Assembly: GCA_017640785.1 (NCBI GenBank)
Contig: JAEPPZ010000002.1
Location: forward strand, 95,748-159,747
Length of the DNA: 64,000 nucleotides
Source: Balneola sp.
Lineage (GTDB): Bacteria > Bacteroidota > Rhodothermia > Balneolales > Balneolaceae
Direction: 5' to 3'
The notes under the pieces were generated by a model, which searched no databases, had not been told where the DNA came from, and worked only from the letters and a program-made list of their open reading frames with translations. The translations under genes and the position numbers were made by a program. Of this stretch, positions 1-64,000 are shown piece by piece (within the stretch, counting starts at the first letter, position 1; each line of letters begins with the position of its first letter).

Positions 1-161
1 ACATCTGCGGCCGGAGCACCTTTATATTCCGTACTGATTAACAGTGTAGGCGGGTTTACATTTGGAAGCAATTCTATCGAAAGTCGTGACAGCGTAATCC
101 CACCAAAAATGAGCACCGCTAAAACAAGAATAATAGAAGCTATTGGCTTTCGTAAGAGCAA
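1..161 (-). CDS. RND efflux permease, N-terminal fragment (runs off window)
   Basis: The reverse strand encodes a typical RND-permease N-terminus: a short basic segment (LLLRKPIAS), a first transmembrane helix (IILVLAVLIFGGI) and the periplasmic entry LSIELLPNVNPPTLLISTEY followed by KGAPAADV, as in AcrB/MdtB-like proton-driven exporters. The frame has a TAA four codons before a TTG at 159-161, so TTG is the most likely start. The gene is cut off by the window edge. It lies downstream of the propeller gene at 317-1345 on the same strand. Its substrate cannot be told. Confidence 0.8.
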   Translation of the reverse strand, partial: MLLRKPIASIILVLAVLIFGGITLSRLSIELLPNVNPPTLLISTEYKGAPAAD

Positions 162-316
162 ACGAGATGATTAATTTATAGGCACTTAGGAGTATAGTAT
201 AAATTAATTGTATTTGAAAGCTTTTGAAAGAATTCCTAGTAGATTACATCTCATTCTGAACGTACCCTTCGGAACACTGTTTTGAGGCCCTGTCTCTTTT
301 GCATTCTCATTTGATA
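162..316. repeat. Short intergenic segment with a degenerate repeat
   Basis: The stretch separating the propeller gene and the RND gene contains, at about 252-300, a sequence beginning ATTCTGAACGTACCCTTCGG. It matches imperfectly a sequence at 21110-21160 in another intergenic region. No gene is seen here. Confidence 0.5.
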
Positions 317-1345
317 CTAATAGCTATACTTTCTGAATACGGGCTTTTCCAGCTCCCCTACTTTTTCTATAGTCAATATAGATCTCTCCTCTTCATATAC
401 ATTGATTTTGTCAGGGACATCTATAGTTCGAAATGATTTAATATATGAACCATCTTTGGAAGCATATACATCAATAAATGAAAAATCATTATCTCCATTG
501 CTATATGGTATAACAAAAATGGATCCCTTTTTTACGTCAAAGTCTCTAGAAGAAAAGATTGCAGCAGGGCTTAAGCTGGTAGATCGACTATCATTGCTAA
601 TTACGGTAATATAATTTAGTGAGCTATCGTGATTATCAATAGTTGCCCGGGAATAAGATTTAACACCATCAACATACTTTTTTATATATGGGTCATAACC
701 ACCAACATAATAGAGAGTATCCTTTATAGTTTTAATAGTACCGTTTGTAGAAAAAGGGTGCATTTCAGCATAATTTTCTTTTTCAAATGCAAAATTTACC
801 TCACCAAATTCATTTAGATTGAATAGGAAAGTGCTATCTGCTTCATCAATGTAATATATGAATAATAAATTTAGACTTCGGTCCGAAGATACATTTAACC
901 GAAAAGGTTTTCTCTTAGTTGAAAATTCATTAATTAAATTACCCTGATGATCAAAAAGAATGATTTTTAATAAGTTATTATCCGCAAGAGCAATAAAATC
1001 ATCGGAGGCATCAAATGCCATGATATATTCAAGCTCTTTAGGTCCTCTTCCTTTTTCTATTTTAAAAACTTTTTGTACAGTCAAATCAGACTTATTCAAA
1101 TACCTAATGACTAACTCTTCATTTTCAACTACAATGAAGTGATCCTTAGTTTCAGCAAATGTTGCAAAAGTATAAATACCTAATGCTTCTAAATCTTTTT
1201 CGAATTCAAGAGTTAGCTTTTGTCCACCAAAACTTCTTGATTCCAAATCCTGTATTTTAACGTCCAAAAAATGAGACTGTTCTTTCTTAATTTGACAAGA
1301 AATAAATAATCCTAAAACGAGAAGTACTAAAAATGCTTTTTTCAT
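317..1345 (-). CDS. 6-bladed beta-propeller lipoprotein
   Basis: A 342-residue protein with a lipoprotein signal peptide (hydrophobic residues 4-15, lipid-attachment Cys17). The body resembles the Bacteroidota 6-bladed beta-propeller family (PF17170/TolB-like, from memory): repeated beta-strand blocks and a KGRGPKELEYI segment that corresponds to the GRGPGEF motif of the other propellers here. It would sit on the outer or inner membrane facing the periplasm or surface. Unlike the other copies it has no peptide precursor directly upstream; instead it follows the remnant of an AraC-type gene whose short reading frame stops immediately before this ATG. Function is unknown; related genes are linked to secreted small peptides. 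Confidence 0.75.
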   Translation of the reverse strand: MKKAFLVLLVLGLFISCQIKKEQSHFLDVKIQDLESRSFGGQKLTLEFEKDLEALGIYTFATFAETKDHFIVVENEELVIRYLNKSDLTVQKVFKIEKGRGPKELEYIMAFDASDDFIALADNNLLKIILFDHQGNLINEFSTKRKPFRLNVSSDRSLNLLFIYYIDEADSTFLFNLNEFGEVNFAFEKENYAEMHPFSTNGTIKTIKDTLYYVGGYDPYIKKYVDGVKSYSRATIDNHDSSLNYITVISNDSRSTSLSPAAIFSSRDFDVKKGSIFVIPYSNGDNDFSFIDVYASKDGSYIKSFRTIDVPDKINVYEEERSILTIEKVGELEKPVFRKYSY

Positions 1346-1399
1346 CTAAGTTTTTAAATTTGAAAAGGACACTTTATTGTGCCCTTTTATCTCTTCCAA
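1346..1399 (-). pseudogene. AraC-type regulator remnant (17 codons)
   Basis: The first codons match the start of the AraC-like gene at 20135-20524: TTGGAAGAGATA here against ATGGAAGAGATA there. The homology then stops and the frame continues into unrelated sequence, ending with TAG immediately before the ATG of the propeller gene. The original ATG has become TTG. This looks like a deletion joining the 5' end of a third AraC paralogue to the propeller gene. It may now act only as a leader reading frame coupled to the propeller. Confidence 0.6.
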
Positions 1400-1525
1400 A
1401 CAAAATAAGTACAAGGTTAATATTGACGCTTATTTTGAAACCTATATTTTGTATGCCCTTCCTATTGTATTTACTTTAATTAAAGTTATTTTAATCTTAT
1501 ATGCAAGTCATAGTTATACTTAGCG
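1397..1525 (-). promoter_or_regulatory. AraC-gene leader element, copy 1 (orphan)
   Basis: About 130 bp nearly identical to the sequences upstream of the AraC-like genes at 15421-15765 and 20135-20524. It contains the inverted repeat CAAAATAAG/CTTATTTTG. The second, overlapping inverted repeat (CATACAAAAT/ATTTTGTATG) is broken by one change here, the same change that destroys the ATG. It probably holds the promoter or operator that now drives the propeller gene. Confidence 0.6.
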
Positions 1526-1812
1526 TTAAACTATATCACGAATATATTTAAAACTTCTTGCTCTTCACCCTCGTTCCATACCTCCGGTGCGGAATGCCCC
1601 CGGAAACTCTGCTTCCATTAGTAAAAGCTATTTCATTTGTATAACGCCGAGCCTGAAGGCTCTACTAGTTTAAATCCTACAGTACTAAATTATTATTGGA
1701 AAACAACATCACTGTTTTAGTACATTTCAGGAGTTAAGCTACTAAACTAGGAAAATATTACCACCTTTACCTTTCTTTGTTTTTTTTAAAGATTGTACGG
1801 TTTTTAAATTAA
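1526..1812. repeat. Gene-free stretch containing structured repeat A, copy 1 (1568-1706)
   Basis: Repeat A begins CCCTCGTTCCATACCTCCGG and ends near GGAAAACAA. It contains short inverted repeats (ttccg/cggaa-like, GGAAACTCTGCTTCC, GAGCCTGAAGGCTC). Its closest copy is 15959-16096. The remaining sequence up to 1812 is AT-rich with no convincing gene. Confidence 0.75.
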
Positions 1813-2895
1813 TTACTCAGGTAGTTTAAATTGAAATAAATAATACCAGTTCGATGCTTTTATATTTTCCAAATCAGAGACATCCAAGCTACCCACCCAA
1901 AAAGATTTCTCACTCCTAGGATAATCCACAACGTACTTTGCAACTGCTTCATAACTTCTATCCTTGTTCCTTCTTAAGTAAATTATCCCATCATTATCAT
2001 TAATGATTAAGCTTCCATCATCTAAATATTTGAAATTATCCATAATGAATGCTCCACCTACACCGGCTTTATTATTAGGATCAGCTGGGTGAATTTTTAA
2101 TTCAACTAAATTACGGTTATCAAAATCAGAACTTTCAAATATCAGTGTTCTCTCTATTAAAAAATTGCTGTCAAATAACGAGATCCATGGCAAGTGATCT
2201 GATGAAGCTGCTATTTCGTTCTTATTATTCATATCAAAACTCACACTGTTAAATACCATTGGTTGCATACCATCCGGAATAATTTTGGGCATAACTTTGG
2301 CAATACTGTCCTGAGGAGAGGAGAGTTTTGCAATGGTAACCATTCCTGAAGTTTTAATTCCCTGATAGGTTACTTCATTGTATGCTATATATTCTTCATT
2401 AACACTGATATCTTCTACCATAAAAGAGGCCAATGTTTTTTCTAACTTAAAATCATGATTATAAATATTGATTCTGGCATTAGCCCGATCAGCAACAAAA
2501 ATGTTTGATGAGTTTTTTGCCATTGAAGAAACAGAGAGAACTTCACCCGGCCCCCTACCATTTGCCGCCACCGTTTTCGTGATTTGACCATCAAAATTTA
2601 TCTGAATAATGTTTTTGTCTGACTTCTCAAAAACATAAAATGCATCATCTGTGGTAATTGAATACATCATCCACCCAATAAGGCTGTTCATGTCTAGGTT
2701 TTCGGAATTGAAAATTAAATCCTCTTCGGATAACTCAATATGAACGGTGCTTAGACTGTCCAAATTGATGTACTGAACAGGGGCTAAGCGTATAAAGTTA
2801 TTCAAAACCTCAGATTCGGTTACAGGGTAATTCTCTTCATTCATTGCTTTACTGCAACCAATAATTAATAACAGTAAACATGTTGTCTTAACCAT
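1813..2895 (-). CDS. 6-bladed beta-propeller lipoprotein
   Basis: A 360-residue protein starting at the ATG 2893-2895. A longer open frame reaches 3030 but would overlap the precursor gene upstream, and only this start gives a signal peptide (MVKTTCLLLLIIGC, lipid Cys14). The motif NGRGPGEVLSV identifies the propeller family. It is transcribed directly after the six-cysteine precursor at 2954-3184, with a 58-bp gap containing an imperfect hairpin. It may be the dedicated partner of that peptide (receptor, immunity or maturation factor); this is inference from gene pairing only. Confidence 0.75.
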   Translation of the reverse strand: MVKTTCLLLLIIGCSKAMNEENYPVTESEVLNNFIRLAPVQYINLDSLSTVHIELSEEDLIFNSENLDMNSLIGWMMYSITTDDAFYVFEKSDKNIIQINFDGQITKTVAANGRGPGEVLSVSSMAKNSSNIFVADRANARINIYNHDFKLEKTLASFMVEDISVNEEYIAYNEVTYQGIKTSGMVTIAKLSSPQDSIAKVMPKIIPDGMQPMVFNSVSFDMNNKNEIAASSDHLPWISLFDSNFLIERTLIFESSDFDNRNLVELKIHPADPNNKAGVGGAFIMDNFKYLDDGSLIINDNDGIIYLRRNKDRSYEAVAKYVVDYPRSEKSFWVGSLDVSDLENIKASNWYYLFQFKLPE

Positions 2896-2953
2896 TCTTC
2901 CACGAAGAATTTTAAAAGAAGAGCAGGTTCTATCTACCCTTCTTATTTGATTT

Positions 2954-3184
2954 TTAGGACTCACCAACGCACCCTCCGCCACAGGCGCTTCCTGCCCAGT
3001 TTCCAGTTCCGCTGTATCCTGAGCCTGCATTACCGCATCTTACAGTCATTTCCCAATGATTATCATATTGATCAATTTCAACATGGCAATCATCTCCATA
3101 CTCGCATTCACATGTCCATGTTGGCATCAGCCCACCCTTTATATTTCTCATTTCTTCTCTACTTAATACATTTAAAAATTCCAT
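2954..3184 (-). CDS. Double-glycine leader peptide precursor, six-cysteine core
   Basis: A 76-residue precursor. Residues 1-18 are the leader MEFLNVLSREEMRNIKGG, ending in the GG site recognised by C39 peptidases. The 58-residue core is rich in Gly, Trp and acidic residues and has six Cys (two as CEC near the start, two near the end as CGGGC). An AGAGGA ribosome-binding sequence sits seven bases before the ATG. Export would use the C39 transporter at 6546-8735, and disulfide formation the VKOR-thioredoxin protein at 13703-15310. The core is not closely similar to the other cores. The mature activity is unknown. Confidence 0.8.
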   Translation of the reverse strand: MEFLNVLSREEMRNIKGGLMPTWTCECEYGDDCHVEIDQYDNHWEMTVRCGNAGSGYSGTGNWAGSACGGGCVGES

Positions 3185-3243
3185 AATAGAATCCTCTTTG
3201 ATTTAATTAATGTTTAATCTTGCGTGTTAAATAAGTTCTTTTG
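3185..3243 (-). promoter_or_regulatory. Conserved precursor 5' region with VKOR-gene tail relic
   Basis: The sequence upstream of this precursor is nearly identical to that upstream of the precursor at 13443-13661, including the AGAGGA ribosome-binding site. At 3226-3243 the minus strand reads CCAAAAGAACTTATTTAA (P-K-E-L-I-stop). This corresponds to the last codons of the VKOR gene (P-K-E-L-V-stop at 13703-13720), but here it is noncoding and directly follows the stop of the upstream propeller gene. Confidence 0.65.
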
Positions 3244-3244
3244 G

Positions 3245-4456
3245 TTACTCTCTTTCTTTAAAAACTATTTTGTATTTATTTATCCTATCTATTCCTTGAT
3301 CATATTTAAATTCGCGGGTATAGAAAAACCCGTTCTTAATTTCGAAAAAAGGCTGGCCAACAAAAGGACTTATGTCAGATCTTTTTCCCTGAAATGTAAA
3401 TGAACCAATCAAATCACCATTATCCTCATCAATAACATACCACTTGAAGGTATTATCACTATTTGTTATGGTTGAAACCCATAATCTTCCCTTATCATCG
3501 GCCTGAATCGTATTTAAAGCTGGCCATGTATACGGTACTCCCTGATCTTCAATAAATTCTTTTCTTTCTTTAAATATTTTAACCTTATCTAAATCAAGTT
3601 TGCTTTTATTGATTTCGTAATAAAATTCTTTAACTAACTCTCCTTTAGTATTATATTTTTTAATTCTGAAATCTTCGCTCCATGTAGAATACATGTCCCC
3701 ATTCTGATCGGTTGTGAATAAAGAAGTTCTGGTGAATGGAGCTGTGAAACCCCTATTTATCTTATCTCCTTTATTAAATATATACATAACGTACCTTTTT
3801 TGGTTTAAAATTTCCGGCGGTTCTATTACACCATCAGCAGAAATTTTATAGTATGCAGATTTGGTAAACATGTTGGGTTGAAAAAATAATAGCACTTCAA
3901 ATTTCAGCAATACTTCATGTTTATTAAGTGTGAATAGTTCTGTTCCCTTCATTAACCTAGTAAATTTATCCTCTCCTACAACTAATGATTTATCAAGTAA
4001 CTCATCTTTTATATGCTTGTAATCCATCATTGAATACAAGGCTATTTTTTGCAACCTATTATCTAGCACCCACAAAGTGTCATTAGAAATTGTCATTGAA
4101 GCAATTGCTTCAAATTCTCCAGGACCTCTTCCATAGCGCCCCAGTACAGCTTCTACAACACCGTTGGGGTTAAACACATAGATCCCAAGTTTACCCAGCC
4201 GTTGTACCGCTATTATCACATGGTCTCTATCATCAATAATGGTTTTGCTTAAAGATCCGTCTAAAAATACTTGTTCGTTAGATTCAAAAGAATTTTCTAA
4301 TATTAGTTCAACGGTATCAGCATTCGCAACTGACTGTGGGTCTAATTCTAATTGTGTTGTTTTTGAATCTGGTATAATTAACGGACTTTCCTCAGCTGAC
4401 TCTTTAGCGCAGTTCAAAAAAGTCAAACAGAGAATTATTGCTAATAATTTTAACAT
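3245..4456 (-). CDS. 6-bladed beta-propeller lipoprotein
   Basis: A 403-residue protein from the ATG at 4454-4456; an in-frame TTG at 4471 is a less likely start. Signal peptide MLKLLAIILCLTFLNC with lipid Cys16. The family motif YGRGPGEFEAI is present, and the C-terminal third has the shared block TWPALNTIQ...GRLWVSTI found in most propellers of this locus. It follows a damaged precursor gene (4521-4700) across a perfect 15-bp stem-loop. It is closest in appearance to the propellers at 10481-11689 and 12046-13290, whose precursors belong to the same CCxSC peptide subfamily. Confidence 0.8.
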   Translation of the reverse strand: MLKLLAIILCLTFLNCAKESAEESPLIIPDSKTTQLELDPQSVANADTVELILENSFESNEQVFLDGSLSKTIIDDRDHVIIAVQRLGKLGIYVFNPNGVVEAVLGRYGRGPGEFEAIASMTISNDTLWVLDNRLQKIALYSMMDYKHIKDELLDKSLVVGEDKFTRLMKGTELFTLNKHEVLLKFEVLLFFQPNMFTKSAYYKISADGVIEPPEILNQKRYVMYIFNKGDKINRGFTAPFTRTSLFTTDQNGDMYSTWSEDFRIKKYNTKGELVKEFYYEINKSKLDLDKVKIFKERKEFIEDQGVPYTWPALNTIQADDKGRLWVSTITNSDNTFKWYVIDEDNGDLIGSFTFQGKRSDISPFVGQPFFEIKNGFFYTREFKYDQGIDRINKYKIVFKERE

Positions 4457-4475
4457 AGATTTCAAGACCAATTTT

Positions 4476-4515
4476 AATAAGGAGATAATTTGTTGATTTA
4501 AATTATCTCCTTATT
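4476..4515 (-). promoter_or_regulatory. Intercistronic stem-loop (15-bp perfect stem)
   Basis: AATAAGGAGATAATT at 4476-4490 is the exact reverse complement of 4501-4515, with a 10-base loop. It lies between the damaged precursor and its propeller. It may attenuate transcription or stabilise the precursor mRNA. Confidence 0.75.
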
Positions 4516-4520
4516 TTTAA

Positions 4521-4700
4521 TTACGTTGACTGCCTAGAACCACAATCAGATCCTAAAAATCCGATTTGCCCACAGCTAGCGCAGCAATATCCAGAAGCTC
4601 CACCATTATTATACCAATTTTGTGCTTCTGATACGGTAAACCCACAATACCATTCTCCATTGTAGTAGACGCCACAAGTACCCCCTTTAATATTTCTCAT
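4521..4700 (-). pseudogene. Six-cysteine peptide precursor with leader cut off by repeat A
   Basis: The frame reads MRNIKGG followed by a 52-residue core with six Cys, including YCCASC. The core is clearly related to those at 11730-11975 and 13443-13661. The first 11 leader residues (MEFLNVLSREE) are missing: homology ends at 4705, exactly where repeat A begins, and an in-frame TAA is created one codon before the remaining Glu codon. The ATG of the surviving Met could still start translation, but without most of the leader helix needed for C39-exporter recognition and without the usual ribosome-binding site. Most likely a dead gene; the core itself is intact. Confidence 0.75.
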
Positions 4701-4706
4701 TTCTTA

Positions 4707-4808
4707 CCCTCGTTCCGTACCTCCGGTGCGGAATGCCCCCGGAAGCTCTGCTTCCATTGTCTTAGCTACTTCAGATGCATAACGCCGAGCCTGAAGCCTC
4801 TACTAGTA
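4707..4808. repeat. Structured repeat A, copy 2 (inserted in a precursor gene)
   Basis: CCCTCGTTCCGTACCTCCGG... through ...CTCTACTAGTATA, closely matching the copies at 1568, 15959, 17393 and 20847. It abuts the truncated leader of the 4521-4700 precursor. Confidence 0.8.
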
Positions 4809-4945
4809 TATATATTGAAAAAAGCATCACCACCGAGCTGTGCTCCAACAGTTAGTTCCATAGCGGAGCTACAGAACTATATTAATGAAATTAATCTTAC
4901 TGCATTTTCTAAGAAAGGTGGTCATACCTTTATTACAAGACAAGG
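4809..4945. repeat. Repeat-flanking sequence with a second short repeat
   Basis: The segment GTTAGTTCCATAGCGGAGCTACAGAACTA at about 4850-4878 also occurs, slightly changed, at about 21199-21227. No gene is apparent in the rest. Confidence 0.45.
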
Positions 4946-5149
4946 TTATTCAAAACACCATCCAATGCATCTCATATTTAATTCATGTACTTCAGAAAAA
5001 CAAGCACTTCTCCCATCAGTTGAAGGAGGAAAAGTTGAATCACATTCTTCGTAGTAACCACCATAAAGAGAAAGACAACCATCGGCACAAGCATTCCCCC
5101 CCTTTATATTTCTCATTTCTTCTCTACTTAATACATTTAAAAATTCCAT
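4946..5149 (-). CDS. Double-glycine leader peptide precursor, six-cysteine core
   Basis: A 67-residue precursor with leader MEFLNVLSREEMRNIKGG (identical to that of 2954-3184) and a 49-residue core with six Cys arranged as three pairs: C-x3-C near the start, two central, C-x3-C at the end. AGAGGA lies seven bases before the ATG. It is encoded just after the HlyD adaptor gene. Its presumed propeller partner is not adjacent: repeat A and a damaged precursor lie between. The core sequence is unlike the others. Confidence 0.8.
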   Translation of the reverse strand: MEFLNVLSREEMRNIKGGNACADGCLSLYGGYYEECDSTFPPSTDGRSACFSEVHELNMRCIGWCFE

Positions 5150-5196
5150 AATAGAATCCTCTTTGATTTATTTATGTTTTTACTAATTAGGTATTG

Positions 5197-6540
5197 CTAC
5201 CTAAGCTCTTTTGTTAAATTGTTATACACTCTTTTTAGTAAACGCATATCCTGTGTTATAATCTCTGCTTCGCCCTCCATCCCATTTGCAGGGGTTAATT
5301 TGTTTCCATAATTCGTTTTTAACCCCTCTGGAAACCTGACTTTTGCGAAAAGTTCACCTTCTCCAACCGGAAATTCTGATATATATTCAATTTCACCCAT
5401 CACTGAACCAAACTCATGGTACGGGTACCCGGAAAACCGAACCAACACCCTTTGTCCTTTTTCTATTTTGCCAAAAGAAGCCTGAGAAATTTTCATCACT
5501 CCAAAAAAATCAGTGTTAGAAGGAACAATGAAGAAAACGATCTGTCCGGATTGTAATGTTTGTTGTTCCTGAATTACCCCTGAGTAAACCAATGAGCCTG
5601 AAACCGGTGCTTTCAACAAGTACTGATGCTCCCAGTCATTGATCGAACTTTTAAGAGACTGTAATGATTGTTTGAATCCTGAACTTATCTCATCTTCTTG
5701 CCGAATAAGTTCCAACAATTCTTTCTGCTTCGAAATTTGGGATACTCTATTGTTGATAATTGAGGATTCAGTTTGTTGTAAAGGCATCTTCTTATTCGAA
5801 AATTCACTTTCTGCATCTAAGAACTCCAAACGAGCAATTAATCCCTTTTCCGCTAACTTTTTCTTTGCTTCAAATTCTTGCTCTGCCAATTTATAGTTAG
5901 ACTTTTGAATCTCTTGCTGCAATTCTAACTTTTTTAACAAGTCTTTTGTGTATTCCTGTTCTTGTTTTAATATTTCTTTCCTTTGATCAAAATAATTCCC
6001 CGGCAGATAAAGAATGTAATCTCTGAATACCTTATTAAACGCTTGCACAGTTGATTGTAACTCCCCTAACTGTTGAATATCAGATATCTGGATGCTTTCT
6101 ATTTTCGAAAACTCTTCGTTCATAATCCATTTTTGCAAGCTATCAATTTGATCGCTTAGTAATTCAACAGATGAATGACTTCCTGTGCTTTCCATCCATC
6201 CTAAAACTTCTCCTTCAGTTACTTCGCTCTTATTCTTCTTAAAAAGCTGAACGACTTTCCCATTGGTTTTACTTTCTACCGTTTTCGGTGCGTTTATAGC
6301 CGTTAGAGTTAGTTGAGATTTTATTACTTCGGGATATTTAACGAAAGAAGCTGCAATAAAAATTAACGCTAGTACTCCAAATAGAGCACCAATTCCTCCC
6401 CGTACCAACCAATGAGGCGGTCTGCCTATAATTTCCTGTACTTCCTCACTTCTTATATTAAGATCTAAATTTGAAACCTTCTTTTCTTTTCCGTTTTGAG
6501 GCTTCAGCATATCAGGAATTTTAGGTTTGAAGTCGTTCAT
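5197..6540 (-). CDS. HlyD-family membrane-fusion protein of the peptide exporter
   Basis: A 447-residue adaptor with a cytoplasmic N-terminus, one transmembrane helix near residues 48-68 (GIGALFGVLALIFIAASFV), a biotinyl-lipoyl-like segment (TNGKVVQLFKKNKSEVTEGEVLGW), a long coiled-coil hairpin (about residues 180-310) and a C-terminal beta-barrel (VLVRFSGYPYHEFGSVMGEI). It would link the C39 ABC exporter in the inner membrane to an outer-membrane channel; no TolC gene is in this locus. It starts five bases after the exporter stop, indicating a common transcript. Confidence 0.88.
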   Translation of the reverse strand: MNDFKPKIPDMLKPQNGKEKKVSNLDLNIRSEEVQEIIGRPPHWLVRGGIGALFGVLALIFIAASFVKYPEVIKSQLTLTAINAPKTVESKTNGKVVQLFKKNKSEVTEGEVLGWMESTGSHSSVELLSDQIDSLQKWIMNEEFSKIESIQISDIQQLGELQSTVQAFNKVFRDYILYLPGNYFDQRKEILKQEQEYTKDLLKKLELQQEIQKSNYKLAEQEFEAKKKLAEKGLIARLEFLDAESEFSNKKMPLQQTESSIINNRVSQISKQKELLELIRQEDEISSGFKQSLQSLKSSINDWEHQYLLKAPVSGSLVYSGVIQEQQTLQSGQIVFFIVPSNTDFFGVMKISQASFGKIEKGQRVLVRFSGYPYHEFGSVMGEIEYISEFPVGEGELFAKVRFPEGLKTNYGNKLTPANGMEGEAEIITQDMRLLKRVYNNLTKELR

Positions 6541-6545
6541 AATAA

Positions 6546-8735
6546 TTAATTCCCAAGTTCTAATTGATTACGAACCAATTCAAAATAGGCTCCTTTTGCA
6601 TAAGTAAGCTCTTGATGTGTGCCTTCTTCAATAATCTTTCCTTCATCCAGAACTACAATATTATCCGCCTTTTTGACGGTACTCAACCGATGAGCAACAA
6701 CCACTACTGTACGGTTTTCAAAGAATTCATGTAGGTTTTCCATGATGACCTTCTCGTTATTAGCATCTAATGCATTGGTAGCTTCATCGAAGAAAATGTA
6801 TTCGGGATTTTTATACACTGCTCTGGCTATTAACATTCTTTGGCGTTGCCCCTGACTGATTCCATTACCTTCTGGACCAATTTTAGTATTAAACCCTAGA
6901 GGTAAAGAATCAACAAACTCATGAATGTTTGCTACTTTTACCGCATGTTTAAGTTTTACCATATCAGGCTGCTCCTCACCAACTGCGATATTCCGAGCGA
7001 TATTATCAGAAAAGATAAATCCATCCTGCATTACCACTCCGCAGTTTTTCCTCCAGATTCTGTGACTTATTAAATCAAGATTAGTACTTCCAATACGAAT
7101 ATCTCCGTTATCTAATGGGTAGAATTTCAGCAAAAGTTTCAGAAGAGTAGTTTTCCCACTTCCGCTCATTCCAACGATAGCAGTAGTTTTCCCCTCCGGA
7201 ATAGATAAATGGATATCGTTCAAAACCGGCTCATTTCCTGCTCCCGGATAGGTAAAGCTCAGGTTGGAAACCTCGATACTTTTCATAGCAGGAAGCTCAT
7301 AAACAAATGACTTGTTCTCCGGTTCTTCATCTTCTTGTTTATGAATTTCGTTCAATCTTTCGAGACTCAAATGGGCATCCTGAGTAGATTGTACAAATCC
7401 AATGATTTGTTGTATGGGACTATTTAACTGCCCAATAATATATTGAATAGCCATCATTGCCCCCAAAGTAAGTTGCCCGTTTACTACAGCAACCGCAGCT
7501 AAAAAGGTAATCCCAATATTCTTCCCTTCATTGATGAAAAAAGCCCCGGCCTGCTGATATTGATTCAAAGACAAGTTCTTGACTCTGTAATGAAACAGTT
7601 TTGCCTGAAACCGTTCCCATTCCCATCGCTTTTGTTTTTCTGAATTGGTGAGCTTTATTTCCTGCATTCCCTGAATTAGCTGAATCACATTGCTCTGATC
7701 TCCGGAGGAGATTCCAAAACGTTTATGATCTAATTCTGCTCGCTTTTTAAGAAAAAGTAACACCCAACCTATATATAAGATACTACTCACTAAAAACACG
7801 GTAAAAATAAGCATGTTGTAATAAGCCAATACAACCGCAAATACCAACAGGTTTACAAAAGAGAATAACGTGCTGAGCGTTTGACTGGTTAAGAAATTCT
7901 GGATTCGTACATGGTCTTCCATCCGTTGCATAATGTCCCCCGTCATCTTGGCGTCGAAATACGGCATTGGGAGTTTCATAAGCTTAATCAAAAAATCGGA
8001 AAGAATAGAGATATTGATACGGGTACTCATGTGGAGTAAGATCCAGGATCGTATAAATTCAACTCCGGTTCGCCCTACAAACAACATGATTTGAGCAATA
8101 AGAATGATATAAATAAAATTAAGATCCCGGGTGTTGATCCCAATATCTACTATAGATTGCGTTAGAAATGGAAAAATAAGCTGTAAGATACTTCCAACCC
8201 CAAGCCCCAAAGCAAGCTGTCCGAGCAAACTTTTGTACGGTTTTAGGTATTCGAATAACCGGGTAAAATCTAAACGATCCCTCTGCTCATGCCTTTGTTC
8301 AAAAAACTTGGGAGTAGTATATAATAACAGTACAATACCGTTATCCTGACTATCTATTTTGTTGTTTAACCAGTTTTTTAAAAACTCTTTCTTAGAATAA
8401 ACCACTTTGCCGGCAGCCGGGTCTGCAATATAAACCTTGTCGCCTTTCACTTTATACAACACTACAAAATGCTGTTGATTCCAGAATACTATACAAGGTA
8501 AAGGAGCTTCTTTAAACAGCTGTTCAGGAGTAAGTTTAACGCCTACGGTTCTAAACCCGATATTTTCTGCAGCCTCACTAATTCCTAACAAAGAAACGCC
8601 TTCTCTGTTAATCCCGCTTTTCTTACGTAAGGTCTCTAATGTATACTTTCTGCCATAATGCTTTGCGACCATTCTCAAACAGGTAGGACCACAATCCATC
8701 CGGTCGTGTTGATGGTATAGTCTAAATGGTTTCAT
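6546..8735 (-). CDS. C39-peptidase-containing ABC exporter (peptide leader cleavage and secretion)
   Basis: A 729-residue complete bacteriocin-type exporter. The N-terminal C39 peptidase has the expected catalytic triad Cys15 (MDCGPTC), His89 and Asp105 (ADPAAGK), so it should cleave after the GG of the leaders encoded nearby. It is followed by a six-helix ABC membrane domain (about 165-450) and an ATPase with Walker A GMSGSGKTT (522-530), signature ISQGQ (626-630), Walker B IFFDEA and H-loop His682. All active residues are present. It is the only intact exporter here; a 5' fragment of a second lies at 16095-16140. Confidence 0.93.
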   Translation of the reverse strand: MKPFRLYHQHDRMDCGPTCLRMVAKHYGRKYTLETLRKKSGINREGVSLLGISEAAENIGFRTVGVKLTPEQLFKEAPLPCIVFWNQQHFVVLYKVKGDKVYIADPAAGKVVYSKKEFLKNWLNNKIDSQDNGIVLLLYTTPKFFEQRHEQRDRLDFTRLFEYLKPYKSLLGQLALGLGVGSILQLIFPFLTQSIVDIGINTRDLNFIYIILIAQIMLFVGRTGVEFIRSWILLHMSTRINISILSDFLIKLMKLPMPYFDAKMTGDIMQRMEDHVRIQNFLTSQTLSTLFSFVNLLVFAVVLAYYNMLIFTVFLVSSILYIGWVLLFLKKRAELDHKRFGISSGDQSNVIQLIQGMQEIKLTNSEKQKRWEWERFQAKLFHYRVKNLSLNQYQQAGAFFINEGKNIGITFLAAVAVVNGQLTLGAMMAIQYIIGQLNSPIQQIIGFVQSTQDAHLSLERLNEIHKQEDEEPENKSFVYELPAMKSIEVSNLSFTYPGAGNEPVLNDIHLSIPEGKTTAIVGMSGSGKTTLLKLLLKFYPLDNGDIRIGSTNLDLISHRIWRKNCGVVMQDGFIFSDNIARNIAVGEEQPDMVKLKHAVKVANIHEFVDSLPLGFNTKIGPEGNGISQGQRQRMLIARAVYKNPEYIFFDEATNALDANNEKVIMENLHEFFENRTVVVVAHRLSTVKKADNIVVLDEGKIIEEGTHQELTYAKGAYFELVRNQLELGN

Positions 8736-8763
8736 TTTAGTTATAATATCTATTCTTTAGGAT

Positions 8764-9927
8764 CTAGTTCTGTATCCACTTTAACTCATATGAAATAATG
8801 GTAGGCACTCTAGTATCCAAAGAAGAAGCAGCTACATAAGCTTTGTTATTCTTTACTGTTCGGATCACAGAGTGTTTAGACAAGAGAAATTTTGCAATCT
8901 GATCTCCATCATTTCCAAGGATCCACCATTCGTAATTCTTCTCATCAGGAACTATTGTAGCCAACCAAAGTCGATCTTCATCATCAGTAAAGAAGTGCGC
9001 TATTGCTGGGAATGTTTTAGGTAATTTATTACCTAATATTCTTTTAGTATCTGATACAAAACCTAAATTTTTATGAAATTCCGGAAAATCATCATCATTT
9101 GATACTTTTACGTTATTAAATGAATAATGAAAGCCTTTAATAAATTCACCTTCAGAATTATATTTCTTGAAAGCAATCTCACCAGTCCAAGCAAAATAAA
9201 TCTCATTCTTATCAGAAATAGTAAAAAAAGTTGTTCGATCAAATGGGATTGGAGGATAAGAAGTGCCTTTATTGTTAACAATAATAAAGTCACTTACCAG
9301 ATTAGAAGTATGAAAGGAAGGTTTTACTAGTATTCCAGTTCTTGTTAAAAAAAAATATTCTACAAAATTTTCTGTTACAACAGAATTTTTATTCTTTTTT
9401 GTACCACGTAAACCAATTACAATTTTACCATCCTCAAGAATACCAAAGTCTCCCAGACCGATTAGTCCATTGGTTGAAGGTATGCTTATCTCGTTGATTA
9501 AATCATGAGTTTTTATATCGAAGACAGAAATTCTACCTAAACTAGCATCATATACGTATATACTGTCGTTTCTTATTTTTAAATTATGAATTGTTTGAAA
9601 TTCTCCAGGACCTCTTCCATTCTGTCCAATTGTTTTTAAATATCTACCGTCTTTTTGATATACATGAACTCCTTTATTATTCTCTAAGTATAATCGATCA
9701 TATTTATCAACTGCTATTTTAGATATTCTTTTAAACTGAATTTCAATCTTCTCTTCGATTTCGAAATTTTTGATTAGCTCAATTCTTTTTACAACCTCTT
9801 TGTCTTTTAGGTATTGAAAGTCTTCATTTTGGTAGAATAGTTTTTCCGATTGATTTTTTTTGCTTTCATTACAACTACATAAAGAGATTAAACATAAAAT
9901 AAAGAATAACAGCTTATTTGAATCCAT
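8764..9927 (-). CDS. 6-bladed beta-propeller lipoprotein
   Basis: A 387-residue protein with signal peptide and lipid Cys19 (ISLCSC). NGRGPGEFQTI gives the family motif, and TFPAIAHFFTDDEDRLWLATI corresponds to the conserved C-terminal block of the other propellers. It follows the twin precursors 10211-10423 and 9989-10204, separated from the latter by a perfect 12-bp stem-loop, and precedes the exporter gene by 28 bp. Its role with the twin peptides is inferred only from pairing. Confidence 0.8.
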   Translation of the reverse strand: MDSNKLLFFILCLISLCSCNESKKNQSEKLFYQNEDFQYLKDKEVVKRIELIKNFEIEEKIEIQFKRISKIAVDKYDRLYLENNKGVHVYQKDGRYLKTIGQNGRGPGEFQTIHNLKIRNDSIYVYDASLGRISVFDIKTHDLINEISIPSTNGLIGLGDFGILEDGKIVIGLRGTKKNKNSVVTENFVEYFFLTRTGILVKPSFHTSNLVSDFIIVNNKGTSYPPIPFDRTTFFTISDKNEIYFAWTGEIAFKKYNSEGEFIKGFHYSFNNVKVSNDDDFPEFHKNLGFVSDTKRILGNKLPKTFPAIAHFFTDDEDRLWLATIVPDEKNYEWWILGNDGDQIAKFLLSKHSVIRTVKNNKAYVAASSLDTRVPTIISYELKWIQN

Positions 9928-9950
9928 TTAATTTTATTTTATAGACTAAT

Positions 9951-9977
9951 AAGCAAACTCTAGATTAGAGTTTGCTT
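9951..9977 (-). promoter_or_regulatory. Intercistronic stem-loop (12-bp perfect stem)
   Basis: AAGCAAACTCTA (9951-9962) and its exact reverse complement (9966-9977) flank a three-base loop. It lies between the precursor at 9989 and the propeller at 9927. A short run of U follows only loosely, so attenuation or mRNA stabilisation is more likely than full termination. Confidence 0.75.
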
Positions 9978-9988
9978 ATAATTAAGGT

Positions 9989-10204
9989 TTATTGATTTTG
10001 TCCAGGTAGACTTGCCGCTTCACAATTAATAGCTTTACTATCTTCATATTGAACCTCACAACATTGATTTGATTCAATATCTTCAGAGCAAAGAACATTA
10101 CCCTCAGAATGGCCTAATGGATCAACACACTCACATCTTGTCCAGCCACTTCCGCCTTTTATCATCTTCATTTCATTTCTTGTGAGATAACTTAAGTATT
10201 CCAT
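9989..10204 (-). CDS. Double-glycine leader peptide precursor, six-cysteine core (twin 2)
   Basis: A 71-residue precursor with a diverged leader MEYLSYLTRNEMKMIKGG and a 53-residue core with six Cys in the pattern C-x-C ... C ... CC ... C, ending CEAASLPGQNQ. It is a tandem duplicate of the gene at 10211-10423, which starts upstream with only a six-base gap. The two share the Cys spacing and an identical C-terminal tail but differ in most other core residues, suggesting two related peptides acting together or diverging under selection. Confidence 0.8.
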   Translation of the reverse strand: MEYLSYLTRNEMKMIKGGSGWTRCECVDPLGHSEGNVLCSEDIESNQCCEVQYEDSKAINCEAASLPGQNQ

Positions 10205-10210
10205 CGGGAT

Positions 10211-10423
10211 TTATTGATTTTGACCAGGTAGACTTGCAGCTTCGCAATTTGCTGCAAAAGTTTCCGAATGATGTACTTGGCAACATTGATTCTTATCCAT
10301 TTCGTCAGAGCAAGTTACATCTCCTTGAGATTCACCTTGTATATTGTAACAAGTACAAGTTTCCCAGGCTCCTCCTTTTACGTTTTTCATTTCTTTACGT
10401 GATAACAGATTTAAAAATTCCAT
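10211..10423 (-). CDS. Double-glycine leader peptide precursor, six-cysteine core (twin 1)
   Basis: A 70-residue precursor with leader MEFLNLLSRKEMKNVKGG and a 52-residue core with six Cys (C-x-C ... C ... CC ... C) and the tail CEAASLPGQNQ shared with the next gene. AGAGGA seven bases before the ATG matches the other precursors. It is the first of the tandem pair, and the two stop/start regions nearly touch, so they are probably translated from one message. Confidence 0.82.
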   Translation of the reverse strand: MEFLNLLSRKEMKNVKGGAWETCTCYNIQGESQGDVTCSDEMDKNQCCQVHHSETFAANCEAASLPGQNQ

Positions 10424-10480
10424 ATTAGAATCCTCTTTGATTGATTAATGTTAATCTTGTTTATTCAACAAGCTCTTTGA

Positions 10481-11689
10481 TTACACCCTTATCTTTAAAT
10501 TAATTTTATACTTAATAATTCGATCAATACCTTGATTAAAATCAAATTCATGTTCATAGAAATAACCATTTTTAATCTTGATTAAAGGTTTTCTATATAC
10601 TTTTCTGTTGTTTCTATACCCCGGCTTTGAAAATGTTGCGAGCAATTCACCCTTTAAATCAGATATCCACCAATCATAAGTAGAATCGGAATCTGTTATT
10701 GTAGAAATCCATACTTTATCATCGCTACTAACTTCTATGGTGTGAATGGCAGGCCATGTATCAGGCAACCCATGTTTAATAATTAGATTTTGCTCTTCTC
10801 TACTAAAATTAAGCTCACTTAGGGATAGCGAACTTTTAGTATAAGGATAGTAGAATGAATATTTATAGTTACCCATTTCATCATGAGCTTTGATTAGTAA
10901 ATCTTCATTCCACGATGTAAATATTAAACCTTTTTGTGATAAGGCCACCAAACTATTTCTTAAAAAAGGAGGTTTAAGTGGTAAATTTAACTGTGTTTCC
11001 GGGAGGTACAGAAAATAATTTTCAAGATCTAAAACTTTGTTTTCAATTGTACTCCCATCCTTACTTAGTTTATAATAAAAGATTCTTCTGTAATCATTAG
11101 AACCAATATTACTTTCATATTTAAGTAGTATTACATCATCTTTTAATACTGATATTTCACGTGCTCTCATTACACTTGACATACCACCTAAATGATTGGT
11201 GCTATTTAACTTATTTTCATGTATTAATGAATAATCAATCGTTGAATAAACAACGACTTTTTGAAGTCTGGTGTCAAGTACATAAATCTTGTCATTGAAA
11301 ACATCAATTGATCCAATGGACTGGAATTCACCAGGTCCTCTACCTAACCTTCCAATTTTCGTTTTATAGTTTCCCAAACTATCATAAACTTTTATATCAA
11401 TTTTGCTCGGGTTTTGAATAACAACAAATATGTTATTCTTGTCATCAACATCAAATAGGTTTATATAACCTTCGAAATATACTTCTTCGTTACTTTTGAT
11501 AGTTAACACCCTTTCTAAAATGACTGTATCTAAAGACGAATTGTCAAGTAAAGGGTATACCTGTAGATTTTCTAAGGAGTCAATAGAAGCAGGAATTATG
11601 ATTTGTTGCACTTGATTATTTTTACTGCTATCACAGCTATTCAGAAGAACAAATATTAGTATTAGTAAGGTCAATATATTTTTGATCAT
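10481..11689 (-). CDS. 6-bladed beta-propeller lipoprotein
   Basis: A 402-residue protein from the ATG at 11687-11689. The frame stays open to 11935, but that extension overlaps a precursor gene and lacks protein-like features, while this start gives a clean signal peptide with lipid Cys19. Motifs LGRGPGEFQSI and TWPAIHTIEVSSDDKVWISTI match the family. It follows the precursor 11730-11975 across a small hairpin (11705-11720). Confidence 0.8.
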   Translation of the reverse strand: MIKNILTLLILIFVLLNSCDSSKNNQVQQIIIPASIDSLENLQVYPLLDNSSLDTVILERVLTIKSNEEVYFEGYINLFDVDDKNNIFVVIQNPSKIDIKVYDSLGNYKTKIGRLGRGPGEFQSIGSIDVFNDKIYVLDTRLQKVVVYSTIDYSLIHENKLNSTNHLGGMSSVMRAREISVLKDDVILLKYESNIGSNDYRRIFYYKLSKDGSTIENKVLDLENYFLYLPETQLNLPLKPPFLRNSLVALSQKGLIFTSWNEDLLIKAHDEMGNYKYSFYYPYTKSSLSLSELNFSREEQNLIIKHGLPDTWPAIHTIEVSSDDKVWISTITDSDSTYDWWISDLKGELLATFSKPGYRNNRKVYRKPLIKIKNGYFYEHEFDFNQGIDRIIKYKINLKIRV

Positions 11690-11704
11690 AAAAGCTAAAA
11701 TACA

Positions 11705-11720
11705 GGCTCCTAATGGAGCC
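11705..11720 (-). promoter_or_regulatory. Intercistronic stem-loop (6-bp GC-rich stem)
   Basis: GGCTCC and GGAGCC around a four-base loop, directly after the precursor stop and before the propeller ATG; followed on the minus strand by TGTATTTT. Confidence 0.6.
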
Positions 11721-11729
11721 CATTGATAT

Positions 11730-11975
11730 TTAAGTATAACACATACCCCCAGGTGAGTCGCCGCAACTTTCACAGCAGTAACCAGAAACATATTGACCAT
11801 CGGAATTTGTATAACTCGAATTGTATGAGTCCTGAGCAGTCGACACGCTTGTGCAACTTGACGACCAACCCGCAAAGGAACCATCTGCATTCCTCCATGC
11901 GACCCTACATACACCCATGCTTCCACCTTTAACATTCTTCATTTCTTCTCTACTTAATACATTTAAAAATTCCAT
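11730..11975 (-). CDS. Double-glycine leader peptide precursor, six-cysteine core (CCxSC subfamily)
   Basis: An 81-residue precursor, the longest here. Leader MEFLNVLSREEMKNVKGG, then a 63-residue Ser/Gly/Tyr-rich core with six Cys: SMGVC at the start, GWSSSC, GYCCESC and a final MCYT. The core aligns with those at 13443-13661 (SMGVC, GWSSC, GYCCASC, PCYS) and 4521-4700, so these three form one subfamily with variable loops between fixed cysteines. A conserved AGAGGA-type 5' region is present with one base change. Confidence 0.82.
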   Translation of the reverse strand: MEFLNVLSREEMKNVKGGSMGVCRVAWRNADGSFAGWSSSCTSVSTAQDSYNSSYTNSDGQYVSGYCCESCGDSPGGMCYT

Positions 11976-12045
11976 AACAGAATCCTCTATGATTTAATTA
12001 ATGTTTAATCTTGTTTTTGAAATGGAACAAGCAAACCATTCTTGC

Positions 12046-13290
12046 TTATTCGACAAGTTCTTTTGAACGCTCCTCAGATATGAAGTTTATTTTGTATTTA
12101 ACTATTCTATCAATCCCTTCAACGTAATCGTATTCTCTGTTGTAAAAATAGCCGTTTTTTATGATGACTATATCAGTTTTTGCAAACACCTCTTGGTTAG
12201 CTCTTATACCGGAAAAATTAAAACTTGCCTTTAATTTTTCATCTTCACCTATAATGTACCATTTAAATGTGCTATCACTTTCAGTAATCGTTGCCACCCA
12301 TAATTTCCCAAGATCGTCCACTATCATATTATGTAGAGCTGGCCATGTTTCAGGATAACCAACATCCTTTATGATTTTCATTCTACCTTTTGAAATATCC
12401 AGTGACTCAAGATCCAACTTACTTTTTTCTATAGAAAAACCTATTACTCCTTTATAAACACCATCTATATTATATTTTTCAATTTGGAAATCATCAGTCC
12501 AGGCTACATAAATAATACCTTGATTAGAAACGGTAATGAGTGATTGCCTGTTAAAAGCTGGGGTAAATCCCCACCTAACACCTGTTCTATCTGCTCTTGT
12601 AGGTAAATAAAATTTATATCTATCTGCTTCCACTATATATTCAGAGTTTAACTGCCCATCTTTGCTAATACTATAAATTCTTTTCTTTGTGAATCTATTT
12701 AAATCATATAGGCTCTTTACTTCTGTTCCAAGCAATACCTCATCACCATACTTCGAACTATATAACTCCATTGCTTTCATCGTCTGAGAAAACTCATCTG
12801 TTCTATCTGTACTATCTTTCCTAATTGTCATGTCACCAATTAAACTCAAATTATGGGTTGAGAAGATACTTATTCTTTGTTGCCGGCTATCTAATACAAA
12901 TAGTTTTTCTCCTGAAATAGACAGCGATGATATACTTTCAAACTCACCAGGTCCTCGACCAAACCTACCCATTTTTTTTAAATACTTACCTTCTGATGAA
13001 AATACATATATAGCGCTTATCCCTGGAGCTACAGCACTAATAAATACTTTTCCTTCATTATCAACATCAGCTCCACCAATAATTCCTTCTAATAAAACAT
13101 CATTGTTACTTTCATAAATTGTTTCCTTAACAAAAACAACTGAATCAAGAGCTATATTTGAGTTTGTATTAATTTTAAAACTATTTTCTTTTAGGTTTTT
13201 GTCTTGTATACCTGCCTTTTCATTACACGAAAAGATACACACCAAACCTATCGTTAGAATAATATTTTTTGCAAAGCCTAATTTGCACAT
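12046..13290 (-). CDS. 6-bladed beta-propeller lipoprotein
   Basis: A 414-residue protein with signal peptide and lipid Cys22 (CIFSC). FGRGPGEFESI and TWPALHNMIVDDLGKLWVATI are the family motifs. The C-terminus KELVE overlaps a short sequence resembling the VKOR gene tail. It follows the precursor 13443-13661 across a 10-bp perfect stem-loop and precedes the precursor 11730-11975, illustrating the repeating precursor-propeller unit. Confidence 0.8.
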   Translation of the reverse strand: MCKLGFAKNIILTIGLVCIFSCNEKAGIQDKNLKENSFKINTNSNIALDSVVFVKETIYESNNDVLLEGIIGGADVDNEGKVFISAVAPGISAIYVFSSEGKYLKKMGRFGRGPGEFESISSLSISGEKLFVLDSRQQRISIFSTHNLSLIGDMTIRKDSTDRTDEFSQTMKAMELYSSKYGDEVLLGTEVKSLYDLNRFTKKRIYSISKDGQLNSEYIVEADRYKFYLPTRADRTGVRWGFTPAFNRQSLITVSNQGIIYVAWTDDFQIEKYNIDGVYKGVIGFSIEKSKLDLESLDISKGRMKIIKDVGYPETWPALHNMIVDDLGKLWVATITESDSTFKWYIIGEDEKLKASFNFSGIRANQEVFAKTDIVIIKNGYFYNREYDYVEGIDRIVKYKINFISEERSKELVE

Positions 13291-13399
13291 GAATTTTAGC
13301 GCCTAATTTGATGAATTTTTCGAACTAAAATCTATCTGATTATTAATACAAAACAATACAGTTATTTTTTGCATTTATGCCTCGCAATTAATTAAATGT

Positions 13400-13433
13400 G
13401 AAAAGCAGTAAGAGTTTAATATCACTGCTTTTC
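13400..13433 (-). promoter_or_regulatory. Intercistronic stem-loop (10-bp perfect stem)
   Basis: GAAAAGCAGT (13400-13409) and ACTGCTTTTC (13424-13433) pair exactly. It lies just after the precursor stop and upstream of the propeller start at 13290. Confidence 0.72.
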
Positions 13434-13442
13434 ATCTTAATA

Positions 13443-13661
13443 TTATGAGTAACAGGGTTCAGCGTTAGAAAAATTACCTGTACCACAGCTAGCACAACAA
13501 TATCCGGTTATTTCACTAAAACCGTTATAGAAGCTCTCTGCTGCCGCAGGCGAAAAACCACATGATGACCAGCCGTTTTCACCATATATTCTACACACAC
13601 CCATGCTTCCCCCTTTAACATTCCTCATTTCTTCTCTACTTAATACATTTAAAAATTCCAT
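13443..13661 (-). CDS. Double-glycine leader peptide precursor, six-cysteine core (CCxSC subfamily)
   Basis: A 72-residue precursor: leader MEFLNVLSREEMRNVKGG and a 54-residue core with six Cys (SMGVC, GWSSC, GYCCASC, EPCYS). It is the first precursor after the VKOR-thioredoxin gene, whose stop lies about 40 bp upstream. This VKOR-precursor junction appears to be the source of the copied 5' region found before the precursor at 2954-3184. Confidence 0.83.
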   Translation of the reverse strand: MEFLNVLSREEMRNVKGGSMGVCRIYGENGWSSCGFSPAAAESFYNGFSEITGYCCASCGTGNFSNAEPCYS

Positions 13662-13681
13662 AATAGAATCCTCTTTGATTT
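13662..13681 (-). promoter_or_regulatory. Conserved ribosome-binding region of the precursor genes
   Basis: The minus strand reads AAATCAAAGAGGATTCTATT before the ATG; AGAGGA is seven bases from the start. The same block, with at most a few changes, precedes the precursors at 3184, 5149, 10423 and 11975. Confidence 0.7.
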
Positions 13682-13702
13682 AATTAATATTAATCTTGCG
13701 TG

Positions 13703-15310
13703 TTAAACAAGTTCTTTTGGCTTGTTCAGTGCTTTAATTTCTTCATCGAATATTGGAATCATTCCAGTGAGTAATGAGCTCAAATCACTAATTCGATACT
13801 GAGACGGTAACTCATAACCATTCACAAAAAAAGTAGGTGTCTTAACAATCTTATGTTTTGCAATCCATTGATAGTGCGATACTACTGCACTGTCACTTAC
13901 ATCAAGCGATTCAGTATATATGCTTTCAAATTCTTCTGTGGACATATACTCATACCAATCCTTGATTAACTTTCTTGTTTTGTTGGATTCATCCTGAGTT
14001 CCCGATATAAACTGACTCCAGTAGTTAATCAAGAATGAGCTTACAGGAATATTATGGACCATATTTCCACTCATCAAAAACTTAAAAGACACATTAACCT
14101 GTTCAGGATATTGATCTACCAATTTAAGTACTTGTTTCAACCCAGTTTTACAAGGATGGCAATTTAAATTTGCTACCATCAATAGGTTTATGGGAGCATT
14201 AGGATTCCCAATTACCATTCTATATTCATTTCTTGAATAATCAACCTTGTTTCCCTGAAAAAGAAGATGTGTAAAAACTTCAGGAGCGTTTTTTACACGC
14301 ATTGCTGCAATTTCGGCATTCACTGCTTCACTCATACTCTCTATTTTACCTTTTATAAGTAACACTAAAGCAACAAGCGCAGAAAACAGAAACAGTGAAA
14401 AAAAGAAGGGCATAACTTCAATTTCCGATATGGAAAAAACTCCATCTACATATAAAAAGCCTAACAATCCAGCTTGTACAACAAGTACAGCATTCACCAA
14501 CATACACAACCTGCACCATGTTTTTGCTTTTGCTGCCTGATAAAAAATGGAATAGAATATAATGGGAATAGACAATGCACTGGCTGCCAACAGTACCCAA
14601 AAGTATGGTATAGGGTTACTTAGCACCGGAATTAATAATCCGGTAATGATTAATTGAAAAGCAAAATAACTAATTACAGCTTCTGAGAGACTAAAAAAAC
14701 TGAATATCTGTGCACCTTCCGATCGTAACACTTTATTGCAATTAACCCTTGTACTAGTATTACAAAAAGACTCCACCGGTTTATAGATAATACCCAAATC
14801 CTTGGCTATCAGAATATACCCAATGCTTGCTCCCAAGATGCTTGTAGTAAGAAGTATCAGGTTGGTCCAAGAGAATGAAACTAAGGTGTGCATCGTAAAA
14901 GCAGCAATTATGGATATTGCAAGTGCTAATGCTGCATTTCTTGTAATCCGCTCTTTGTTATATTGTTTGTTATGGTCGCTGTCTTTTAATTCCTCAACCG
15001 ACTCTGCTTTTAATACAATGCCTTTCCATTCTTTTAAATCGATATGATCTTTAGACAGATCTTTTAGGTCTTTAATTAATACCAAACCATCTTTCGCAGT
15101 ATCCAAATGTAGCAAAAAAGGAAACTCAACTTTAGAAAGATGTTTTTCTTCAATTTTACCAATCTGGCAAGGTACCCCTAATTGTTCGAGCAAATCTGAA
15201 ACACTAAGTAGCGATGGGTAGTCAGGATGAGATAAAATTACTTTTTTGCAATAGGCCTCGGAAATGGGAATATCGAGGTGTTTGAGGTAATCAACTATAA
15301 CTTGTTCCAT
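13703..15310 (-). CDS. C39-like / VKOR / thioredoxin fusion, putative disulfide oxidase for the exported peptides
   Basis: A 535-residue three-part protein. Residues 1-105 resemble an inactive C39-like domain (DYPSLLSVSDLLEQLGV). Residues 120-320 form a vitamin-K-epoxide-reductase membrane domain with the loop cysteines Cys183 and Cys191 and the active CxxC Cys266/Cys269 (TWCRLC). Residues 345-535 are a thioredoxin/DsbA-like domain with Cys384-x2-Cys387 (CHPC) and the cis-Pro segment KTPTFFVNG. It would make disulfides with quinone as electron acceptor. Heading a gene set in which every peptide has six Cys, it is the natural candidate for their oxidation. All redox cysteines are present. Confidence 0.88.
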   Translation of the reverse strand: MEQVIVDYLKHLDIPISEAYCKKVILSHPDYPSLLSVSDLLEQLGVPCQIGKIEEKHLSKVEFPFLLHLDTAKDGLVLIKDLKDLSKDHIDLKEWKGIVLKAESVEELKDSDHNKQYNKERITRNAALALAISIIAAFTMHTLVSFSWTNLILLTTSILGASIGYILIAKDLGIIYKPVESFCNTSTRVNCNKVLRSEGAQIFSFFSLSEAVISYFAFQLIITGLLIPVLSNPIPYFWVLLAASALSIPIIFYSIFYQAAKAKTWCRLCMLVNAVLVVQAGLLGFLYVDGVFSISEIEVMPFFFSLFLFSALVALVLLIKGKIESMSEAVNAEIAAMRVKNAPEVFTHLLFQGNKVDYSRNEYRMVIGNPNAPINLLMVANLNCHPCKTGLKQVLKLVDQYPEQVNVSFKFLMSGNMVHNIPVSSFLINYWSQFISGTQDESNKTRKLIKDWYEYMSTEEFESIYTESLDVSDSAVVSHYQWIAKHKIVKTPTFFVNGYELPSQYRISDLSSLLTGMIPIFDEEIKALNKPKELV

Positions 15311-15382
15311 ACAACAGGGTTTGAGTAATTAGCAACCTGACTGAGTATAGTTTTAAGGAGTTACTAAAACCAATGAAAACAG

Positions 15383-15458
15383 TATCCTTTTTCGTTATCC
15401 TTTTTCGTTATCCTTTTTCGTTATCCTTTTTCGTTATCCTTTTTCGTTATCCTTTTTC
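15383..15458. repeat. 13-bp tandem repeat, about six copies
   Basis: The unit TTATCCTTTTTCG is repeated head to tail: four full units plus a 12-base partial at each end, with no mismatches. It overlaps the last codons and stop of the AraC-like gene and lies in the region before the VKOR gene. Because 13 is not a multiple of three, gain or loss of a unit changes the reading frame at the gene end. Too short and lacking spacers to be a CRISPR array. Confidence 0.92.
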
Positions 15459-15765
15459 TGAGCTCAGTAGGTGATTTTCCTGTATGCCTTTTAAGAAATT
15501 TGTACAATGCCTTTTCATGTGCAAACCCAAACTCCAAACAAATGCAGTAGTTTTTCTCATCAGGATGTTTATTTATATATTCAATAACCTTCTCAGTTTT
15601 AATATCAATAAGCACATCACTGGGTCTTACACCATATTTTTTTCTGAATTCCCAAGAGAATTTAGAAGGCTTCTTAAATCCCATTTTATAAGCCCATTCA
15701 GTGACATTCCCAATAGTTGAGATATTCTCTTTGAGCAACGAATGAGCCTTTTCTATTTGTTCCAT
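15421..15765 (-). CDS. Small stand-alone AraC-type DNA-binding protein
   Basis: 114 residues made essentially of an AraC-like helix-turn-helix pair: GNVTEWAYKMGFKKPSKFSWEFRKKYGVRPSDVL (first) and CLEFGFAHEKALYKFLKRHTGKSPTELRK (second). There is no sensor domain. It is paralogous to the protein at 20135-20524 and shares its 130-bp upstream region. It is the first gene before the VKOR/peptide locus and probably regulates it and itself. The C-terminus runs into the 13-bp repeats. Confidence 0.78.
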   Translation of the reverse strand: MEQIEKAHSLLKENISTIGNVTEWAYKMGFKKPSKFSWEFRKKYGVRPSDVLIDIKTEKVIEYINKHPDEKNYCICLEFGFAHEKALYKFLKRHTGKSPTELRKRITKKDNEKG

Positions 15766-15895
15766 ACAAAATAAGTTTAAACGTTATTGTTAGTACTTAT
15801 TTTGAAACCTAAATTTTGTATGTCTTTCCTATTGTATTTACTTCAATTAAAGTTATTTTAATCTTATATGCAAGTGATAGTTATACTTAGCTGAT
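15763..15895 (-). promoter_or_regulatory. AraC-gene leader element, copy 2
   Basis: Two perfect 10-bp inverted repeats share one arm region. ATTTTGTATG (15813-15822 on plus) pairs with CATACAAAAT at 15763-15772, which covers the start codon. ACTTATTTTG (15795-15804) pairs with CAAAATAAGT at 15767-15776. Since the two proximal arms overlap, only one pairing can form at a time. It could be a dual operator or an RNA switch controlling the start. Confidence 0.65.
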
Positions 15896-16094
15896 AGAGT
15901 TATGTTGTGACCAAGCATACTTCTCTTAAATCTATGCTCACTTTCTCTTTCTTCTTAGCCTCGTTCCGTACCTCCGGTGCGGAATGCCCCCGGAAGCTCT
16001 GCTTCCATTAGTAATAGCTATTTCATGGGCATAACGCCGAGCCTGAAGGCTCTACTAGTTTAAATCCTACAGTGCTACATTATTATTGGAAAAC
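15896..16094. repeat. Gene-free stretch containing structured repeat A, copy 3 (15959-16096)
   Basis: CCTCGTTCCGTACCTCCGG... to ...TTATTATTGGAAAACAA, nearly identical over its length to the copy at 1568-1706. The right end coincides with the break in the exporter fragment 16095-16140. Nothing else is recognisable between 15896 and 15958. Confidence 0.78.
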
Positions 16095-16140
16095 AAGTGG
16101 GTCCACAGTCCATTTGGTTGTGTTGATGATAATGCGGAAA
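16095..16140 (-). pseudogene. Fragment of a second C39 ABC exporter (5' end)
   Basis: One frame of the minus strand reads FPHYHQHNQMDCGPTC, matching residues 4-19 of the intact exporter (FRLYHQHDRMDCGPTC) including the catalytic Cys. The start codon is lost at the propeller stop and the remainder of the gene is replaced by repeat A. It shows that the 16-20 kb set once had its own exporter gene. Confidence 0.75.
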
Positions 16141-16141
16141 A

Positions 16142-17302
16142 TTATTCGTTCATTAGAATCTGATATTGGACCACTTCCTTTTCGAATGTTTTTGGGTTTT
16201 CTTCAATAGTGTACAGCTTATTATTCCTAACGGTTTGAATTGGTTTATTTCTTGGCCATTCAAATTTATTTTTTAGTTCCCCTGTGTTCTCTAAGATCCA
16301 CCATTCATATACTTCATCATTACCAACAATAGTTGAAACCCAAATACGGTTCTCATCATCAATAAACATATGATCTATCGCCGGCCAGCTTTTAGGAAGG
16401 TTTTCTGCCTGCTCTATCATTTTTAAAGCTACTCCATCACCCAGATTGTATCCGTAATCCGTTTCCTTGTACCGATCTAAAACTTTACTCTTACTAAATA
16501 TTCTATTCTCGAATTTATGTTCAATAGACCTTAAATAACCTCCGTTTGAATCATAAATATCGATCTTAAATTCTTTCGATTTCAAAGCATATAAATATTC
16601 ACCTTCTGAAACAGAAAAAATTGTTTTTTCAAAAAAAGGAAAAGAATGTACAGCTAAATAAGGATGCTCACCCCTCACTAAATAAGTTAAATTAGTGCGG
16701 TCTTTCTGTTTGAAAATCGGCCCGGAAACAATTTTACCGGAAATATCCTGTACATAATACTTAATGTAACTTGTGCTGTCTTTATACTGATGTGGCGTTT
16801 TGTGGTAAGACACTAAAAAAGTCCCATCTTTTTGAGGGATCACTCTTTTGGGATAATGTCCTTTTAATTCTTCGTAATCGCCTCTGTTTTCAGCCAGGAG
16901 CTTTAGTGTATAATCGAATGATAAATCCTGTAATGAAAAAACATGAGCTCTATGCGGAAAAAAGGTTTGGGTATCTGTAATGAATAGTTTGTCTTGATGA
17001 ATTTCTATTGAGGTATTAAAAGTAATAGCGGAAAATTCTCCCGGACCTTTCCCTTCCCTGCCCATTGATTGGATATATGTACCATCGGGGCTAAAAATGT
17101 GGATCGTTGTTTGAGTTCCGTCAGCGATAAAGACTTGTCCTTTAGCATCAACTGACAACGCAGTGACATCTCCTACAATTATTTCGTTGTTGGTCCCAAA
17201 CTCAACTTCTTTTTGAAATTGAACGTCTGAATATTCGTTACCCTTTTTGGGTAAACCTGTTAGCAAAAGACTTACTAGAAAGGATGTAATTATTAATCTC
17301 AT
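16142..17302 (-). CDS. 6-bladed beta-propeller protein, secreted
   Basis: A 386-residue protein with an N-terminal hydrophobic signal (MRLIITSFLVSLLLTGL) but no lipobox cysteine, so it is probably periplasmic or exported rather than a lipoprotein. Family motifs EGKGPGEFSAI and SWPAIDHMFIDDENRIWVSTI are present. No precursor lies directly upstream: repeat A copy 4 separates it from the signal peptidase gene. Downstream is the exporter fragment. It may have lost its peptide partner. Confidence 0.75.
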   Translation of the reverse strand: MRLIITSFLVSLLLTGLPKKGNEYSDVQFQKEVEFGTNNEIIVGDVTALSVDAKGQVFIADGTQTTIHIFSPDGTYIQSMGREGKGPGEFSAITFNTSIEIHQDKLFITDTQTFFPHRAHVFSLQDLSFDYTLKLLAENRGDYEELKGHYPKRVIPQKDGTFLVSYHKTPHQYKDSTSYIKYYVQDISGKIVSGPIFKQKDRTNLTYLVRGEHPYLAVHSFPFFEKTIFSVSEGEYLYALKSKEFKIDIYDSNGGYLRSIEHKFENRIFSKSKVLDRYKETDYGYNLGDGVALKMIEQAENLPKSWPAIDHMFIDDENRIWVSTIVGNDEVYEWWILENTGELKNKFEWPRNKPIQTVRNNKLYTIEENPKTFEKEVVQYQILMNE

Positions 17303-17621
17303 ACTATACAGTATATCATTCTATGGATTAGAAGCAAATATCAATTAATAATAAACTTGACAAGACACCTCTAGTTCGGAATGCGGTTTGCGCTCGTTCC
17401 GTACGTCCGGTGTGGAATGCTCCTCGAAAGCTCAGCTTCCATTGCTCTTAGCTACTTCAGGTGCATACCGCCGATCCTGAAGGCTCTACTAGTTTAAATC
17501 CCTTTGTTGCATTTTTTGAAAACATGGTTACTTCTTATTACGAACCGCTAGCTTAATATGCAGTTTCGAGGCTCTTCTTGTTCTGCTGTTCTTGTAAATA
17601 ATTCCATCTGTTCAATACGCT
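17303..17621. repeat. Gene-free stretch containing structured repeat A, copy 4 (17393-17500)
   Basis: A more diverged copy (CTCGTTCCGTACGTCCGG..., ...GGCTCTACTAGTTT). A fragment just left of it (AGTTCGGAATGCGGTTT, 17373-17389) resembles part of the 21110-21160 repeat. The segment 17501-17621 shows a 19-codon frame on the minus strand with no recognisable product. Confidence 0.7.
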
Positions 17622-18173
17622 TCAGAATATGAGTACTACTTTTCCAACAATATTTTCTCTTGGGATAAGCCCCCAGAATCTGGAATCCATACTTTCATAA
17701 TAGTTATCGCCCACCATAAAATAGTAACCTTCTGGTACGATAAGGCTGTTTTCTGATTCCAACAAACTGCGTTCTTTAACTATATCCGGAAGGTTTCTTA
17801 AAATGTAATTCAGATACTTAGATGCAGAAAATATTTCTGTGGAATCCGATCTATCAGGGTCTTCAACCATCATTTCAAAAATAGGATCGTGTGGGATTCC
17901 TGTTTCTCCAATTTTAATTTCATTCCTATATATCTTTAATGTATCACCCTCTGATGCTACTATTCTCTTTATAAATGTTGTCTTATCTTCACCATAGATG
18001 AATGATAAAACGTCATTTTTTTTGTAATAACTCAAAAAAGTTTTTTTTGCAGTCAAAGCAATGTCACCTGCTTCGATTACTTCTTCCATAGATTGCGTTG
18101 ATATTTTGAAGGGTTTAAGATAAAACCCTAGACCTAGAATTAGACATATTGCTATACAGGAAACAATCCTCAT
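17622..18173 (-). CDS. Signal peptidase I
   Basis: A 183-residue S26-family peptidase with one N-terminal membrane anchor (residues 4-19), catalytic Ser28 in STQSM, catalytic Lys69 in FIKRIVASEGD, and the C-terminal box GDNYYESMDSRFWG. It would cleave Sec signal peptides on the outer face of the inner membrane. It is 11 bp downstream of a propeller gene and close to a peptide with an AYA|G cleavage-like site (19297-19578). A dedicated maturation role for that peptide is a reasonable inference, since housekeeping LepB genes rarely sit in such a context. Confidence 0.88.
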   Translation of the reverse strand: MRIVSCIAICLILGLGFYLKPFKISTQSMEEVIEAGDIALTAKKTFLSYYKKNDVLSFIYGEDKTTFIKRIVASEGDTLKIYRNEIKIGETGIPHDPIFEMMVEDPDRSDSTEIFSASKYLNYILRNLPDIVKERSLLESENSLIVPEGYYFMVGDNYYESMDSRFWGLIPRENIVGKVVLIF

Positions 18174-18184
18174 TATAGTCTTTA

Positions 18185-19240
18185 CTAAAAATTCGGGAGC
18201 TTATATTTTGAGATGTATTGCTTTTTATCCTTTCTATGAGTTTCAAGTGTATATATGTAATTACCATCAGTAGTAAACTCATTAGTAGGATGCTTAAACT
18301 GATAAGAAATTTTATAATCACCATCTTGATCATATACATCAAGTAGATAAAAGTAAGAGTTTCTTTTCCCTGAAAATGAAATTAATAAATTATCTTCAAC
18401 TACTTCTATGTTACCACTAATCGTTTTAACATCTGCTTTCCTTCTTGATGACCTCTTTTCAATTTCTAATAATGGTTCTGGATTTCCTTGAAATTCAATT
18501 ACTTTCTTAGAGAAAATTAAATCTCCATTTTTGTCGTATTTTCTGATATAGTTTTTGAACTTACCTACATGGTAAATTGAATTATTATAGCACTTTAAAT
18601 CTCCCCTGAAATAAGACGCATTTGTAAATATTCTTAAATTATCTCTATTGATATTACTAAAGCTCATGAATGAGTTTTTAGGCTTTCCCTCTAGATCAAA
18701 ACTATGGTATAAACCTTCTGCTAAATATTGTTCGGAGAGAATTGTTAAATAATTGGAACATAAAGCTAATCGATATGGTCTGGCATGCTTTCGATTAGGC
18801 TTAAATGATTTTAACAATTCATTATTTTTAGACCATAGTGTTATTTTTCCACTTTCTAAATCTATAGCCCATAAATCTCCGTTTTTATCGAACTCAATAT
18901 CCCTGACTAGTTTCATCTCTCTTGGCCCTCTCCCAATTCCATCAGTCAAAAATTGAATATCATGGTAATTATCCTTTTTGAAAAACAAAATCTTTTCAAG
19001 ATTGAAATCATATCCGGCCAAATTACCTGAACTATCGGCCGTCAGGTATGCAAATTCAAACAAATCTATATCCTCAAGAGAAAATAAAGTTTCAATATGT
19101 TCCAATGTATCTAGACCATTTCTAACACTTTCGACTTGAGTTATAGCTTCCCAGTTTTCAGAAAAAGCATTTACATTCTGACTGAATACATCAGAATATT
19201 GATATAACATTACTGATATAGATAAAACTAAATATTTCAT
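18185..19240 (-). CDS. 6-bladed beta-propeller protein, secreted
   Basis: A 351-residue protein with a cleavable signal peptide (about residues 1-20, ending VFSQ) and no lipid cysteine. The family motif is IGRGPREMKLV, and the general layout resembles the protein at 317-1345 more than the lipoproteins in the GG-leader locus. It follows the Sec-type Cys-rich peptide gene (19297-19578) across a hairpin, repeating the peptide-propeller arrangement with a different export route. Confidence 0.72.
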   Translation of the reverse strand: MKYLVLSISVMLYQYSDVFSQNVNAFSENWEAITQVESVRNGLDTLEHIETLFSLEDIDLFEFAYLTADSSGNLAGYDFNLEKILFFKKDNYHDIQFLTDGIGRGPREMKLVRDIEFDKNGDLWAIDLESGKITLWSKNNELLKSFKPNRKHARPYRLALCSNYLTILSEQYLAEGLYHSFDLEGKPKNSFMSFSNINRDNLRIFTNASYFRGDLKCYNNSIYHVGKFKNYIRKYDKNGDLIFSKKVIEFQGNPEPLLEIEKRSSRRKADVKTISGNIEVVEDNLLISFSGKRNSYFYLLDVYDQDGDYKISYQFKHPTNEFTTDGNYIYTLETHRKDKKQYISKYKLPNF

Positions 19241-19256
19241 AGTTATTAGATTTTAA

Positions 19257-19291
19257 AAACACCGCACAAAAAAGTTATTGATGCGGTGTTG
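19257..19291 (-). promoter_or_regulatory. Intercistronic stem-loop or attenuator
   Basis: On the minus strand AACACCGCA, a loop of about 17 bases, then TGCGGTGTT followed by TTTA. It lies between the Cys-rich peptide gene and the propeller gene and resembles a weak intrinsic terminator. Confidence 0.7.
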
Positions 19292-19296
19292 AGAAT

Positions 19297-19578
19297 TTAC
19301 ATTGCTTCTATTTGTTCTGGATCTGATTTTACTCCAGTGCAATATCTAGTAATTTCAACATTACCCACTGCAAAAACTGTATAGCTTGTTCCATCGCAAT
19401 CGCTAATTCTTCCATCACATCCTCTTCTTCCACATGGACCAGCATAAGCTTCTTCTATTCCTATAGTAGACTCGAATGTTGTCATTGTTCCTTCAGCATT
19501 TTCCAGCTGAAATCCACTTACAAGAGCAACTACCATTGCAATTGCTACAATTTTATTGATGTAGTTTTTAATTTTCAT
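19297..19578 (-). CDS. Sec-exported four-cysteine small peptide (NVEALA-like)
   Basis: 93 residues. A basic start and hydrophobic stretch (residues 10-22) form a signal. A pro-region then ends in GIEEAYA, which resembles the NVEALA motif of Bacteroidota small secreted peptides, immediately followed by GPCGRRGCDG. The presumed mature part (47 residues) has four Cys. It lies between a MauE/DoxX-like gene and a propeller gene, with a signal peptidase I gene downstream. An NVEALA relation is inferred from motif layout only. Confidence 0.7.
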   Translation of the reverse strand: MKIKNYINKIVAIAMVVALVSGFQLENAEGTMTTFESTIGIEEAYAGPCGRRGCDGRISDCDGTSYTVFAVGNVEITRYCTGVKSDPEQIEAM

Positions 19579-19587
19579 TGTTTTCTC

Positions 19588-20040
19588 CTATTTATTATTG
19601 TTAATAAATGATCCTGTCTGGATCAATTTCTTAAATATTGAGTTGTCTACAGTGATCCATAATGCCATAAGCAATAGAAGTGAATTTCTAAACACCATTG
19701 CTGGATCAAATTTTCCAAAAGAAAACTTTCCGAAACAACCACATGCAAATTGCCAATCATTCAAGAACCCAAGCACAGCTACGATCAAAAACAATGAGCA
19801 ACTAAAAATTACTAAAGGCTTCGTAACTTTGACTTTAAAATTAAAGAATAGAGCCACTCCTAATAATGTTTCTATTATTGCAATGGAATACACTAGGATA
19901 AGTGTTGTTGAATAACTGAAATGAAATAAGAAAATCAAAATGTCCCCAGTATTATCGGGGCTAAACATCTTTAGCACTCCAGCAGCAATAAAGATGAATG
20001 AAAGTATCCAAGTGAAGTATTTTTTTAATGAATTATCCAT
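19588..20040 (-). CDS. MauE/DoxX-like redox membrane protein
   Basis: 150 residues with four predicted transmembrane helices and a Cys-Gly-Cys motif (Cys100, Cys102 in FACGCFGKF) facing one membrane side. MauE-family proteins help disulfide formation in secreted substrates such as methylamine dehydrogenase. Here the only local Cys-rich substrate is the adjacent four-Cys peptide (9 bp downstream), so this protein could be its oxidant, functionally parallel to the VKOR fusion in the next set. Confidence 0.75.
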   Translation of the reverse strand: MDNSLKKYFTWILSFIFIAAGVLKMFSPDNTGDILIFLFHFSYSTTLILVYSIAIIETLLGVALFFNFKVKVTKPLVIFSCSLFLIVAVLGFLNDWQFACGCFGKFSFGKFDPAMVFRNSLLLLMALWITVDNSIFKKLIQTGSFINNNK

Positions 20041-20134
20041 GATTCTATTGCTTGAATTTTGACTTCTTCAAGTATTCTAAATCATGAAATTAGTAGCAAA
20101 AAATTTGAGTAGTCTTTTAGTGTAGCAGAAAATT

Positions 20135-20524
20135 CTAGTATATTTTTCTACCTTTTTTTGCTAGCCGGTTTTTCCAAATAGTTCGTTTCGTGATCTCTCC
20201 TGTACGTACTGCCCTCTTGAAATCTGTTGGATTTTTCCCCACATGCGTACGTAAATATTTATTCAAAGCTACTTCATCAGGAAGTCCTACCTCCTGAGCA
20301 TCACAATAATTTTTCTGATATGGGTTTTTCTGAATGCAATCGAAAAGTTTCTCGACCCTTACTCTAATAAGGGCTTCCTTACAAGTTACTCCAAAGTGTC
20401 TTCTAAACAGACGTGCAAAATATTTAGGATCACTACAACCCATTTCAGCTGACCACTCTTGAACAGTGCGTACTTCTCTTATTTTAGGTTTAAGCACCTT
20501 TAAAGCATTTTCTATCTCTTCCAT
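20135..20524 (-). CDS. Small stand-alone AraC-type DNA-binding protein
   Basis: 129 residues from the ATG at 20522-20524, the position conserved with the paralogue at 15421-15765; a GTG at 20539 is less likely. Two helix-turn-helix units are visible: RTVQEWSAEMGCSDPKYFARLFRRHFGVTCKEAL and AQEVGLPDEVALNKYLRTHVGKNPTDFKR, with a basic C-terminal tail. No sensor domain. It heads the Sec-type peptide set and probably controls it. Confidence 0.76.
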   Translation of the reverse strand: MEEIENALKVLKPKIREVRTVQEWSAEMGCSDPKYFARLFRRHFGVTCKEALIRVRVEKLFDCIQKNPYQKNYCDAQEVGLPDEVALNKYLRTHVGKNPTDFKRAVRTGEITKRTIWKNRLAKKGRKIY

Positions 20525-20650
20525 ACAAAATAAGTTCACGGTTAATATTGACGCTTATTTTGAAACCTATATTTTGTATGTCCTACTTTTTTTATTAGAT
20601 ATAATTACGGTTATTTTAAATTTATATGCAAGTATTAATTAAACTTAGGC
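20522..20650 (-). promoter_or_regulatory. AraC-gene leader element, copy 3
   Basis: The same arrangement as at 15763-15895: CATACAAAAT/ATTTTGTATG (10 bp) overlapping CAAAATAAG/CTTATTTTG (9 bp), with the proximal arm covering the ATG. The sequence between the arms is shared with the orphan copy at 1397-1525. Confidence 0.65.
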
Positions 20651-21234
20651 GCTCAACTTAAGTTATGAACAAGTACGAAATGGATCATCTCTCTATAAAT
20701 ACAAAGCTATATTTTCCAGATAACGATCTGTTTAATTGACTCAGATTTTGATGCTTGTTCGAGGATAATATTCGGAGCCTAAGACTCTATTATTGTAAAT
20801 TCACCCTCAAAACAGCGCAAACGTCAAGTTTATGAATGAGTTTTTACCCTCGTTCCGTACCTCCGGTGCGGAATGCCCCCGGAAGCTCTGCTTCCATTAG
20901 TCTTAGCTATTTCAGGTGCATACCGCCGAGCCTGAAGGCTCTACTAGTTTAAAGCTAAATATATATCATCGCGGAGCTGAGCTTGATCTAGTCAATGGAA
21001 TCTAGGCTTCACAAAGATCCTGAAATAATACTAAATCAAGTTCAGCACATGGTTCAGGACGACCCTTCTTTTAAATAAATTGAGCAATCCCAATCAAACG
21101 ATTTCCCTCGTTCTGAACGTCCCGTTCGGAATGCGGTTTTGAGACTCCGCCTCATCTTTTCGCCGCTTTTACTACATCCCGGGATATGAGCTCAAATAGT
21201 TAGTTCCGCAGTAGAGCTACAGAACTAGGGAAAA
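20651..21234. repeat. Gene-free stretch with several repeats, including repeat A copy 5 (20847-20953)
   Basis: Repeat A copy 5 runs CCCTCGTTCCGTACC to CTCTACTAGTTT. At 21007-21062 is a sequence beginning CTTCACAAAGATCCTGAAAT, present in reverse orientation at about 55784-55840. At 21106-21160 is the TTCTGAACGTCCCGTTCGGA repeat, and at about 21199-21227 the AGTTCCGCAGTAGAGCTACAG repeat. Nothing gene-like was seen from 20651 to 20846. Confidence 0.75.
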
Positions 21235-21354
21235 TCAGGAATCCGGATCATAAATAGAGTATTGATCTTTAGGGAGTTCCAGATCTCGGGCATTCGCCGC
21301 GAGATGACTGTAGACAAAAAGGTTAACGAACACTAATCCAATCAGCGTAATCAA
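21235..21354 (-). CDS. Possible small membrane protein (39 residues)
   Basis: From a TTG at 21352-21354 the frame encodes a hydrophobic helix (MITLIGLVFVNLFVYSHLAA) and a polar acidic tail ending YDPDS. It lies 22 bp downstream of rpoN on the same strand. The codons for SHLAANARDLE coincide with a palindromic repeat (GAGATGAC...CCAGATCTCG) also found at 55960-55992 and 56905-56938, so the frame could be fortuitous. Confidence 0.3.
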   Translation of the reverse strand: MITLIGLVFVNLFVYSHLAANARDLELPKDQYSIYDPDS

Positions 21355-21376
21355 AAATAATCAGCAAATCAGTGAT

Positions 21377-22882
21377 CTATATCTGTTTTCGAAGTCTAGC
21401 CACCGGCTCATTCAACTGCTCTCTGTATTTACTCACTGTTCTTCGGGCAACTTTATATCCTTTTTCATTGAGCTGATTTGCAAGATCCTGATCGCTCATC
21501 GGGTTTCGTTTGTCTTCTTCATCAATTATGGTTTGAAGAATATTTTTAACCTCTCTGTTAGATACCTCTTCCCCACTGTCTGTTTCCATCCCTTCATTAA
21601 AGAAATACTTTAATTCATGCACACCGAAATTGGTTTGTACATATTTCCCGTTCACTACTCTTGAGATCGTGGAGATATCCATCCCGATCCGCTCTGCAAT
21701 ATCTTTCAGGATCATAGGCTTCAGACTGTCGCCGTATTTGAAGAAATCTTCCTGAAGAGCAACCATGGTCTTCATCACATTCATCAACGTATTTTGTCGC
21801 TGTTTGATGGATTCAATGAACCAGTTAGCCGAATCGATCTTTCCTTTTATAAAATTCTGTGTTTGCTGATCCGGTTTTTCCCTTTTTTCTTTGATGTCTT
21901 TCCACATCTCCTTGTAGTCAGGGGAAATCCTAAGCGAGGGTGAATTTCTTTGATTCAGATTTATGAGGAATTCTCCTTTATCCAGATTCGATTCATCAGT
22001 ATTTCTCCAGTACACTTCAAAATCGGGTTCAATATAATTCTGGGATTCTTCCATTCCGGTTGATACTGCACCGGGACGTGGATCCATTCCCTTGATCACA
22101 TCAAAAGCGTCTTTTAGTTCTTCTTCTGATACATTGAATTTCTGAAGCAGTTTATTGAAATGCTTTTTTTCGAACGCTTCCCAGGCATCCTTAACGATAT
22201 CTATAGCCAGCTCTCTTCCATCCAGTTCATTGGAGGATTGCTCGATCTGTACCAACAAACAATCCTGTAAACTCATAGATGCAATTCCGATGGGATCAAG
22301 CAATTGAATTTGTTTTCGGATTCGGTCTACATCTTCCACTTCTACATACACGCTGTGATTAAAAGCGATGTTGTCGGCCACGGCTTCAAGTTCTCGTCTG
22401 AAATAGCCGTCTTCGTCCAGCGAACCCAAGATCTGATCGGCTATCAATTCTTCTTCCTCGGTCAGATCCAGCAAGCTTACCTGTTCTTCCAGTTCTTCCA
22501 AAAAGGATGCATGATAAGGATCGGGAAGATCCTGCCACTCCTGCATATCCGGATGTGTGGGAGTGGAATATGATTCTCCCTCAAATTCAGTATTGGTATC
22601 AAAATCATCCCAATCTACTTCGTGTTCTTCAAGTGTTTCCAGTCCGTCTTCTTTTTCCTGGGAAATTGGTTTTTCATCTTCAATTTCAACTCTCTCCTGA
22701 CGAATTTCCCCCGGTTCTGCTTCTTCCAAAATGGGATTCAGTTCCAGCTCTTCTTTGATCCTTTGCTCCAGAGCAATAGTCGGTAACTGAAGCAACTTGA
22801 TAAACTGCAATTGCTGTGGTGACAGTTTTTGCTGCTGACCCAGTTGCTGCTTTTGGCTAATATTTTGTTGATTCCGAAGCAT
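21377..22882 (-). CDS. rpoN: RNA polymerase sigma-54 factor
   Basis: 501 residues. The N-terminal Gln/Leu-rich activator-interaction region (LSPQQLQFIKLLQLP), an acidic region II, the core-binding domain and the C-terminal RpoN box (ARRTVSKYRE) are all present. It directs transcription from -24/-12 promoters with enhancer-binding ATPases, none of which is in this window. It begins two bases after the stop of the DUF3109 gene, so both are probably cotranscribed. Confidence 0.96.
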   Translation of the reverse strand: MLRNQQNISQKQQLGQQQKLSPQQLQFIKLLQLPTIALEQRIKEELELNPILEEAEPGEIRQERVEIEDEKPISQEKEDGLETLEEHEVDWDDFDTNTEFEGESYSTPTHPDMQEWQDLPDPYHASFLEELEEQVSLLDLTEEEELIADQILGSLDEDGYFRRELEAVADNIAFNHSVYVEVEDVDRIRKQIQLLDPIGIASMSLQDCLLVQIEQSSNELDGRELAIDIVKDAWEAFEKKHFNKLLQKFNVSEEELKDAFDVIKGMDPRPGAVSTGMEESQNYIEPDFEVYWRNTDESNLDKGEFLINLNQRNSPSLRISPDYKEMWKDIKEKREKPDQQTQNFIKGKIDSANWFIESIKQRQNTLMNVMKTMVALQEDFFKYGDSLKPMILKDIAERIGMDISTISRVVNGKYVQTNFGVHELKYFFNEGMETDSGEEVSNREVKNILQTIIDEEDKRNPMSDQDLANQLNEKGYKVARRTVSKYREQLNEPVARLRKQI

Positions 22883-22884
22883 GC

Positions 22885-23475
22885 CTAGTCTACTTCCTGT
22901 TCTCGTATATAGTTACATGCAGCTTTAAATTCATCATACCAATCTTCTCCGTACCGTCTTGTTAATGGCTTTTCCAGAAAGTCGGATAAATAAATTCCTT
23001 CTTTGCTTCCCTTGTCACATGCAGCTGAACACAAACTGTCTACATATTCGAAATTGGCGTAATCAAAGTCAGCTATCTTCTTTAACCGTACCGGAAACAA
23101 GTGACAACTCAATGGCTTTTCCCAGTCAATGCGTCCGTCAAAATAAGCTTGTTGGATGGAACAATATGAAACATCGTTATCTCCATATTTCACGAAAATA
23201 CATTCGGCTTCATTTACACAAGCGATCTCATATCCGGCTTTTTCGCTTCCGATGACTACGCCATCTCGTTCGGCAACTTCTACCGCTTCCGGTCTCAGTT
23301 CATCTTTTAATAACCGATAAGCTTTATGTAATACGGGAATTTCATCTTTTACAACGGGAGCTCCGGCATCCCCCACTACACAACATGCTCCTTTGCATCG
23401 CGGCAGATCGCATGCGAATTTCGTGGTTGCAATCTCTTCTGTAAGAATGGTGTCTTGAACTTTGAACATATCCAA
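22885..23475 (-). CDS. DUF3109 family protein
   Basis: 196 residues with many cysteines in the family pattern (FACDLPRCKGACCVVGDAGAP near the start; SLCSAACDKGS later), probably binding a metal or Fe-S cluster. The family is widespread in Bacteroidota without known function. It is immediately upstream of rpoN with a two-base gap. Confidence 0.85.
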   Translation of the reverse strand: MDMFKVQDTILTEEIATTKFACDLPRCKGACCVVGDAGAPVVKDEIPVLHKAYRLLKDELRPEAVEVAERDGVVIGSEKAGYEIACVNEAECIFVKYGDNDVSYCSIQQAYFDGRIDWEKPLSCHLFPVRLKKIADFDYANFEYVDSLCSAACDKGSKEGIYLSDFLEKPLTRRYGEDWYDEFKAACNYIREQEVD

Positions 23476-23886
23476 AGATACGAATAGTGGATGGAATTTC
23501 TGTTGTTATTCATTAATGATTTTACCCTCACAAAACGCAGAGATAAATCCCTTGCATTGCACCAATCGGACTGAAGTCCTCTCTGGTTAACTTGATGATA
23601 AGTGAACAACCAACACATTCCATCAGGTTCACTAGCGAGGGATTTGTCCCGCAGCTTTAAGAAACTATTCTAGTCTAAATCTAGACTCGCACCAATCGGA
23701 CTGAAGTCTTCTCTTCTTAACTTGATTATCTTGAAACTAGCAATAGGCTCTAAGCTTAATTCAAAGACTTCCGTATTATTACTTGGAGATTGAATCTTAA
23801 ACCAAATGAAACAAAAAAACTTATATTGAACTATCAGCTTGAATATCCAAAAGGAAAAAGAATAAACAATTAACCAATCCAACATT
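23476..23886. repeat. Intergenic region with a diverged direct repeat
   Basis: The sequence GCACCAATCGGACTGAAGTC plus about 18 following bases occurs at 23559-23596 and 23689-23726. The divergent genes on each side must have their promoters here. No small gene is evident. Confidence 0.6.
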
Positions 23887-25248
23887 ATGTCTGAAATCTC
23901 CGGTCAAAATAAACAAAGCTTTTCAGAGCGAAATACTGTAATGATTAAAGCAGTATTTATAGCAATTATAACACTCTTACTGCTTATACCTGCTGCTATG
24001 ATTAGCAACTTAGTGTATGAACGACAAAACACTAAGAATGAAGCCATTAATGAAATTGGAGAAAAATGGGGTAAAGAACAGACCATAACGGGGCCATTTC
24101 TGACTATTCCTTTTACAAAACACATTAAAAGATATTCACCAAAAGATTCTACCGATGTCTGGATCGAAAGAACGGATTATCTGAATATGTTACCGGAAAA
24201 TTTAAATATATCAGGTTCGATCGCTCCCGAAAAAAGATACCGGGGTATTTTTGAAGTAATTGTTTATAATTCTGATATCTCTCTTGATGGAGATTTTTCC
24301 ACTTTGAATATCAAAGATTTTGATATTGAAGCAAAGGACCTCCATCTCAACAATGCTTTTCTTAGTATTGGTATTTCTGACCTTAGAGGTATTGAAGAAC
24401 AAATAGATCTGAAATGGGGAGAAAATACTAAAGTCTTTAATCCCGGAACTATTACAACTAACATCATAAGTTCAGGGATAAATGCACCCCTCAATATTTC
24501 GGTAAACAGTAATGGTGATATTCTGTCTGAACCTTTTGCATTTAATGTAAAACTTAAGGGAAGTGAATATCTGAGATTTGTCCCGGTAGGAAAAATAACG
24601 GATGTAGAACTTAAATCAGATTGGAGCACCCCAAGCTTTGACGGTGCTTTTTTACCTGATCACCGAACTGTTTCTGACTCCGGTTTTGTAGCAAACTGGA
24701 ATGTTCTTCACTTAAACAGAAATTATCCCCAGGCTTGGTTGAATTCAGAACACCGAGTACAAGAATCGGCTTTTGGCGTAGACCTGTTACTTCCGGTAGA
24801 TAATTACAAAAAGTCTGAACGAAGTATTAAGTATGCTATTTTATTTATAGGATTAACATTTCTGGTCTTCTTTTTTATAGAAATAATTAACAAAAAGAGA
24901 GTACATCCTATTCAATATATCCTTGTTGGCTTAGCGCTTTGTTTATTCTATACGTTACTTTTATCCATATCTGAACACAGTTCATTCAATTTTGCTTATT
25001 TAGCATCTTCAGTGTTAACAATTGGCCTTATTTCTGCTTACACCAAAACAGTTTTAAAAAGTACTTCCCTTACAGGCTTGATGTCAGGTATTCTCACCAT
25101 TTTATATCTCTTTATTTATGTGATCATACAACTTGAAGATTATGCATTACTGATGGGAAGCATTGGTTTGTTCATCATACTTTCTCTTGTTATGTATTTC
25201 TCAAGAAAAATTGATTGGTACCAAATAAATAATGAAGTGAAATTATGA
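23887..25248 (+). CDS. creD: CreD-family inner membrane protein
   Basis: 453 residues. An N-terminal transmembrane helix (about 20-41) is followed by the family's conserved start of the periplasmic domain (ERQNTKNEAINEIGEKWGKEQTITGPFLTIPF) and, after about residue 310, five to six closely spaced helices. CreD proteins affect envelope integrity and beta-lactam or colicin tolerance in enterobacteria; the biochemical role is unknown. No CreBC-like regulator is adjacent. Followed by two hairpins that look like terminators. Confidence 0.88.
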   Translation: MSEISGQNKQSFSERNTVMIKAVFIAIITLLLLIPAAMISNLVYERQNTKNEAINEIGEKWGKEQTITGPFLTIPFTKHIKRYSPKDSTDVWIERTDYLNMLPENLNISGSIAPEKRYRGIFEVIVYNSDISLDGDFSTLNIKDFDIEAKDLHLNNAFLSIGISDLRGIEEQIDLKWGENTKVFNPGTITTNIISSGINAPLNISVNSNGDILSEPFAFNVKLKGSEYLRFVPVGKITDVELKSDWSTPSFDGAFLPDHRTVSDSGFVANWNVLHLNRNYPQAWLNSEHRVQESAFGVDLLLPVDNYKKSERSIKYAILFIGLTFLVFFFIEIINKKRVHPIQYILVGLALCLFYTLLLSISEHSSFNFAYLASSVLTIGLISAYTKTVLKSTSLTGLMSGILTILYLFIYVIIQLEDYALLMGSIGLFIILSLVMYFSRKIDWYQINNEVKL

Positions 25249-25295
25249 GTTCTAATTAGCAACTCCCCTCTTAATATTTTATCTTTAGGGATTCT

Positions 25296-25327
25296 ACAAG
25301 CTGGCAAAATACCAGCTTGTTTTATTT
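25296..25327 (+). terminator. Intrinsic terminator after creD
   Basis: ACAAGCTGG, seven-base loop, CCAGCTTGT, then TTTATTT. Confidence 0.8.
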
Positions 25328-25344
25328 GACGCATTTATGCAACT

Positions 25345-25370
25345 AAAGGTGATTGGATCACCTTTTTTTA
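25345..25370 (+). terminator. Second terminator-like hairpin after creD
   Basis: AAGGTGA, short loop, TCACCTT followed by a run of T. It lies 17 bp after the first one, just before rsmB. Confidence 0.65.
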
Positions 25371-25406
25371 TAAGCACCTAACTTGAATATTTAAATCCTG
25401 AGCACC

Positions 25407-26729
25407 TTGGAACCCGAATTATCAGCACGATCAGTCAGCGTAGAAATCTTAATCGAATTCGACCGTGAAAAAAACCTGAACTATTCACTTGCAAACGAGC
25501 TGGATACTCGTGAAAAAGCTCAGGTAAGAGAATACGTACAAAATATACTCCGTAAGCGTAGTTACCTCGATTTTATAATCGATCATTTTTCTTCAATTGG
25601 AATTGAAGAAATGAAGCCGGAGCTGAAGAACATTCTTCGTCTTTCTATTTATGATATGCTGTTTATGGACAGCACTCCTGATTATGCTGCTATCAATGAG
25701 GCCGTTGAAATAGCTAAATTTATGCTCGGTTCTAAAACCGGCGACCTCGTAAATGCTATTCTCCGTAATATGCAACGCGAAGAAGGCGCTTTGCCAAAAC
25801 CGGCTTTCAAAGACAGAACCAAATTAGTAGCTACTACTTTCTCCCATCCGGAGTGGCTGGTAGCCAGATGGAATAAGCGTTTTGGAGAAAGAGAAGCGTT
25901 TCAGATGTATCAGGCAAACAACAGTCGCCCAAATTATTATGTTCGTGTGAATACGATCCGTACCAAGCCGGAAAATTTTGAGCTGCGTATGGAAAAAATG
26001 GGCATCGACTTTGAAGCGAGTGACTGGTTGCCAAATTTTTATAAAGTAGATTCTGTTCAGCCATTCATCGAAAAAGGTTTGTTTGCAAAAGGTTTGTGCC
26101 ATGTGCAGGATCTTGCAGCCGGATTTGCTCCGTTTATCTTAGATCCTCAGCCTGAAGAGAAAATCTATGATCTCTGTGCTGCTCCGGGTACAAAATCAAT
26201 TATGATCGCTGATCTGACTGAAGCTAAAAGCGATATCCTTTCTGTGGATATTTCAGCTGAACGACTGGAACTACTTGCAGAAAATGCGCTGAACTTTGGT
26301 GCCGAAAATATTAAAATTCGTCGTGGTGATATTCTGGAACTATCACTTCCTCTTGCGGATGCTGTTCTTTTAGACGCTCCTTGTACTGGAACCGGAGTAT
26401 TGAGTAAACGTGCTGACCTTCGTTGGAGAAGAGACGAGCAAGGCCTTAAAAATGCAGTAGAACTTCAGGAGAAATTACTGGAAGAAGCAGCAAACATGGT
26501 AAAACTTGGTGGACGTTTAGTATACAGCACCTGTTCATTAGAACCGGAAGAGAACATGGAACAGATCCATAAGCTTCTGGAAAAAATGGATGATAACTTT
26601 GAGCTGCAACCGCTTGAGGATTTTGTGCCTGAAGAAATTCTTATTGAAGACGGTAAAGCGTATCAAACCTATCCTCACAAACACGGATGTGACGGACATT
26701 TTGGTGTATTATTGAAAAGAGTTAAGTAA
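25407..26729 (+). CDS. rsmB: 16S rRNA (cytosine-967-C5)-methyltransferase
   Basis: 440 residues from a TTG start, the only one that keeps the whole N-terminal domain. An NusB-like RNA-binding domain (1-140) is followed by a Rossmann SAM domain with DLCAAPGTKS, VDISAERLE, the catalytic DAPCTGTG and STCSLEPEEN with the second catalytic Cys. It methylates C967 in helix 31 of 16S rRNA. Confidence 0.93.
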   Translation: MEPELSARSVSVEILIEFDREKNLNYSLANELDTREKAQVREYVQNILRKRSYLDFIIDHFSSIGIEEMKPELKNILRLSIYDMLFMDSTPDYAAINEAVEIAKFMLGSKTGDLVNAILRNMQREEGALPKPAFKDRTKLVATTFSHPEWLVARWNKRFGEREAFQMYQANNSRPNYYVRVNTIRTKPENFELRMEKMGIDFEASDWLPNFYKVDSVQPFIEKGLFAKGLCHVQDLAAGFAPFILDPQPEEKIYDLCAAPGTKSIMIADLTEAKSDILSVDISAERLELLAENALNFGAENIKIRRGDILELSLPLADAVLLDAPCTGTGVLSKRADLRWRRDEQGLKNAVELQEKLLEEAANMVKLGGRLVYSTCSLEPEENMEQIHKLLEKMDDNFELQPLEDFVPEEILIEDGKAYQTYPHKHGCDGHFGVLLKRVK

Positions 26730-26733
26730 GAGA

Positions 26734-26802
26734 AAGTGACAGAGTGATACAGTAGCAAAGTGACAAAGTTGAATACTTTGCAACTTTGCTACTCTGTCAC
26801 TT
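26734..26802 (+). terminator. Long palindrome between rsmB and valS
   Basis: AAGTGACAGAGT (26734-26745) pairs with ACTCTGTCACTT (26791-26802), and inside it CAAAGTTG pairs with CAACTTTG. A third segment, GTAGCAAAGT, can pair alternatively with ACTTTGCTAC. It probably terminates rsmB transcription or is a small repeat element; no T run follows. Confidence 0.55.
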
Positions 26803-26841
26803 AAAATTTAGAAAAGAGAAATTCCTTAATTAGTAGCTGAA

Positions 26842-29520
26842 GTGAGCGATTCAACGAACACAAAAAAAGAAATTCCCGCACAGTACGATCCTTCGCAAGT
26901 TGAAGACAAATGGTATCAGTATTGGATGGACAATAATTACTTCCATTCCACACCTGATGAAAGAGAGCCATTTACAGTCGTAATTCCTCCTCCAAATGTA
27001 ACCGGTGTTTTGCACATGGGGCACATGTTGAATAATACCATTCAGGATGTATTGGTTCGTAAAGCTCGAATGCAAGGCTTTAACGCCTGCTGGGTTCCCG
27101 GAACAGATCATGCTTCTATTGCTACTGAAGCAAAAGTAGTGCGAAAGCTCCGTGAAAAAGGTGTTACCAAAAAAGATCTTACCCGTGATGAGTTCATGGA
27201 ACATGCCTGGGAATGGACGCACGAACACGGCGGCATCATCCTTGAACAACTTAAGAAATTAGGTGCCAGCTGTGATTGGGATCGCACTACTTTCACAATG
27301 GATGAGAAGTATTCTGAAAGTGTAATTGATACTTTTATCGATCTCTTCAATAAAGGAAAGATCTACCGTGGTGCGAGGATGATCAACTGGGATCCTGCTG
27401 CAAAAACAGCGCTTAGTGACGAAGAAGTAATTCATAAGGAAGTTAATTCCAAACTGTATCACGTTCGCTACAAGATCGTTGACTCCGATGAATATGTAAC
27501 TATTGCCACTACTCGTCCTGAAACTATTCTGGGAGATACTGCGGTTTGTATTAATCCTGATGATGAACGATATACTCATCTTCATGGTAAAAAAGCGATC
27601 GTTCCGTTGGTAAATCGCGAAGTTCCTATCATCCTGGATGATTATGTGGACATGGAATTCGGAACAGGTTGCCTGAAAGTAACTCCTGCTCACGATCTGA
27701 ATGATTATGATCTGGGACAGCGACACAATCTGGAAACCATCAACATGATGAATGCGGATGGTACCATCAGCGAAGAAGGCAAACTGTATGTTGGAATGGA
27801 CCGTTTTGATGTTCGCAAGCAGATCTCAAAAGACCTTGATGAAGCAGGCAATCTTGTAGAAGTAGAAGATTACAAAAACAAAGTTGGGTATTCTGAAAGA
27901 ACTGACGCTGTTATCGAACCACGACTTTCTCTTCAATGGTGGGTAGCGATGAAAGAATTGAGTGAGCCTGCTCTTGAAAATGTAATGAATGATAACATTC
28001 AGTTTCATCCGGAGAAATTCAAGAACACTTATCGTCATTGGATGGAAAACGTTCGTGACTGGTGTATTTCACGTCAACTTTGGTGGGGACACAGAATTCC
28101 TGCTTACTACTACGGCGAAGGTGATGATGACTTTGTTGTTGCTAAAACTTTGAAAGAAGCAGTAAAAGCTGCTAAAGAAAAATCCGGAAACAAAAAGCTT
28201 TCAGCTACTGACTTGAAACAGGAAGAAGATGTGCTGGATACATGGTTTTCATCATGGTTGTGGCCAATTTCTGTATTTGACGGATTCTATAAAAAAGACG
28301 AAGTAGACTACTACTACCCTACCAATGATCTGGTTACAGCTCCGGAGATCATGTTCTTCTGGGTAGCCAGAATGATCATTGCCGGATATGAATATCGCGG
28401 TGAATTACCATTCAAAAATGTGTATTACACCGGAATTGTTCGCGATAAACAAGGTCGCAAGATGAGCAAGAGTTTAGGAAACTCTCCTGATCCGTTAGAG
28501 CTTATCTCACAATATGGTGCGGATGGAATCCGTATGGGAATGTTGTTTGCAACTCCTGCAGGAAACGACCTCCCCTTCGATTCAAAACTTTGTGAACAAG
28601 GAAGTAAATTCAGTAATAAGATCTGGAATGCATTCCGCTTTTTATCCATGAATATGGAAGAAGATGTGGAATACACTCCTACTACTGAAATAGACCCCAA
28701 AAATCTGGTTGACCGCTGGATGATGTCTCGAATCCATCAAACCATTAAGGAAGTGGAAGAAGATTTTCAGAACTATAAACTGAATGACGCTCTCAAAAAA
28801 GTGTATTCATTGATCTGGGATGATTTCTGTGACTGGTATATCGAACTTGCTAAACCAGCGAATTACGGTGATAAGTTTGATAAAGAGCGTCTGAACGTTG
28901 CCTTAGGAATGTTTGAGCAATTGATGAAGCTACTCCACCCTTTCATGCCGTTTATCAGTGAAGAGATCTGGCAGCATATTGACGAAAGATCTTCAGAGGA
29001 AGCATTGTGTATTTCAGATTGGCCGAAGTATGATGAAAGCAAGATCATTACAGAAGACATTACTCTGTTCGAAAGTATGCAGGGAATGATATCTGCATTA
29101 AGAAATATCCGTTCTGAAATGGGTGTTTCACCTAAAAAGGACATTGAAGTGCTTATTAAGTCTTCTAATGCAGAAAAAATTGAAGAAAACGAATGGATCC
29201 TCAGAAAGCTACAAGTTTTAAAGTCTTTGTTTATAGCTACTGATCTAAAAAAGCCAAAAGCTTGTGCTTCTGCTCTTGTTGGTAATGATGAGATCTATGT
29301 TCAGATGTTTGATCTGGTTGATGTTGATAAAGAGATTGAAAGAATTCAAAAAGAAATACAGCGTGTTGAAGGTTTCTTGAAAAGTGTAAACGGAAAGCTT
29401 AACAATTCGAATTTTGTAGACAACGCACCTGAAGCGGTGGTTCAAAACGAACGTAACAAAAAACGGGATGGAGAAGCCAATCTCGAAAAGCTTAAAGAAC
29501 AGCTGAAAGATTTTCAGTAA
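26842..29520 (+). CDS. valS: Valyl-tRNA synthetase
   Basis: 892 residues from a GTG start. Class I motifs are present as PPPNVTGVLHMGHML (HIGH) and GRKMSKSLGN (KMSKS), with the CP1 editing domain (TTRPETILGDTAV), anticodon-binding domain and a C-terminal coiled coil (DKEIERIQKEIQRVEGFL). Charges tRNA-Val and clears mischarged threonine. Confidence 0.97.
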   Translation: MSDSTNTKKEIPAQYDPSQVEDKWYQYWMDNNYFHSTPDEREPFTVVIPPPNVTGVLHMGHMLNNTIQDVLVRKARMQGFNACWVPGTDHASIATEAKVVRKLREKGVTKKDLTRDEFMEHAWEWTHEHGGIILEQLKKLGASCDWDRTTFTMDEKYSESVIDTFIDLFNKGKIYRGARMINWDPAAKTALSDEEVIHKEVNSKLYHVRYKIVDSDEYVTIATTRPETILGDTAVCINPDDERYTHLHGKKAIVPLVNREVPIILDDYVDMEFGTGCLKVTPAHDLNDYDLGQRHNLETINMMNADGTISEEGKLYVGMDRFDVRKQISKDLDEAGNLVEVEDYKNKVGYSERTDAVIEPRLSLQWWVAMKELSEPALENVMNDNIQFHPEKFKNTYRHWMENVRDWCISRQLWWGHRIPAYYYGEGDDDFVVAKTLKEAVKAAKEKSGNKKLSATDLKQEEDVLDTWFSSWLWPISVFDGFYKKDEVDYYYPTNDLVTAPEIMFFWVARMIIAGYEYRGELPFKNVYYTGIVRDKQGRKMSKSLGNSPDPLELISQYGADGIRMGMLFATPAGNDLPFDSKLCEQGSKFSNKIWNAFRFLSMNMEEDVEYTPTTEIDPKNLVDRWMMSRIHQTIKEVEEDFQNYKLNDALKKVYSLIWDDFCDWYIELAKPANYGDKFDKERLNVALGMFEQLMKLLHPFMPFISEEIWQHIDERSSEEALCISDWPKYDESKIITEDITLFESMQGMISALRNIRSEMGVSPKKDIEVLIKSSNAEKIEENEWILRKLQVLKSLFIATDLKKPKACASALVGNDEIYVQMFDLVDVDKEIERIQKEIQRVEGFLKSVNGKLNNSNFVDNAPEAVVQNERNKKRDGEANLEKLKEQLKDFQ

Positions 29521-29567
29521 TTTAGCTCAGAACTATAAAAATATAAATTCGGAGTGTTTTTCTGTTT

Positions 29568-29927
29568 ATGAAAAACCTGTTGATCTTTTTACTGGCACTT
29601 TTAATTCTAAATGGTTGTTCAGCTTCCGGAGATGATAGCTGTGCGGGTGAAATTATTGAGCTTGCACCACTTCCTGATATAGAACTTGTATTAGAGGAAA
29701 GCATTGATATAGATTTCTCCGAATATTTCGGTCAATCTGAAGATAAAATACTTAGCTTTAGAGCTTCCGAATCAAGTGGTTTCGTTGCTCTTGAGATTAC
29801 TGATATTTCAGCAAATATCATTCGCTTTAAAGCAATAAGAGACCTTAATACATCTGCTAATGTCATCATTTCTGATGGTTGTAATCAGAAAACAGATTCT
29901 TTTTTAATTGAGATAAGCTCAGAATAA
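29568..29927 (+). CDS. Small putative lipoprotein, unknown function
   Basis: 119 residues with signal peptide MKNLLIFLLALLILNGC (lipid Cys17), then a Ser/Cys-containing linker and an acidic beta-rich domain; two further Cys (CAGE and CNQK) may form a disulfide. No family was recognised. It lies between valS and the helicase gene and ends 10 bp before the latter. Confidence 0.7.
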   Translation: MKNLLIFLLALLILNGCSASGDDSCAGEIIELAPLPDIELVLEESIDIDFSEYFGQSEDKILSFRASESSGFVALEITDISANIIRFKAIRDLNTSANVIISDGCNQKTDSFLIEISSE

Positions 29928-29937
29928 TTTTAGCTCG

Positions 29938-32241
29938 TTGAAAACTTTTACCCTACAATCTCAAGAACCTCAAGGAAAACCTGATTTTCTGAAAGGTCTT
30001 AACGAACAACAGAGAAAAGCTGTTACTCATACTAATGGACCGCTGTTAATTATAGCCGGTGCAGGTAGTGGTAAAACCCGGGTATTAACCTTTCGGATAG
30101 CTTACCTCCTTCAGCAATTTAAAGCTGCGCCTAATGAAATTTTAGCTCTTACATTCACGAATAAAGCAGCTCGTGAAATGAAAGACAGGATCAAAGGATT
30201 GATTGGCGACAAAGCTTCCAAGCTCTGGATGGGAACCTTTCACTCTATTTTTTCAAAGATATTAAGGTTTGAGGCAGACAGATTAGGCTATGGTAAAGAC
30301 TTCACCATTTATGACACCAGTGATTCTGAAACCGTTATTAAACAGATCCTCCAAGAACTGAATTTTAATCCCAAGGAGATCAAGCCAAAAACGATCCGTA
30401 ATAAGATCAGTGATGCAAAGAATCAACTTATTGATGCTGATACCTATCAAAATAAGTTTGTGGGCAGTACACTAGATGACATCACCGCACGAGTCTACAA
30501 AATTTACGTTACGCGGTTAAAAGAAAGTAATGCCATGGATTTTGATGATCTGTTGGTAAAGCCGATTCAACTGTTTGAAGAATTTCCCGAAGTGCTGGAA
30601 GTATATCAGAATCGCTTCAAATATATTATGATCGATGAGTATCAGGATACCAATCATGCTCAGTATAAAGTCACTAAAATGCTGGCTAAGAAGTACGGAA
30701 ATATTTGCGTGGTTGGTGATGATGCACAAAGTATTTACTCATTCCGTGGAGCTGATATCTCGAACATTCTGAATTTTCAGGAGGATTATGAAGACGCTGA
30801 AAGAGTTCCATTAGAGCAAAATTATCGTTCCACAAAATCTATTCTTCAGTGTGCCGATTCTATCATCAAAAAGAACTCAAAGCAACTGGATAAAACTCTC
30901 TGGACCGAACAGGATTACGGCGATCCGGTTATTCTTCTGGATAACTATGATGAAAGAGATGAAGCAAACAGAGTTGCCAGTTATATTCATGAGCTGAAAA
31001 TAAGGCACGGATACAATAACAATGATTTTGCCATTCTGTATCGCACAAATTATCAATCCCGTGTTTTTGAGGAAGCACTAAGAAGACGTGATCTGGCTTA
31101 TCAATTGGTGGGTGGGCTCTCCTTCTATCAGCGTAAAGAGATCAAAGACGTTCTTGCTTATCTCACTTTGTTAGTGAACCCTAACGATGAAACTAATCTC
31201 ATCCGGATCATCAATGAGCCATCAAGGGGAATTGGCAATAAATCAATTCAGGACCTTAGAAAAAAGGCTCGCTCTGAAGGACGTTCAGTATGGACCATTC
31301 TTCAGGATGTTGAAAACACTGATGTTTATAAACCGGCAAAAGTGCGAATTCGCGAATTTGTGGATATGATCAACCGGTTGCGTTCAGAGATGGAAAACGG
31401 TTTAAGTTTAACCGAATCGACCCGTGCAGTTCTGGAACAGTCGGGCTATGTAAAAGCTTTGGTTGAAGAAAATTCTCAGCAATCAATGATGAGGAGAGAC
31501 AACATCCTGGAATTTCAGAATGCCATCGCATATTATGAAAAGGGAAACTCTAATCCTTCTCTGAGTGCGTTTTTGCAGGAAATCAGCTTGATCACTGATG
31601 CTGATAAATTTGATGAAAATAAACCTGCCATAACGCTTATGACTGTTCATGGCTCAAAAGGTCTGGAATTCCCTACTGTATTTGTAGTGGGATTAGAAGA
31701 AAACCTATTCCCTGTCGGAGCTCGTGTTGGATTTGAAGTTGATATAGAAGAAGAACGTCGGTTGTTTTATGTAGCCATAACTAGAGCTGAAGAACGTTTA
31801 TATTTCAGCCATGCCAGAAACAGATATAAATTCGGAGAAGAACAACGACAGGTTCGCTCCCGTTTTATCGATGAAGTTGATTCGGGAGTAGTTCGAACTG
31901 AAACCGGAGCAACTATCACTCAAAAAGCAGACCGATTTTCTTTGGATGAGTCTTCTTCATCCAAAAAATCTACGGGGGCAACTTCTATAGAATATGATTG
32001 GGAAACACCCGTTAGTGGAAAGACTTACAAATCTGCCAGCGGAAATACTATTGAGTATGACCTTCAGGATGGAGACGATCCGTTTCAGGTTGGAGCTGTT
32101 GTTGAGCATGCAAAATTCGGCCCTGGTAAGATCATAAGCAGAACCGGATTAGGAATGGATACAAAAGTTGTTGTATTTTTCAAGTCAAGAGGACAAAAGA
32201 AGTTGATGCTGAAGGCAGCACCTCTTCAGGTAATAGGTTAG
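29938..32241 (+). CDS. UvrD/PcrA-type superfamily 1 DNA helicase
   Basis: 767 residues, TTG start. Motif I AGAGSGKTRVL, motif II DEYQDTNHAQ, QSIYSFRGAD, QNYRST, MTVHGSKGLEFPTVFVVGLEE and VAITRAEERLYFSHA are all intact. A C-terminal segment with VEHAKFGPGKII matches the PcrA/UvrD tail that binds RNA polymerase. Likely role in DNA repair and in removing stalled complexes. Confidence 0.93.
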   Translation: MKTFTLQSQEPQGKPDFLKGLNEQQRKAVTHTNGPLLIIAGAGSGKTRVLTFRIAYLLQQFKAAPNEILALTFTNKAAREMKDRIKGLIGDKASKLWMGTFHSIFSKILRFEADRLGYGKDFTIYDTSDSETVIKQILQELNFNPKEIKPKTIRNKISDAKNQLIDADTYQNKFVGSTLDDITARVYKIYVTRLKESNAMDFDDLLVKPIQLFEEFPEVLEVYQNRFKYIMIDEYQDTNHAQYKVTKMLAKKYGNICVVGDDAQSIYSFRGADISNILNFQEDYEDAERVPLEQNYRSTKSILQCADSIIKKNSKQLDKTLWTEQDYGDPVILLDNYDERDEANRVASYIHELKIRHGYNNNDFAILYRTNYQSRVFEEALRRRDLAYQLVGGLSFYQRKEIKDVLAYLTLLVNPNDETNLIRIINEPSRGIGNKSIQDLRKKARSEGRSVWTILQDVENTDVYKPAKVRIREFVDMINRLRSEMENGLSLTESTRAVLEQSGYVKALVEENSQQSMMRRDNILEFQNAIAYYEKGNSNPSLSAFLQEISLITDADKFDENKPAITLMTVHGSKGLEFPTVFVVGLEENLFPVGARVGFEVDIEEERRLFYVAITRAEERLYFSHARNRYKFGEEQRQVRSRFIDEVDSGVVRTETGATITQKADRFSLDESSSSKKSTGATSIEYDWETPVSGKTYKSASGNTIEYDLQDGDDPFQVGAVVEHAKFGPGKIISRTGLGMDTKVVVFFKSRGQKKLMLKAAPLQVIG

Positions 32242-32263
32242 TAAAAGGACGGCTTTTAATACT

Positions 32264-33787
32264 ATGTGGAAGGTTTTAACAACCATTTTTATGGGCTTTA
32301 TGTGTGCAATTAATATTTTTGCGCAACCCGTTGTTACACCAAAGAATTTGGCTCTTGGTGGTGGTGGAACTACTTATATTACCGACTTTCATGCCAACTT
32401 CTATAACCCGGCAAACCTGTTAATTAATGACAGAACAAAAAAGGTGGATATTGGTTTTCTTTCAGGAACTTCTACTTTTAACGGGGTTTTGAACTTTGAG
32501 AATCCATTATATCAAAAAGATAATTATCTCAAGTATTTTAATAAGTTCTCTTCCGGCGACTTTGACCTTACTCAGGCAAACAAAGATCTTATCATTGATA
32601 CCCATTATAAAAGAGAAAGATTAAACTCTGTACATCAATCTCGGTTTGATGCAACCACTTTTGGGGTTAACTGGATAAGTAATAACCGAGCTTATTCTAT
32701 TGCTACCAGAACCAGAGTTGGTTCAACATTTGAAGCCGGACGAAACTGGTATACTGATCAATTGGTAGTAGAAAACAATGTCTCAATGTCTAATCAGGAT
32801 CTCGTTCACCGATATCAGGTTCTGCACGAATTTTCTTTTGGCTATTCTGAGTCTGTCGGTCTTATCAATGGATTAAGCTCTCGTTTAGATAATTTCTTAA
32901 TCGGATTTGCTCCTAAATTTATCCTTGCAGGACCTTATCAAAATACAGAATGGAGAAACGAGTATTCCCGTGAAAATGGATCGCCGGAAATTAACAGATC
33001 TCAGGTTTTCAATCATCAATCAGCCGGTAACTTAACTGAAGCCACTCAATCTTATATGAATGGGATTTTAGCAAATCAAGCAGTTAATCAGTCTCTGGAA
33101 CCTTTTCAAGATGAACTTACCAATATTCATGGCTACGGAGCAGGTGTGGATGTAGGTTTTACTTACCTGTTAACTTTTGGAAGTGACTTATCCACTTTAA
33201 ATACCAACCAACAGCCAATAAAACGATCTGTCCGACTTTCGTTCTCGATAAACGATATTGGATTTGTACATTATTCGGACAAAACGCTACATCTTGAAGA
33301 AACCACGAATAATGCTACAACAGCTTCCTTTCCTTCCGAAGCTGATGAATACTTTGCAGGCGCTCCCGGACAATATCTAAATTTTGTTGAACAACACGGT
33401 GATGGAGATCCCTTTGCTGATAATTCATCGAATTTTGAGACGGGTTCTTTTTCAACACTGTTGCCTACTTCGTTTAATGGAGGAATTTTAATTGAACTAA
33501 ACCGGATCAAGATCATGGGAGACATGAGTATCGGGATATCTAATAATGCATTTAATTCTACCCGATTAGTTACCTCTTTAGGTGCAGAGCTCAGACCTTT
33601 AAATTTCCTTCCGTTACGCGGAGGATTACAATTTGGTCCCGGTTTGCCCGGATCATTTAATGTAGGAAGTGCTATTGAAACCAGATTTTGGGATCTTTCC
33701 TTAGGACTTACTGTATCTGCAAGATCTTTTACCACCGCTACAAATTTGTCTGGAGCAGGTGTAGCGGTACTACAGTTTCATCTGTAA
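32264..33787 (+). CDS. Outer-membrane beta-barrel protein (DUF5723-like)
   Basis: 507 residues. Signal peptide ends IFAQ; the mature start VTPKNLALGGGGTTYITDFHANFYNPANLL is typical of Bacteroidota barrels related to the FadL/PorP type. Alternating polar/hydrophobic strands continue to the end, with a terminal aromatic FHL-type strand. Substrate unknown. It starts 22 bp after the helicase gene. Confidence 0.7.
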   Translation: MWKVLTTIFMGFMCAINIFAQPVVTPKNLALGGGGTTYITDFHANFYNPANLLINDRTKKVDIGFLSGTSTFNGVLNFENPLYQKDNYLKYFNKFSSGDFDLTQANKDLIIDTHYKRERLNSVHQSRFDATTFGVNWISNNRAYSIATRTRVGSTFEAGRNWYTDQLVVENNVSMSNQDLVHRYQVLHEFSFGYSESVGLINGLSSRLDNFLIGFAPKFILAGPYQNTEWRNEYSRENGSPEINRSQVFNHQSAGNLTEATQSYMNGILANQAVNQSLEPFQDELTNIHGYGAGVDVGFTYLLTFGSDLSTLNTNQQPIKRSVRLSFSINDIGFVHYSDKTLHLEETTNNATTASFPSEADEYFAGAPGQYLNFVEQHGDGDPFADNSSNFETGSFSTLLPTSFNGGILIELNRIKIMGDMSIGISNNAFNSTRLVTSLGAELRPLNFLPLRGGLQFGPGLPGSFNVGSAIETRFWDLSLGLTVSARSFTTATNLSGAGVAVLQFHL

Positions 33788-33907
33788 CTGACACTTTGCC
33801 TTGGCTTACTGCCAGCAACTAAAAAAGTATGACGCTTTGTATTACACCTGAGTTTGGCTTTGTATTTGCGTTAATTTGACTAATAAAGAAATTTTGAAAT
33901 AATATTT

Positions 33908-36433
33908 ATGAAAGACCGATTTAATACGTTTGATAGTTTTGATGAATCAGACGCTAGTTTTGATGATTTTGAACAAGCCATTCCATTAATGTCTGAGGAA
34001 GAGGAAAAGGAACTCACTGAATCTGTGATTCCTGATGAACTTCCTATACTTCCTTTAAAAAATACAGTTCTGTTTCCCGGAGTTGTAGTTCCAATTACCG
34101 TTGGCAGAGACCGTTCGCTTGCATTAGTGAAAGAAGCTTATGCGGGTGATAAGATCATTGGGGTGGTTACACAAAAAGATGAAGATATTGAAGAACCGGA
34201 AGATAAGGATCTTCACCGCATCGGAACCATGGCTCGCATCATCAAGCTTATAAAAATGCCTGATGGCAGTAAAAGTATTGTGATCCAGGGAAAGTCCGGT
34301 TTTGAAGTGGAAGAATTCACTCAGAGTAATCCTTTCTTTAAAGCCAAAGTGAAAGCATTTCCAAAAGAAATGGATATTCAGGGTGTAGAGTTGGATGCTT
34401 CTATCAGGAATATCAAAGAAACAGCAACAAGGATAATTAACCTGTCCCCAAATATTCCTTCTGAGGCGACAATTGCTGTAAATAATATCAACAGTCCTAC
34501 TTTTCTGTTGAATTTTATTTCTTCAAACCTGAATGTAGGTATTGAGAAAAAGCAACAGCTGCTTGAAATTCAAAAATTTTCTGATAACCTGAATAAGGTA
34601 ATGGAATTCCTTGAGCAGGAAGTTCAGGTGCTGGATATGAGTGAAAAGATCAGAACGAAAGTAAAATCTGATATTGATGATCAGCAGCGCGAATTCTATC
34701 TCCGTCAGCAAATGAAAGCCATTCAGGAAGAACTGGGTGAAGACGCTGAACATCAGGAAGTAGAAAAACTCAAAGAGAAATTAGCAGCCAAAAAACTTCC
34801 TGAAAACGTAAGAGAAGAAGCTGAAAAAGAGCTTCGAAGATTAGAAATGACACCTAATGCATCCCCTAATTATGGAATCATTCACAGTTATGTAGAATGG
34901 ATTCTAGATCTTCCCTGGGATGAATATTCTGAAGACAAACTGGATCTTAAATTTGCCAAAGAAGTTCTGGATGAAGATCACTATGGACTGGATAAAGTAA
35001 AGAAACGTATTATTGAATATCTGGCGGTCTTGAAGTTGAAAGAAGACATGAAGGCTCCAATTCTGTGTTTCTACGGCCCTCCCGGGGTTGGTAAAACATC
35101 CTTAGGGAAATCTATTGCCAGATCCTTAAACCGTGAATTTGAACGTTTCAGCTTAGGTGGAATCAGAGACGAAGCGGAAATTCGAGGTCACAGACGAACG
35201 TATATTGGCGCCCTTCCGGGAAGAATTATCCGCTCCATGAAGAAAGCTGGAAAAGGTAATCCGGTTATCATGCTTGATGAGATCGATAAAGTAGGATCCG
35301 ATTATCGCGGAGATCCAACTTCTGCCCTGCTTGAAGTTCTTGACCCTGAGCAGAACGACACGTTTAGTGATAACTATTTAGAGTTGGAATATGATCTTTC
35401 AAAGGTGATGTTCATTGCAACTGCGAATAGTCTGGATACGATCCCTGCTCCATTAAAAGACAGAATGGAGATCATAAACATAAGCGGTTATACTCTTGAA
35501 GAGAAAACTGAAATTGCTAAAAAATATCTGATCCCTAAACAGATCAAAGAAAACGGGCTAAAACCTGAGCAAATCTCTATTGATGAAAAGTCGATCCACA
35601 AAGTGATAGATCAATATACTCGTGAGTCTGGTGTAAGAAACCTGGAACGGCAGGTTGCCGGTGTATGTCGTGGAGTAGCTGCAAAAATTGCAAAAGGTGA
35701 AATAGAAGAGTTTTCTGTAAAAGAAGATGACATTGAAGAGTTTCTTGGAAAACAGAAATACTTCAGTGATGCAGCTGAAAGAACAACTGTTCCCGGCGTA
35801 GCCACAGGATTGGCATGGACTCCTTTCGGTGGAGATATCCTCTTTATTGAGGCAAGTGTATCCAAAGGTTCAGGAAAGCTTAACATTACCGGACAACTTG
35901 GTGACGTGATGAAAGAATCAGCGATGCTGGCTATTTCTTATTTAAAAGCTCACGCTGATGAAGTTGGTATTCCTGAAGAAGCTTTCAAATACTGGGATCT
36001 TCATATTCATGTACCTGCAGGAGCTGTTCCAAAAGACGGCCCTTCTGCCGGAGTTTCACTGATGTCAGCCATCGCTTCTATTTTTACTCAAAGAAAAGTA
36101 AAAGGAACCATAGCTCTAACCGGAGAAATTACACTTCGTGGATTGGTACTGCCGGTTGGTGGTATTAAAGAAAAAGTACTTGCAGCAAAAAGAGCGGGAA
36201 TCAAACAAGTACTGCTTCCAAAGAAAAACGAAAAAGATGTTGCTGAGATCGAAAAAGATGTGATCGGCGATCTAAAAGTGAGCTATCTGGAAAGAATGGA
36301 AGAATTACTGGATCAGATGCTTGAGAAAGATCCTGAAAACGATCCTAAAGAGTTTTTTAAAGTGAGTGATGCTCATAAAAACTCCGTTTCAGGTAAAAAC
36401 GGTAAATTGGAAAATGTAACCGTTTCAAAATAA
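33908..36433 (+). CDS. lon: ATP-dependent protease Lon
   Basis: 841 residues: LAN substrate-binding domain (about 40-240), AAA+ domain with Walker [10 protein letters not shown] and Walker [10 protein letters not shown], and the peptidase domain with catalytic Ser in DGPSAGVS and Lys in [10 protein letters not shown]. The N-terminus has about 40 extra acidic residues and the C-terminus a short extension beyond typical Lon. Degrades damaged and regulatory proteins. Confidence 0.96.
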
Positions 36434-36442
36434 TTCGAACTA

Positions 36443-36470
36443 AAAAGACCCTTAATCGGGTCTTTTTTTT
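36443..36470. terminator. Intrinsic terminator after lon
   Basis: AAAAAGACCC, six-base loop, GGGTC followed by eight T. It also overlaps the end of the convergent gene at 36469 and may serve both directions. Confidence 0.88.
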
Positions 36471-36942
36471 ATTTAATACTATTCCATTCATCTTCTGTAG
36501 CTACCGAAACCTGGTGCTCCATCAAAAGCTTCCATTCTCCACTCGCTTTTGTCAACAACGCCTCAAAATGAATATACACTGTGCTTTGTTCTTCACCTTT
36601 ATTTTGAGATGAATATTTAAAAATTCCTGTTTCGTATGCTGTGGTCTCACTATAAAATCGCTCTGAAAATCTAAATTCAACACTGGCCTTCATCTTCCCG
36701 GCTTTAGTGTCTTCAAATCCTTTCTTCCACCCTTCCAAAGCATTAGAAATCGGATAACTATTTCCTGCAATACCATTAACCAAAACTGCGTCTTTATGAA
36801 AAGTATCTGCATAACCTTTGAAATCTCCATCTTGTACAGCTCTTGAAGCTTCTTCCCAGAATTTGGTTAACTCTGATTCAGGATCTTGTACAGCGCTAAA
36901 AAGAACCAATATTATTAAAGGCAGAAATGAAATCTTGAACAT
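36469..36942 (-). CDS. NTF2-like (SnoaL/DUF4440-type) secreted protein
   Basis: 157 residues. Signal peptide of about 18 residues (MFKISFLPLIILVLFSAV), then an NTF2-like cone fold pattern: helix TKFWEEASRAVQDGDFKGYADTFHKDAVLV, and strands ending in GEWKLLMEHQVS. This superfamily includes isomerases, hydrolases and non-enzymatic binders; no catalytic residue set allows a call. Monocistronic, convergent with lon. Confidence 0.65.
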   Translation of the reverse strand: MFKISFLPLIILVLFSAVQDPESELTKFWEEASRAVQDGDFKGYADTFHKDAVLVNGIAGNSYPISNALEGWKKGFEDTKAGKMKASVEFRFSERFYSETTAYETGIFKYSSQNKGEEQSTVYIHFEALLTKASGEWKLLMEHQVSVATEDEWNSIK

Positions 36943-37052
36943 AGTATCGATTTAAATGATAAAATTGATTCTTAAAGAACTTAAAAATCCGGAATTATCC
37001 AATATTATAAGTTTTCTTCTTGCCTATAGCATACTCTTCCGTATTTTTAGGA

Positions 37053-37964
37053 ATGCAAAAAGGACGAGTATTAGAATCTACAGGAAGTTGGTATAAGGTC
37101 GATACCGGAGACGAGATCATAAACAGTAGACTCCCGGGCAAATTCCGCTTAGATAAAAAACAGGTCACTAATCCTATTACTGTAGGAGATATGGTTGATC
37201 TGGAAGTCAATAATGATGGATCGGGTAATATTCTGAATATTCATGACAGGGAAAACTACATCACCAGACAGGCAACCCATGGAAAGCGAGGCGAACATAT
37301 TCTGGTTTCCAATCTGGATCAGGCTTTTGTGGTTCAATCTATCAGAAAGCCAAAGCTGAATGAAGGGTTTATCAACCGATTTCTGGTTACCTGTGAAGCA
37401 TATGATGTATCTGCAGGAATCATCATAAACAAAATGGATCTGGCTAAAAAAGGAGATCATGATTTCATGGAAGATATGATCGAAGTGTATAAATCCATTG
37501 GTTACCCAGTGTATACTTGTTCTATTGAAGATGATGAGTCAATAGAGCAGCTTAAATCTTTATTTAAAGATAAAATATCTGCATTTATTGGTCCATCAGG
37601 AGTTGGTAAGACAAGTATCTTAAACGCTATTGATCCAGATTATAACTTAAAAGTCGGAGAGATTTCCAGCTCATCCAATAAGGGAAAGCACACCACCACT
37701 TTTGCGCGTTTAATTCCATTGGAAATAGGAGGATTCGTTGCTGATACTCCCGGAATCCGGGAATTCGGTCTTGTAAATATTGAAGACTGGGAATTATCGC
37801 TTTACTTCCCGGAGATGTTAGAGCCCAGAGAAACATGCAAATTCAATACCTGTACTCATATTCATGAACCGGGTTGTGGTGTGATTGCTGCTTTTGAAAA
37901 TGGGGAAATAGATCCTAACAGATATCATTCATATATCAATATGTTGGAATCGCTGGAAGATTAA
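37053..37964 (+). CDS. rsgA: Ribosome small-subunit biogenesis GTPase RsgA
   Basis: 303 residues from the ATG at 37053, where family similarity begins (QKGRVLESTGSWYKV, OB fold); a TTG at 37020 is possible. The circularly permuted GTPase order is visible: NKMDL (G4), GPSGVGKTS (G1), DTPGIREF (G3). The zinc finger is CKFNTCTHIHEPGC. Acts in late 30S maturation. Confidence 0.94.
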   Translation: MQKGRVLESTGSWYKVDTGDEIINSRLPGKFRLDKKQVTNPITVGDMVDLEVNNDGSGNILNIHDRENYITRQATHGKRGEHILVSNLDQAFVVQSIRKPKLNEGFINRFLVTCEAYDVSAGIIINKMDLAKKGDHDFMEDMIEVYKSIGYPVYTCSIEDDESIEQLKSLFKDKISAFIGPSGVGKTSILNAIDPDYNLKVGEISSSSNKGKHTTTFARLIPLEIGGFVADTPGIREFGLVNIEDWELSLYFPEMLEPRETCKFNTCTHIHEPGCGVIAAFENGEIDPNRYHSYINMLESLED

Positions 37965-38048
37965 GATTTTCAAATACCTCAAAAAGGGTATTCAAACTCT
38001 CAAAAATAATACGGATATTAGCCTCTAAACATTAAAACAGGAGATTAC

Positions 38049-39155
38049 ATGATTCATCGCTACAAGACTATTACAAAACTTATTCTGAGCACATTGTTGC
38101 TTGGGTTTATGGCCATTACCCCGGCAAAAGCTCAATTCGGAGATATTGGTGCATTCTTAGAAGCTGGTGCAAATGACGCATCCATTCTTACCAGAGAATA
38201 CATTAAGCCTTTTCCAACCGGTTTTGGAACCGGATTAAACGCTGGTTTCACTGAAAGTGCAGCCCCAAAGAAACTATTTGGATTCAGCATTCAATTAAGA
38301 CCTTCTGTTGCCGTAGTACCTTCAGGCGACCAAAGTTTTGATATTTCAACTCTTAACTTAGAAAAAATTCGAGTAGCTTCAGGCGAAAACCCTGTTACTC
38401 AAACTATTTCGGGAAGTAAAGACGGTGGGCCACTTTTAGAGATCTTTGCTGATCCTAATGATCCCAATACAAAGATTGGTGAATTTGAAATGCCCGGAGG
38501 AACCGGATTCGCATTTGTTCCAGCACCAATAGTACAGGCAAGCATTGGCCTTATCAAGAAAACCGATGTTACTGTAAGATATCTACCTGAAACTGATGTA
38601 AGTGATTTCGGAAGCATGAGTGTTTTAGGTGGTGCTGTTAAACATGAGCTAACTCAATATGTACCCGGTGGAAAGCTACTTCCTGTAGATGTTTCTCTGA
38701 TGGTAGGTTTTAATCAAATCTCTGTAGATGCTAACCTTGATCTCCAGCCTGATCAAAATGCTACCCGTGACCCTAATGACCCTAATTTAACTTCCAACCC
38801 AAACCCTGATTTCTCAGCTCAGGAAGTTACTACCACTACTAATACATTTGTTGTTAATGCTTTAGTTGGAAAGTCATTGCCATTCATTTCAGTATATGGT
38901 GGTGTTGGATACCAAAAAGCGGACTTTGAACTTAGTATGATTGGTGATTATCCAGTTGCTTCCTTCAATCCTACTACTCCACAGGAAGATTATAATGTAA
39001 TTACTGATCCATTTGCTCTCGAAATTAAAAGTGAAAGTAACATGCACCTATTAGGTGGTTTCAGATTGCGACTTGGTATTTTAGCGTTCTATGGTGAAGC
39101 TACATTAGCAAACTATTTTACTGCAAATGCCGGTGTTGGTATCAGTTTCAGATAA
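38049..39155 (+). CDS. Outer-membrane beta-barrel protein (DUF6588-like)
   Basis: 368 residues. Signal peptide ends AKAQ; the mature start FGDIGAFLEAGANDASILTREYIKPFPTGFGTGLN matches, from memory, DUF6588 proteins of Bacteroidota. Strand-rich with a terminal NAGVGISFR barrel-closing strand ending in an aromatic-x pair. Function unknown. Strong terminator follows. Confidence 0.65.
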   Translation: MIHRYKTITKLILSTLLLGFMAITPAKAQFGDIGAFLEAGANDASILTREYIKPFPTGFGTGLNAGFTESAAPKKLFGFSIQLRPSVAVVPSGDQSFDISTLNLEKIRVASGENPVTQTISGSKDGGPLLEIFADPNDPNTKIGEFEMPGGTGFAFVPAPIVQASIGLIKKTDVTVRYLPETDVSDFGSMSVLGGAVKHELTQYVPGGKLLPVDVSLMVGFNQISVDANLDLQPDQNATRDPNDPNLTSNPNPDFSAQEVTTTTNTFVVNALVGKSLPFISVYGGVGYQKADFELSMIGDYPVASFNPTTPQEDYNVITDPFALEIKSESNMHLLGGFRLRLGILAFYGEATLANYFTANAGVGISFR

Positions 39156-39177
39156 TTTAACGCTGAATTAAGTTTAT

Positions 39178-39216
39178 AAAAAAAAGCCGCTTATCATTTG
39201 ATAAGCGGCTTTTTTG
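39178..39216. terminator. Bidirectional intrinsic terminator
   Basis: AAAAAGCCGCTTATCA / TGATAAGCGGCTTTTTT, a near-perfect stem with A and T tracts on both sides, between convergent genes. Confidence 0.93.
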
Positions 39217-39233
39217 TTTTTATATCTTTTTGA

Positions 39234-39947
39234 TCAATGTGCAGCTAGGACCGGGTTTGCAACTTTTTCATCCGATTCAATTACCCCATCTCTTAATCTT
39301 ACAATTCTTCGGGAGTATTCTGCAATTTCGTTTTCATGAGTTACCAAGATGATGGTATTTCCTGCTTTGTAGAGTTCTTCAAACAAAAGCATGATCTCAT
39401 CCCCTGTTTTTGTGTCCAGATTACCTGTTGGCTCATCTGCCAATAATATTGACGGACTATTTACAAGAGCTCTTGCAATTGCAACACGCTGTCTTTGTCC
39501 ACCCGATAATTCATTGGGTTTGTGATCCAATCTGTCACCCAATCCTACTTTAGACAACACCTCAGAAGCTCGTTCTTTACGCTCTGAAGCCTTTACACCG
39601 GCATAGATCAGAGGCAACTCCACATTAGCCAAACAAGTGGTTCTGGGAAGCAGATTGAAGGTTTGGAACACAAATCCGATCTCTCTGTTTCTTACTTCAG
39701 CAAGTTCAGCATCGTCCATTTGGCTTACACGGTTATTGTTCAGAATATATTCTCCACCTGTGGGAGTATCCAAACAACCGATCATGTTCATCAATGTTGA
39801 TTTACCTGATCCTGATGGCCCCATAATTGCGATGTATTCATTTTCGAGTACATCAAAAGTCACACCGTTGAGAGCTCTTACTTCGGTTTCTCCCATTTGA
39901 TAGAACCTGGTAAGATCTTTAATCTGAATTATTGGTCTTTTTGACAT
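39234..39947 (-). CDS. MacB/LolD-type ABC transporter ATPase
   Basis: 237 residues: Walker [10 protein letters not shown] (43-51), signature LSGGQRQR, Walker [12 protein letters not shown]-loop VTHE. Very similar to MacB/LolD ATPases that pair with FtsX-type permeases. Nine bases downstream of the adaptor gene; partners are presumably the permeases at 43890-46336. Confidence 0.92.
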
Positions 39948-39955
39948 TGCGCCCT

Positions 39956-41350
39956 TTAATTTATTGAAGCGAATGAATTTGAATTATTATCCACTTTCAC
40001 TTTATCGCCATTTTCTAAGTTTTTGGATAAGGTACGATAACTTCCGATCACAATTTCATCACCTGCATTTACACCCGTTAGAATTTGAGTATGAGTATTA
40101 TCGCTGATCCCGGTTTCAACTTCATATCTAACTGCCTTTCCGTTTTCTACGATAAACACCACCTTTCTGATATCTTCTTTCTTGATGATCAGGTTATCAT
40201 CCATTTCTTCAGACGATTCTTCTTCCGATTTAGTTGAATCATCTTCAGATTTATCTTTCCTGTCTTTCTTATCCTTTGCAAAATCTCTTACAGTAACCGC
40301 CTGTATCGGAACAGATACCACATTTTTAGCTGTTTTTGTTTCTATATCAACTGTAGCTGACATTCCCGGCTTAAAGTTGGGTGAAAAATTCTCTTCAGGA
40401 TTTTCAGCGGTTTCAGATTGAACTAATTTTGCTCCCGACATTGAAAGGTTGTGAGGAGTGATAATTCTAACTTTAACCTGATAATTAGTTACTTGCTCGT
40501 TAGATCCTGCACCGGTTATTCTGGCAGAATTTGCGATTTCAGTAACAATACCATTAAATCTTCTTTCCGGATAAGCATCCACTTCTATTCTTGTAGTATC
40601 AAGTGAAGAGATATTTACAATATCATTTTCATTCACTTCAACCAGAACTTCCATTTTATCAAGTAAGGAAACACGCATCATCTCAGTTCCTGCCATTTGT
40701 GAGTTACCCAAAACTCTTTCTCCAAATTCTACAGCTAAGCCTGTAACCGTTCCATCTTGAGGGGCGCGGATAACCGTTTGCTGAAGCTCTTCTTCTGCTT
40801 TTCTCAGCTGTGCTTCTGCACTCTGAACCTGATACTCAGAAGCTTTCAGACTTGCCTTTTGTGAGTCGTAATTCGATTTAGTTTGAATATAATCCAACTC
40901 AGATATAATGTCCTTCTCGTACAGCTCTTTGTTCTTTAAATGAGCTGCTTCAGCTTGAATCAAACTAGCTCTTGTTTGTTCTAAACGAGCCTTCTGGGTT
41001 AACAATACAGCGTTTAATTCATCAATTCGGGCTTTAAAAATATCCGGCTTAAGACGAACCAAAAGATCTCCCTTACGAACAAAGTCTCCTTCATTCACAG
41101 CAAGTTCTATGATCTCTCCGGAAACATCTGGTCGAATAATTACTTCCACCTCAGGTTGAATTTTTCCGGAAGCTGATACAAGCTGTGTTATTGTTTTAAG
41201 TTTCGCCTTTTCTGTTTCTACTGAAGTACCTTCTTCAGCTCCACCAATTATACCGGCTGCTCTTAATCCAAAGCCTGCACCAACTATAACAATTAGAAAA
41301 ATTCCGAAATACAAAAGTATTTTACCCGTTGATGATCCTTTTTTTGCCAT
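39956..41350 (-). CDS. Periplasmic adaptor (HlyD/MacA type) of an ABC efflux system
   Basis: 464 residues: N-terminal membrane anchor (about 9-31), lipoyl halves ([20 protein letters not shown]... and [14 protein letters not shown]), a coiled-coil hairpin between them (about 105-195), and beta-barrel plus membrane-proximal domains. An acidic, lysine-rich insert ([20 protein letters not shown]) interrupts the latter, which is unusual. Works between the ABC permease and TolC. Confidence 0.88.
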
Positions 41351-41391
41351 TATTTCCCTACCCTCTTACTTATTTTCTATTAATTAATTTA

Positions 41392-42744
41392 TTAAAAATC
41401 GATATCGTCGCCGGAAAGTTTACCTACATAGTAGTCCAGTAGTTTTTCCTGAAAGATGAGATTATAAAGAGCGCTCGTTCTTGCCGATTGAGCGTTAAAA
41501 TATTGAGTTTGAGCCTGACTTAATTCTATAAGTGTACTTGCTCCAACATTATATCTTTCTTGTTGCGTCTCAAACGCCTTTTCAGAGAATATTAACGACT
41601 TTTCAGCTGCTTTAAGCTGTGATGAGTATGATGAATAATCATTTAAAGCTTGAGTAATTTCCTGTATTACCTGCAATTTTGTGTTTTCCAATCCAAGTTC
41701 AGCATTTTTTAAATTCACTTGAGCAGATTGAATTTGCGTCATTCTGTTCCAGTTATTAAAAATTGGAAGGTTTAATGAAAGACCAAGTGATTTATTAACT
41801 CTTTGATCAAAGAATTGCTCACTGAAATCACCTCTTGGATCCTGATCACTATAACTTGATGAGATAGATGCACTACCACTTAACGTAGGTAATAAACTTC
41901 CCTTAGAAATTTGAAGCTGATATTCTAAAGACTCAATATTATACTCAGAACTTCGGATATCAGAGCGATTTAATAATGCTTGCTCAACTAATGAATTGAC
42001 ATCCTGAGAAACAGAAACAGAATTTTTTGCAGTTTCAGGGTCGAAATCAGGTACTGCAAATTCATAATCTTGTAAAGGATCGATCTGTAGAGATCGTATT
42101 AACTGAAGTTTTGATAATTTTAATGCATTCTCGCGTTGAGTTACAGTAAACTCGTCATTTGCAACAGTAGCTTCCTGATTGTATAAATCTACGCTTGGCC
42201 TTGATCCTACTTCTACTTGTGCTTTAGTCTGTTCCAGTAATTTTTTAGACGTCTCAAGACTTTCTTTGGCATCTTCTAGTTGTTGCTTATTTAATAAAAC
42301 GGTTAGAAAACGTGTTGCCGTTTCAAAGATAATATTCTCTTTAGCTCTCTTGAGCGTTTCTTCATTAGACAATTTGTTTCTTTCACTTGATCTAAGTGTC
42401 AGTATATTTGAAAAACCGGTAAAAATGGGCACATTTGCACTGATTCTACCGTTCGCTCCTGATGATGTAACATCAGTGAATGATAATGTTTCTTGTACAA
42501 ACTGCTGTCCTGTTTGAGTTGAATATCCTGCACTGGAACTTATACTTGGAAGAAAATCAGCCTTCTCACTAATAATTCTGTATTCAGCCAGATCCAGATT
42601 ATTTTCTGCTTGTTTAAGCTGATAGTTGTTTTCTAAAGCAAGTTGAATTGCTTCGTTAAGAGTAATAGTTCTTTTTTGTTGTGCCGTAATGGATGTGCTG
42701 ATGAAGAGCACAGAAAATGCCGCTAAAAGAAAAAGTTTTTTCAT
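41392..42744 (-). CDS. TolC-family outer-membrane efflux channel
   Basis: 450 residues from the ATG at 42742-42744, which gives the signal peptide MKKLFLLAAFSVLFISTSITA; a GTG 12 codons upstream is unlikely. Two repeats of the TolC fold are visible (NYQLKQAENNLDLAEYRI... and DIRSSEYNIESLEYQLQI...). It forms the outer-membrane duct for the efflux set encoded around it. Confidence 0.9.
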   Translation of the reverse strand: MKKLFLLAAFSVLFISTSITAQQKRTITLNEAIQLALENNYQLKQAENNLDLAEYRIISEKADFLPSISSSAGYSTQTGQQFVQETLSFTDVTSSGANGRISANVPIFTGFSNILTLRSSERNKLSNEETLKRAKENIIFETATRFLTVLLNKQQLEDAKESLETSKKLLEQTKAQVEVGSRPSVDLYNQEATVANDEFTVTQRENALKLSKLQLIRSLQIDPLQDYEFAVPDFDPETAKNSVSVSQDVNSLVEQALLNRSDIRSSEYNIESLEYQLQISKGSLLPTLSGSASISSSYSDQDPRGDFSEQFFDQRVNKSLGLSLNLPIFNNWNRMTQIQSAQVNLKNAELGLENTKLQVIQEITQALNDYSSYSSQLKAAEKSLIFSEKAFETQQERYNVGASTLIELSQAQTQYFNAQSARTSALYNLIFQEKLLDYYVGKLSGDDIDF

Positions 42745-42858
42745 TGAAATATTCTTTTTGTGTTTATGATTCGCTTTCACGAATTGATAAATATATAGTT
42801 TCAGTATTTGAGGATATTTTTAAGTAAAATGAAAACATCCCGATTGTTTAGGCGAGAT

Positions 42859-43194
42859 TTATCTCAATTTCTCTCGGGAATTCATTTTTCCTTCGATAAG
42901 ATCGCTAAGCATTGACAGCCCTTTTTTGGCAAGAGCTTTTTTTAGTTCAGAAGCAATTAAAGAATCTGATGAAGATCCTGACGATTTTGGCTTCCCTATC
43001 AGGAAACCAACTAATACCGATGCACCAAGTATATGCAGTGGGTACTTTCTTATAATTGTTTTGGGGTCAAGATTTTCTACTACTTCTTCCTTAACTCCGT
43101 CAATAGATTTATCTATTCCCTCCTGAATTCGTGCCAGTTCGTTTTCTAGCTCGATTTTCTTTTTCTCTATTTCTGATACTCTTGAGCTGCCCAT
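42859..43194 (-). CDS. Small YtxH/DUF883-like membrane-associated protein
   Basis: 111 residues: N-terminal coiled coil (EIEKKKIELENELARIQEGI), then a short hydrophobic segment (LHILGASVLVGFLIG) and a polar Ser-rich linker with amphipathic C-terminus. Resembles small stress-related proteins found with holin-like DUF1469 proteins. It is third in a compact three-gene run with the next two entries. Confidence 0.6.
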   Translation of the reverse strand: MGSSRVSEIEKKKIELENELARIQEGIDKSIDGVKEEVVENLDPKTIIRKYPLHILGASVLVGFLIGKPKSSGSSSDSLIASELKKALAKKGLSMLSDLIEGKMNSREKLR

Positions 43195-43195
43195 T

Positions 43196-43603
43196 TTACG
43201 ATTCCCTGTTTTTATTTTCTTCGAGAAATTTAATTTCTTCAGTATCTTTTTTAGCGTCTAAAGCTTCAATTACGTCGTGCATAATCTGTGATTGAATTTT
43301 TCTGGATATACTTTTTGGCTTGGAGAGTATGAGGATCAATCCAACTAAAAATAGAAATCCACCAATTATTCCAAAACCAGCCGGCATACTATTTAAAAGT
43401 TCTCCTAAATAGAAACCAAGTGCTATTAAGCCAAATAACAATCCGGTTCCAAGGATAACCAAATTAAAAGTATGTTGTATCAGGTCGCCTAACCAAAGCG
43501 TTCCTTTTTCGCTCAGGTTTAGAATCAAAAGTTCAATGCGTGTTTCCACATATCCTTTTAATTCGTTTGACACTTGCTTAATACGTTGTGCTAGTTGGTC
43601 CAT
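43196..43603 (-). CDS. Phage-holin-family (holin-X/DUF1469-like) membrane protein
   Basis: 135 residues from the ATG 43601-43603, two bases after the upstream stop. A charged N-terminal helix precedes two transmembrane helices (FNLVILGTGLLFGLIALGFYLG and GFGIIGGFLFLVGLILILS) with a charged C-terminal tail. In Bacteroidota and Proteobacteria such proteins are chromosomal envelope-stress genes next to YqjD-like proteins, not phage lysis genes; no phage genes are nearby. Confidence 0.72.
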   Translation of the reverse strand: MDQLAQRIKQVSNELKGYVETRIELLILNLSEKGTLWLGDLIQHTFNLVILGTGLLFGLIALGFYLGELLNSMPAGFGIIGGFLFLVGLILILSKPKSISRKIQSQIMHDVIEALDAKKDTEEIKFLEENKNRES

Positions 43604-43605
43604 AA

Positions 43606-43821
43606 TCACTCATCATCTCCTGAAAGAGCTTTGCCAACTAAAAACCCAACCGCCAAACCTACTATAATACTTTTGATAGGATGTTTTCTGACAGTTTCTT
43701 CAGCTACATTTTTCAGATCCTGAATTCTTTCCTGAACATGTTCATCCTCAATAAGTTGCTTACCTCTTTCAAGTGCTAGGTCAAGCTTGTCAGTCACATT
43801 TTTTACAATTTCATCATTCAT
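43606..43821 (-). CDS. YqjD/ElaB (DUF883)-like small membrane protein
   Basis: 71 residues: amphipathic helix (DKLDLALERGKQLIEDEHVQERIQDLKN) and a C-terminal glycine-zipper transmembrane helix (IIVGLAVGFLVGKAL). Family members bind ribosomes to the membrane in stationary phase in E. coli. First of the three-gene run. Confidence 0.7.
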   Translation of the reverse strand: MNDEIVKNVTDKLDLALERGKQLIEDEHVQERIQDLKNVAEETVRKHPIKSIIVGLAVGFLVGKALSGDDE

Positions 43822-43889
43822 AATGATTGCCCTTTTTCTTTTAAGATAACAAATACGAACGGAAGCTTAAATCGTTCCTTTGCAAAAAG

Positions 43890-45113
43890 TTATTCGTAGC
43901 GTAAACTTTCTATCGGATCCAGCTTTGAAGCTTTAAAAGCTGGGTAAACTCCAAAAACTAACCCTACAATCAACATGCCAAAAAAGCTGAGTAAAACCGA
44001 ATATACCGGGATTACCACTTCGGTATCAATTAAAATAGCCATGACATTCCCTCCGGCTATACCCAAAACAAGCCCGATTAAGCCTCCCAGCTGACAAATA
44101 AACACCGCTTCCATCAGGAATTGATTCACGATTGCTTTCCGAGTAGCCCCAACTGCTTTTCTGACCCCGATCTCTCTTGTTCTTTCAGTTACAGAAACCA
44201 ACATGATATTCATAACTCCGATACCTGCCCCAAGAAGAGTGATAAATCCAACTGCAAAACCTGCGAAATAAAGTATATATGTAAACTGATCAAAAGTACC
44301 GGTTAACGAGTCGTTGGTGATAACCTCAAAATCATTATCGTCCGCAGGATTTACCTTTCTGATCACCCTCATTATTCCGGTGACTTCGTCTATGGTTTGT
44401 TGAATCATTGATATCTCAGGAGATCGCAATTGAATTCCGATCCCTCTGTTTCCACCATAAGCATTAATTCCGGCTGTGTAAGGAATAACAACCATATTAT
44501 CGAATGAATTTCCGAATATTTGACCTTTCTTTTCAAGAATAGCTATAACAGTATATGGTCGACCATCAATTCTTATTGTTTTCTGAAGTGGATATTCAGT
44601 TTTAAAAATTTCATTCTGAATATCTTTACCAATAATGGCTACCTGTCGGGCATACTGAATATCCTCTTCATTGAAGTTTCTACCATCTTCAATCTCGTAT
44701 GCATTATTTGCAAAATACTCTTTGTTTCCACCTCTGATGCTTACATTAGGATCAGTCTCATTGTCTTTGTAAACAACTTTTGTGAAACTAAAACTGGTTG
44801 CCGGTGTCATTCCTTCCCCGATTCTCATTCGCTCATCCAATTCTTCCGCATCTTCAAATTTGATCTGCTTTCTGTTTCTTAAACTGGCGTCTCTTGGCCC
44901 CATTTGAACAGCCGGGTTTCTCTGAACTGTGATCACATCACTTCCCAAAATACTCATAGTATTATTAAAGAAGTTATCTAACACCGCTACAGCAGTAGTG
45001 GACACAATCACCGAAAAAACTCCAATCACCAATGCCAGTAGAGTTAGAGAAGACCGTATTTTATTTGCTCTGAGTGAGCTTGACGCTTGAGAAAAAGTTT
45101 CTTTAAAATTCAT
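43890..45113 (-). CDS. MacB/FtsX-type ABC transporter permease
   Basis: 407 residues: transmembrane helix 1 (about 22-44), a large periplasmic MacB-PCD domain, then three helices with the conserved FtsX block MNIMLVSVTERTREIGVRKAVGA and the C-terminal PAFKASKLDPIESLRYE. Paralogue of the next gene, whose stop overlaps its start by one base. The two may form a heterodimer with the ATPase at 39234-39947. Confidence 0.9.
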   Translation of the reverse strand: MNFKETFSQASSSLRANKIRSSLTLLALVIGVFSVIVSTTAVAVLDNFFNNTMSILGSDVITVQRNPAVQMGPRDASLRNRKQIKFEDAEELDERMRIGEGMTPATSFSFTKVVYKDNETDPNVSIRGGNKEYFANNAYEIEDGRNFNEEDIQYARQVAIIGKDIQNEIFKTEYPLQKTIRIDGRPYTVIAILEKKGQIFGNSFDNMVVIPYTAGINAYGGNRGIGIQLRSPEISMIQQTIDEVTGIMRVIRKVNPADDNDFEVITNDSLTGTFDQFTYILYFAGFAVGFITLLGAGIGVMNIMLVSVTERTREIGVRKAVGATRKAIVNQFLMEAVFICQLGGLIGLVLGIAGGNVMAILIDTEVVIPVYSVLLSFFGMLIVGLVFGVYPAFKASKLDPIESLRYE

Positions 45114-46336
45114 TATTCAAATCTAAGTGATTCAATTGGGTCTGATTTTGCAGCTCTGTATGCAGGTATAAAACCAAAAACTAACCCTACCATTGTACAG
45201 ATTAAGAACGCAATCGCTATAACTCCAAAATTCATAGTTGCAGTAAATGCCTGATCAATAAAAAACGTAGCTATTGAAGCAAGTAAAACACCAAAAATTC
45301 CACCGGCAATACATATTGCTATAGCTTCAATTAAAAACTGTGTAAGAATTTCCCATGACTTTGCTCCAACCGCTTTACGAATACCAATTTCTTTGGTGCG
45401 CTCTCTCACGGAAACAAACATAATATTCATTACTCCGATTCCTCCTATCAATAATGAAAGAGCCACGAGCCCGAATCCAACTGAATAGAGACCATTTTTA
45501 AAACCTTCTAAAATCTCTTTAAAAACCTCCGGCTTGTTAATAGCAAAATCGTTTTCCTCAGCAGCATCTAATTGTCTTGCCTGCCTCATTAAGCCTTCAA
45601 TCTCATATTGACCTTCTTCAAAATTGGTTTCATCTGGAAATTTTACCCCTATCTGAATTCCTCTTCGCAGTCCATATATTTGGCTGTATGAATAAATTGG
45701 AATCAAAGCTACATTGTCGGCGTCTCCCAGACCTAAAAAACTACCTTGTTTTTCCAGTACACCAATGACTATAAATCTTTGCCCACCAATTCGGATCTGT
45801 TTTCCAAGGGCATCTTGTTCTTCAAAAAGAGCTTCTTTTAGTGATGCCCCTACTACAACTACATTTACTGCTGTTCTTACCTCTTCCTGAGTGTACATTC
45901 TGCCCTCAGCAATATCCAATCCTTGCAACTCTAAGTGATTAGCTGTTGTGCCACTCATTTGAACACGGTCCGCTGTATTTTCTTTATATCGGATACTTAC
46001 ATTGGTATTTGCAGAAGCTGAAACATTTGAAGCGTACTTACTGCGTTCCGACAAAAAATCTACGTAATCAATTTGCATCTCTTTACGACCGGCAATTTCC
46101 CACCAATCTTGATCATCATCCCATGGCCATTTTTCAATATAAACTACATTTGTACCCAACATTGCCATGCTGCTATCAAATGTTTCATCCATTCCCGTAG
46201 TTACCGCATCCACAACAGTAACCATAGTAATTCCAATAATGATACAAAGCGCGGTAAGAAAAGATCTCGTCTTATTGATACTGAGTGCTAAAAAAGCAAT
46301 CTTGATCCCTTCGAGCAAGCTATTTAAAAATCTCAT
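45113..46336 (-). CDS. MacB/FtsX-type ABC transporter permease
   Basis: 407 residues from the ATG 46334-46336; a TTG 15 codons earlier adds a polar stretch with no support. Same architecture as the neighbour: helix 1 (SINKTRSFLTALCIIIGITMV), periplasmic domain, and the block MNIMFVSVRERTKEIGIRKAVGA, ending AAKSDPIESLRFE. First gene of the efflux run. Confidence 0.9.
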   Translation of the reverse strand: MRFLNSLLEGIKIAFLALSINKTRSFLTALCIIIGITMVTVVDAVTTGMDETFDSSMAMLGTNVVYIEKWPWDDDQDWWEIAGRKEMQIDYVDFLSERSKYASNVSASANTNVSIRYKENTADRVQMSGTTANHLELQGLDIAEGRMYTQEEVRTAVNVVVVGASLKEALFEEQDALGKQIRIGGQRFIVIGVLEKQGSFLGLGDADNVALIPIYSYSQIYGLRRGIQIGVKFPDETNFEEGQYEIEGLMRQARQLDAAEENDFAINKPEVFKEILEGFKNGLYSVGFGLVALSLLIGGIGVMNIMFVSVRERTKEIGIRKAVGAKSWEILTQFLIEAIAICIAGGIFGVLLASIATFFIDQAFTATMNFGVIAIAFLICTMVGLVFGFIPAYRAAKSDPIESLRFE

Positions 46337-46430
46337 AAGATAATTTGGTATAATTGTAGAGCTAGTACGGGCGTATTTCAATTACGTTGCACTAACTTAT
46401 GAATTAATTTTAGATGAAAATCTCATTTTT

Positions 46431-47159
46431 ATGAAATTAGATGTTTTGGTATTTGCAGCACATCCGGATGACGCTGAATTAAATATTGGTGGAACCATTT
46501 GTGCACTAACAGGTCAGGGAAAAAAAGTTGGTGTAATTGATCTTACACAAGGTGAAATGGGAACCAGAGGAACTACGGAAACCAGAAAAAAAGAAGCTGA
46601 ACTTGCTTCCGGAATTCTGGGATTGTCATACAGACAAAACCTGAACCTTGGAGATTCAATACTTGAAAATACCAGAGCCAATCAATTAAAAATTATAGCG
46701 GAGGTCAGAAAAACGCAACCTTCTGTCTGCATTACCGGAGCTCCCCATGACCGACATCCGGATCATGGTAAGTCTACTCAACTTGTATTGGACTCTTTGT
46801 TTTATTCAGGACTCAGAAAAATTGAAACCGATGAACTAAAAGAATGGCGCCCGAATCATATCTTACATTACATGCAGGACCGACCATTTGAGCCGGATTT
46901 TATTTTTGATATTTCTGAGACCTGGGAATCTAAAAAGAAAGCGGTGTTAGCTTTTGATACACAATTCAATGTTGAAAATGCAGGACAAGAACCTGAGACT
47001 TATATCTCTACTCCATCATATTTCAAACAGCTTGAAGCACGAGCTCGGTATTTTGGTCATCTGGCGGGATTCGAATTTGGCGAGCCTCTGAAATATTATA
47101 ACGGACCTTCTCCCTTATCTTCGTTTGATGAATTCTTTAGTAATAAAGCTAACAGCTGA
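46431..47159 (+). CDS. bshB1: Bacillithiol biosynthesis deacetylase BshB1
   Basis: 242 residues of the GlcNAc-Mal deacetylase (PIG-L/LmbE-like) family: zinc motif AAHPDDAEL near the start, GEMGTRGT, and HDRHPDHG. Removes acetyl from GlcNAc-malate in bacillithiol synthesis. The stop codon overlaps the ATG of the next gene (TGATG), so the two are translationally coupled. bshA and bshC are not in the window. Confidence 0.9.
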   Translation: MKLDVLVFAAHPDDAELNIGGTICALTGQGKKVGVIDLTQGEMGTRGTTETRKKEAELASGILGLSYRQNLNLGDSILENTRANQLKIIAEVRKTQPSVCITGAPHDRHPDHGKSTQLVLDSLFYSGLRKIETDELKEWRPNHILHYMQDRPFEPDFIFDISETWESKKKAVLAFDTQFNVENAGQEPETYISTPSYFKQLEARARYFGHLAGFEFGEPLKYYNGPSPLSSFDEFFSNKANS

Positions 47160-48790
47160 TGCTTAGCAAAGAAGACCAAAAAATACACCGGAGTACAATC
47201 TTTCGTCACTTAGATGGAATTGGAACTGCTCCTTCAGCTTTGATCCTTTTTAAAAAAGGGATCCTGGATTATCTGATCAAAAATAGAGAGGCATCACTTT
47301 CTGATATTTCTGAGAATTTCGATGCCAATGAAGGATATTTGAATGTCGCCCTCAGAATACTCGCATCACAAGGTTGGTTTGTTCAAAATATTGATAATAA
47401 GTCTGATAAAATTACTTTTTCTGTAAACGAAAAGACCGAACTCGCTTGTAAATATATCCCCCTTTATGAAGACGCAGTAGAATTGATCAATTATTATGAA
47501 GGACTTCATCCCAAAAATTTCGGTGATGTACCATTATCCAAAATGGGAAAAGCTTTCTCCGGATATCAGGAAAGCTATGGTATAGATCAAACCGTAAAAG
47601 GAATTGAAAAAGAAGTACAGGAACAGATTTTAAAACACATTGAAGGAGTTCTTTTAGGACCGGTTATCGTTTTTCTGGGAATGAGCGGCATGTTTCATAA
47701 ATATTTTATGGAAGCAAACTTCCGACCCGAAGAATTCCATGAAGAACCGGAAAGATTCAAGAAGATCCTTGATATGTTGCGATATTTGGGATGGTTCAAG
47801 GAAAAAAATGGTACTTATCAATTTACTGATATTGGACTGTTTTTCGCAAAAAGAGCGAGTGCATACGGAGTTACTGTTTCTTACCTGCCCATGTTCAGAA
47901 ATATTGAAGAACTCATTTTCGGCGATCCTGAAAAAATAAGAGATACAAAGCCCGGTGAACCCGAGAAACATGTCGATCGTGAGATGAATGTTTGGGGCAG
48001 CGGAGGAGCACATTCCGCTTATTTTAAAGTTGTGGATGAAATTATAATTGAGATTTTTAATCGACCCATAACCGATCAACCCAAGGGTGTGCTGGATATG
48101 GGTTGTGGCAACGGAGCTTTTATTCAGCATTTGTTTGATGTAATCGAGAAACACACTCTTCGCGGGAAAATGTTAGACGAACACCCACTGATACTTGTGG
48201 GTTCAGATTACAACGAAGCGGCTTTAAAGATCACAAAAGCCAATCTTATTCAAGCTGATATCTGGGCAAAAGTTATCTGGGGAGACATTGGAAAACCTGA
48301 TCTGCTTGCCAAAGAATTGATCGAAAATTACGATGTAGATCTAAAAGATCTTTTGAATGTCAGAACTTTTCTGGACCACAACAGGATCTATGAAGAACCT
48401 GAAATTAAAACTCAAAACAGAGAAAGTGAGTCAACGGGAGCTTTTGCATTTCGGGGAGAACGCATAAGCAACAATACAATTGAAGATTCTTTACTCGAGC
48501 ATTTCAAAAAATGGGAGCCTTACATTAAAAAGTTTGGCTTACTGGTTATTGAACTTCATACCGTTCCACCAAAAATAACAGCTGATAACCTTGGTAAAAC
48601 TGCTGCAACAGCGTACGATGCCACTCATGGTTTTTCTGATCAATATATAGTAGAAGTTGAAGTGTTCAACAAAATTATTAATGAAGCAGGCTTGGTTGCC
48701 AATAACAAACTTTGTCGAAAATTCCCGGATACTGATTATGCAACAGTAACCATCAATTTATTACAAGGTAAAAACACCACATTTATTTGA
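47159..48790 (+). CDS. SAM-dependent methyltransferase with winged-helix N-terminus (AprA-like)
   Basis: 543 residues. The first 100 residues look like the dimerisation/winged-helix region of small-molecule methyltransferases (ILDYLIKNREASLSDISENFDANEGYLNVALRILASQGW). A second helical part (160-260) follows, then a Rossmann domain with VLDMGCGNGAFIQHLF and GSDYNEAALKITKANL. This layout recalls methyltransferase-like modules of AprA-type polyketide systems; no other PKS gene is here. Substrate unknown. Its end overlaps the convergent phosphatase gene by eight bases. Confidence 0.72.
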   Translation: MLSKEDQKIHRSTIFRHLDGIGTAPSALILFKKGILDYLIKNREASLSDISENFDANEGYLNVALRILASQGWFVQNIDNKSDKITFSVNEKTELACKYIPLYEDAVELINYYEGLHPKNFGDVPLSKMGKAFSGYQESYGIDQTVKGIEKEVQEQILKHIEGVLLGPVIVFLGMSGMFHKYFMEANFRPEEFHEEPERFKKILDMLRYLGWFKEKNGTYQFTDIGLFFAKRASAYGVTVSYLPMFRNIEELIFGDPEKIRDTKPGEPEKHVDREMNVWGSGGAHSAYFKVVDEIIIEIFNRPITDQPKGVLDMGCGNGAFIQHLFDVIEKHTLRGKMLDEHPLILVGSDYNEAALKITKANLIQADIWAKVIWGDIGKPDLLAKELIENYDVDLKDLLNVRTFLDHNRIYEEPEIKTQNRESESTGAFAFRGERISNNTIEDSLLEHFKKWEPYIKKFGLLVIELHTVPPKITADNLGKTAATAYDATHGFSDQYIVEVEVFNKIINEAGLVANNKLCRKFPDTDYATVTINLLQGKNTTFI

Positions 48791-49580
48791 AATGCTGATT
48801 TATCTGACTTTGTAAAAACTGAACTATTTCGGCATTCCCGGAAATTATACTTTTTCCGAATAACCAGTCTTCTCCGCTGTTCCAATCTGTTACCAATCCA
48901 CCTGCTTCCTGTATGATCAATGCTCCTGCTGCAACATCCCATGGACTGAGTCCATATTCAAAAAATCCGTCAAACCGTCCGGCGGCTACACAACAAAGAT
49001 CATATGAAGCGGCTCCAGGTCTTCTTAATCCATGAGTGTTTTGCATAAGACTTTTTAAAAGATTTAAATAATCATCTACATGCTCAAAAGCAGTGTATGG
49101 GAAGCCCGTTCCAATTAAAGATCTAGAAGGGTCAGCTTGGTCTGATATTTTAAGTTTCTTACCATCCAGAAAAGCCCCTTCCCCTTCTATTGCCCAAAAC
49201 AGTTCACCTTTTGCAACTTCTTTAACCAAACCAACTTTAGGAACACCGTCTACCCAAAGCGCAATTGAAATACAGTAGATCGGAAAACCATGTGCAAAAT
49301 TAGTAGTTCCATCAATAGGATCTATGATCCAAACTCTCCCATCCGGTAGTTTTATTTTTGTATTCGATTCCTCAGCTAAGAAATCATCTTCCGGAAATTC
49401 TTTTTTTATAACACGAATGATTTCTTTTTCTGAAGCCACATCTGCTTCTGTAACCAGATCATTTTTTCCTTTCAACTCTACACTAAATGACTTTGAAGAA
49501 GAATAGTGGTGAATTATTTCAGAAGCTTTTTTAGCTGCTTCTTTAGCTGTTTCGAGTTCTTTCTGATATTTTTTTGACAC
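48783..49580 (-). CDS. Inositol monophosphatase family protein
   Basis: 265 residues. Metal-site motifs EESN, WIIDPIDGTTNFAHGFP and SPWDVAAGALIIQEAGG are intact, and the length is typical of SuhB/IMPase enzymes. Hydrolyses inositol phosphate or related sugar phosphates; exact substrate uncertain. Monocistronic, convergent with the methyltransferase. Confidence 0.9.
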   Translation of the reverse strand: MSKKYQKELETAKEAAKKASEIIHHYSSSKSFSVELKGKNDLVTEADVASEKEIIRVIKKEFPEDDFLAEESNTKIKLPDGRVWIIDPIDGTTNFAHGFPIYCISIALWVDGVPKVGLVKEVAKGELFWAIEGEGAFLDGKKLKISDQADPSRSLIGTGFPYTAFEHVDDYLNLLKSLMQNTHGLRRPGAASYDLCCVAAGRFDGFFEYGLSPWDVAAGALIIQEAGGLVTDWNSGEDWLFGKSIISGNAEIVQFLQSQINQHFK

Positions 49581-49675
49581 TGACCTTACTGTTAAACTAT
49601 TTCCGAATTGAGTTCTTTAAACTAAGTGAAATTTTAGAGATATTTGAACTAATCATTTCACATTAATCTGTTCCC

Positions 49676-50116
49676 ATGATCATACCCATAGCAAGCGATC
49701 ACGCAGGATATTCCGGCAAAGAAACTGTAAGAAAAATACTTGAAGATATGGGGCATACTCCTGTTGATTTTGGTACTCATTCTGAAGACTCAGTGGATTA
49801 CCCTGATTTTGCAGTTCAAGTAGCAAAAAGAGTAAATGATGGCGAATACGATCAGGGAATTCTGGTCTGTGGAAGCGGTCAGGGTGTATGCATGACTGCA
49901 AACAAGTATCCGAAAGTGCGGGCAGGTTTAGTGTACTCTTCTCAATCCGCAGAGATGACCCGCTTACATAACAATGCAAATATAATGTGTCTTCCGGGCC
50001 GCGAATTAGACGAAAATCAGATAAAAGAAATTTTAAAGGTTTGGTTAGATACTGAATTTGAAGGTGGGCGACATGAGCGTCGTGTAAATAAAATTGAAAC
50101 TCTTACACAAAAGTAA
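49676..50116 (+). CDS. rpiB: Ribose-5-phosphate isomerase B
   Basis: 146 residues of the RpiB/LacAB family: [14 protein letters not shown], the active-site [13 protein letters not shown] with catalytic Cys, and [14 protein letters not shown]. Interconverts ribose 5-phosphate and ribulose 5-phosphate. Ends eight bases before glyA; likely one operon with glyA and tatC. Confidence 0.94.
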
Positions 50117-50124
50117 TTCTTGGA

Positions 50125-51423
50125 ATGAAATCATTAAAGCAGCAGGATCCGGCAGTCTTTGAACAACTCGAAAAAGAAACAAACCGACAAAATTTTAATC
50201 TGGAATTAATTGCTTCCGAAAACTTTGCTTCAAAAGCAGTGATGGAAGCTGCCGGTAGTGTTTTAACCAATAAATACGCTGAGGGTTATCCCGGAAAACG
50301 ATATTACGGCGGTTGTGAATATGCTGATGTTGTAGAAGATATTGCCCGAGATCGTGCTAAAAAGCTCTTTAATGCTGATTGGGTAAACGTTCAGCCGCAT
50401 TCCGGTGCAACTGCAAATGCTGCCGTTTATCTTGCTTTCATGAAACCGGGCGATACACTTCTTGGTTTTGATCTTTCGCATGGCGGTCATCTAACTCATG
50501 GTTCTCATGTAAATTTTTCCGGAATTTATTTTAAGCCTGAATTTTATGGTGTAGAAAAAGAAACCGGAAGACTTGATTACAACAAGATCCGTGAAAAAGC
50601 TAAGGCTGTAAACCCAAAGATGATCTCAATTGGAGCTTCTGCTTATTCCAGAGATTATGATTACGAAGCTTTCAGAAGTATTGCAGATGAGGTAGGCGCT
50701 TTTTTGTGGATGGATATGGCTCATACCGCCGGATTGATAGCTGTCGGTAATTTAAAGAATCCCCTTCCCCATGCTCATGTTGTAACTACTACTACGCATA
50801 AAACTTTACGCGGACCACGTGGTGGAATGATCCTGGTTGGTAAAGATGGTGAAAATGAGTTAGGTGTGGTAGCTCCTAAATCAGGCAGAGTTAAAAACTG
50901 GAGTGAAGTGTTGGATTCAGCAGTGTTCCCGGGAACTCAGGGCGGTCCGCTGATGCATATTATTGCAGCAAAGGCAGTGTCGTATGGTGAAGCTTTACAG
51001 GAAGATTTCAAAGAGTATCAAACTCAGGTTCAGAAAAATGCCAAGGCTATGTCAGCCCAGTTCATGGAAATGGGTTATGAGATCGTAAGTGGCGGAACGG
51101 ATAATCATCTTATACTCATCGATTTGAGAAATAAAGGAGTAACAGGAAAAATTGCAGAAGAAGCGCTCGGAAAAGCGGCTATCACTGTTAATAAAAACAT
51201 GGTGCCATTCGATACAGAAAGTCCTTTCGTAACTTCAGGTATCCGAATAGGATCGCCCGCAATGACAACCAGAGGATTTGGTGAAGCTGAGTTCAAACAA
51301 GTTGCAAAACTGGTAGATAAAGTGATACAAAGCCCAAATGATGAATCAGTTCACAATTCTGTTGCCAAAGAAGTAGAAGCACTTTGTGAAAATTTTCCAT
51401 TGTATGACTTTGCAACTGTTTAA
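50125..51423 (+). CDS. glyA: Serine hydroxymethyltransferase
   Basis: 432 residues. [34 protein letters not shown] near the start and the PLP-lysine motif [16 protein letters not shown] identify SHMT. Converts serine plus tetrahydrofolate to glycine and methylene-THF. Middle gene of rpiB-glyA-tatC. Confidence 0.97.
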
Positions 51424-51432
51424 GGGGTAGAT

Positions 51433-52278
51433 TTGGCAGAACGACAAATAATGGAAAAAAACCTCCCAAAAGCTCCGGAAGTGGAAGATCGCACTAAAGA
51501 TATGTCGTTTCTGGAGCACTTAGAGGAACTCCGCTGGCGAATCATAAAAGGTATGGCTGGAGTTCTGTTTGGAGTAATTATTGCGTTCTTCTTCTCAGAT
51601 TTTTTTGTGAATGATGTTCTGTTAGGTCCTACTAAATCAACTTTCTTTATGTATGATCTGATTCGGATCGATGCAATTGATCTTACTTTGCAAAGCAGGA
51701 GGTTGCCGGGACAGTTCTTTACCTTTTGGGGAGTCTTATTTGTGGTTGGTTTTGTGATCGGATCTCCTGTCTTCTTTTATCAGATCTGGTCTTTCATTGA
51801 ACCTGCATTTGAAGTTACGACCAAAAGAAAAACCTTTTTAACAGCTTTCTTTATCACCTTCTTTTTTGTGATCGGAATTTCATTCGGATACTTAATTCTG
51901 GTTCCATTTGCGCTCCAGTTCTTTACTCAATTCCAGATCTCCGATGTGATAAGAAACGATTTTGATATAAACGCTTACTTTAGTTCTCTCACTACTTGGG
52001 TGATTTCCTGCGGAATGATTTTCCAAATTCCGATTATCAGTTATTCACTTAGTAAGATCGGTTTGTTAACCCCTGAACTCCTCAGAAAATTCAGAAGGCA
52101 TGCTGTGATTGCCAGTTTGGTATTAGCTGCTTTTTTAACCCCACCTGATCCGGTATCACAGATCCTGATAGGAATTCCTTTGCTTGTACTTTATGAGTTT
52201 TCTATTCTCATAAGCAGGGTTGCTGTTAAACAAAGAAAGAAGAACCTGGAGAAAGCTTTTTCAGATAATGAAGACTAA
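51433..52278 (+). CDS. tatC: Twin-arginine translocase subunit TatC
   Basis: 281 residues. The TTG at 51433 is preceded by AAGGGG at a good distance; an ATG at 51451 is the alternative. MSFLEHLEELRWRIIKG and six transmembrane helices, with PVFFYQIWSFIEPAF and LTPPDPVSQILIGIP, are diagnostic. Core of the Tat receptor for folded protein export; tatA/B are not in view. Confidence 0.95.
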   Translation: MAERQIMEKNLPKAPEVEDRTKDMSFLEHLEELRWRIIKGMAGVLFGVIIAFFFSDFFVNDVLLGPTKSTFFMYDLIRIDAIDLTLQSRRLPGQFFTFWGVLFVVGFVIGSPVFFYQIWSFIEPAFEVTTKRKTFLTAFFITFFFVIGISFGYLILVPFALQFFTQFQISDVIRNDFDINAYFSSLTTWVISCGMIFQIPIISYSLSKIGLLTPELLRKFRRHAVIASLVLAAFLTPPDPVSQILIGIPLLVLYEFSILISRVAVKQRKKNLEKAFSDNED

Positions 52279-52331
52279 CCTTTTTCAGTTTCTTAATTAT
52301 AAACCTTTTATCTTTCTGTGTAATAAACATC

Positions 52332-52850
52332 GTGCAAAAATGTTATACAGCACGAACTAATAATCAAAATACTTCTACACTCTTGAATCTTAGAAATACT
52401 TTTTTTGGCTTCTTACTTTTAGCACTGATCAGCTCTTGTGGCGACGACGATCCTTTCAGTTTTGAAGATGACTACTCTCTTGTTCCTGATCCATTTTCTG
52501 TTGAAAATGTAACGCCAGATACCACTGAATCAGGACTGATTGTATATCATTTAGAAGAAGGCAGCAACGAATTAGAAGTATCTATTCGAGATATTGTAAG
52601 AGTGTATTACACCGGTAGAAAAACAAACGGAGATATTTTTGACAGCTCCTATAAAAACCTTCAACTAGACCCTGCTCAGTTTGTTGTTTCTAATTTAATA
52701 GATGGGTTTACAGAAGGTCTGATTGGAATGAAAGAAGGTGAAAAAAGAGTGTTAGTTGTACCTCCTGAATTAGGTTATGCAGGTACGACCAACTCCCTTA
52801 GAGAAGACACCTTAGTATTTGATGTAGAATTAGAGTCTATTATTTTTTAA
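52332..52850 (+). CDS. FKBP-type peptidyl-prolyl isomerase lipoprotein
   Basis: Up to 172 residues from a GTG; the TTG at 52383 (155 residues) is at least as likely because it yields a compact signal peptide ending LALISSC with the lipid Cys. FKBP domain at the C-terminus: VRVYYTGRKTNGDIFDSS, FTEGLIGMKEGEKRVLVVPPELGYAG. Periplasmic or surface folding catalyst. Overlaps the end of alr by 21 bp. Confidence 0.85.
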   Translation: MQKCYTARTNNQNTSTLLNLRNTFFGFLLLALISSCGDDDPFSFEDDYSLVPDPFSVENVTPDTTESGLIVYHLEEGSNELEVSIRDIVRVYYTGRKTNGDIFDSSYKNLQLDPAQFVVSNLIDGFTEGLIGMKEGEKRVLVVPPELGYAGTTNSLREDTLVFDVELESIIF

Positions 52851-53903
52851 ATAACTCCTGTTAATTCTACTGTTTAAGCTTGTCGTAATTTCATAAGGAA
52901 TAGTCTGCAGTATCTTTGCCCAATTTTTTGGATTCAGTGTTTTCTCGTTAAAGATGTAGACTATATCTCCTTGTTTGATATTTGTGTTTGCAGAATAAAT
53001 GCCAAAATAATCCATGCTAACCCGACCTATCTGATCGACCAGTTTGTCGTTTACCTCAACTTGGAACTTCCCTCCTATTAATCTTTGAACACCATCCGAA
53101 TAGCCTATTGGTATTGTTCCCACAATTCCATCTTCTGGAGCTTTCCAGGTTCCGCCGTATCCTACCGGTTCCCCCTTTTTAACACCTCTGGTTTGCATTA
53201 CATACGATTTCCATTCAATAATGGGAGTTAGATCAGATGTTTCCGATTCTCCGGCCAAGTATCCATATAAACAAACTCCGGGTCTAACCGCATCAAACTG
53301 AAGATCCAGATTTTGATAATAAAAAATACCTCCGGTATTGGCTGTGTGTTTCATAAGTTCCCTAGGAAAACGGTCAGCAAATGATCTGAATTTGAGTAAT
53401 TGGTTGGTTACACTTTCATTATCCGGCTCATCCGCAGATGAAAAATGAGTGTATAATCCTGTACAAATTAATTCAGTATGCTTATTGAATAGTTTCAATG
53501 CTGATTCAAGATCCGCTTCAGGAATTCCTAAGCGTCTCATTCCGGTATCAAAATTGAGCTGATATTCTGTTCCTGCTTTCAAAATTTCAAAAGTTGAAAT
53601 ATCTGAAACAGTAGCCGTAATACTATAGTCCAGATATTTGTCAGCATCTTGCGTTTCCGGAACTTCAAATACAAGTATTGGGATTTTAATTCCACCTTCC
53701 CGAAGTTCAATAGCCTCAGATAATGTTGCCACACAAAACCAGTCAACTTGAGGGCTTAAATGTCTTGCAATTGGAACAGCTCCATGACCGTACGCATTAT
53801 CCTTTATTACAGCCATCACTTTTACGCCCGATCTTAACCTGGACTTTATAGCATTAAGATTTCCGTCTAACTTTGACAGATCAACGATAATTTCTGATCT
53901 CAA
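52830..53903 (-). CDS. alr: Alanine racemase
   Basis: 357 residues from a TTG start (no upstream ATG in frame). PLP-binding Lys34 in MAVIKDNAYGHG, the second catalytic Tyr within the C-terminal domain (GRVSMDYFGIYS) and FDTGMRRLG are present. Makes D-alanine for peptidoglycan. Follows the PYROXD2-like gene by 12 bp. Confidence 0.92.
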   Translation of the reverse strand: MRSEIIVDLSKLDGNLNAIKSRLRSGVKVMAVIKDNAYGHGAVPIARHLSPQVDWFCVATLSEAIELREGGIKIPILVFEVPETQDADKYLDYSITATVSDISTFEILKAGTEYQLNFDTGMRRLGIPEADLESALKLFNKHTELICTGLYTHFSSADEPDNESVTNQLLKFRSFADRFPRELMKHTANTGGIFYYQNLDLQFDAVRPGVCLYGYLAGESETSDLTPIIEWKSYVMQTRGVKKGEPVGYGGTWKAPEDGIVGTIPIGYSDGVQRLIGGKFQVEVNDKLVDQIGRVSMDYFGIYSANTNIKQGDIVYIFNEKTLNPKNWAKILQTIPYEITTSLNSRINRSYLKNNRL

Positions 53904-53915
53904 TTATTCACTCCT

Positions 53916-55511
53916 TTAAAACCATTTCTTTTTGTGCTTTTTTAATATCACCGAAGCTGCATTTAGTCCCGCTGCTCCAAAAACTCCACCTCCGGGATGG
54001 CAAGAAGCGCTGGATAGATATAAATTTTCTATCGGTGTTTCATACTGACTCATTTCCGGTATCGGACGGAACATAAACATTTGATCAAAACTCATTTCAA
54101 CGTGCATCACATTTCCACGAAGTAAACCGTGTTTACGCTCTATATCCAACGGAGACTGAATATACCAATCTATGAGTTTATCTTTCATATTCGGAGCATA
54201 ATCTACCACTACATCGTAAATTTTTTGGGCTTCTTTTTCTCTGATGTCATCCCAATTCATCCCATTTGCCAATTCATACGGATGCCACTGTGCCCACACA
54301 AACATAGTATGATTTCCATCAAGTGCTACGTCCGGATCGATTGCTGAGAAAGTCATCGCTAATGCAGCCGGTTTTTCAGGGGGAAACCCCTTGGTGTAAT
54401 CTCCGATCGCATTTTTCATGTATTGTACTGATGGAGCCAGTAACTGAATTCCATTATGAATAAATGGATCGTCAGGAGCGGCAGTGTATTGAGGCAGTTC
54501 TTTTACGGCACACCGGATCACCATCCCAAAACCATTACCAACATGAATATTTTCCACTTTTTTGAAGAGCGAATCATCCAGATGATCCCGCCCGACCATT
54601 TTCATCATAGTAGTTTGCACATGAGCGTTAGAGACGATGATCTCCGCTCTGAACTCCTCTCCACTTTCTGTTCTAGCTCCAAATGCTTTGCCATTTTCAA
54701 CCAGAATCTTTTCAACCGGATGGTCTGATTTTACTTCTCCGCCATGAGCTTCAATAAAATTCTTCATAGCCTGAGTGAGCATTCCACTCCCTCCTCTCGG
54801 ATGTTTGGCTCCGCTTTCATGAAGCATAGATTGCCATCCCACAAAATCCCCTGTAGCAGAGTGATCCGGCAATGGTCCTGATTGAGCCGCAAACCATAAT
54901 AAAGCGGCTTTCATATACGGATTTTCAAATGAGTCCTCCACTACTTTTCCATAGCTGGATAAGATCTTTTGCAATCCGGAAACTTGTTCCCCTTTTTTGA
55001 ACATGGCTCCATCTTTGATCTGATTGAGTGCCATTTCAGCAAAAATATTCTTAGTAGAAGGCGGCGTCGTGAAGATCTTAAGAACGCCTTTATTGATCTT
55101 TCCCCAGAATTCTACGAACTCTTTGTAATTCTTAACGTCTTCAGGAGCTACTTTTGAAATGGATTCTAATGTTCTGTCCAGATCTTTAAAAAAATGAATA
55201 ACGCCTTTTCCTGTCGGCACGGGATACGACATGATGGGATCCATCTCAATATACTCAAGTCCATATTTCTCGAGTTCCAGTTCCTCTATAATTCCCGTTT
55301 GATGGATCATAATATGAACAGATGACCCAACATCCATTCTAAAACCATTAGGGTTTTCAGGCGATTTAAACATGGTTTCCGTACGAACTGCACCACCAAT
55401 GGTATCGCATTTTTCCAGCACCAAAACTTTCTTGCCCGCCTTAGCCAGATAGCAACCGGTCGTTAATCCGTTGTGGCCTGAACCAATAATTATTGCGTCG
55501 TATTTATTCAT
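53916..55511 (-). CDS. FAD-dependent oxidoreductase (PYROXD2/phytoene-desaturase-like)
   Basis: 531 residues. Rossmann FAD site IIIGSGHNGLTTGCYLAKAGKKVLVLEK at the N-terminus, GGSGMLTQAMKNFIEAHGGEV in the middle and the C-terminal SCHPGGGVFGAAGLNAA match the PYROXD2 group. No carotenoid genes are adjacent, so pigment synthesis is unlikely. Substrate unknown. Confidence 0.85.
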   Translation of the reverse strand: MNKYDAIIIGSGHNGLTTGCYLAKAGKKVLVLEKCDTIGGAVRTETMFKSPENPNGFRMDVGSSVHIMIHQTGIIEELELEKYGLEYIEMDPIMSYPVPTGKGVIHFFKDLDRTLESISKVAPEDVKNYKEFVEFWGKINKGVLKIFTTPPSTKNIFAEMALNQIKDGAMFKKGEQVSGLQKILSSYGKVVEDSFENPYMKAALLWFAAQSGPLPDHSATGDFVGWQSMLHESGAKHPRGGSGMLTQAMKNFIEAHGGEVKSDHPVEKILVENGKAFGARTESGEEFRAEIIVSNAHVQTTMMKMVGRDHLDDSLFKKVENIHVGNGFGMVIRCAVKELPQYTAAPDDPFIHNGIQLLAPSVQYMKNAIGDYTKGFPPEKPAALAMTFSAIDPDVALDGNHTMFVWAQWHPYELANGMNWDDIREKEAQKIYDVVVDYAPNMKDKLIDWYIQSPLDIERKHGLLRGNVMHVEMSFDQMFMFRPIPEMSQYETPIENLYLSSASCHPGGGVFGAAGLNAASVILKKHKKKWF

Positions 55512-55880
55512 GCGTCAAAGATAAAATGAATTGATTGAAACCAAAGATTTATTAAGTGGTTTAATAATCTTTTTTATAATAATGTCATCCTGATCCATCG
55601 GCTGACGGAGAAGGATCTGCACCTTTCTAGTTCAAGCGTTAGTTTGGGGTGCCGAACTTTTAGCCAATACACGATGTAACCAGCGGTTTCTCATCCATAC
55701 AAACGCAGGGCTGAAGCCCTTGCTAGCTTATGTGCGATCCTTTTCTATTTTATTGTTTTTAAATAACTTTTATTTAAAGTCATCCTGAACCATGTGCTGA
55801 ACTTGATTCAGTATTGTTTCAGGATCTTTGTGAGGTTTATTTCTGGCTGTTATATCCAACACACCGATCAACGTTGTAAG

Positions 55881-55992
55881 AACTTCCTTCACCCCGCTTT
55901 ATGGTCATTCCTGCGAAGGCAGGAATCTGGATAGTTATCAAGAGTACAGCCTTCATATAAATCCAGATCTCGCGCATACGCCGCGAGATGAC
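55881..55992. repeat. 112-bp direct repeat, copy 1
   Basis: Matches 56827-56938 with a few substitutions (for example CGCGCATACG against CGGGCATACG). It carries the palindromes CATTCCTGCGAAGGCAGGAATC and CTCG-CG-CGAG. Confidence 0.85.
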
Positions 55993-56018
55993 GTTAACTT
56001 GTTCTAGTTGCGAAAAAA

Positions 56019-56254
56019 GGAACCGAACCTCCCCGACTCCGAAACAATTTCTTCTGTTCTGAATAGTTCACCCCTCCTTGGTTAAGGAGGGGAATTCCTG
56101 AGTTGATTCTAATTTTTATCAACGAGCCCTCTTCTGTTGCAGGAGGTCTTGAACTTGTAAAAATTTCAATCAAAGTCTCTTTCTAGTTCAAGCGTCACGC
56201 TTGGACGAATGTTTTGCAAGAAATGCACAAGCGAGACGCTTGCGTTAGTTGGGG
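56019..56254. repeat. 236-bp direct repeat, copy 1
   Basis: Almost base-for-base identical to 56591-56826, from ACCTCCCCGACTCCG to GCGTTAGTTGGGG. Includes the palindrome around CTCCTTGGTTAAGGAG. Confidence 0.88.
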
Positions 56255-56590
56255 GCACGGCTGACGGTTTTTTGGTTTCGGAAAGGAAACAAACCTCCCC
56301 GACTCCGAAACAAACTCTTCTGCTCTGAGTAGTTCGCCCCTCCTTCGTTAAGGAGGGGAATTCCCGAATGGTTTAGAAACTTTTTCAACGAGTCCTCCTC
56401 CTGTTGCAGGAGGAGACAGAGGAGGTCTTTTCTATTTCAAGATCGTGAGAACAACCACTTGTGTATGTACTTTTGTACCGCTACTGAGCTTCATGGTATG
56501 TCCAGAGGTTTCTCATCCATACAAACGCAGGGCTGAAGCCCTTGCTAGCTTATGCACGTGTCTTTAAATTTGGTTCCGATGCTCTGCGTC

Positions 56591-56826
56591 GGAACCAGAC
56601 CTCCCCGACTCCGAAACAATTTCTTCTGTTCTGAATAGTTCACCCCTCCTTGGTTAAGGAGGGGAATTCCTGAGTTGATTCTAATTTTTATCAACGAGCC
56701 CTCTTCTGTTGCAGGAGGTCTTGAACTTGTAAAAATTTCAATCAAAGTCTCTTTCTAGTTCAAGCGTCACGCTTGGACGAATGTTTTGCAAGAAATGCAC
56801 AAGCGAGACGCTTGCGTTAGTTGGGG
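56591..56826. repeat. 236-bp direct repeat, copy 2
   Basis: Second copy of 56019-56254, directly followed by the second 112-bp unit. Confidence 0.88.
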
Positions 56827-56938
56827 AACTTCCTTCACTCCGCTTTATGGTCATTCCTGCGAAGGCAGGAATCTGGATAGTTATCAAGAGTACAGCCTTC
56901 ATATAAATCCAGATCTCGGGCATACGCCGCGAGATGAC
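56827..56938. repeat. 112-bp direct repeat, copy 2
   Basis: Second copy of 55881-55992, abutting the 236-bp unit; ends 96 bp before the MBL-fold gene. Confidence 0.85.
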
Positions 56939-57034
56939 TGACTCGTTTTATATATAAGTCCTTTTCAACAAAACAGAACTATTTTTGTAAGTCAATTATC
57001 TAACATCTATTATCCCGAAAACAAAACAACTACA

Positions 57035-57883
57035 ATGAAGATAGGAACATTCGAAATTGAACATTTAAGTGAGGGCATCTTTGAAGCCTTCGAAGATGGT
57101 ACGTTTCGGAAAGTAGACTCAGGGACTATCACTGGTTCGAATGAAGATGGATACGGTAAAAATCTGACTGCAAAAATCGGTATCGACCCCATCCTTATTA
57201 AAACCGGAAAACAAAACATTTTAGTTGATACAGGATTGGGCTGGGGACTGGATGCTAAAAGTTCTTATGTAAATACCTCAAACCTTAAAACCAATCTGGA
57301 TATTTTTGGTTTGAATCCCGAAGATATCACGCATGTTGTGCTCACTCATTTACATTTCGATCATGCCGGAGGATCCACTTATGTGGATAAATCCACCAGT
57401 ACTCAGCCGACCATGTCCTATGCTAATTACTTCGTGCAAAAGAAAGAATGGGCGTACGCACTTCAGCAGATTGGAGAAGAACAACTGCAGAAAGGTGGTC
57501 ATTACGATCTGGATGAATTCTATAAACTTGCTGCTGATGAAAAACTGGTTTTTGTAGTAGATGCTCACTTTGAGTTGATTCCGGGAATTGAACTTATACG
57601 AACCGGTGGTCATACACCCGGACATCAAATCGTTAAAATTCAGAGCGAAGGTGATACTGCATATATTTTAGGAGATCTGGTTCCGAGTGAAGATCATCTA
57701 AATCAATATGCCATGAAGCAGATGGACGTGGAGCCGTTGCAATCTAAAAAGGCTAAAACGCTATTACTCCGACAAGCTTATGAAGAAAATGCGGTGCTAC
57801 TTTTCTATCACTCTATTTATACCAAAGCCGGAAGATTATTGAAGGATGTAGATCGAAAGTATGTGCTGGAAGATGTTAAGTGA
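57035..57883 (+). CDS. MBL-fold metallohydrolase
   Basis: 282 residues. The zinc-binding motif HLHFDHAGG, a later GGHTPGHQ and a metal Asp in ILGDL are intact, placing it with metallo-beta-lactamase-fold hydrolases of the lactonase type. Substrate uncertain. Its last 47 codons are duplicated downstream at 58902-59045. Confidence 0.85.
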   Translation: MKIGTFEIEHLSEGIFEAFEDGTFRKVDSGTITGSNEDGYGKNLTAKIGIDPILIKTGKQNILVDTGLGWGLDAKSSYVNTSNLKTNLDIFGLNPEDITHVVLTHLHFDHAGGSTYVDKSTSTQPTMSYANYFVQKKEWAYALQQIGEEQLQKGGHYDLDEFYKLAADEKLVFVVDAHFELIPGIELIRTGGHTPGHQIVKIQSEGDTAYILGDLVPSEDHLNQYAMKQMDVEPLQSKKAKTLLLRQAYEENAVLLFYHSIYTKAGRLLKDVDRKYVLEDVK

Positions 57884-57926
57884 TTCAGTTGAGAAGATTT
57901 AATGCCTTACTTGCAATAATTATAAA

Positions 57927-58901
57927 ATGAAAAGAATTTTAACATTAGACGATATAATTGATGTTCTGCATAAGTTTAAACAAAGAGGATTGGGGTTTCT
58001 ACTATCTAAACTCAACATCTATGGAATAAAGAGAACTGAGAAATCTTTTAACCAATTAGAATACGAAAGTGCAGATTGGTGGATAATTCCTAAAGTTAGG
58101 CAACGTTGGAACCTGCTTCTCACCGGTAACAAGGATCTAGACTACAAAGAGTATTTAGTTAAAAATCATCTGCAACACAGTACTGGACTTAGATTAATTT
58201 CCTTAGGTAGCGGCACTTGTCATCATGAGATTGAGTTAGCTAAGTATTCTATTTTTGAAGAAATCATATGTGTTGACATTGCAAAAGACAGAATGCTTGA
58301 AGCTGAAGCCAGAGCAAACAAACTTAGGCTTAAAAATATAGAGTTCGTTTGTGCTGATTTTAATGATTACAGTATTCCGAAAGAATATTTCGATATTGTT
58401 TTTTTTCATGCATCACTACATCATTTTGATAATATTGAGAGCTTCGTAGGGTCCACTATTAAAAACAGTTTAAAAACAAATGGACTACTGGTTATAAATG
58501 AATTTGTAGGGGCAACCAGACTTCAATTTCCAAAACATCAAATAAAAAAGATTAATGAGGCTTTAAAAATAATACCAAGAGAGTATAAAACCAGATACAA
58601 ATCTAATCTGTTAAAAAAGAAGTATTATGGATCGGGTATTATAAGAATGATTATAGCAGATCCTTCAGAATGTGTAGATTCTGCAAGCATATTACCAGCT
58701 ATTCATTCAAATTTTCATACAATTATTGAATAGCCTTATGGCGGAAACCTGCTTATGAATGTGTTAAAAGACATATCTCATCATTTCATAAATTTAGATT
58801 CGGAAAAAAATCAAATTTTAGAAAAACTCTTCTCCCTAGAAGATGAATATTTAGCTAACAATTCTTCTGATTTCATATTCGGAGTCTATCAGAAACTTTA
58901 G
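57927..58901 (+). pseudogene. SAM-dependent methyltransferase interrupted by an in-frame TAG
   Basis: The intact part (57927-58733, 268 residues) is a class I methyltransferase: LISLGSGTCHHEIELAKY (motif I), ICVDIAKDRMLEAEARA, FDIVFFHASLHHFDNIESF. At 58731-58733 a TAG interrupts the frame, but the same frame continues for 55 codons: PYGGNLLMNVLKDISHHF, then an end resembling the usual C-terminus of such enzymes (KLFSLEDEYLANNSSDFIFGVYQKL). The most economical reading is a nonsense mutation in a 324-residue gene. The Rossmann core is complete, so the short form may still fold. Confidence 0.75.
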
Positions 58902-59045
58902 TCCAAAAAAGTTATAGCGCTTTTGCTCTGACAAGCTTATGAAGAAAATGCGGTGCTACTTTTCTATCACTCCATTCATACCAAAGCCGGAAGATTATTG
59001 AAGGATGTAGATCGAAAGTATGTACTGGAAGATGTTAAGTGATTT
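58902..59045 (+). pseudogene. Duplicated 3' end of the MBL-fold hydrolase gene
   Basis: Aligns without gaps to 57743-57886, covering the last 47 codons and stop of the intact gene. The first 30 bases are diverged and one Arg codon (CGA) is TGA, so it cannot be translated through; the rest differs by only a few bases. It begins at the methyltransferase stop codon. Confidence 0.85.
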
Positions 59046-59203
59046 CGATGAAGGGATATAACTGATAGAATAATTAATAATTATTAGTGATATTCTGCTA
59101 TTTTACCGGGATAACATCAATAAAACTTAACCATTAAAAACTGGGATATGATGAATACAATGCGTCATATTCTTTTGTGGTGCATTGAAATGAAAGAACA
59201 TTA
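59046..59203. other. AT-rich intergenic spacer
   Basis: No gene or clear repeat is seen. A short inverted pair (AATGC...GCATT, about 59158-59190) lies before the next ORF and may be part of a promoter or a degraded cassette boundary. Confidence 0.35.
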
Positions 59204-59581
59204 ATGGATAATCGGAAAATTTTGAATCATTACAAGCAATTGTTGACAGACATTGTTTACTCTCCAAGGTGGGATAATGAAAACAATCCGACACGCGAGA
59301 AGATTGCGGATATTGGGGAAAGAGTAAATTCCCCAGATTCAATGGTGCGATTTAGAACTAATGAAGATTACAACTTACTTGCTGATACTATAAATGACGT
59401 TGAAGATTGTTTTAACGACGATTGGCTACCCTACGAAATGTTCGGATTGAGTTTGAAAGAGCTTAGAAAGTTTTTGATGGCTATACTAAGCAAGTTTGAC
59501 GAAATTCCTGAAGGAGAATGGACTTCGACTATTAAGCAAATACATCAAGAAATAAAAGCGACACCACAACAAGGTGTATAG
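59204..59581 (+). CDS. Hypothetical cassette-type protein, 125 residues
   Basis: A soluble, acidic, helix-rich protein with no signal peptide and no recognised family (features: MVRFRTNEDYNLLADTINDVEDCFNDDWLPYEMFG). Its last codons run into a palindrome resembling an integron attC site (59561-59624), which is typical of gene cassettes. Function unknown. Confidence 0.65.
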   Translation: MDNRKILNHYKQLLTDIVYSPRWDNENNPTREKIADIGERVNSPDSMVRFRTNEDYNLLADTINDVEDCFNDDWLPYEMFGLSLKELRKFLMAILSKFDEIPEGEWTSTIKQIHQEIKATPQQGV

Positions 59582-59624
59582 TGCATACCCTCTGGTATAC
59601 GCACCATACACAGACCGTTGTGCG
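59561..59624 (+). repeat. attC-like recombination site (candidate)
   Basis: An imperfect palindrome: CCACAAC...GGTGTATAGTGCATACC, loop CTCT, GGTATACGCACCATACAC...GTTGTGCG. The arms pair with a few unpaired bases and the end GTTGTGC resembles the attC R' core (GTTRRRY, one mismatch). It overlaps the end of the preceding ORF and lies just before the next, as in integron cassette arrays. No integron integrase gene is in the window. Confidence 0.6.
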
Positions 59625-59661
59625 TAAGCTGAAAACAGAACCAAACATCAAAAATAAAAAT

Positions 59662-60126
59662 ATGAAAAAAATAATCGCTCTTCTGATTTTTCTCCAATCT
59701 TTCGGACTTGTATTCGCACAGGATAAGAATGAAATTTCTGTGAATTTCAATCACTTTGCATTATCAGTTAAAGACGCTGATCAATCTGCCAAGTTTTATA
59801 AGAGTGTACTCAATTTGGATGAAATTACCAACAGAACGATAATTGACGGAATTAGATGGTTATCATTAGGAGAAGGAAAAGAATTGCATTTGATTTCAAT
59901 TTTAAAGGATGAAATAAAAATAAATAAAGCTGTGCATTTGGCACTAACAACATCTGATTTTGATTTGTTAATTGCTAAACTTCAATCGATGGAAATTGAA
60001 TACTCTGATTGGCCTGGAAATGTGAATAAAATAAATGTTAGAACAGATGGAATTAAACAAGTTTTCTTTCAAGACCCAAATGGATATTGGATTGAAGTAA
60101 ATAGCGTTGGACAAAACACTGATTAG
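59662..60126 (+). CDS. Secreted VOC/glyoxalase-family protein
   Basis: 154 residues from the ATG 59662, which provides a signal peptide (MKKIIALLIFLQSFGLVFAQ); the frame is open further upstream through the attC-like site without support. Then a VOC domain: VNFNHFALSVKDADQSAKFYKSVLNL... and FFQDPNGYWIEVNSVG with the usual metal or substrate positions His and Glu. Substrate unknown. It lies between two attC-like sequences, so probably a cassette gene. Confidence 0.75.
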   Translation: MKKIIALLIFLQSFGLVFAQDKNEISVNFNHFALSVKDADQSAKFYKSVLNLDEITNRTIIDGIRWLSLGEGKELHLISILKDEIKINKAVHLALTTSDFDLLIAKLQSMEIEYSDWPGNVNKINVRTDGIKQVFFQDPNGYWIEVNSVGQNTD

Positions 60127-60127
60127 A

Positions 60128-60161
60128 AGCCAGCGCACAACATCGTATAAAAATAACTGCG
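60128..60161 (+). repeat. Half attC-like site (candidate, truncated)
   Basis: AGCCAGCGCACAACATCGTAT, directly after the VOC gene, resembles the left half of cassette attC sites. The matching GTTGTGCG right half is not found downstream, so the site is incomplete. Confidence 0.4.
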
Positions 60162-60219
60162 GTATAGTTCCTTAATCAAAGATCGTTACAAACCCAGTGT
60201 TGAAGAAGAATTCGCTCCG

Positions 60220-60693
60220 TTACTTCTCCTCTACCCCGGCCATTTCCATAATTTTATTCCATTCCGCTTCTCTAACCGGAGTGATGGATAATCGAGACAA
60301 TCTGAACAATTCCATATCATCTAAAGCCGATTCTTTTTTCATGGCTTCACGATCCACAGGTTTTTCAAACTTCTGAAGAAATTTAACATCCACTAATATC
60401 CATGTGGGATCTTCTTCACTGCTTTTCGGATCAAAATATTTTGAATCAGGATCGAATTGAGTCGGATCAGGATACGGCTCACTGGCTACTTCCATCGTTC
60501 CTACAATTTCAGGTGGAGAAATACGCGAATGGTAAAACAATACTTTGTCTCCTACCTTCATTTCGTCCCGCATGTAATTTCGTGCTGCGTAATTTCTTAT
60601 TCCATCCCAGGGCTCAACCTGATCTCGTTCCAAATCATCAATGCTGTACGCATCAGGCTCAGATTTCATTAACCAATACTTACGTTCGCTCAT
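60220..60693 (-). CDS. EVE-domain protein
   Basis: 157 residues, matching the THYN1-like EVE family over its whole length (KYWLMKSEPDAYSIDDLER, WDGIRNYAARNYMRD, VLFYHSRISPPEIVGTMEV). EVE domains bind modified bases or RNA; the cellular role of this stand-alone form is unclear. Monocistronic. Confidence 0.92.
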   Translation of the reverse strand: MSERKYWLMKSEPDAYSIDDLERDQVEPWDGIRNYAARNYMRDEMKVGDKVLFYHSRISPPEIVGTMEVASEPYPDPTQFDPDSKYFDPKSSEEDPTWILVDVKFLQKFEKPVDREAMKKESALDDMELFRLSRLSITPVREAEWNKIMEMAGVEEK

Positions 60694-60795
60694 CGCTCAC
60701 TAATTATGAATTAAAAATTAATAATTAAGAATGCAGTTTAGAGTTAGGTAAAACTAATCTGCATTCTTAATTGATATTTGAATCATTGTTGAATG

Positions 60796-61797
60796 TTATT
60801 TGTACTTCTGTACATACCACAAAACTGTGTCTCTCAGCATTCCATCAAAATCAGTTGACGGCTCCCAGCCCAATTCATTTTTAATTTTTGAGGCATCAAT
60901 GGCATACCGGAAATCGTGACCTAACCGATCGGTTACAAAACTGATGAGGTTCTTGTAATCACCATCAGGCCCGTTGCCCACTTCTTCGTTCAATAAATCA
61001 CAAAGTTTGTGAACCAGTTCGATATTTTTCCACTCGTTGTTTCCACCAATGTTATATACCTCTCCGGCTTTTCCTTTCAGAAATGCTGTTTCCAGCGCCG
61101 AACAGTGATCGATCACATTCAGCCAATCACGAACATTTTCTCCTTTACCATACACCGGTATCGGATTGTGATTGATCGCATTTCGGATCACAGTTGGGAT
61201 CAGTTTTTCATCATGTTGATGCGGTCCGTAGTTATTAGAGCAATTGGTCGTAACCACATTCATTCCATACGTATGGAAATACGCTCTTACAATCATATCA
61301 CTGCTCGCCTTTGATGCACTGTATGGAGAATTCGGAGCGTAAGGAGTTTGCTCGGTAAAGAAACCATCGTCTTCAAGTTCACCGTAAACCTCATCGGTGG
61401 ATACATGCACAAATCGATTCTCCTTCCAGCTTTCTTCATCTTCCTGCCAAAGCTGTCTGCATTCTTCCAGAATATTGAAAGTCCCTACAAAATTAGATAA
61501 AATAAACGGTTCCGGCCCCGAAATGGAGTTATCTACATGTGATTCTGCAGCCAGGTGAAAAACTCCGTCCGGCTGAAAGGTTTTTACGATGTCCTTAACC
61601 TCATCACGATCAACCAGATCGATTTTTTTGAAGTAATATCGTTCAGAATCCCGGAGAGGTTTCAAGTAGCCTGTGTCTGAAGCGTAGGTCAGCTTATCAA
61701 TATTCATAATGGTCCAGTCAGGATGATCCTTGAATAATTTCAGTATTAAATTTGAACCAATAAAACCGGCACCTCCGGTTACTATGATCTTCTTCAA
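60796..61797 (-). CDS. rfbB: dTDP-glucose 4,6-dehydratase
   Basis: 333 residues, extended short-chain dehydrogenase: GGAGFIGSN NAD site, active STDEVYGEL (Thr-Asp-Glu) and YSASKASSD (Tyr-x3-Lys). Second step of dTDP-L-rhamnose synthesis. It overlaps the end of rfbC by four bases (ATGA). Confidence 0.95.
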   Translation of the reverse strand: MKKIIVTGGAGFIGSNLILKLFKDHPDWTIMNIDKLTYASDTGYLKPLRDSERYYFKKIDLVDRDEVKDIVKTFQPDGVFHLAAESHVDNSISGPEPFILSNFVGTFNILEECRQLWQEDEESWKENRFVHVSTDEVYGELEDDGFFTEQTPYAPNSPYSASKASSDMIVRAYFHTYGMNVVTTNCSNNYGPHQHDEKLIPTVIRNAINHNPIPVYGKGENVRDWLNVIDHCSALETAFLKGKAGEVYNIGGNNEWKNIELVHKLCDLLNEEVGNGPDGDYKNLISFVTDRLGHDFRYAIDASKIKNELGWEPSTDFDGMLRDTVLWYVQKYK

Positions 61798-62339
61798 AAT
61801 GTATCCTCTTCTTTAAGTGATGAAAATAGTGGGAGTTTTCTGTCTTTTTCGGAAAGAATAGGTTTAGTCACGTCCCAGTTGATTCTTATGAGTGGGTCAT
61901 CCCAACGTATTCCTCTTTCTCCTTCTTTGTTATAATAATCTGAGCATTTATAAGAAATGATGGCCTCTTCGCTTAAAACTGAAAAACCATGAGCAAAACC
62001 TTTCGGAACCAGCAAGGAACGGTGATTCTTCTCAGATAGCTTGTATGCAACATAATTTCCAAAAGTGGGAGAATCTTTTCGGATATCAACAGCTACATCT
62101 AAAACCTCGCCTTTTATGCAGGTAATTAGTTTATCCTGTGGACTTTCGATCTGATAATGCAAACCTCGGATCGTTCCTTCATAAGATTTAGATACGTTAT
62201 CCTGTACAAACTCTAAATCAAATCCTATTTGTTCTAAATGAGTTTTTCGAAAGGACTCGAAGAAATATCCTCTGTCATCTTCAAAAACATTGGGTTCAAA
62301 AACGAACACTCCTTTTATTCTGCTTTCTGAGATTTTCAT
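61794..62339 (-). CDS. rfbC: dTDP-4-dehydrorhamnose 3,5-epimerase
   Basis: 181 residues from the ATG 62337-62339, two bases after the rfbD stop; an upstream extension would overlap rfbD. Cupin enzyme with DDRGYFFESF, TIRGLHYQ (catalytic His) and VPKGFAHGFSVLSEEA. Third step of the pathway. Confidence 0.95.
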   Translation of the reverse strand: MKISESRIKGVFVFEPNVFEDDRGYFFESFRKTHLEQIGFDLEFVQDNVSKSYEGTIRGLHYQIESPQDKLITCIKGEVLDVAVDIRKDSPTFGNYVAYKLSEKNHRSLLVPKGFAHGFSVLSEEAIISYKCSDYYNKEGERGIRWDDPLIRINWDVTKPILSEKDRKLPLFSSLKEEDTF

Positions 62340-62341
62340 TC

Positions 62342-63199
62342 TTATAACTGTTTTAACAATCTTTGTAAACCTGCTTTCCAATCCAGGATCAGAATGCCGT
62401 CAACATTACTAATTTTTTGAGTACTTAACTTGGAAAAAAATGGTCTTTTGGCTTTTGTGGGAAAGTCTGCCGAACTCACCGGATTTACCTTTACATTTAT
62501 TCCCTTTTGTTTGAAAATCTCCTTAGAAAAATCAAACCATGTTGTCATTCCACCAGAACTTAAATGATAGGTTCCTATTTTGTTTTGTTGAAGTAATTCA
62601 AAGGTTTGTTCTACAACCTGATCCGCAAAAGTCGGGCTGCCAAACTGATCGTTTACAACATTCAATTCATTTCTTTCAGCTCCCAGTCTCAACATCGTTT
62701 TAACAAAATTGTGTCCATACTGCCCGCATAACCAGGAAACACGTAATAACAGAAATTTACAACCGGAGTCTTTGATAGCCTCTTCCCCTTTCAGTTTAGA
62801 ATGTCCGTATGCATTTACAGGATCTGTAGAGTCTTCTTCTTTATAACCTTCGGGACTATTTTCTTTATCTGATTTATTACCTGCAAACACATAATCCGTA
62901 GAATAATGAACCAGTTTTACGTTATTTCTATTACAAATATTGGTGAGTTTTTTTACGGATTCCGCATTGATCTTTAATGCAGTTTGTTTGTTGTCTTCAG
63001 CTTCATCTACTTTTGTGTAAGCAGCACAGTTTATCAACACATCCGGAGCTACATCAGCAATTACTTTAGCAACTTTATCTTCATCTGTAATATCCAGTTC
63101 ATTTGAAGAAAAGCTATTGTAACTGACACTATGATCTTTGCAGAAATCAATCCACTCCTTTCCCAGCTGACCTCCGGCTCCGGTGATCAAAAGCTTCAT
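62342..63199 (-). CDS. rfbD: dTDP-4-dehydrorhamnose reductase
   Basis: 285 residues: GAGGQLGKEW NADPH site, DVLINCAAYTKVDEAE, YSTDYVFAG and YGHSKLKGE with the catalytic Tyr-x3-Lys. Last step giving dTDP-L-rhamnose for surface polysaccharide. Starts three bases after rfbA. Confidence 0.95.
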   Translation of the reverse strand: MKLLITGAGGQLGKEWIDFCKDHSVSYNSFSSNELDITDEDKVAKVIADVAPDVLINCAAYTKVDEAEDNKQTALKINAESVKKLTNICNRNNVKLVHYSTDYVFAGNKSDKENSPEGYKEEDSTDPVNAYGHSKLKGEEAIKDSGCKFLLLRVSWLCGQYGHNFVKTMLRLGAERNELNVVNDQFGSPTFADQVVEQTFELLQQNKIGTYHLSSGGMTTWFDFSKEIFKQKGINVKVNPVSSADFPTKAKRPFFSKLSTQKISNVDGILILDWKAGLQRLLKQL

Positions 63200-63202
63200 A
63201 AA

Positions 63203-63904
63203 TTAACCCTGAACCAGTTTATTTGCATGTTTATAAGAATCAGGAGTACCGGCATCGGTCCACCAACCTTCCAATACAGAACTTTTCATTTGTCCCTGTG
63301 TTATATAAAAATTGTTTACATCTGTAATTTCTAGCTCACCTCTGCCGGAAGGCTTCAGCGTTTTAATACATTCAAATACTTTATTGTCATAAAAATAAAT
63401 GCCTGTTACCGCAAAATTGGATTTGGGTTCTTGCGGCTTTTCTTCTATTGAAATTACTTTATCTCCATCTAATTCAGCCACCCCATAACGCTCAGGGTCT
63501 TCTACTTCCTGAATAAGAATCTGTGCTCCGGAACCGTCGTAATTACTAACTGCTTTTTGAAGTGAATGCTCAAAAATATTATCCCCTAATATCACCACTA
63601 CAGGATCATTCCCTGCAAAATTTTCGGCAAGTCCCAAAGCCTGAGCAATCCCACCGGCTTCGTCCTGAACTTTGTAAGTAAACCGGCAATTAAAATCTTT
63701 ACCAGAACCCAATAGATTCACAACATCTCCCATATGCTCTGTACCGGTAACAATTAATATCTCTTCAATACCTACTTCCGTCAGTTTTTCAATGGGATGA
63801 TAAATCATTGGTTTTTCACCAACCGGTAATAAATGTTTATTCGTCACTTTGGTTAAAGGATAAAGTCTGGATCCTGTACCGCCTGCCAAAATAATACCTT
63901 TCAT
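63203..63904 (-). CDS. rfbA: Glucose-1-phosphate thymidylyltransferase, short form
   Basis: 233 residues: nucleotide-binding LAGGTGSRLYPLTKVTNKHLLPVGEKPMIYHP, catalytic VVILGDNIFE, and DPERYGVAELDG. It is shorter than the usual 290-residue RmlA because the C-terminal helical extension is absent, as in several bacterial and archaeal short homologues; the C-terminus (WWTDAGTPDSYKHANKLV) is complete. First gene of the rhamnose operon. Confidence 0.9.
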   Translation of the reverse strand: MKGIILAGGTGSRLYPLTKVTNKHLLPVGEKPMIYHPIEKLTEVGIEEILIVTGTEHMGDVVNLLGSGKDFNCRFTYKVQDEAGGIAQALGLAENFAGNDPVVVILGDNIFEHSLQKAVSNYDGSGAQILIQEVEDPERYGVAELDGDKVISIEEKPQEPKSNFAVTGIYFYDNKVFECIKTLKPSGRGELEITDVNNFYITQGQMKSSVLEGWWTDAGTPDSYKHANKLVQG

Positions 63905-64000
63905 GACATCTGAGTTTATAGTTTCATATTTATTCTAAAACTATCCTTTCTTGTATATATATCAAATCAAATGTTACCAAAAAGAAGAATCACTTTTTCT
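63905..64000. other. Window-end intergenic sequence
   Basis: AT-rich; presumably contains the promoter of the rhamnose operon. No gene is seen. Confidence 0.4.

Follow-up and report, generated by a model that had tools for sequence, protein, structure and literature searches.

A VKOR-thioredoxin fusion with a C39-like domain as a candidate leader-guided disulfide oxidase in a multi-peptide secretion locus of a Balneolaceae bacterium

Gene content of the locus

The window, the whole stretch of 64,000 nucleotides analysed here, carries a cluster of multi-peptide secretion genes of a Balneolaceae bacterium, and all the parts described below are located on the minus strand. The oxidase gene (13703..15310) encodes a C39-like pseudo-peptidase domain, a transmembrane helix (TM0), a VKOR domain and a DsbA-like domain. 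A C39 peptidase-ABC exporter (PCAT) of 729 aa is encoded at 6546..8735; its C39, ABC membrane and ATPase domains were found, and the catalytic Cys-His-Asp residues are present. The protein encoded at 5197..6540 is a HlyD-type periplasmic adaptor by profile. Both the single exporter and the single adaptor of the original prediction were thus confirmed.

All seven predicted precursors with a GG leader are present as ORFs. Three have cores of family A (13443..13661, 11730..11975 and 4521..4700, the last with a truncated leader), two in tandem have cores of family B (10211..10423 and 9989..10204), and families C (2954..3184) and D (4946..5149) have one each. The cores are 48-63 aa in length, and each contains six Cys after the GG.

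The DUF5128-type propeller lipoproteins encoded between the precursors had been overlooked. The propeller lipoprotein at 12046..13290 (DUF5128) is the partner of 13443, that at 10481..11689 (start moved to the lipoprotein signal at 11689) of 11730, and that at 8764..9927 of 10211/9989. The lipoprotein at 3245..4471 belongs with 4521, which is nearer, or with 4946, and the one at 1813..2895 (start moved to the lipoprotein signal at 2895) with 2954. Two more have no precursor adjoining: a propeller-like lipoprotein at 317..1345, which had no Pfam match and served as seed for the propeller profile, and a DUF5128 propeller at 16142..17302, upstream of the oxidase.

Precursor families and cysteine parity

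A GG leader of this type is MEFLNVLSREEMRNVKGG. The leaders scored around or just under the cut-off of the NCBIfam GG-leader model TIGR04149; two precursors (24.6-24.8 bits against a cut-off of 25) were above it in the genome search, and the others were below. TIGR04149 carries the name 'rSAM-modified RiPP'.

The seven cores had been described as unrelated to each other, but they form only four families. Family A shares the scaffold C..C..CC-x-SC..C, and 10211 and 9989 share another one. At E 0.01, single-linkage clustering joined most of the cores on account of their shared Cys, and the families used as tree labels were therefore assigned by eye. The precursor with the damaged leader, 4521, is probably a recent pseudogene, and its Cys count is therefore weak evidence of selection.

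Six Cys per core is true for the window but failed as a rule: the cores of relatives ranged from 4 to 13 Cys, with counts of 4, 7, 8, 10, 11 and 13, odd numbers included, and by the refuting criterion set originally, odd or variable counts, the strict six-Cys form was rejected. Among the cores with this type of leader that contain Cys, six was the commonest count (49/95), the others having 1-13; with a probability of about 0.5 per family, all four families at six is an event of about 7%. An even number of Cys was found in 88 of these 95 cores, versus 106 of 297 leaderless small ORFs. The non-random property of the cores is even parity, not six.

Parity as proof for this particular VKOR was rejected, since cores at loci without a linked VKOR were equally even (23/25, versus 65/70 with a linked VKOR). 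Genome G091 contained precursors with even Cys, yet no VKOR was found there and this exporter was absent. Three VKOR-fusion loci (L109, L110 and L127) carry arrays of Cys-free GG-leader peptides. All three observations weigh against the model proposed below.

The exporter occurred in 14 of the 92 genomes of the family, 13 of which also contained the oxidase; both were present in 13 genomes, one of the two in 1+1, and neither in 77 (Fisher p 9e-14). The fusion type is found across many Bacteroidota families.

Domain structure of the oxidase

The presence of a VKOR-thioredoxin fusion was confirmed by Pfam (VKOR and Thioredoxin_4). The C39-like domain covers residues 1-105, TM0 about 122-144, the VKOR domain 148-325 and the DsbA-like domain 345-520. 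All redox Cys were present as predicted, namely C183, C191 and C266xxC269 in the VKOR domain and C384xxC387 in the DsbA-like domain, and the six residues are invariant in 13 relatives. The VKOR and DsbA-like parts matched 4nv2, ScsC and BdbD.

The N-terminal domain of this fusion (14996..15310) had not been noticed before. It matched C39 in hhalign with probability 98.7 and E 4.5e-16 (controls, probability <1), and the best structural matches of its model were the C39 domains of ComA, PCAT1 and LahT, with Z up to 11.8; the model also matched the LahT-leader complex 6mpz. The catalytic Cys is missing, as residue 1 of the model aligns to residue 22 of PCAT1 and residue 18 of ComA. By its model, the domain is a catalytically dead C39 fold, starting just past the position of the catalytic Cys. 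Searching the PDB with a single sequence, a portion of the oxidase, yielded no useful match. With the whole oxidase, no C39 folds were among the Foldseek matches listed, which were taken up by matches to its DsbA-like domain; the N-terminal domain alone found C39. GG leaders are bound by the C39 fold, and we infer that the conserved leader of the precursors is bound by this domain. Some other function of an inactive C39 domain is conceivable.

Membrane orientation and order of events

The oxidase is predicted to span the membrane six times. Of 57 fusions, 53 have two TM-like segments ahead of the loop Cys; among the other VKORs, 41 of 44 have one. The Synechococcus VKOR (4nv2) aligns to residues 147-294 of the oxidase only, which makes TM0 an additional helix and would put the two soluble domains on one side of the membrane. 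In 52 of 53 fusions, K+R residues were denser on the redox side of the membrane than on the other, which was true for just 4 of the 40 VKORs of other types (p 8e-13, calculated without phylogenetic correction from homologous fusions that are not independent). By this indirect test, the fusions have the inverse of the charge bias expected for a canonical periplasmic redox side. The inverted loop charges suggest that the C39-like and DsbA-like domains are placed in the cytoplasm. The positive-inside rule has exceptions, and the cytoplasm is a reducing environment, which counts against oxidation there. Because the leader is lost at C39 cleavage, the cytoplasm would be a fitting place for a domain that binds it.

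The route had been proposed as cleavage, export and then oxidation. The six predicted TM helices, the common side of the dead C39 and DsbA-like domains and the cytoplasmic charge bias disfavour this order, and point to oxidation followed by cleavage and export. The opposite arrangement, in which the VKOR and DsbA-like domains are turned to the periplasm and oxidise peptides already cleaved and exported, is in our opinion rather unlikely, as is the periplasmic C39-like domain that it entails, for example in exporter docking or peptide binding. To our knowledge, all VKOR-Trx enzymes of known structure act outside the cytoplasm, which favours this arrangement. TlpA-like thioredoxin proteins also come after several precursors in other Bacteroidota, a hint that further redox steps may take place on the outer side of the membrane. 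The analogous oxidoreductase of bacteroidetocin loci is likewise assumed to form disulfides (PMC6671954). A periplasmic redox side is opposed by the charge bias and by the extra TM helix of the fusions, and it would place a leader-binding fold where leaders do not occur. We consider the chances evenly balanced that the fusion faces the cytoplasm and installs disulfides under guidance of the leader. It would then be a RiPP-type maturase with the disulfide bond as its modification, derived from a VKOR that was flipped by the extra TM helix and equipped with a dead protease domain for leader binding, and it would serve peptide arrays that have cognate propeller lipoproteins.

Propeller lipoproteins

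A beta-propeller lipoprotein was encoded after 37 of the 43 Balneolaceae precursors. The propeller clades match the core families perfectly, and the observed co-segregation was reached in 0/2000 and 0/500 permutations, the former test using automatic scores instead of the core families assigned by eye. The propellers therefore adjoin and co-segregate with their cores as the cognate genes of toxin-immunity pairs do. In the decayed locus of genome G005, the propellers are intact and the precursor, oxidase and exporter are truncated.

These gene patterns suggest cognate immunity as the likeliest role of the propeller, with that of a receptor as second choice. One-to-one co-segregation would suit any cognate pair, and orphan propellers (L073 and 16142-17302 of the window) could be eavesdropping receptors, so the peptides may be signals with the propellers as their receptors. 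We regard this as unlikely, because the presence of numerous pairs that diverge in parallel within a locus, and the persistence of propellers where precursors decay (L041), are reminiscent of toxin-immunity arrays. The locus probably yields bacteriocin-like peptides of narrow spectrum.

Disulfides and other fates of the cysteines

Disulfides rather than thioethers had been predicted, and this is supported by parity, by the conserved core Cys, by the VKOR-exporter co-occurrence and by the absence of thioether enzymes. Cys are conserved within a core family common to distant Bacteroidota. We found no lanthionine or radical-SAM maturase at the locus, in agreement with the prediction: SPASM radical-SAM and LanC had no match across the genome, and LanM and LanB none among the window ORFs of the cluster. 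The nearest radical-SAM match lies some 13 kb away from the cluster, on the left flank, and was set aside, as its sequence looks like a tRNA-modifying MiaB-type enzyme. LanC-like genes adjoin two related exporters; they were rejected as thioether enzymes because the zinc-ligand motif (CHG) is absent and they have almost no Cys.

The high even Cys content could instead mean metal binding, as in a metallophore or metal-cluster peptide, with the oxidase merely protecting or regenerating thiols. CC and CxC pairs in some cores could bind soft metals, but the strict linkage is to an oxidase rather than a reductase, and the Cys spacing is conserved inside families and different between them, which makes this reading very improbable. 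Thioether or other covalent modification of lanthipeptide or sactipeptide type, to which the name of TIGR04149 and the LanC-like neighbours would point, is the least credible in view of the even parity, the defective LanC-like relatives and the missing SPASM radical-SAM and LanC.

Proposed mechanism and significance

In the model that we slightly favour, leader-bound precursors would be oxidised in the cytoplasm by the fusion, then cleaved and exported, with cognate propellers for the products. Its computed basis comprises the domains, the dead C39 fold, the extra TM helix, the charge inversion, the parity, the co-occurrence and the co-segregation. The absence from the genome of DsbB and of any VKOR besides the oxidase of the cluster was counted in its favour. 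The membrane oxidase, with dead C39, inverted VKOR and DsbA-like parts, would work on the cytoplasmic side: the C39-like domain would hold the GG leader, the DsbA-like domain would oxidise Cys pairs of the core, and the VKOR part, judging from VKOR chemistry, would hand the electrons to the membrane quinone. The disulfide-bonded precursor would then go to the C39 ABC exporter, which would cut after the GG, and the core would presumably leave through HlyD and an outer-membrane channel encoded elsewhere. Near-identical leaders could allow one oxidase and one exporter to serve many diverging cores, each core type having its own propeller lipoprotein, probably for immunity, otherwise as receptor.

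If the model is true, a dedicated oxidase makes the disulfides of secreted peptides within the reducing cytoplasm under guidance of the leader. The searched literature contained no relevant paper tying VKOR to RiPPs, bacteriocins, GG leaders or C39. The fusion would then offer a genome-mining handle for a large group of disulfide-rich peptides at present labelled as radical-SAM products and a candidate tool for disulfide formation in the cytoplasm, and the peptide-propeller pairs would be a ready set for specificity tests.

Comparison with known systems

The closest known system is that of the bacteroidetocins, and the locus here possibly represents a new RiPP-maturase type. Bacteroidetocins are class IIf bacteriocins of Bacteroidetes (Coyne et al. 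2019, PMC6671954); the natural peptides migrate as if disulfide-bonded, and deletion of the oxidoreductase attenuated the toxin activity (PMC6671954). In both systems, a single locus encodes Cys-rich peptides with a GG leader, a thiol oxidoreductase and a C39 ABC exporter. By description, a bacteroidetocin locus has a single peptide of 42 aa, which typically contains four Cys, the 5-TM protein is separate, and no immunity gene was found. The cluster, by contrast, contains several six-Cys peptides, HlyD and the C39-like-VKOR-DsbA fusion, and its cores are each paired with a propeller lipoprotein. No separate multi-TM gene was found in 317-17302; the oxidase carries the membrane part as a fused portion.

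The fusion shares the VKOR bundle, the loop Cys pair, the CxxC and the thioredoxin-fold fusion with VKOR-thioredoxin oxidases such as that of Synechococcus, but has an additional N-terminal C39-like domain, an extra TM helix and inverted loop charges. That domain has the same fold as those of PCAT/AMS transporters and the C39-like domain of HlyB, but it lacks the catalytic Cys of the PCAT/AMS domains and is joined to an oxidase, not to an ABC transporter. The leader type is that of TIGR04149/Bacteroidota GG-leader RiPP precursors, from which the cluster differs in having no radical-SAM maturase and in the even Cys counts of its Cys-rich cores. GG leader, C39 export and putative disulfides are also common to disulfide-bonded class II bacteriocins and microcins; the cluster differs from these in its dedicated oxidase with a leader-type domain and in the many core types per locus.

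Organization of the cluster

The family of the source genome (18 contigs, 3.39 Mb) includes, by its matched genomes, Fodinibius, Rhodohalobacter and other Balneolaceae. The whole cluster is encoded on the minus strand. The first in transcription order encodes the oxidase (15310-13703), in which Pfam recognised a VKOR and a thioredoxin domain; it is followed by precursors 13443 and 11730, each with its own propeller, and by precursors 10211 and 9989 with one propeller after them. Then come the C39 exporter (6546-8735), the HlyD adaptor (5197-6540), precursors 4946 and 4521 (the latter with a truncated leader) and a propeller, precursor 2954 and a propeller, and finally one further propeller. 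Directly upstream of the oxidase gene, an AraC-type HTH protein (PF12833; 15421-15765, minus strand) without sensor domain is a possible regulator of the cluster, and a signal-peptidase-type (S26) gene lies close by (17622-18173, minus strand).

Precursor peptides

The leaders hardly differ at the DNA level (for five intact precursors, a mean of 85% over 54 nt), whereas the cores diverged (36%, a crude aligned score). Core family A (13443, 11730 and 4521; pattern C..C..CC-x-SC..C) also occurs in several Balneolaceae, Cyclobacteriaceae and other Bacteroidota; its first Cys, CC-x-SC block and last Cys align without exception, and the second Cys drifts a few columns. Family B comprises 10211 and 9989, family C 2954 and family D 4946. 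Between species the Cys number varies in families C (6 to 8) and F (10 to 11).

All seven cores in the window contain six Cys, as originally noted, but this number is not a rule. Among 95 unique Cys-containing cores, which a leader-profile search gathered across Balneolaceae loci and those of other Bacteroidota, 49 have six and the others range from 1 to 13. Eight Cys were found in 18 cores, four in 15, ten in five and two in one, so that 88 of 95 are even, against 106 of 297 leaderless small ORFs (binomial p = 6e-19, ignoring homology between cores). With equal weight per cluster, 29.9 of 32 are even, although 62 cores sit in one cluster. Seven cores are odd (1, 1, 3, 7, 11, 11 and 13); the one with 3 and one with 1 belong to short ORFs that look truncated, and those with 11, 11 and 13 all to one MAG locus. 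Disulfides in the cores are thus well supported, through even parity and not through a constant six. Parity was equally strong with a linked VKOR (65/70 even) and without (23/25), so it alone does not identify the oxidising enzyme; many loci without a linked VKOR have one elsewhere in the genome.

Domain structure and topology of the oxidase

The first ~105 residues of the oxidase, which have no Pfam annotation, form a C39 domain. In profile comparison they matched the exporter's own C39 domain (probability 98.7, E 4.5e-16), while unrelated and shuffled control profiles stayed under a probability of 1. The structure predicted for the isolated domain (mean pLDDT 72) matches ComA, PCAT1, LahT with bound leader and the HlyB C39-like domain, with Z up to 11.8. 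Its first residue is aligned with residue 22 of PCAT1 and residue 18 of ComA, both just past the catalytic Cys; the domain is therefore a dead protease of leader-binding fold.

Synechococcus VKOR aligns to residues 147-294, and an extra hydrophobic helix (~122-144) stands ahead of this part. Ahead of the loop Cys, 53 of 57 fusions have two TM-like segments, and 41 of 44 other VKORs have a single one. With six predicted TMs, the C39-like and DsbA-like domains are on the same side. K+R density is higher on the redox side in 52 of 53 fusions, and the bias is reversed in 36 of 40 VKORs without detected C39 domain; one of the four exceptions (locus L165) is apparently a fusion trimmed by ORF calling. 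By the positive-inside rule, this charge excess suggests that the redox side of the fusion is cytoplasmic. In PCATs the C39 domain of the exporter cuts off the leader on the cytoplasmic side, and for this reason a leader-binding fold would be sensible only there. Short stand-alone VKORs (139-161 aa) with inverted charge pattern and without C39-like domain were seen at three loci (L189, L190 and L162).

Proposed mechanism

Cytoplasmic, leader-docked oxidation before export is the most likely route. The precursor leader would dock onto the dead C39 domain and the core Cys would be oxidised by the DsbA-like domain, which the VKOR part would in turn re-oxidise with quinone, all in the cytoplasm; the folded precursor would then go to the exporter, be cut at GG and be secreted. 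Its chief competitor is the canonical route, in which the peptides are oxidised in the periplasm; the charge bias and the leader-binding fold argue against it. Neither model accounts for three VKOR-fusion loci (L109, L110 and L127) with arrays of short Cys-free GG-leader peptides (cores e.g. DDPVIDPNNQNEPKKTGGNGNP), if the fusion does nothing but install disulfides.

The nearest known system is that of the bacteroidetocins, with GG leader, Cys, C39 exporter and an oxidoreductase required for full activity (PMC6671954). The present cluster differs by a dead C39 domain fused to the oxidase and a probably inverted VKOR; it also has HlyD and, at each locus, several peptides with propellers paired to them. 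The chance that the oxidase is a new kind of RiPP maturase is about even.

Distribution in related genomes

Of 92 family genomes, 13 have both oxidase and exporter, one has the oxidase alone, one the exporter alone, and 77 have neither (Fisher p 9e-14, not corrected for phylogeny). In the sole oxidase-only genome the locus is decayed: fragments of oxidase and exporter are left, the precursor is 35 aa long and three propellers are intact. Genome search found neither DsbB nor a second VKOR in the source genome. VKOR fusions with GG-leader precursors close by were found in many Bacteroidota families. A complete Balneolaceae genome (G091) has, at loci L116 and L117, four precursors of 6-8 Cys that are paired with propellers; genome search there revealed no VKOR match and no exporter of this type. 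LanC-like proteins without zinc-ligand motifs, adjoined by glycosyltransferase-like genes, lie beside the exporter at L030 (14031-15131) and L033 (16127-17251).

Propeller lipoproteins

A DUF5128-type propeller, mostly with lipoprotein-like N-terminus, follows 37 of 43 Balneolaceae precursors on the same strand. Similarity of cores and of propellers between genomes correlated above all 2000 within-genome permutations, though the correlation is small (0.06 vs permuted mean -0.08). Mapped onto the propeller tree, the seven core-family labels, which were given by eye, require six changes, as few as seven labels allow; within-genome shuffles gave a mean of 12.2 changes and were as low in 0 of 500. 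This co-segregation marks core and propeller as a cognate pair. Decayed loci keep their propellers (L041, possibly also L073), which favours an immunity function over a biosynthetic one. Locus L073 (Fodinibius salsisoli) has six propeller lipoproteins and next to them, where the fetched stretch ends, 36 residues that match the N-terminus of the oxidase; it may be a cluster that no longer has biosynthesis genes and kept its propellers. In other Bacteroidota the propeller slot is held by other proteins, among them TlpA-like thioredoxins, whose genes follow the precursor at L122 (12080-13174), L053 (12505-13947) and L119 (1591-3114).
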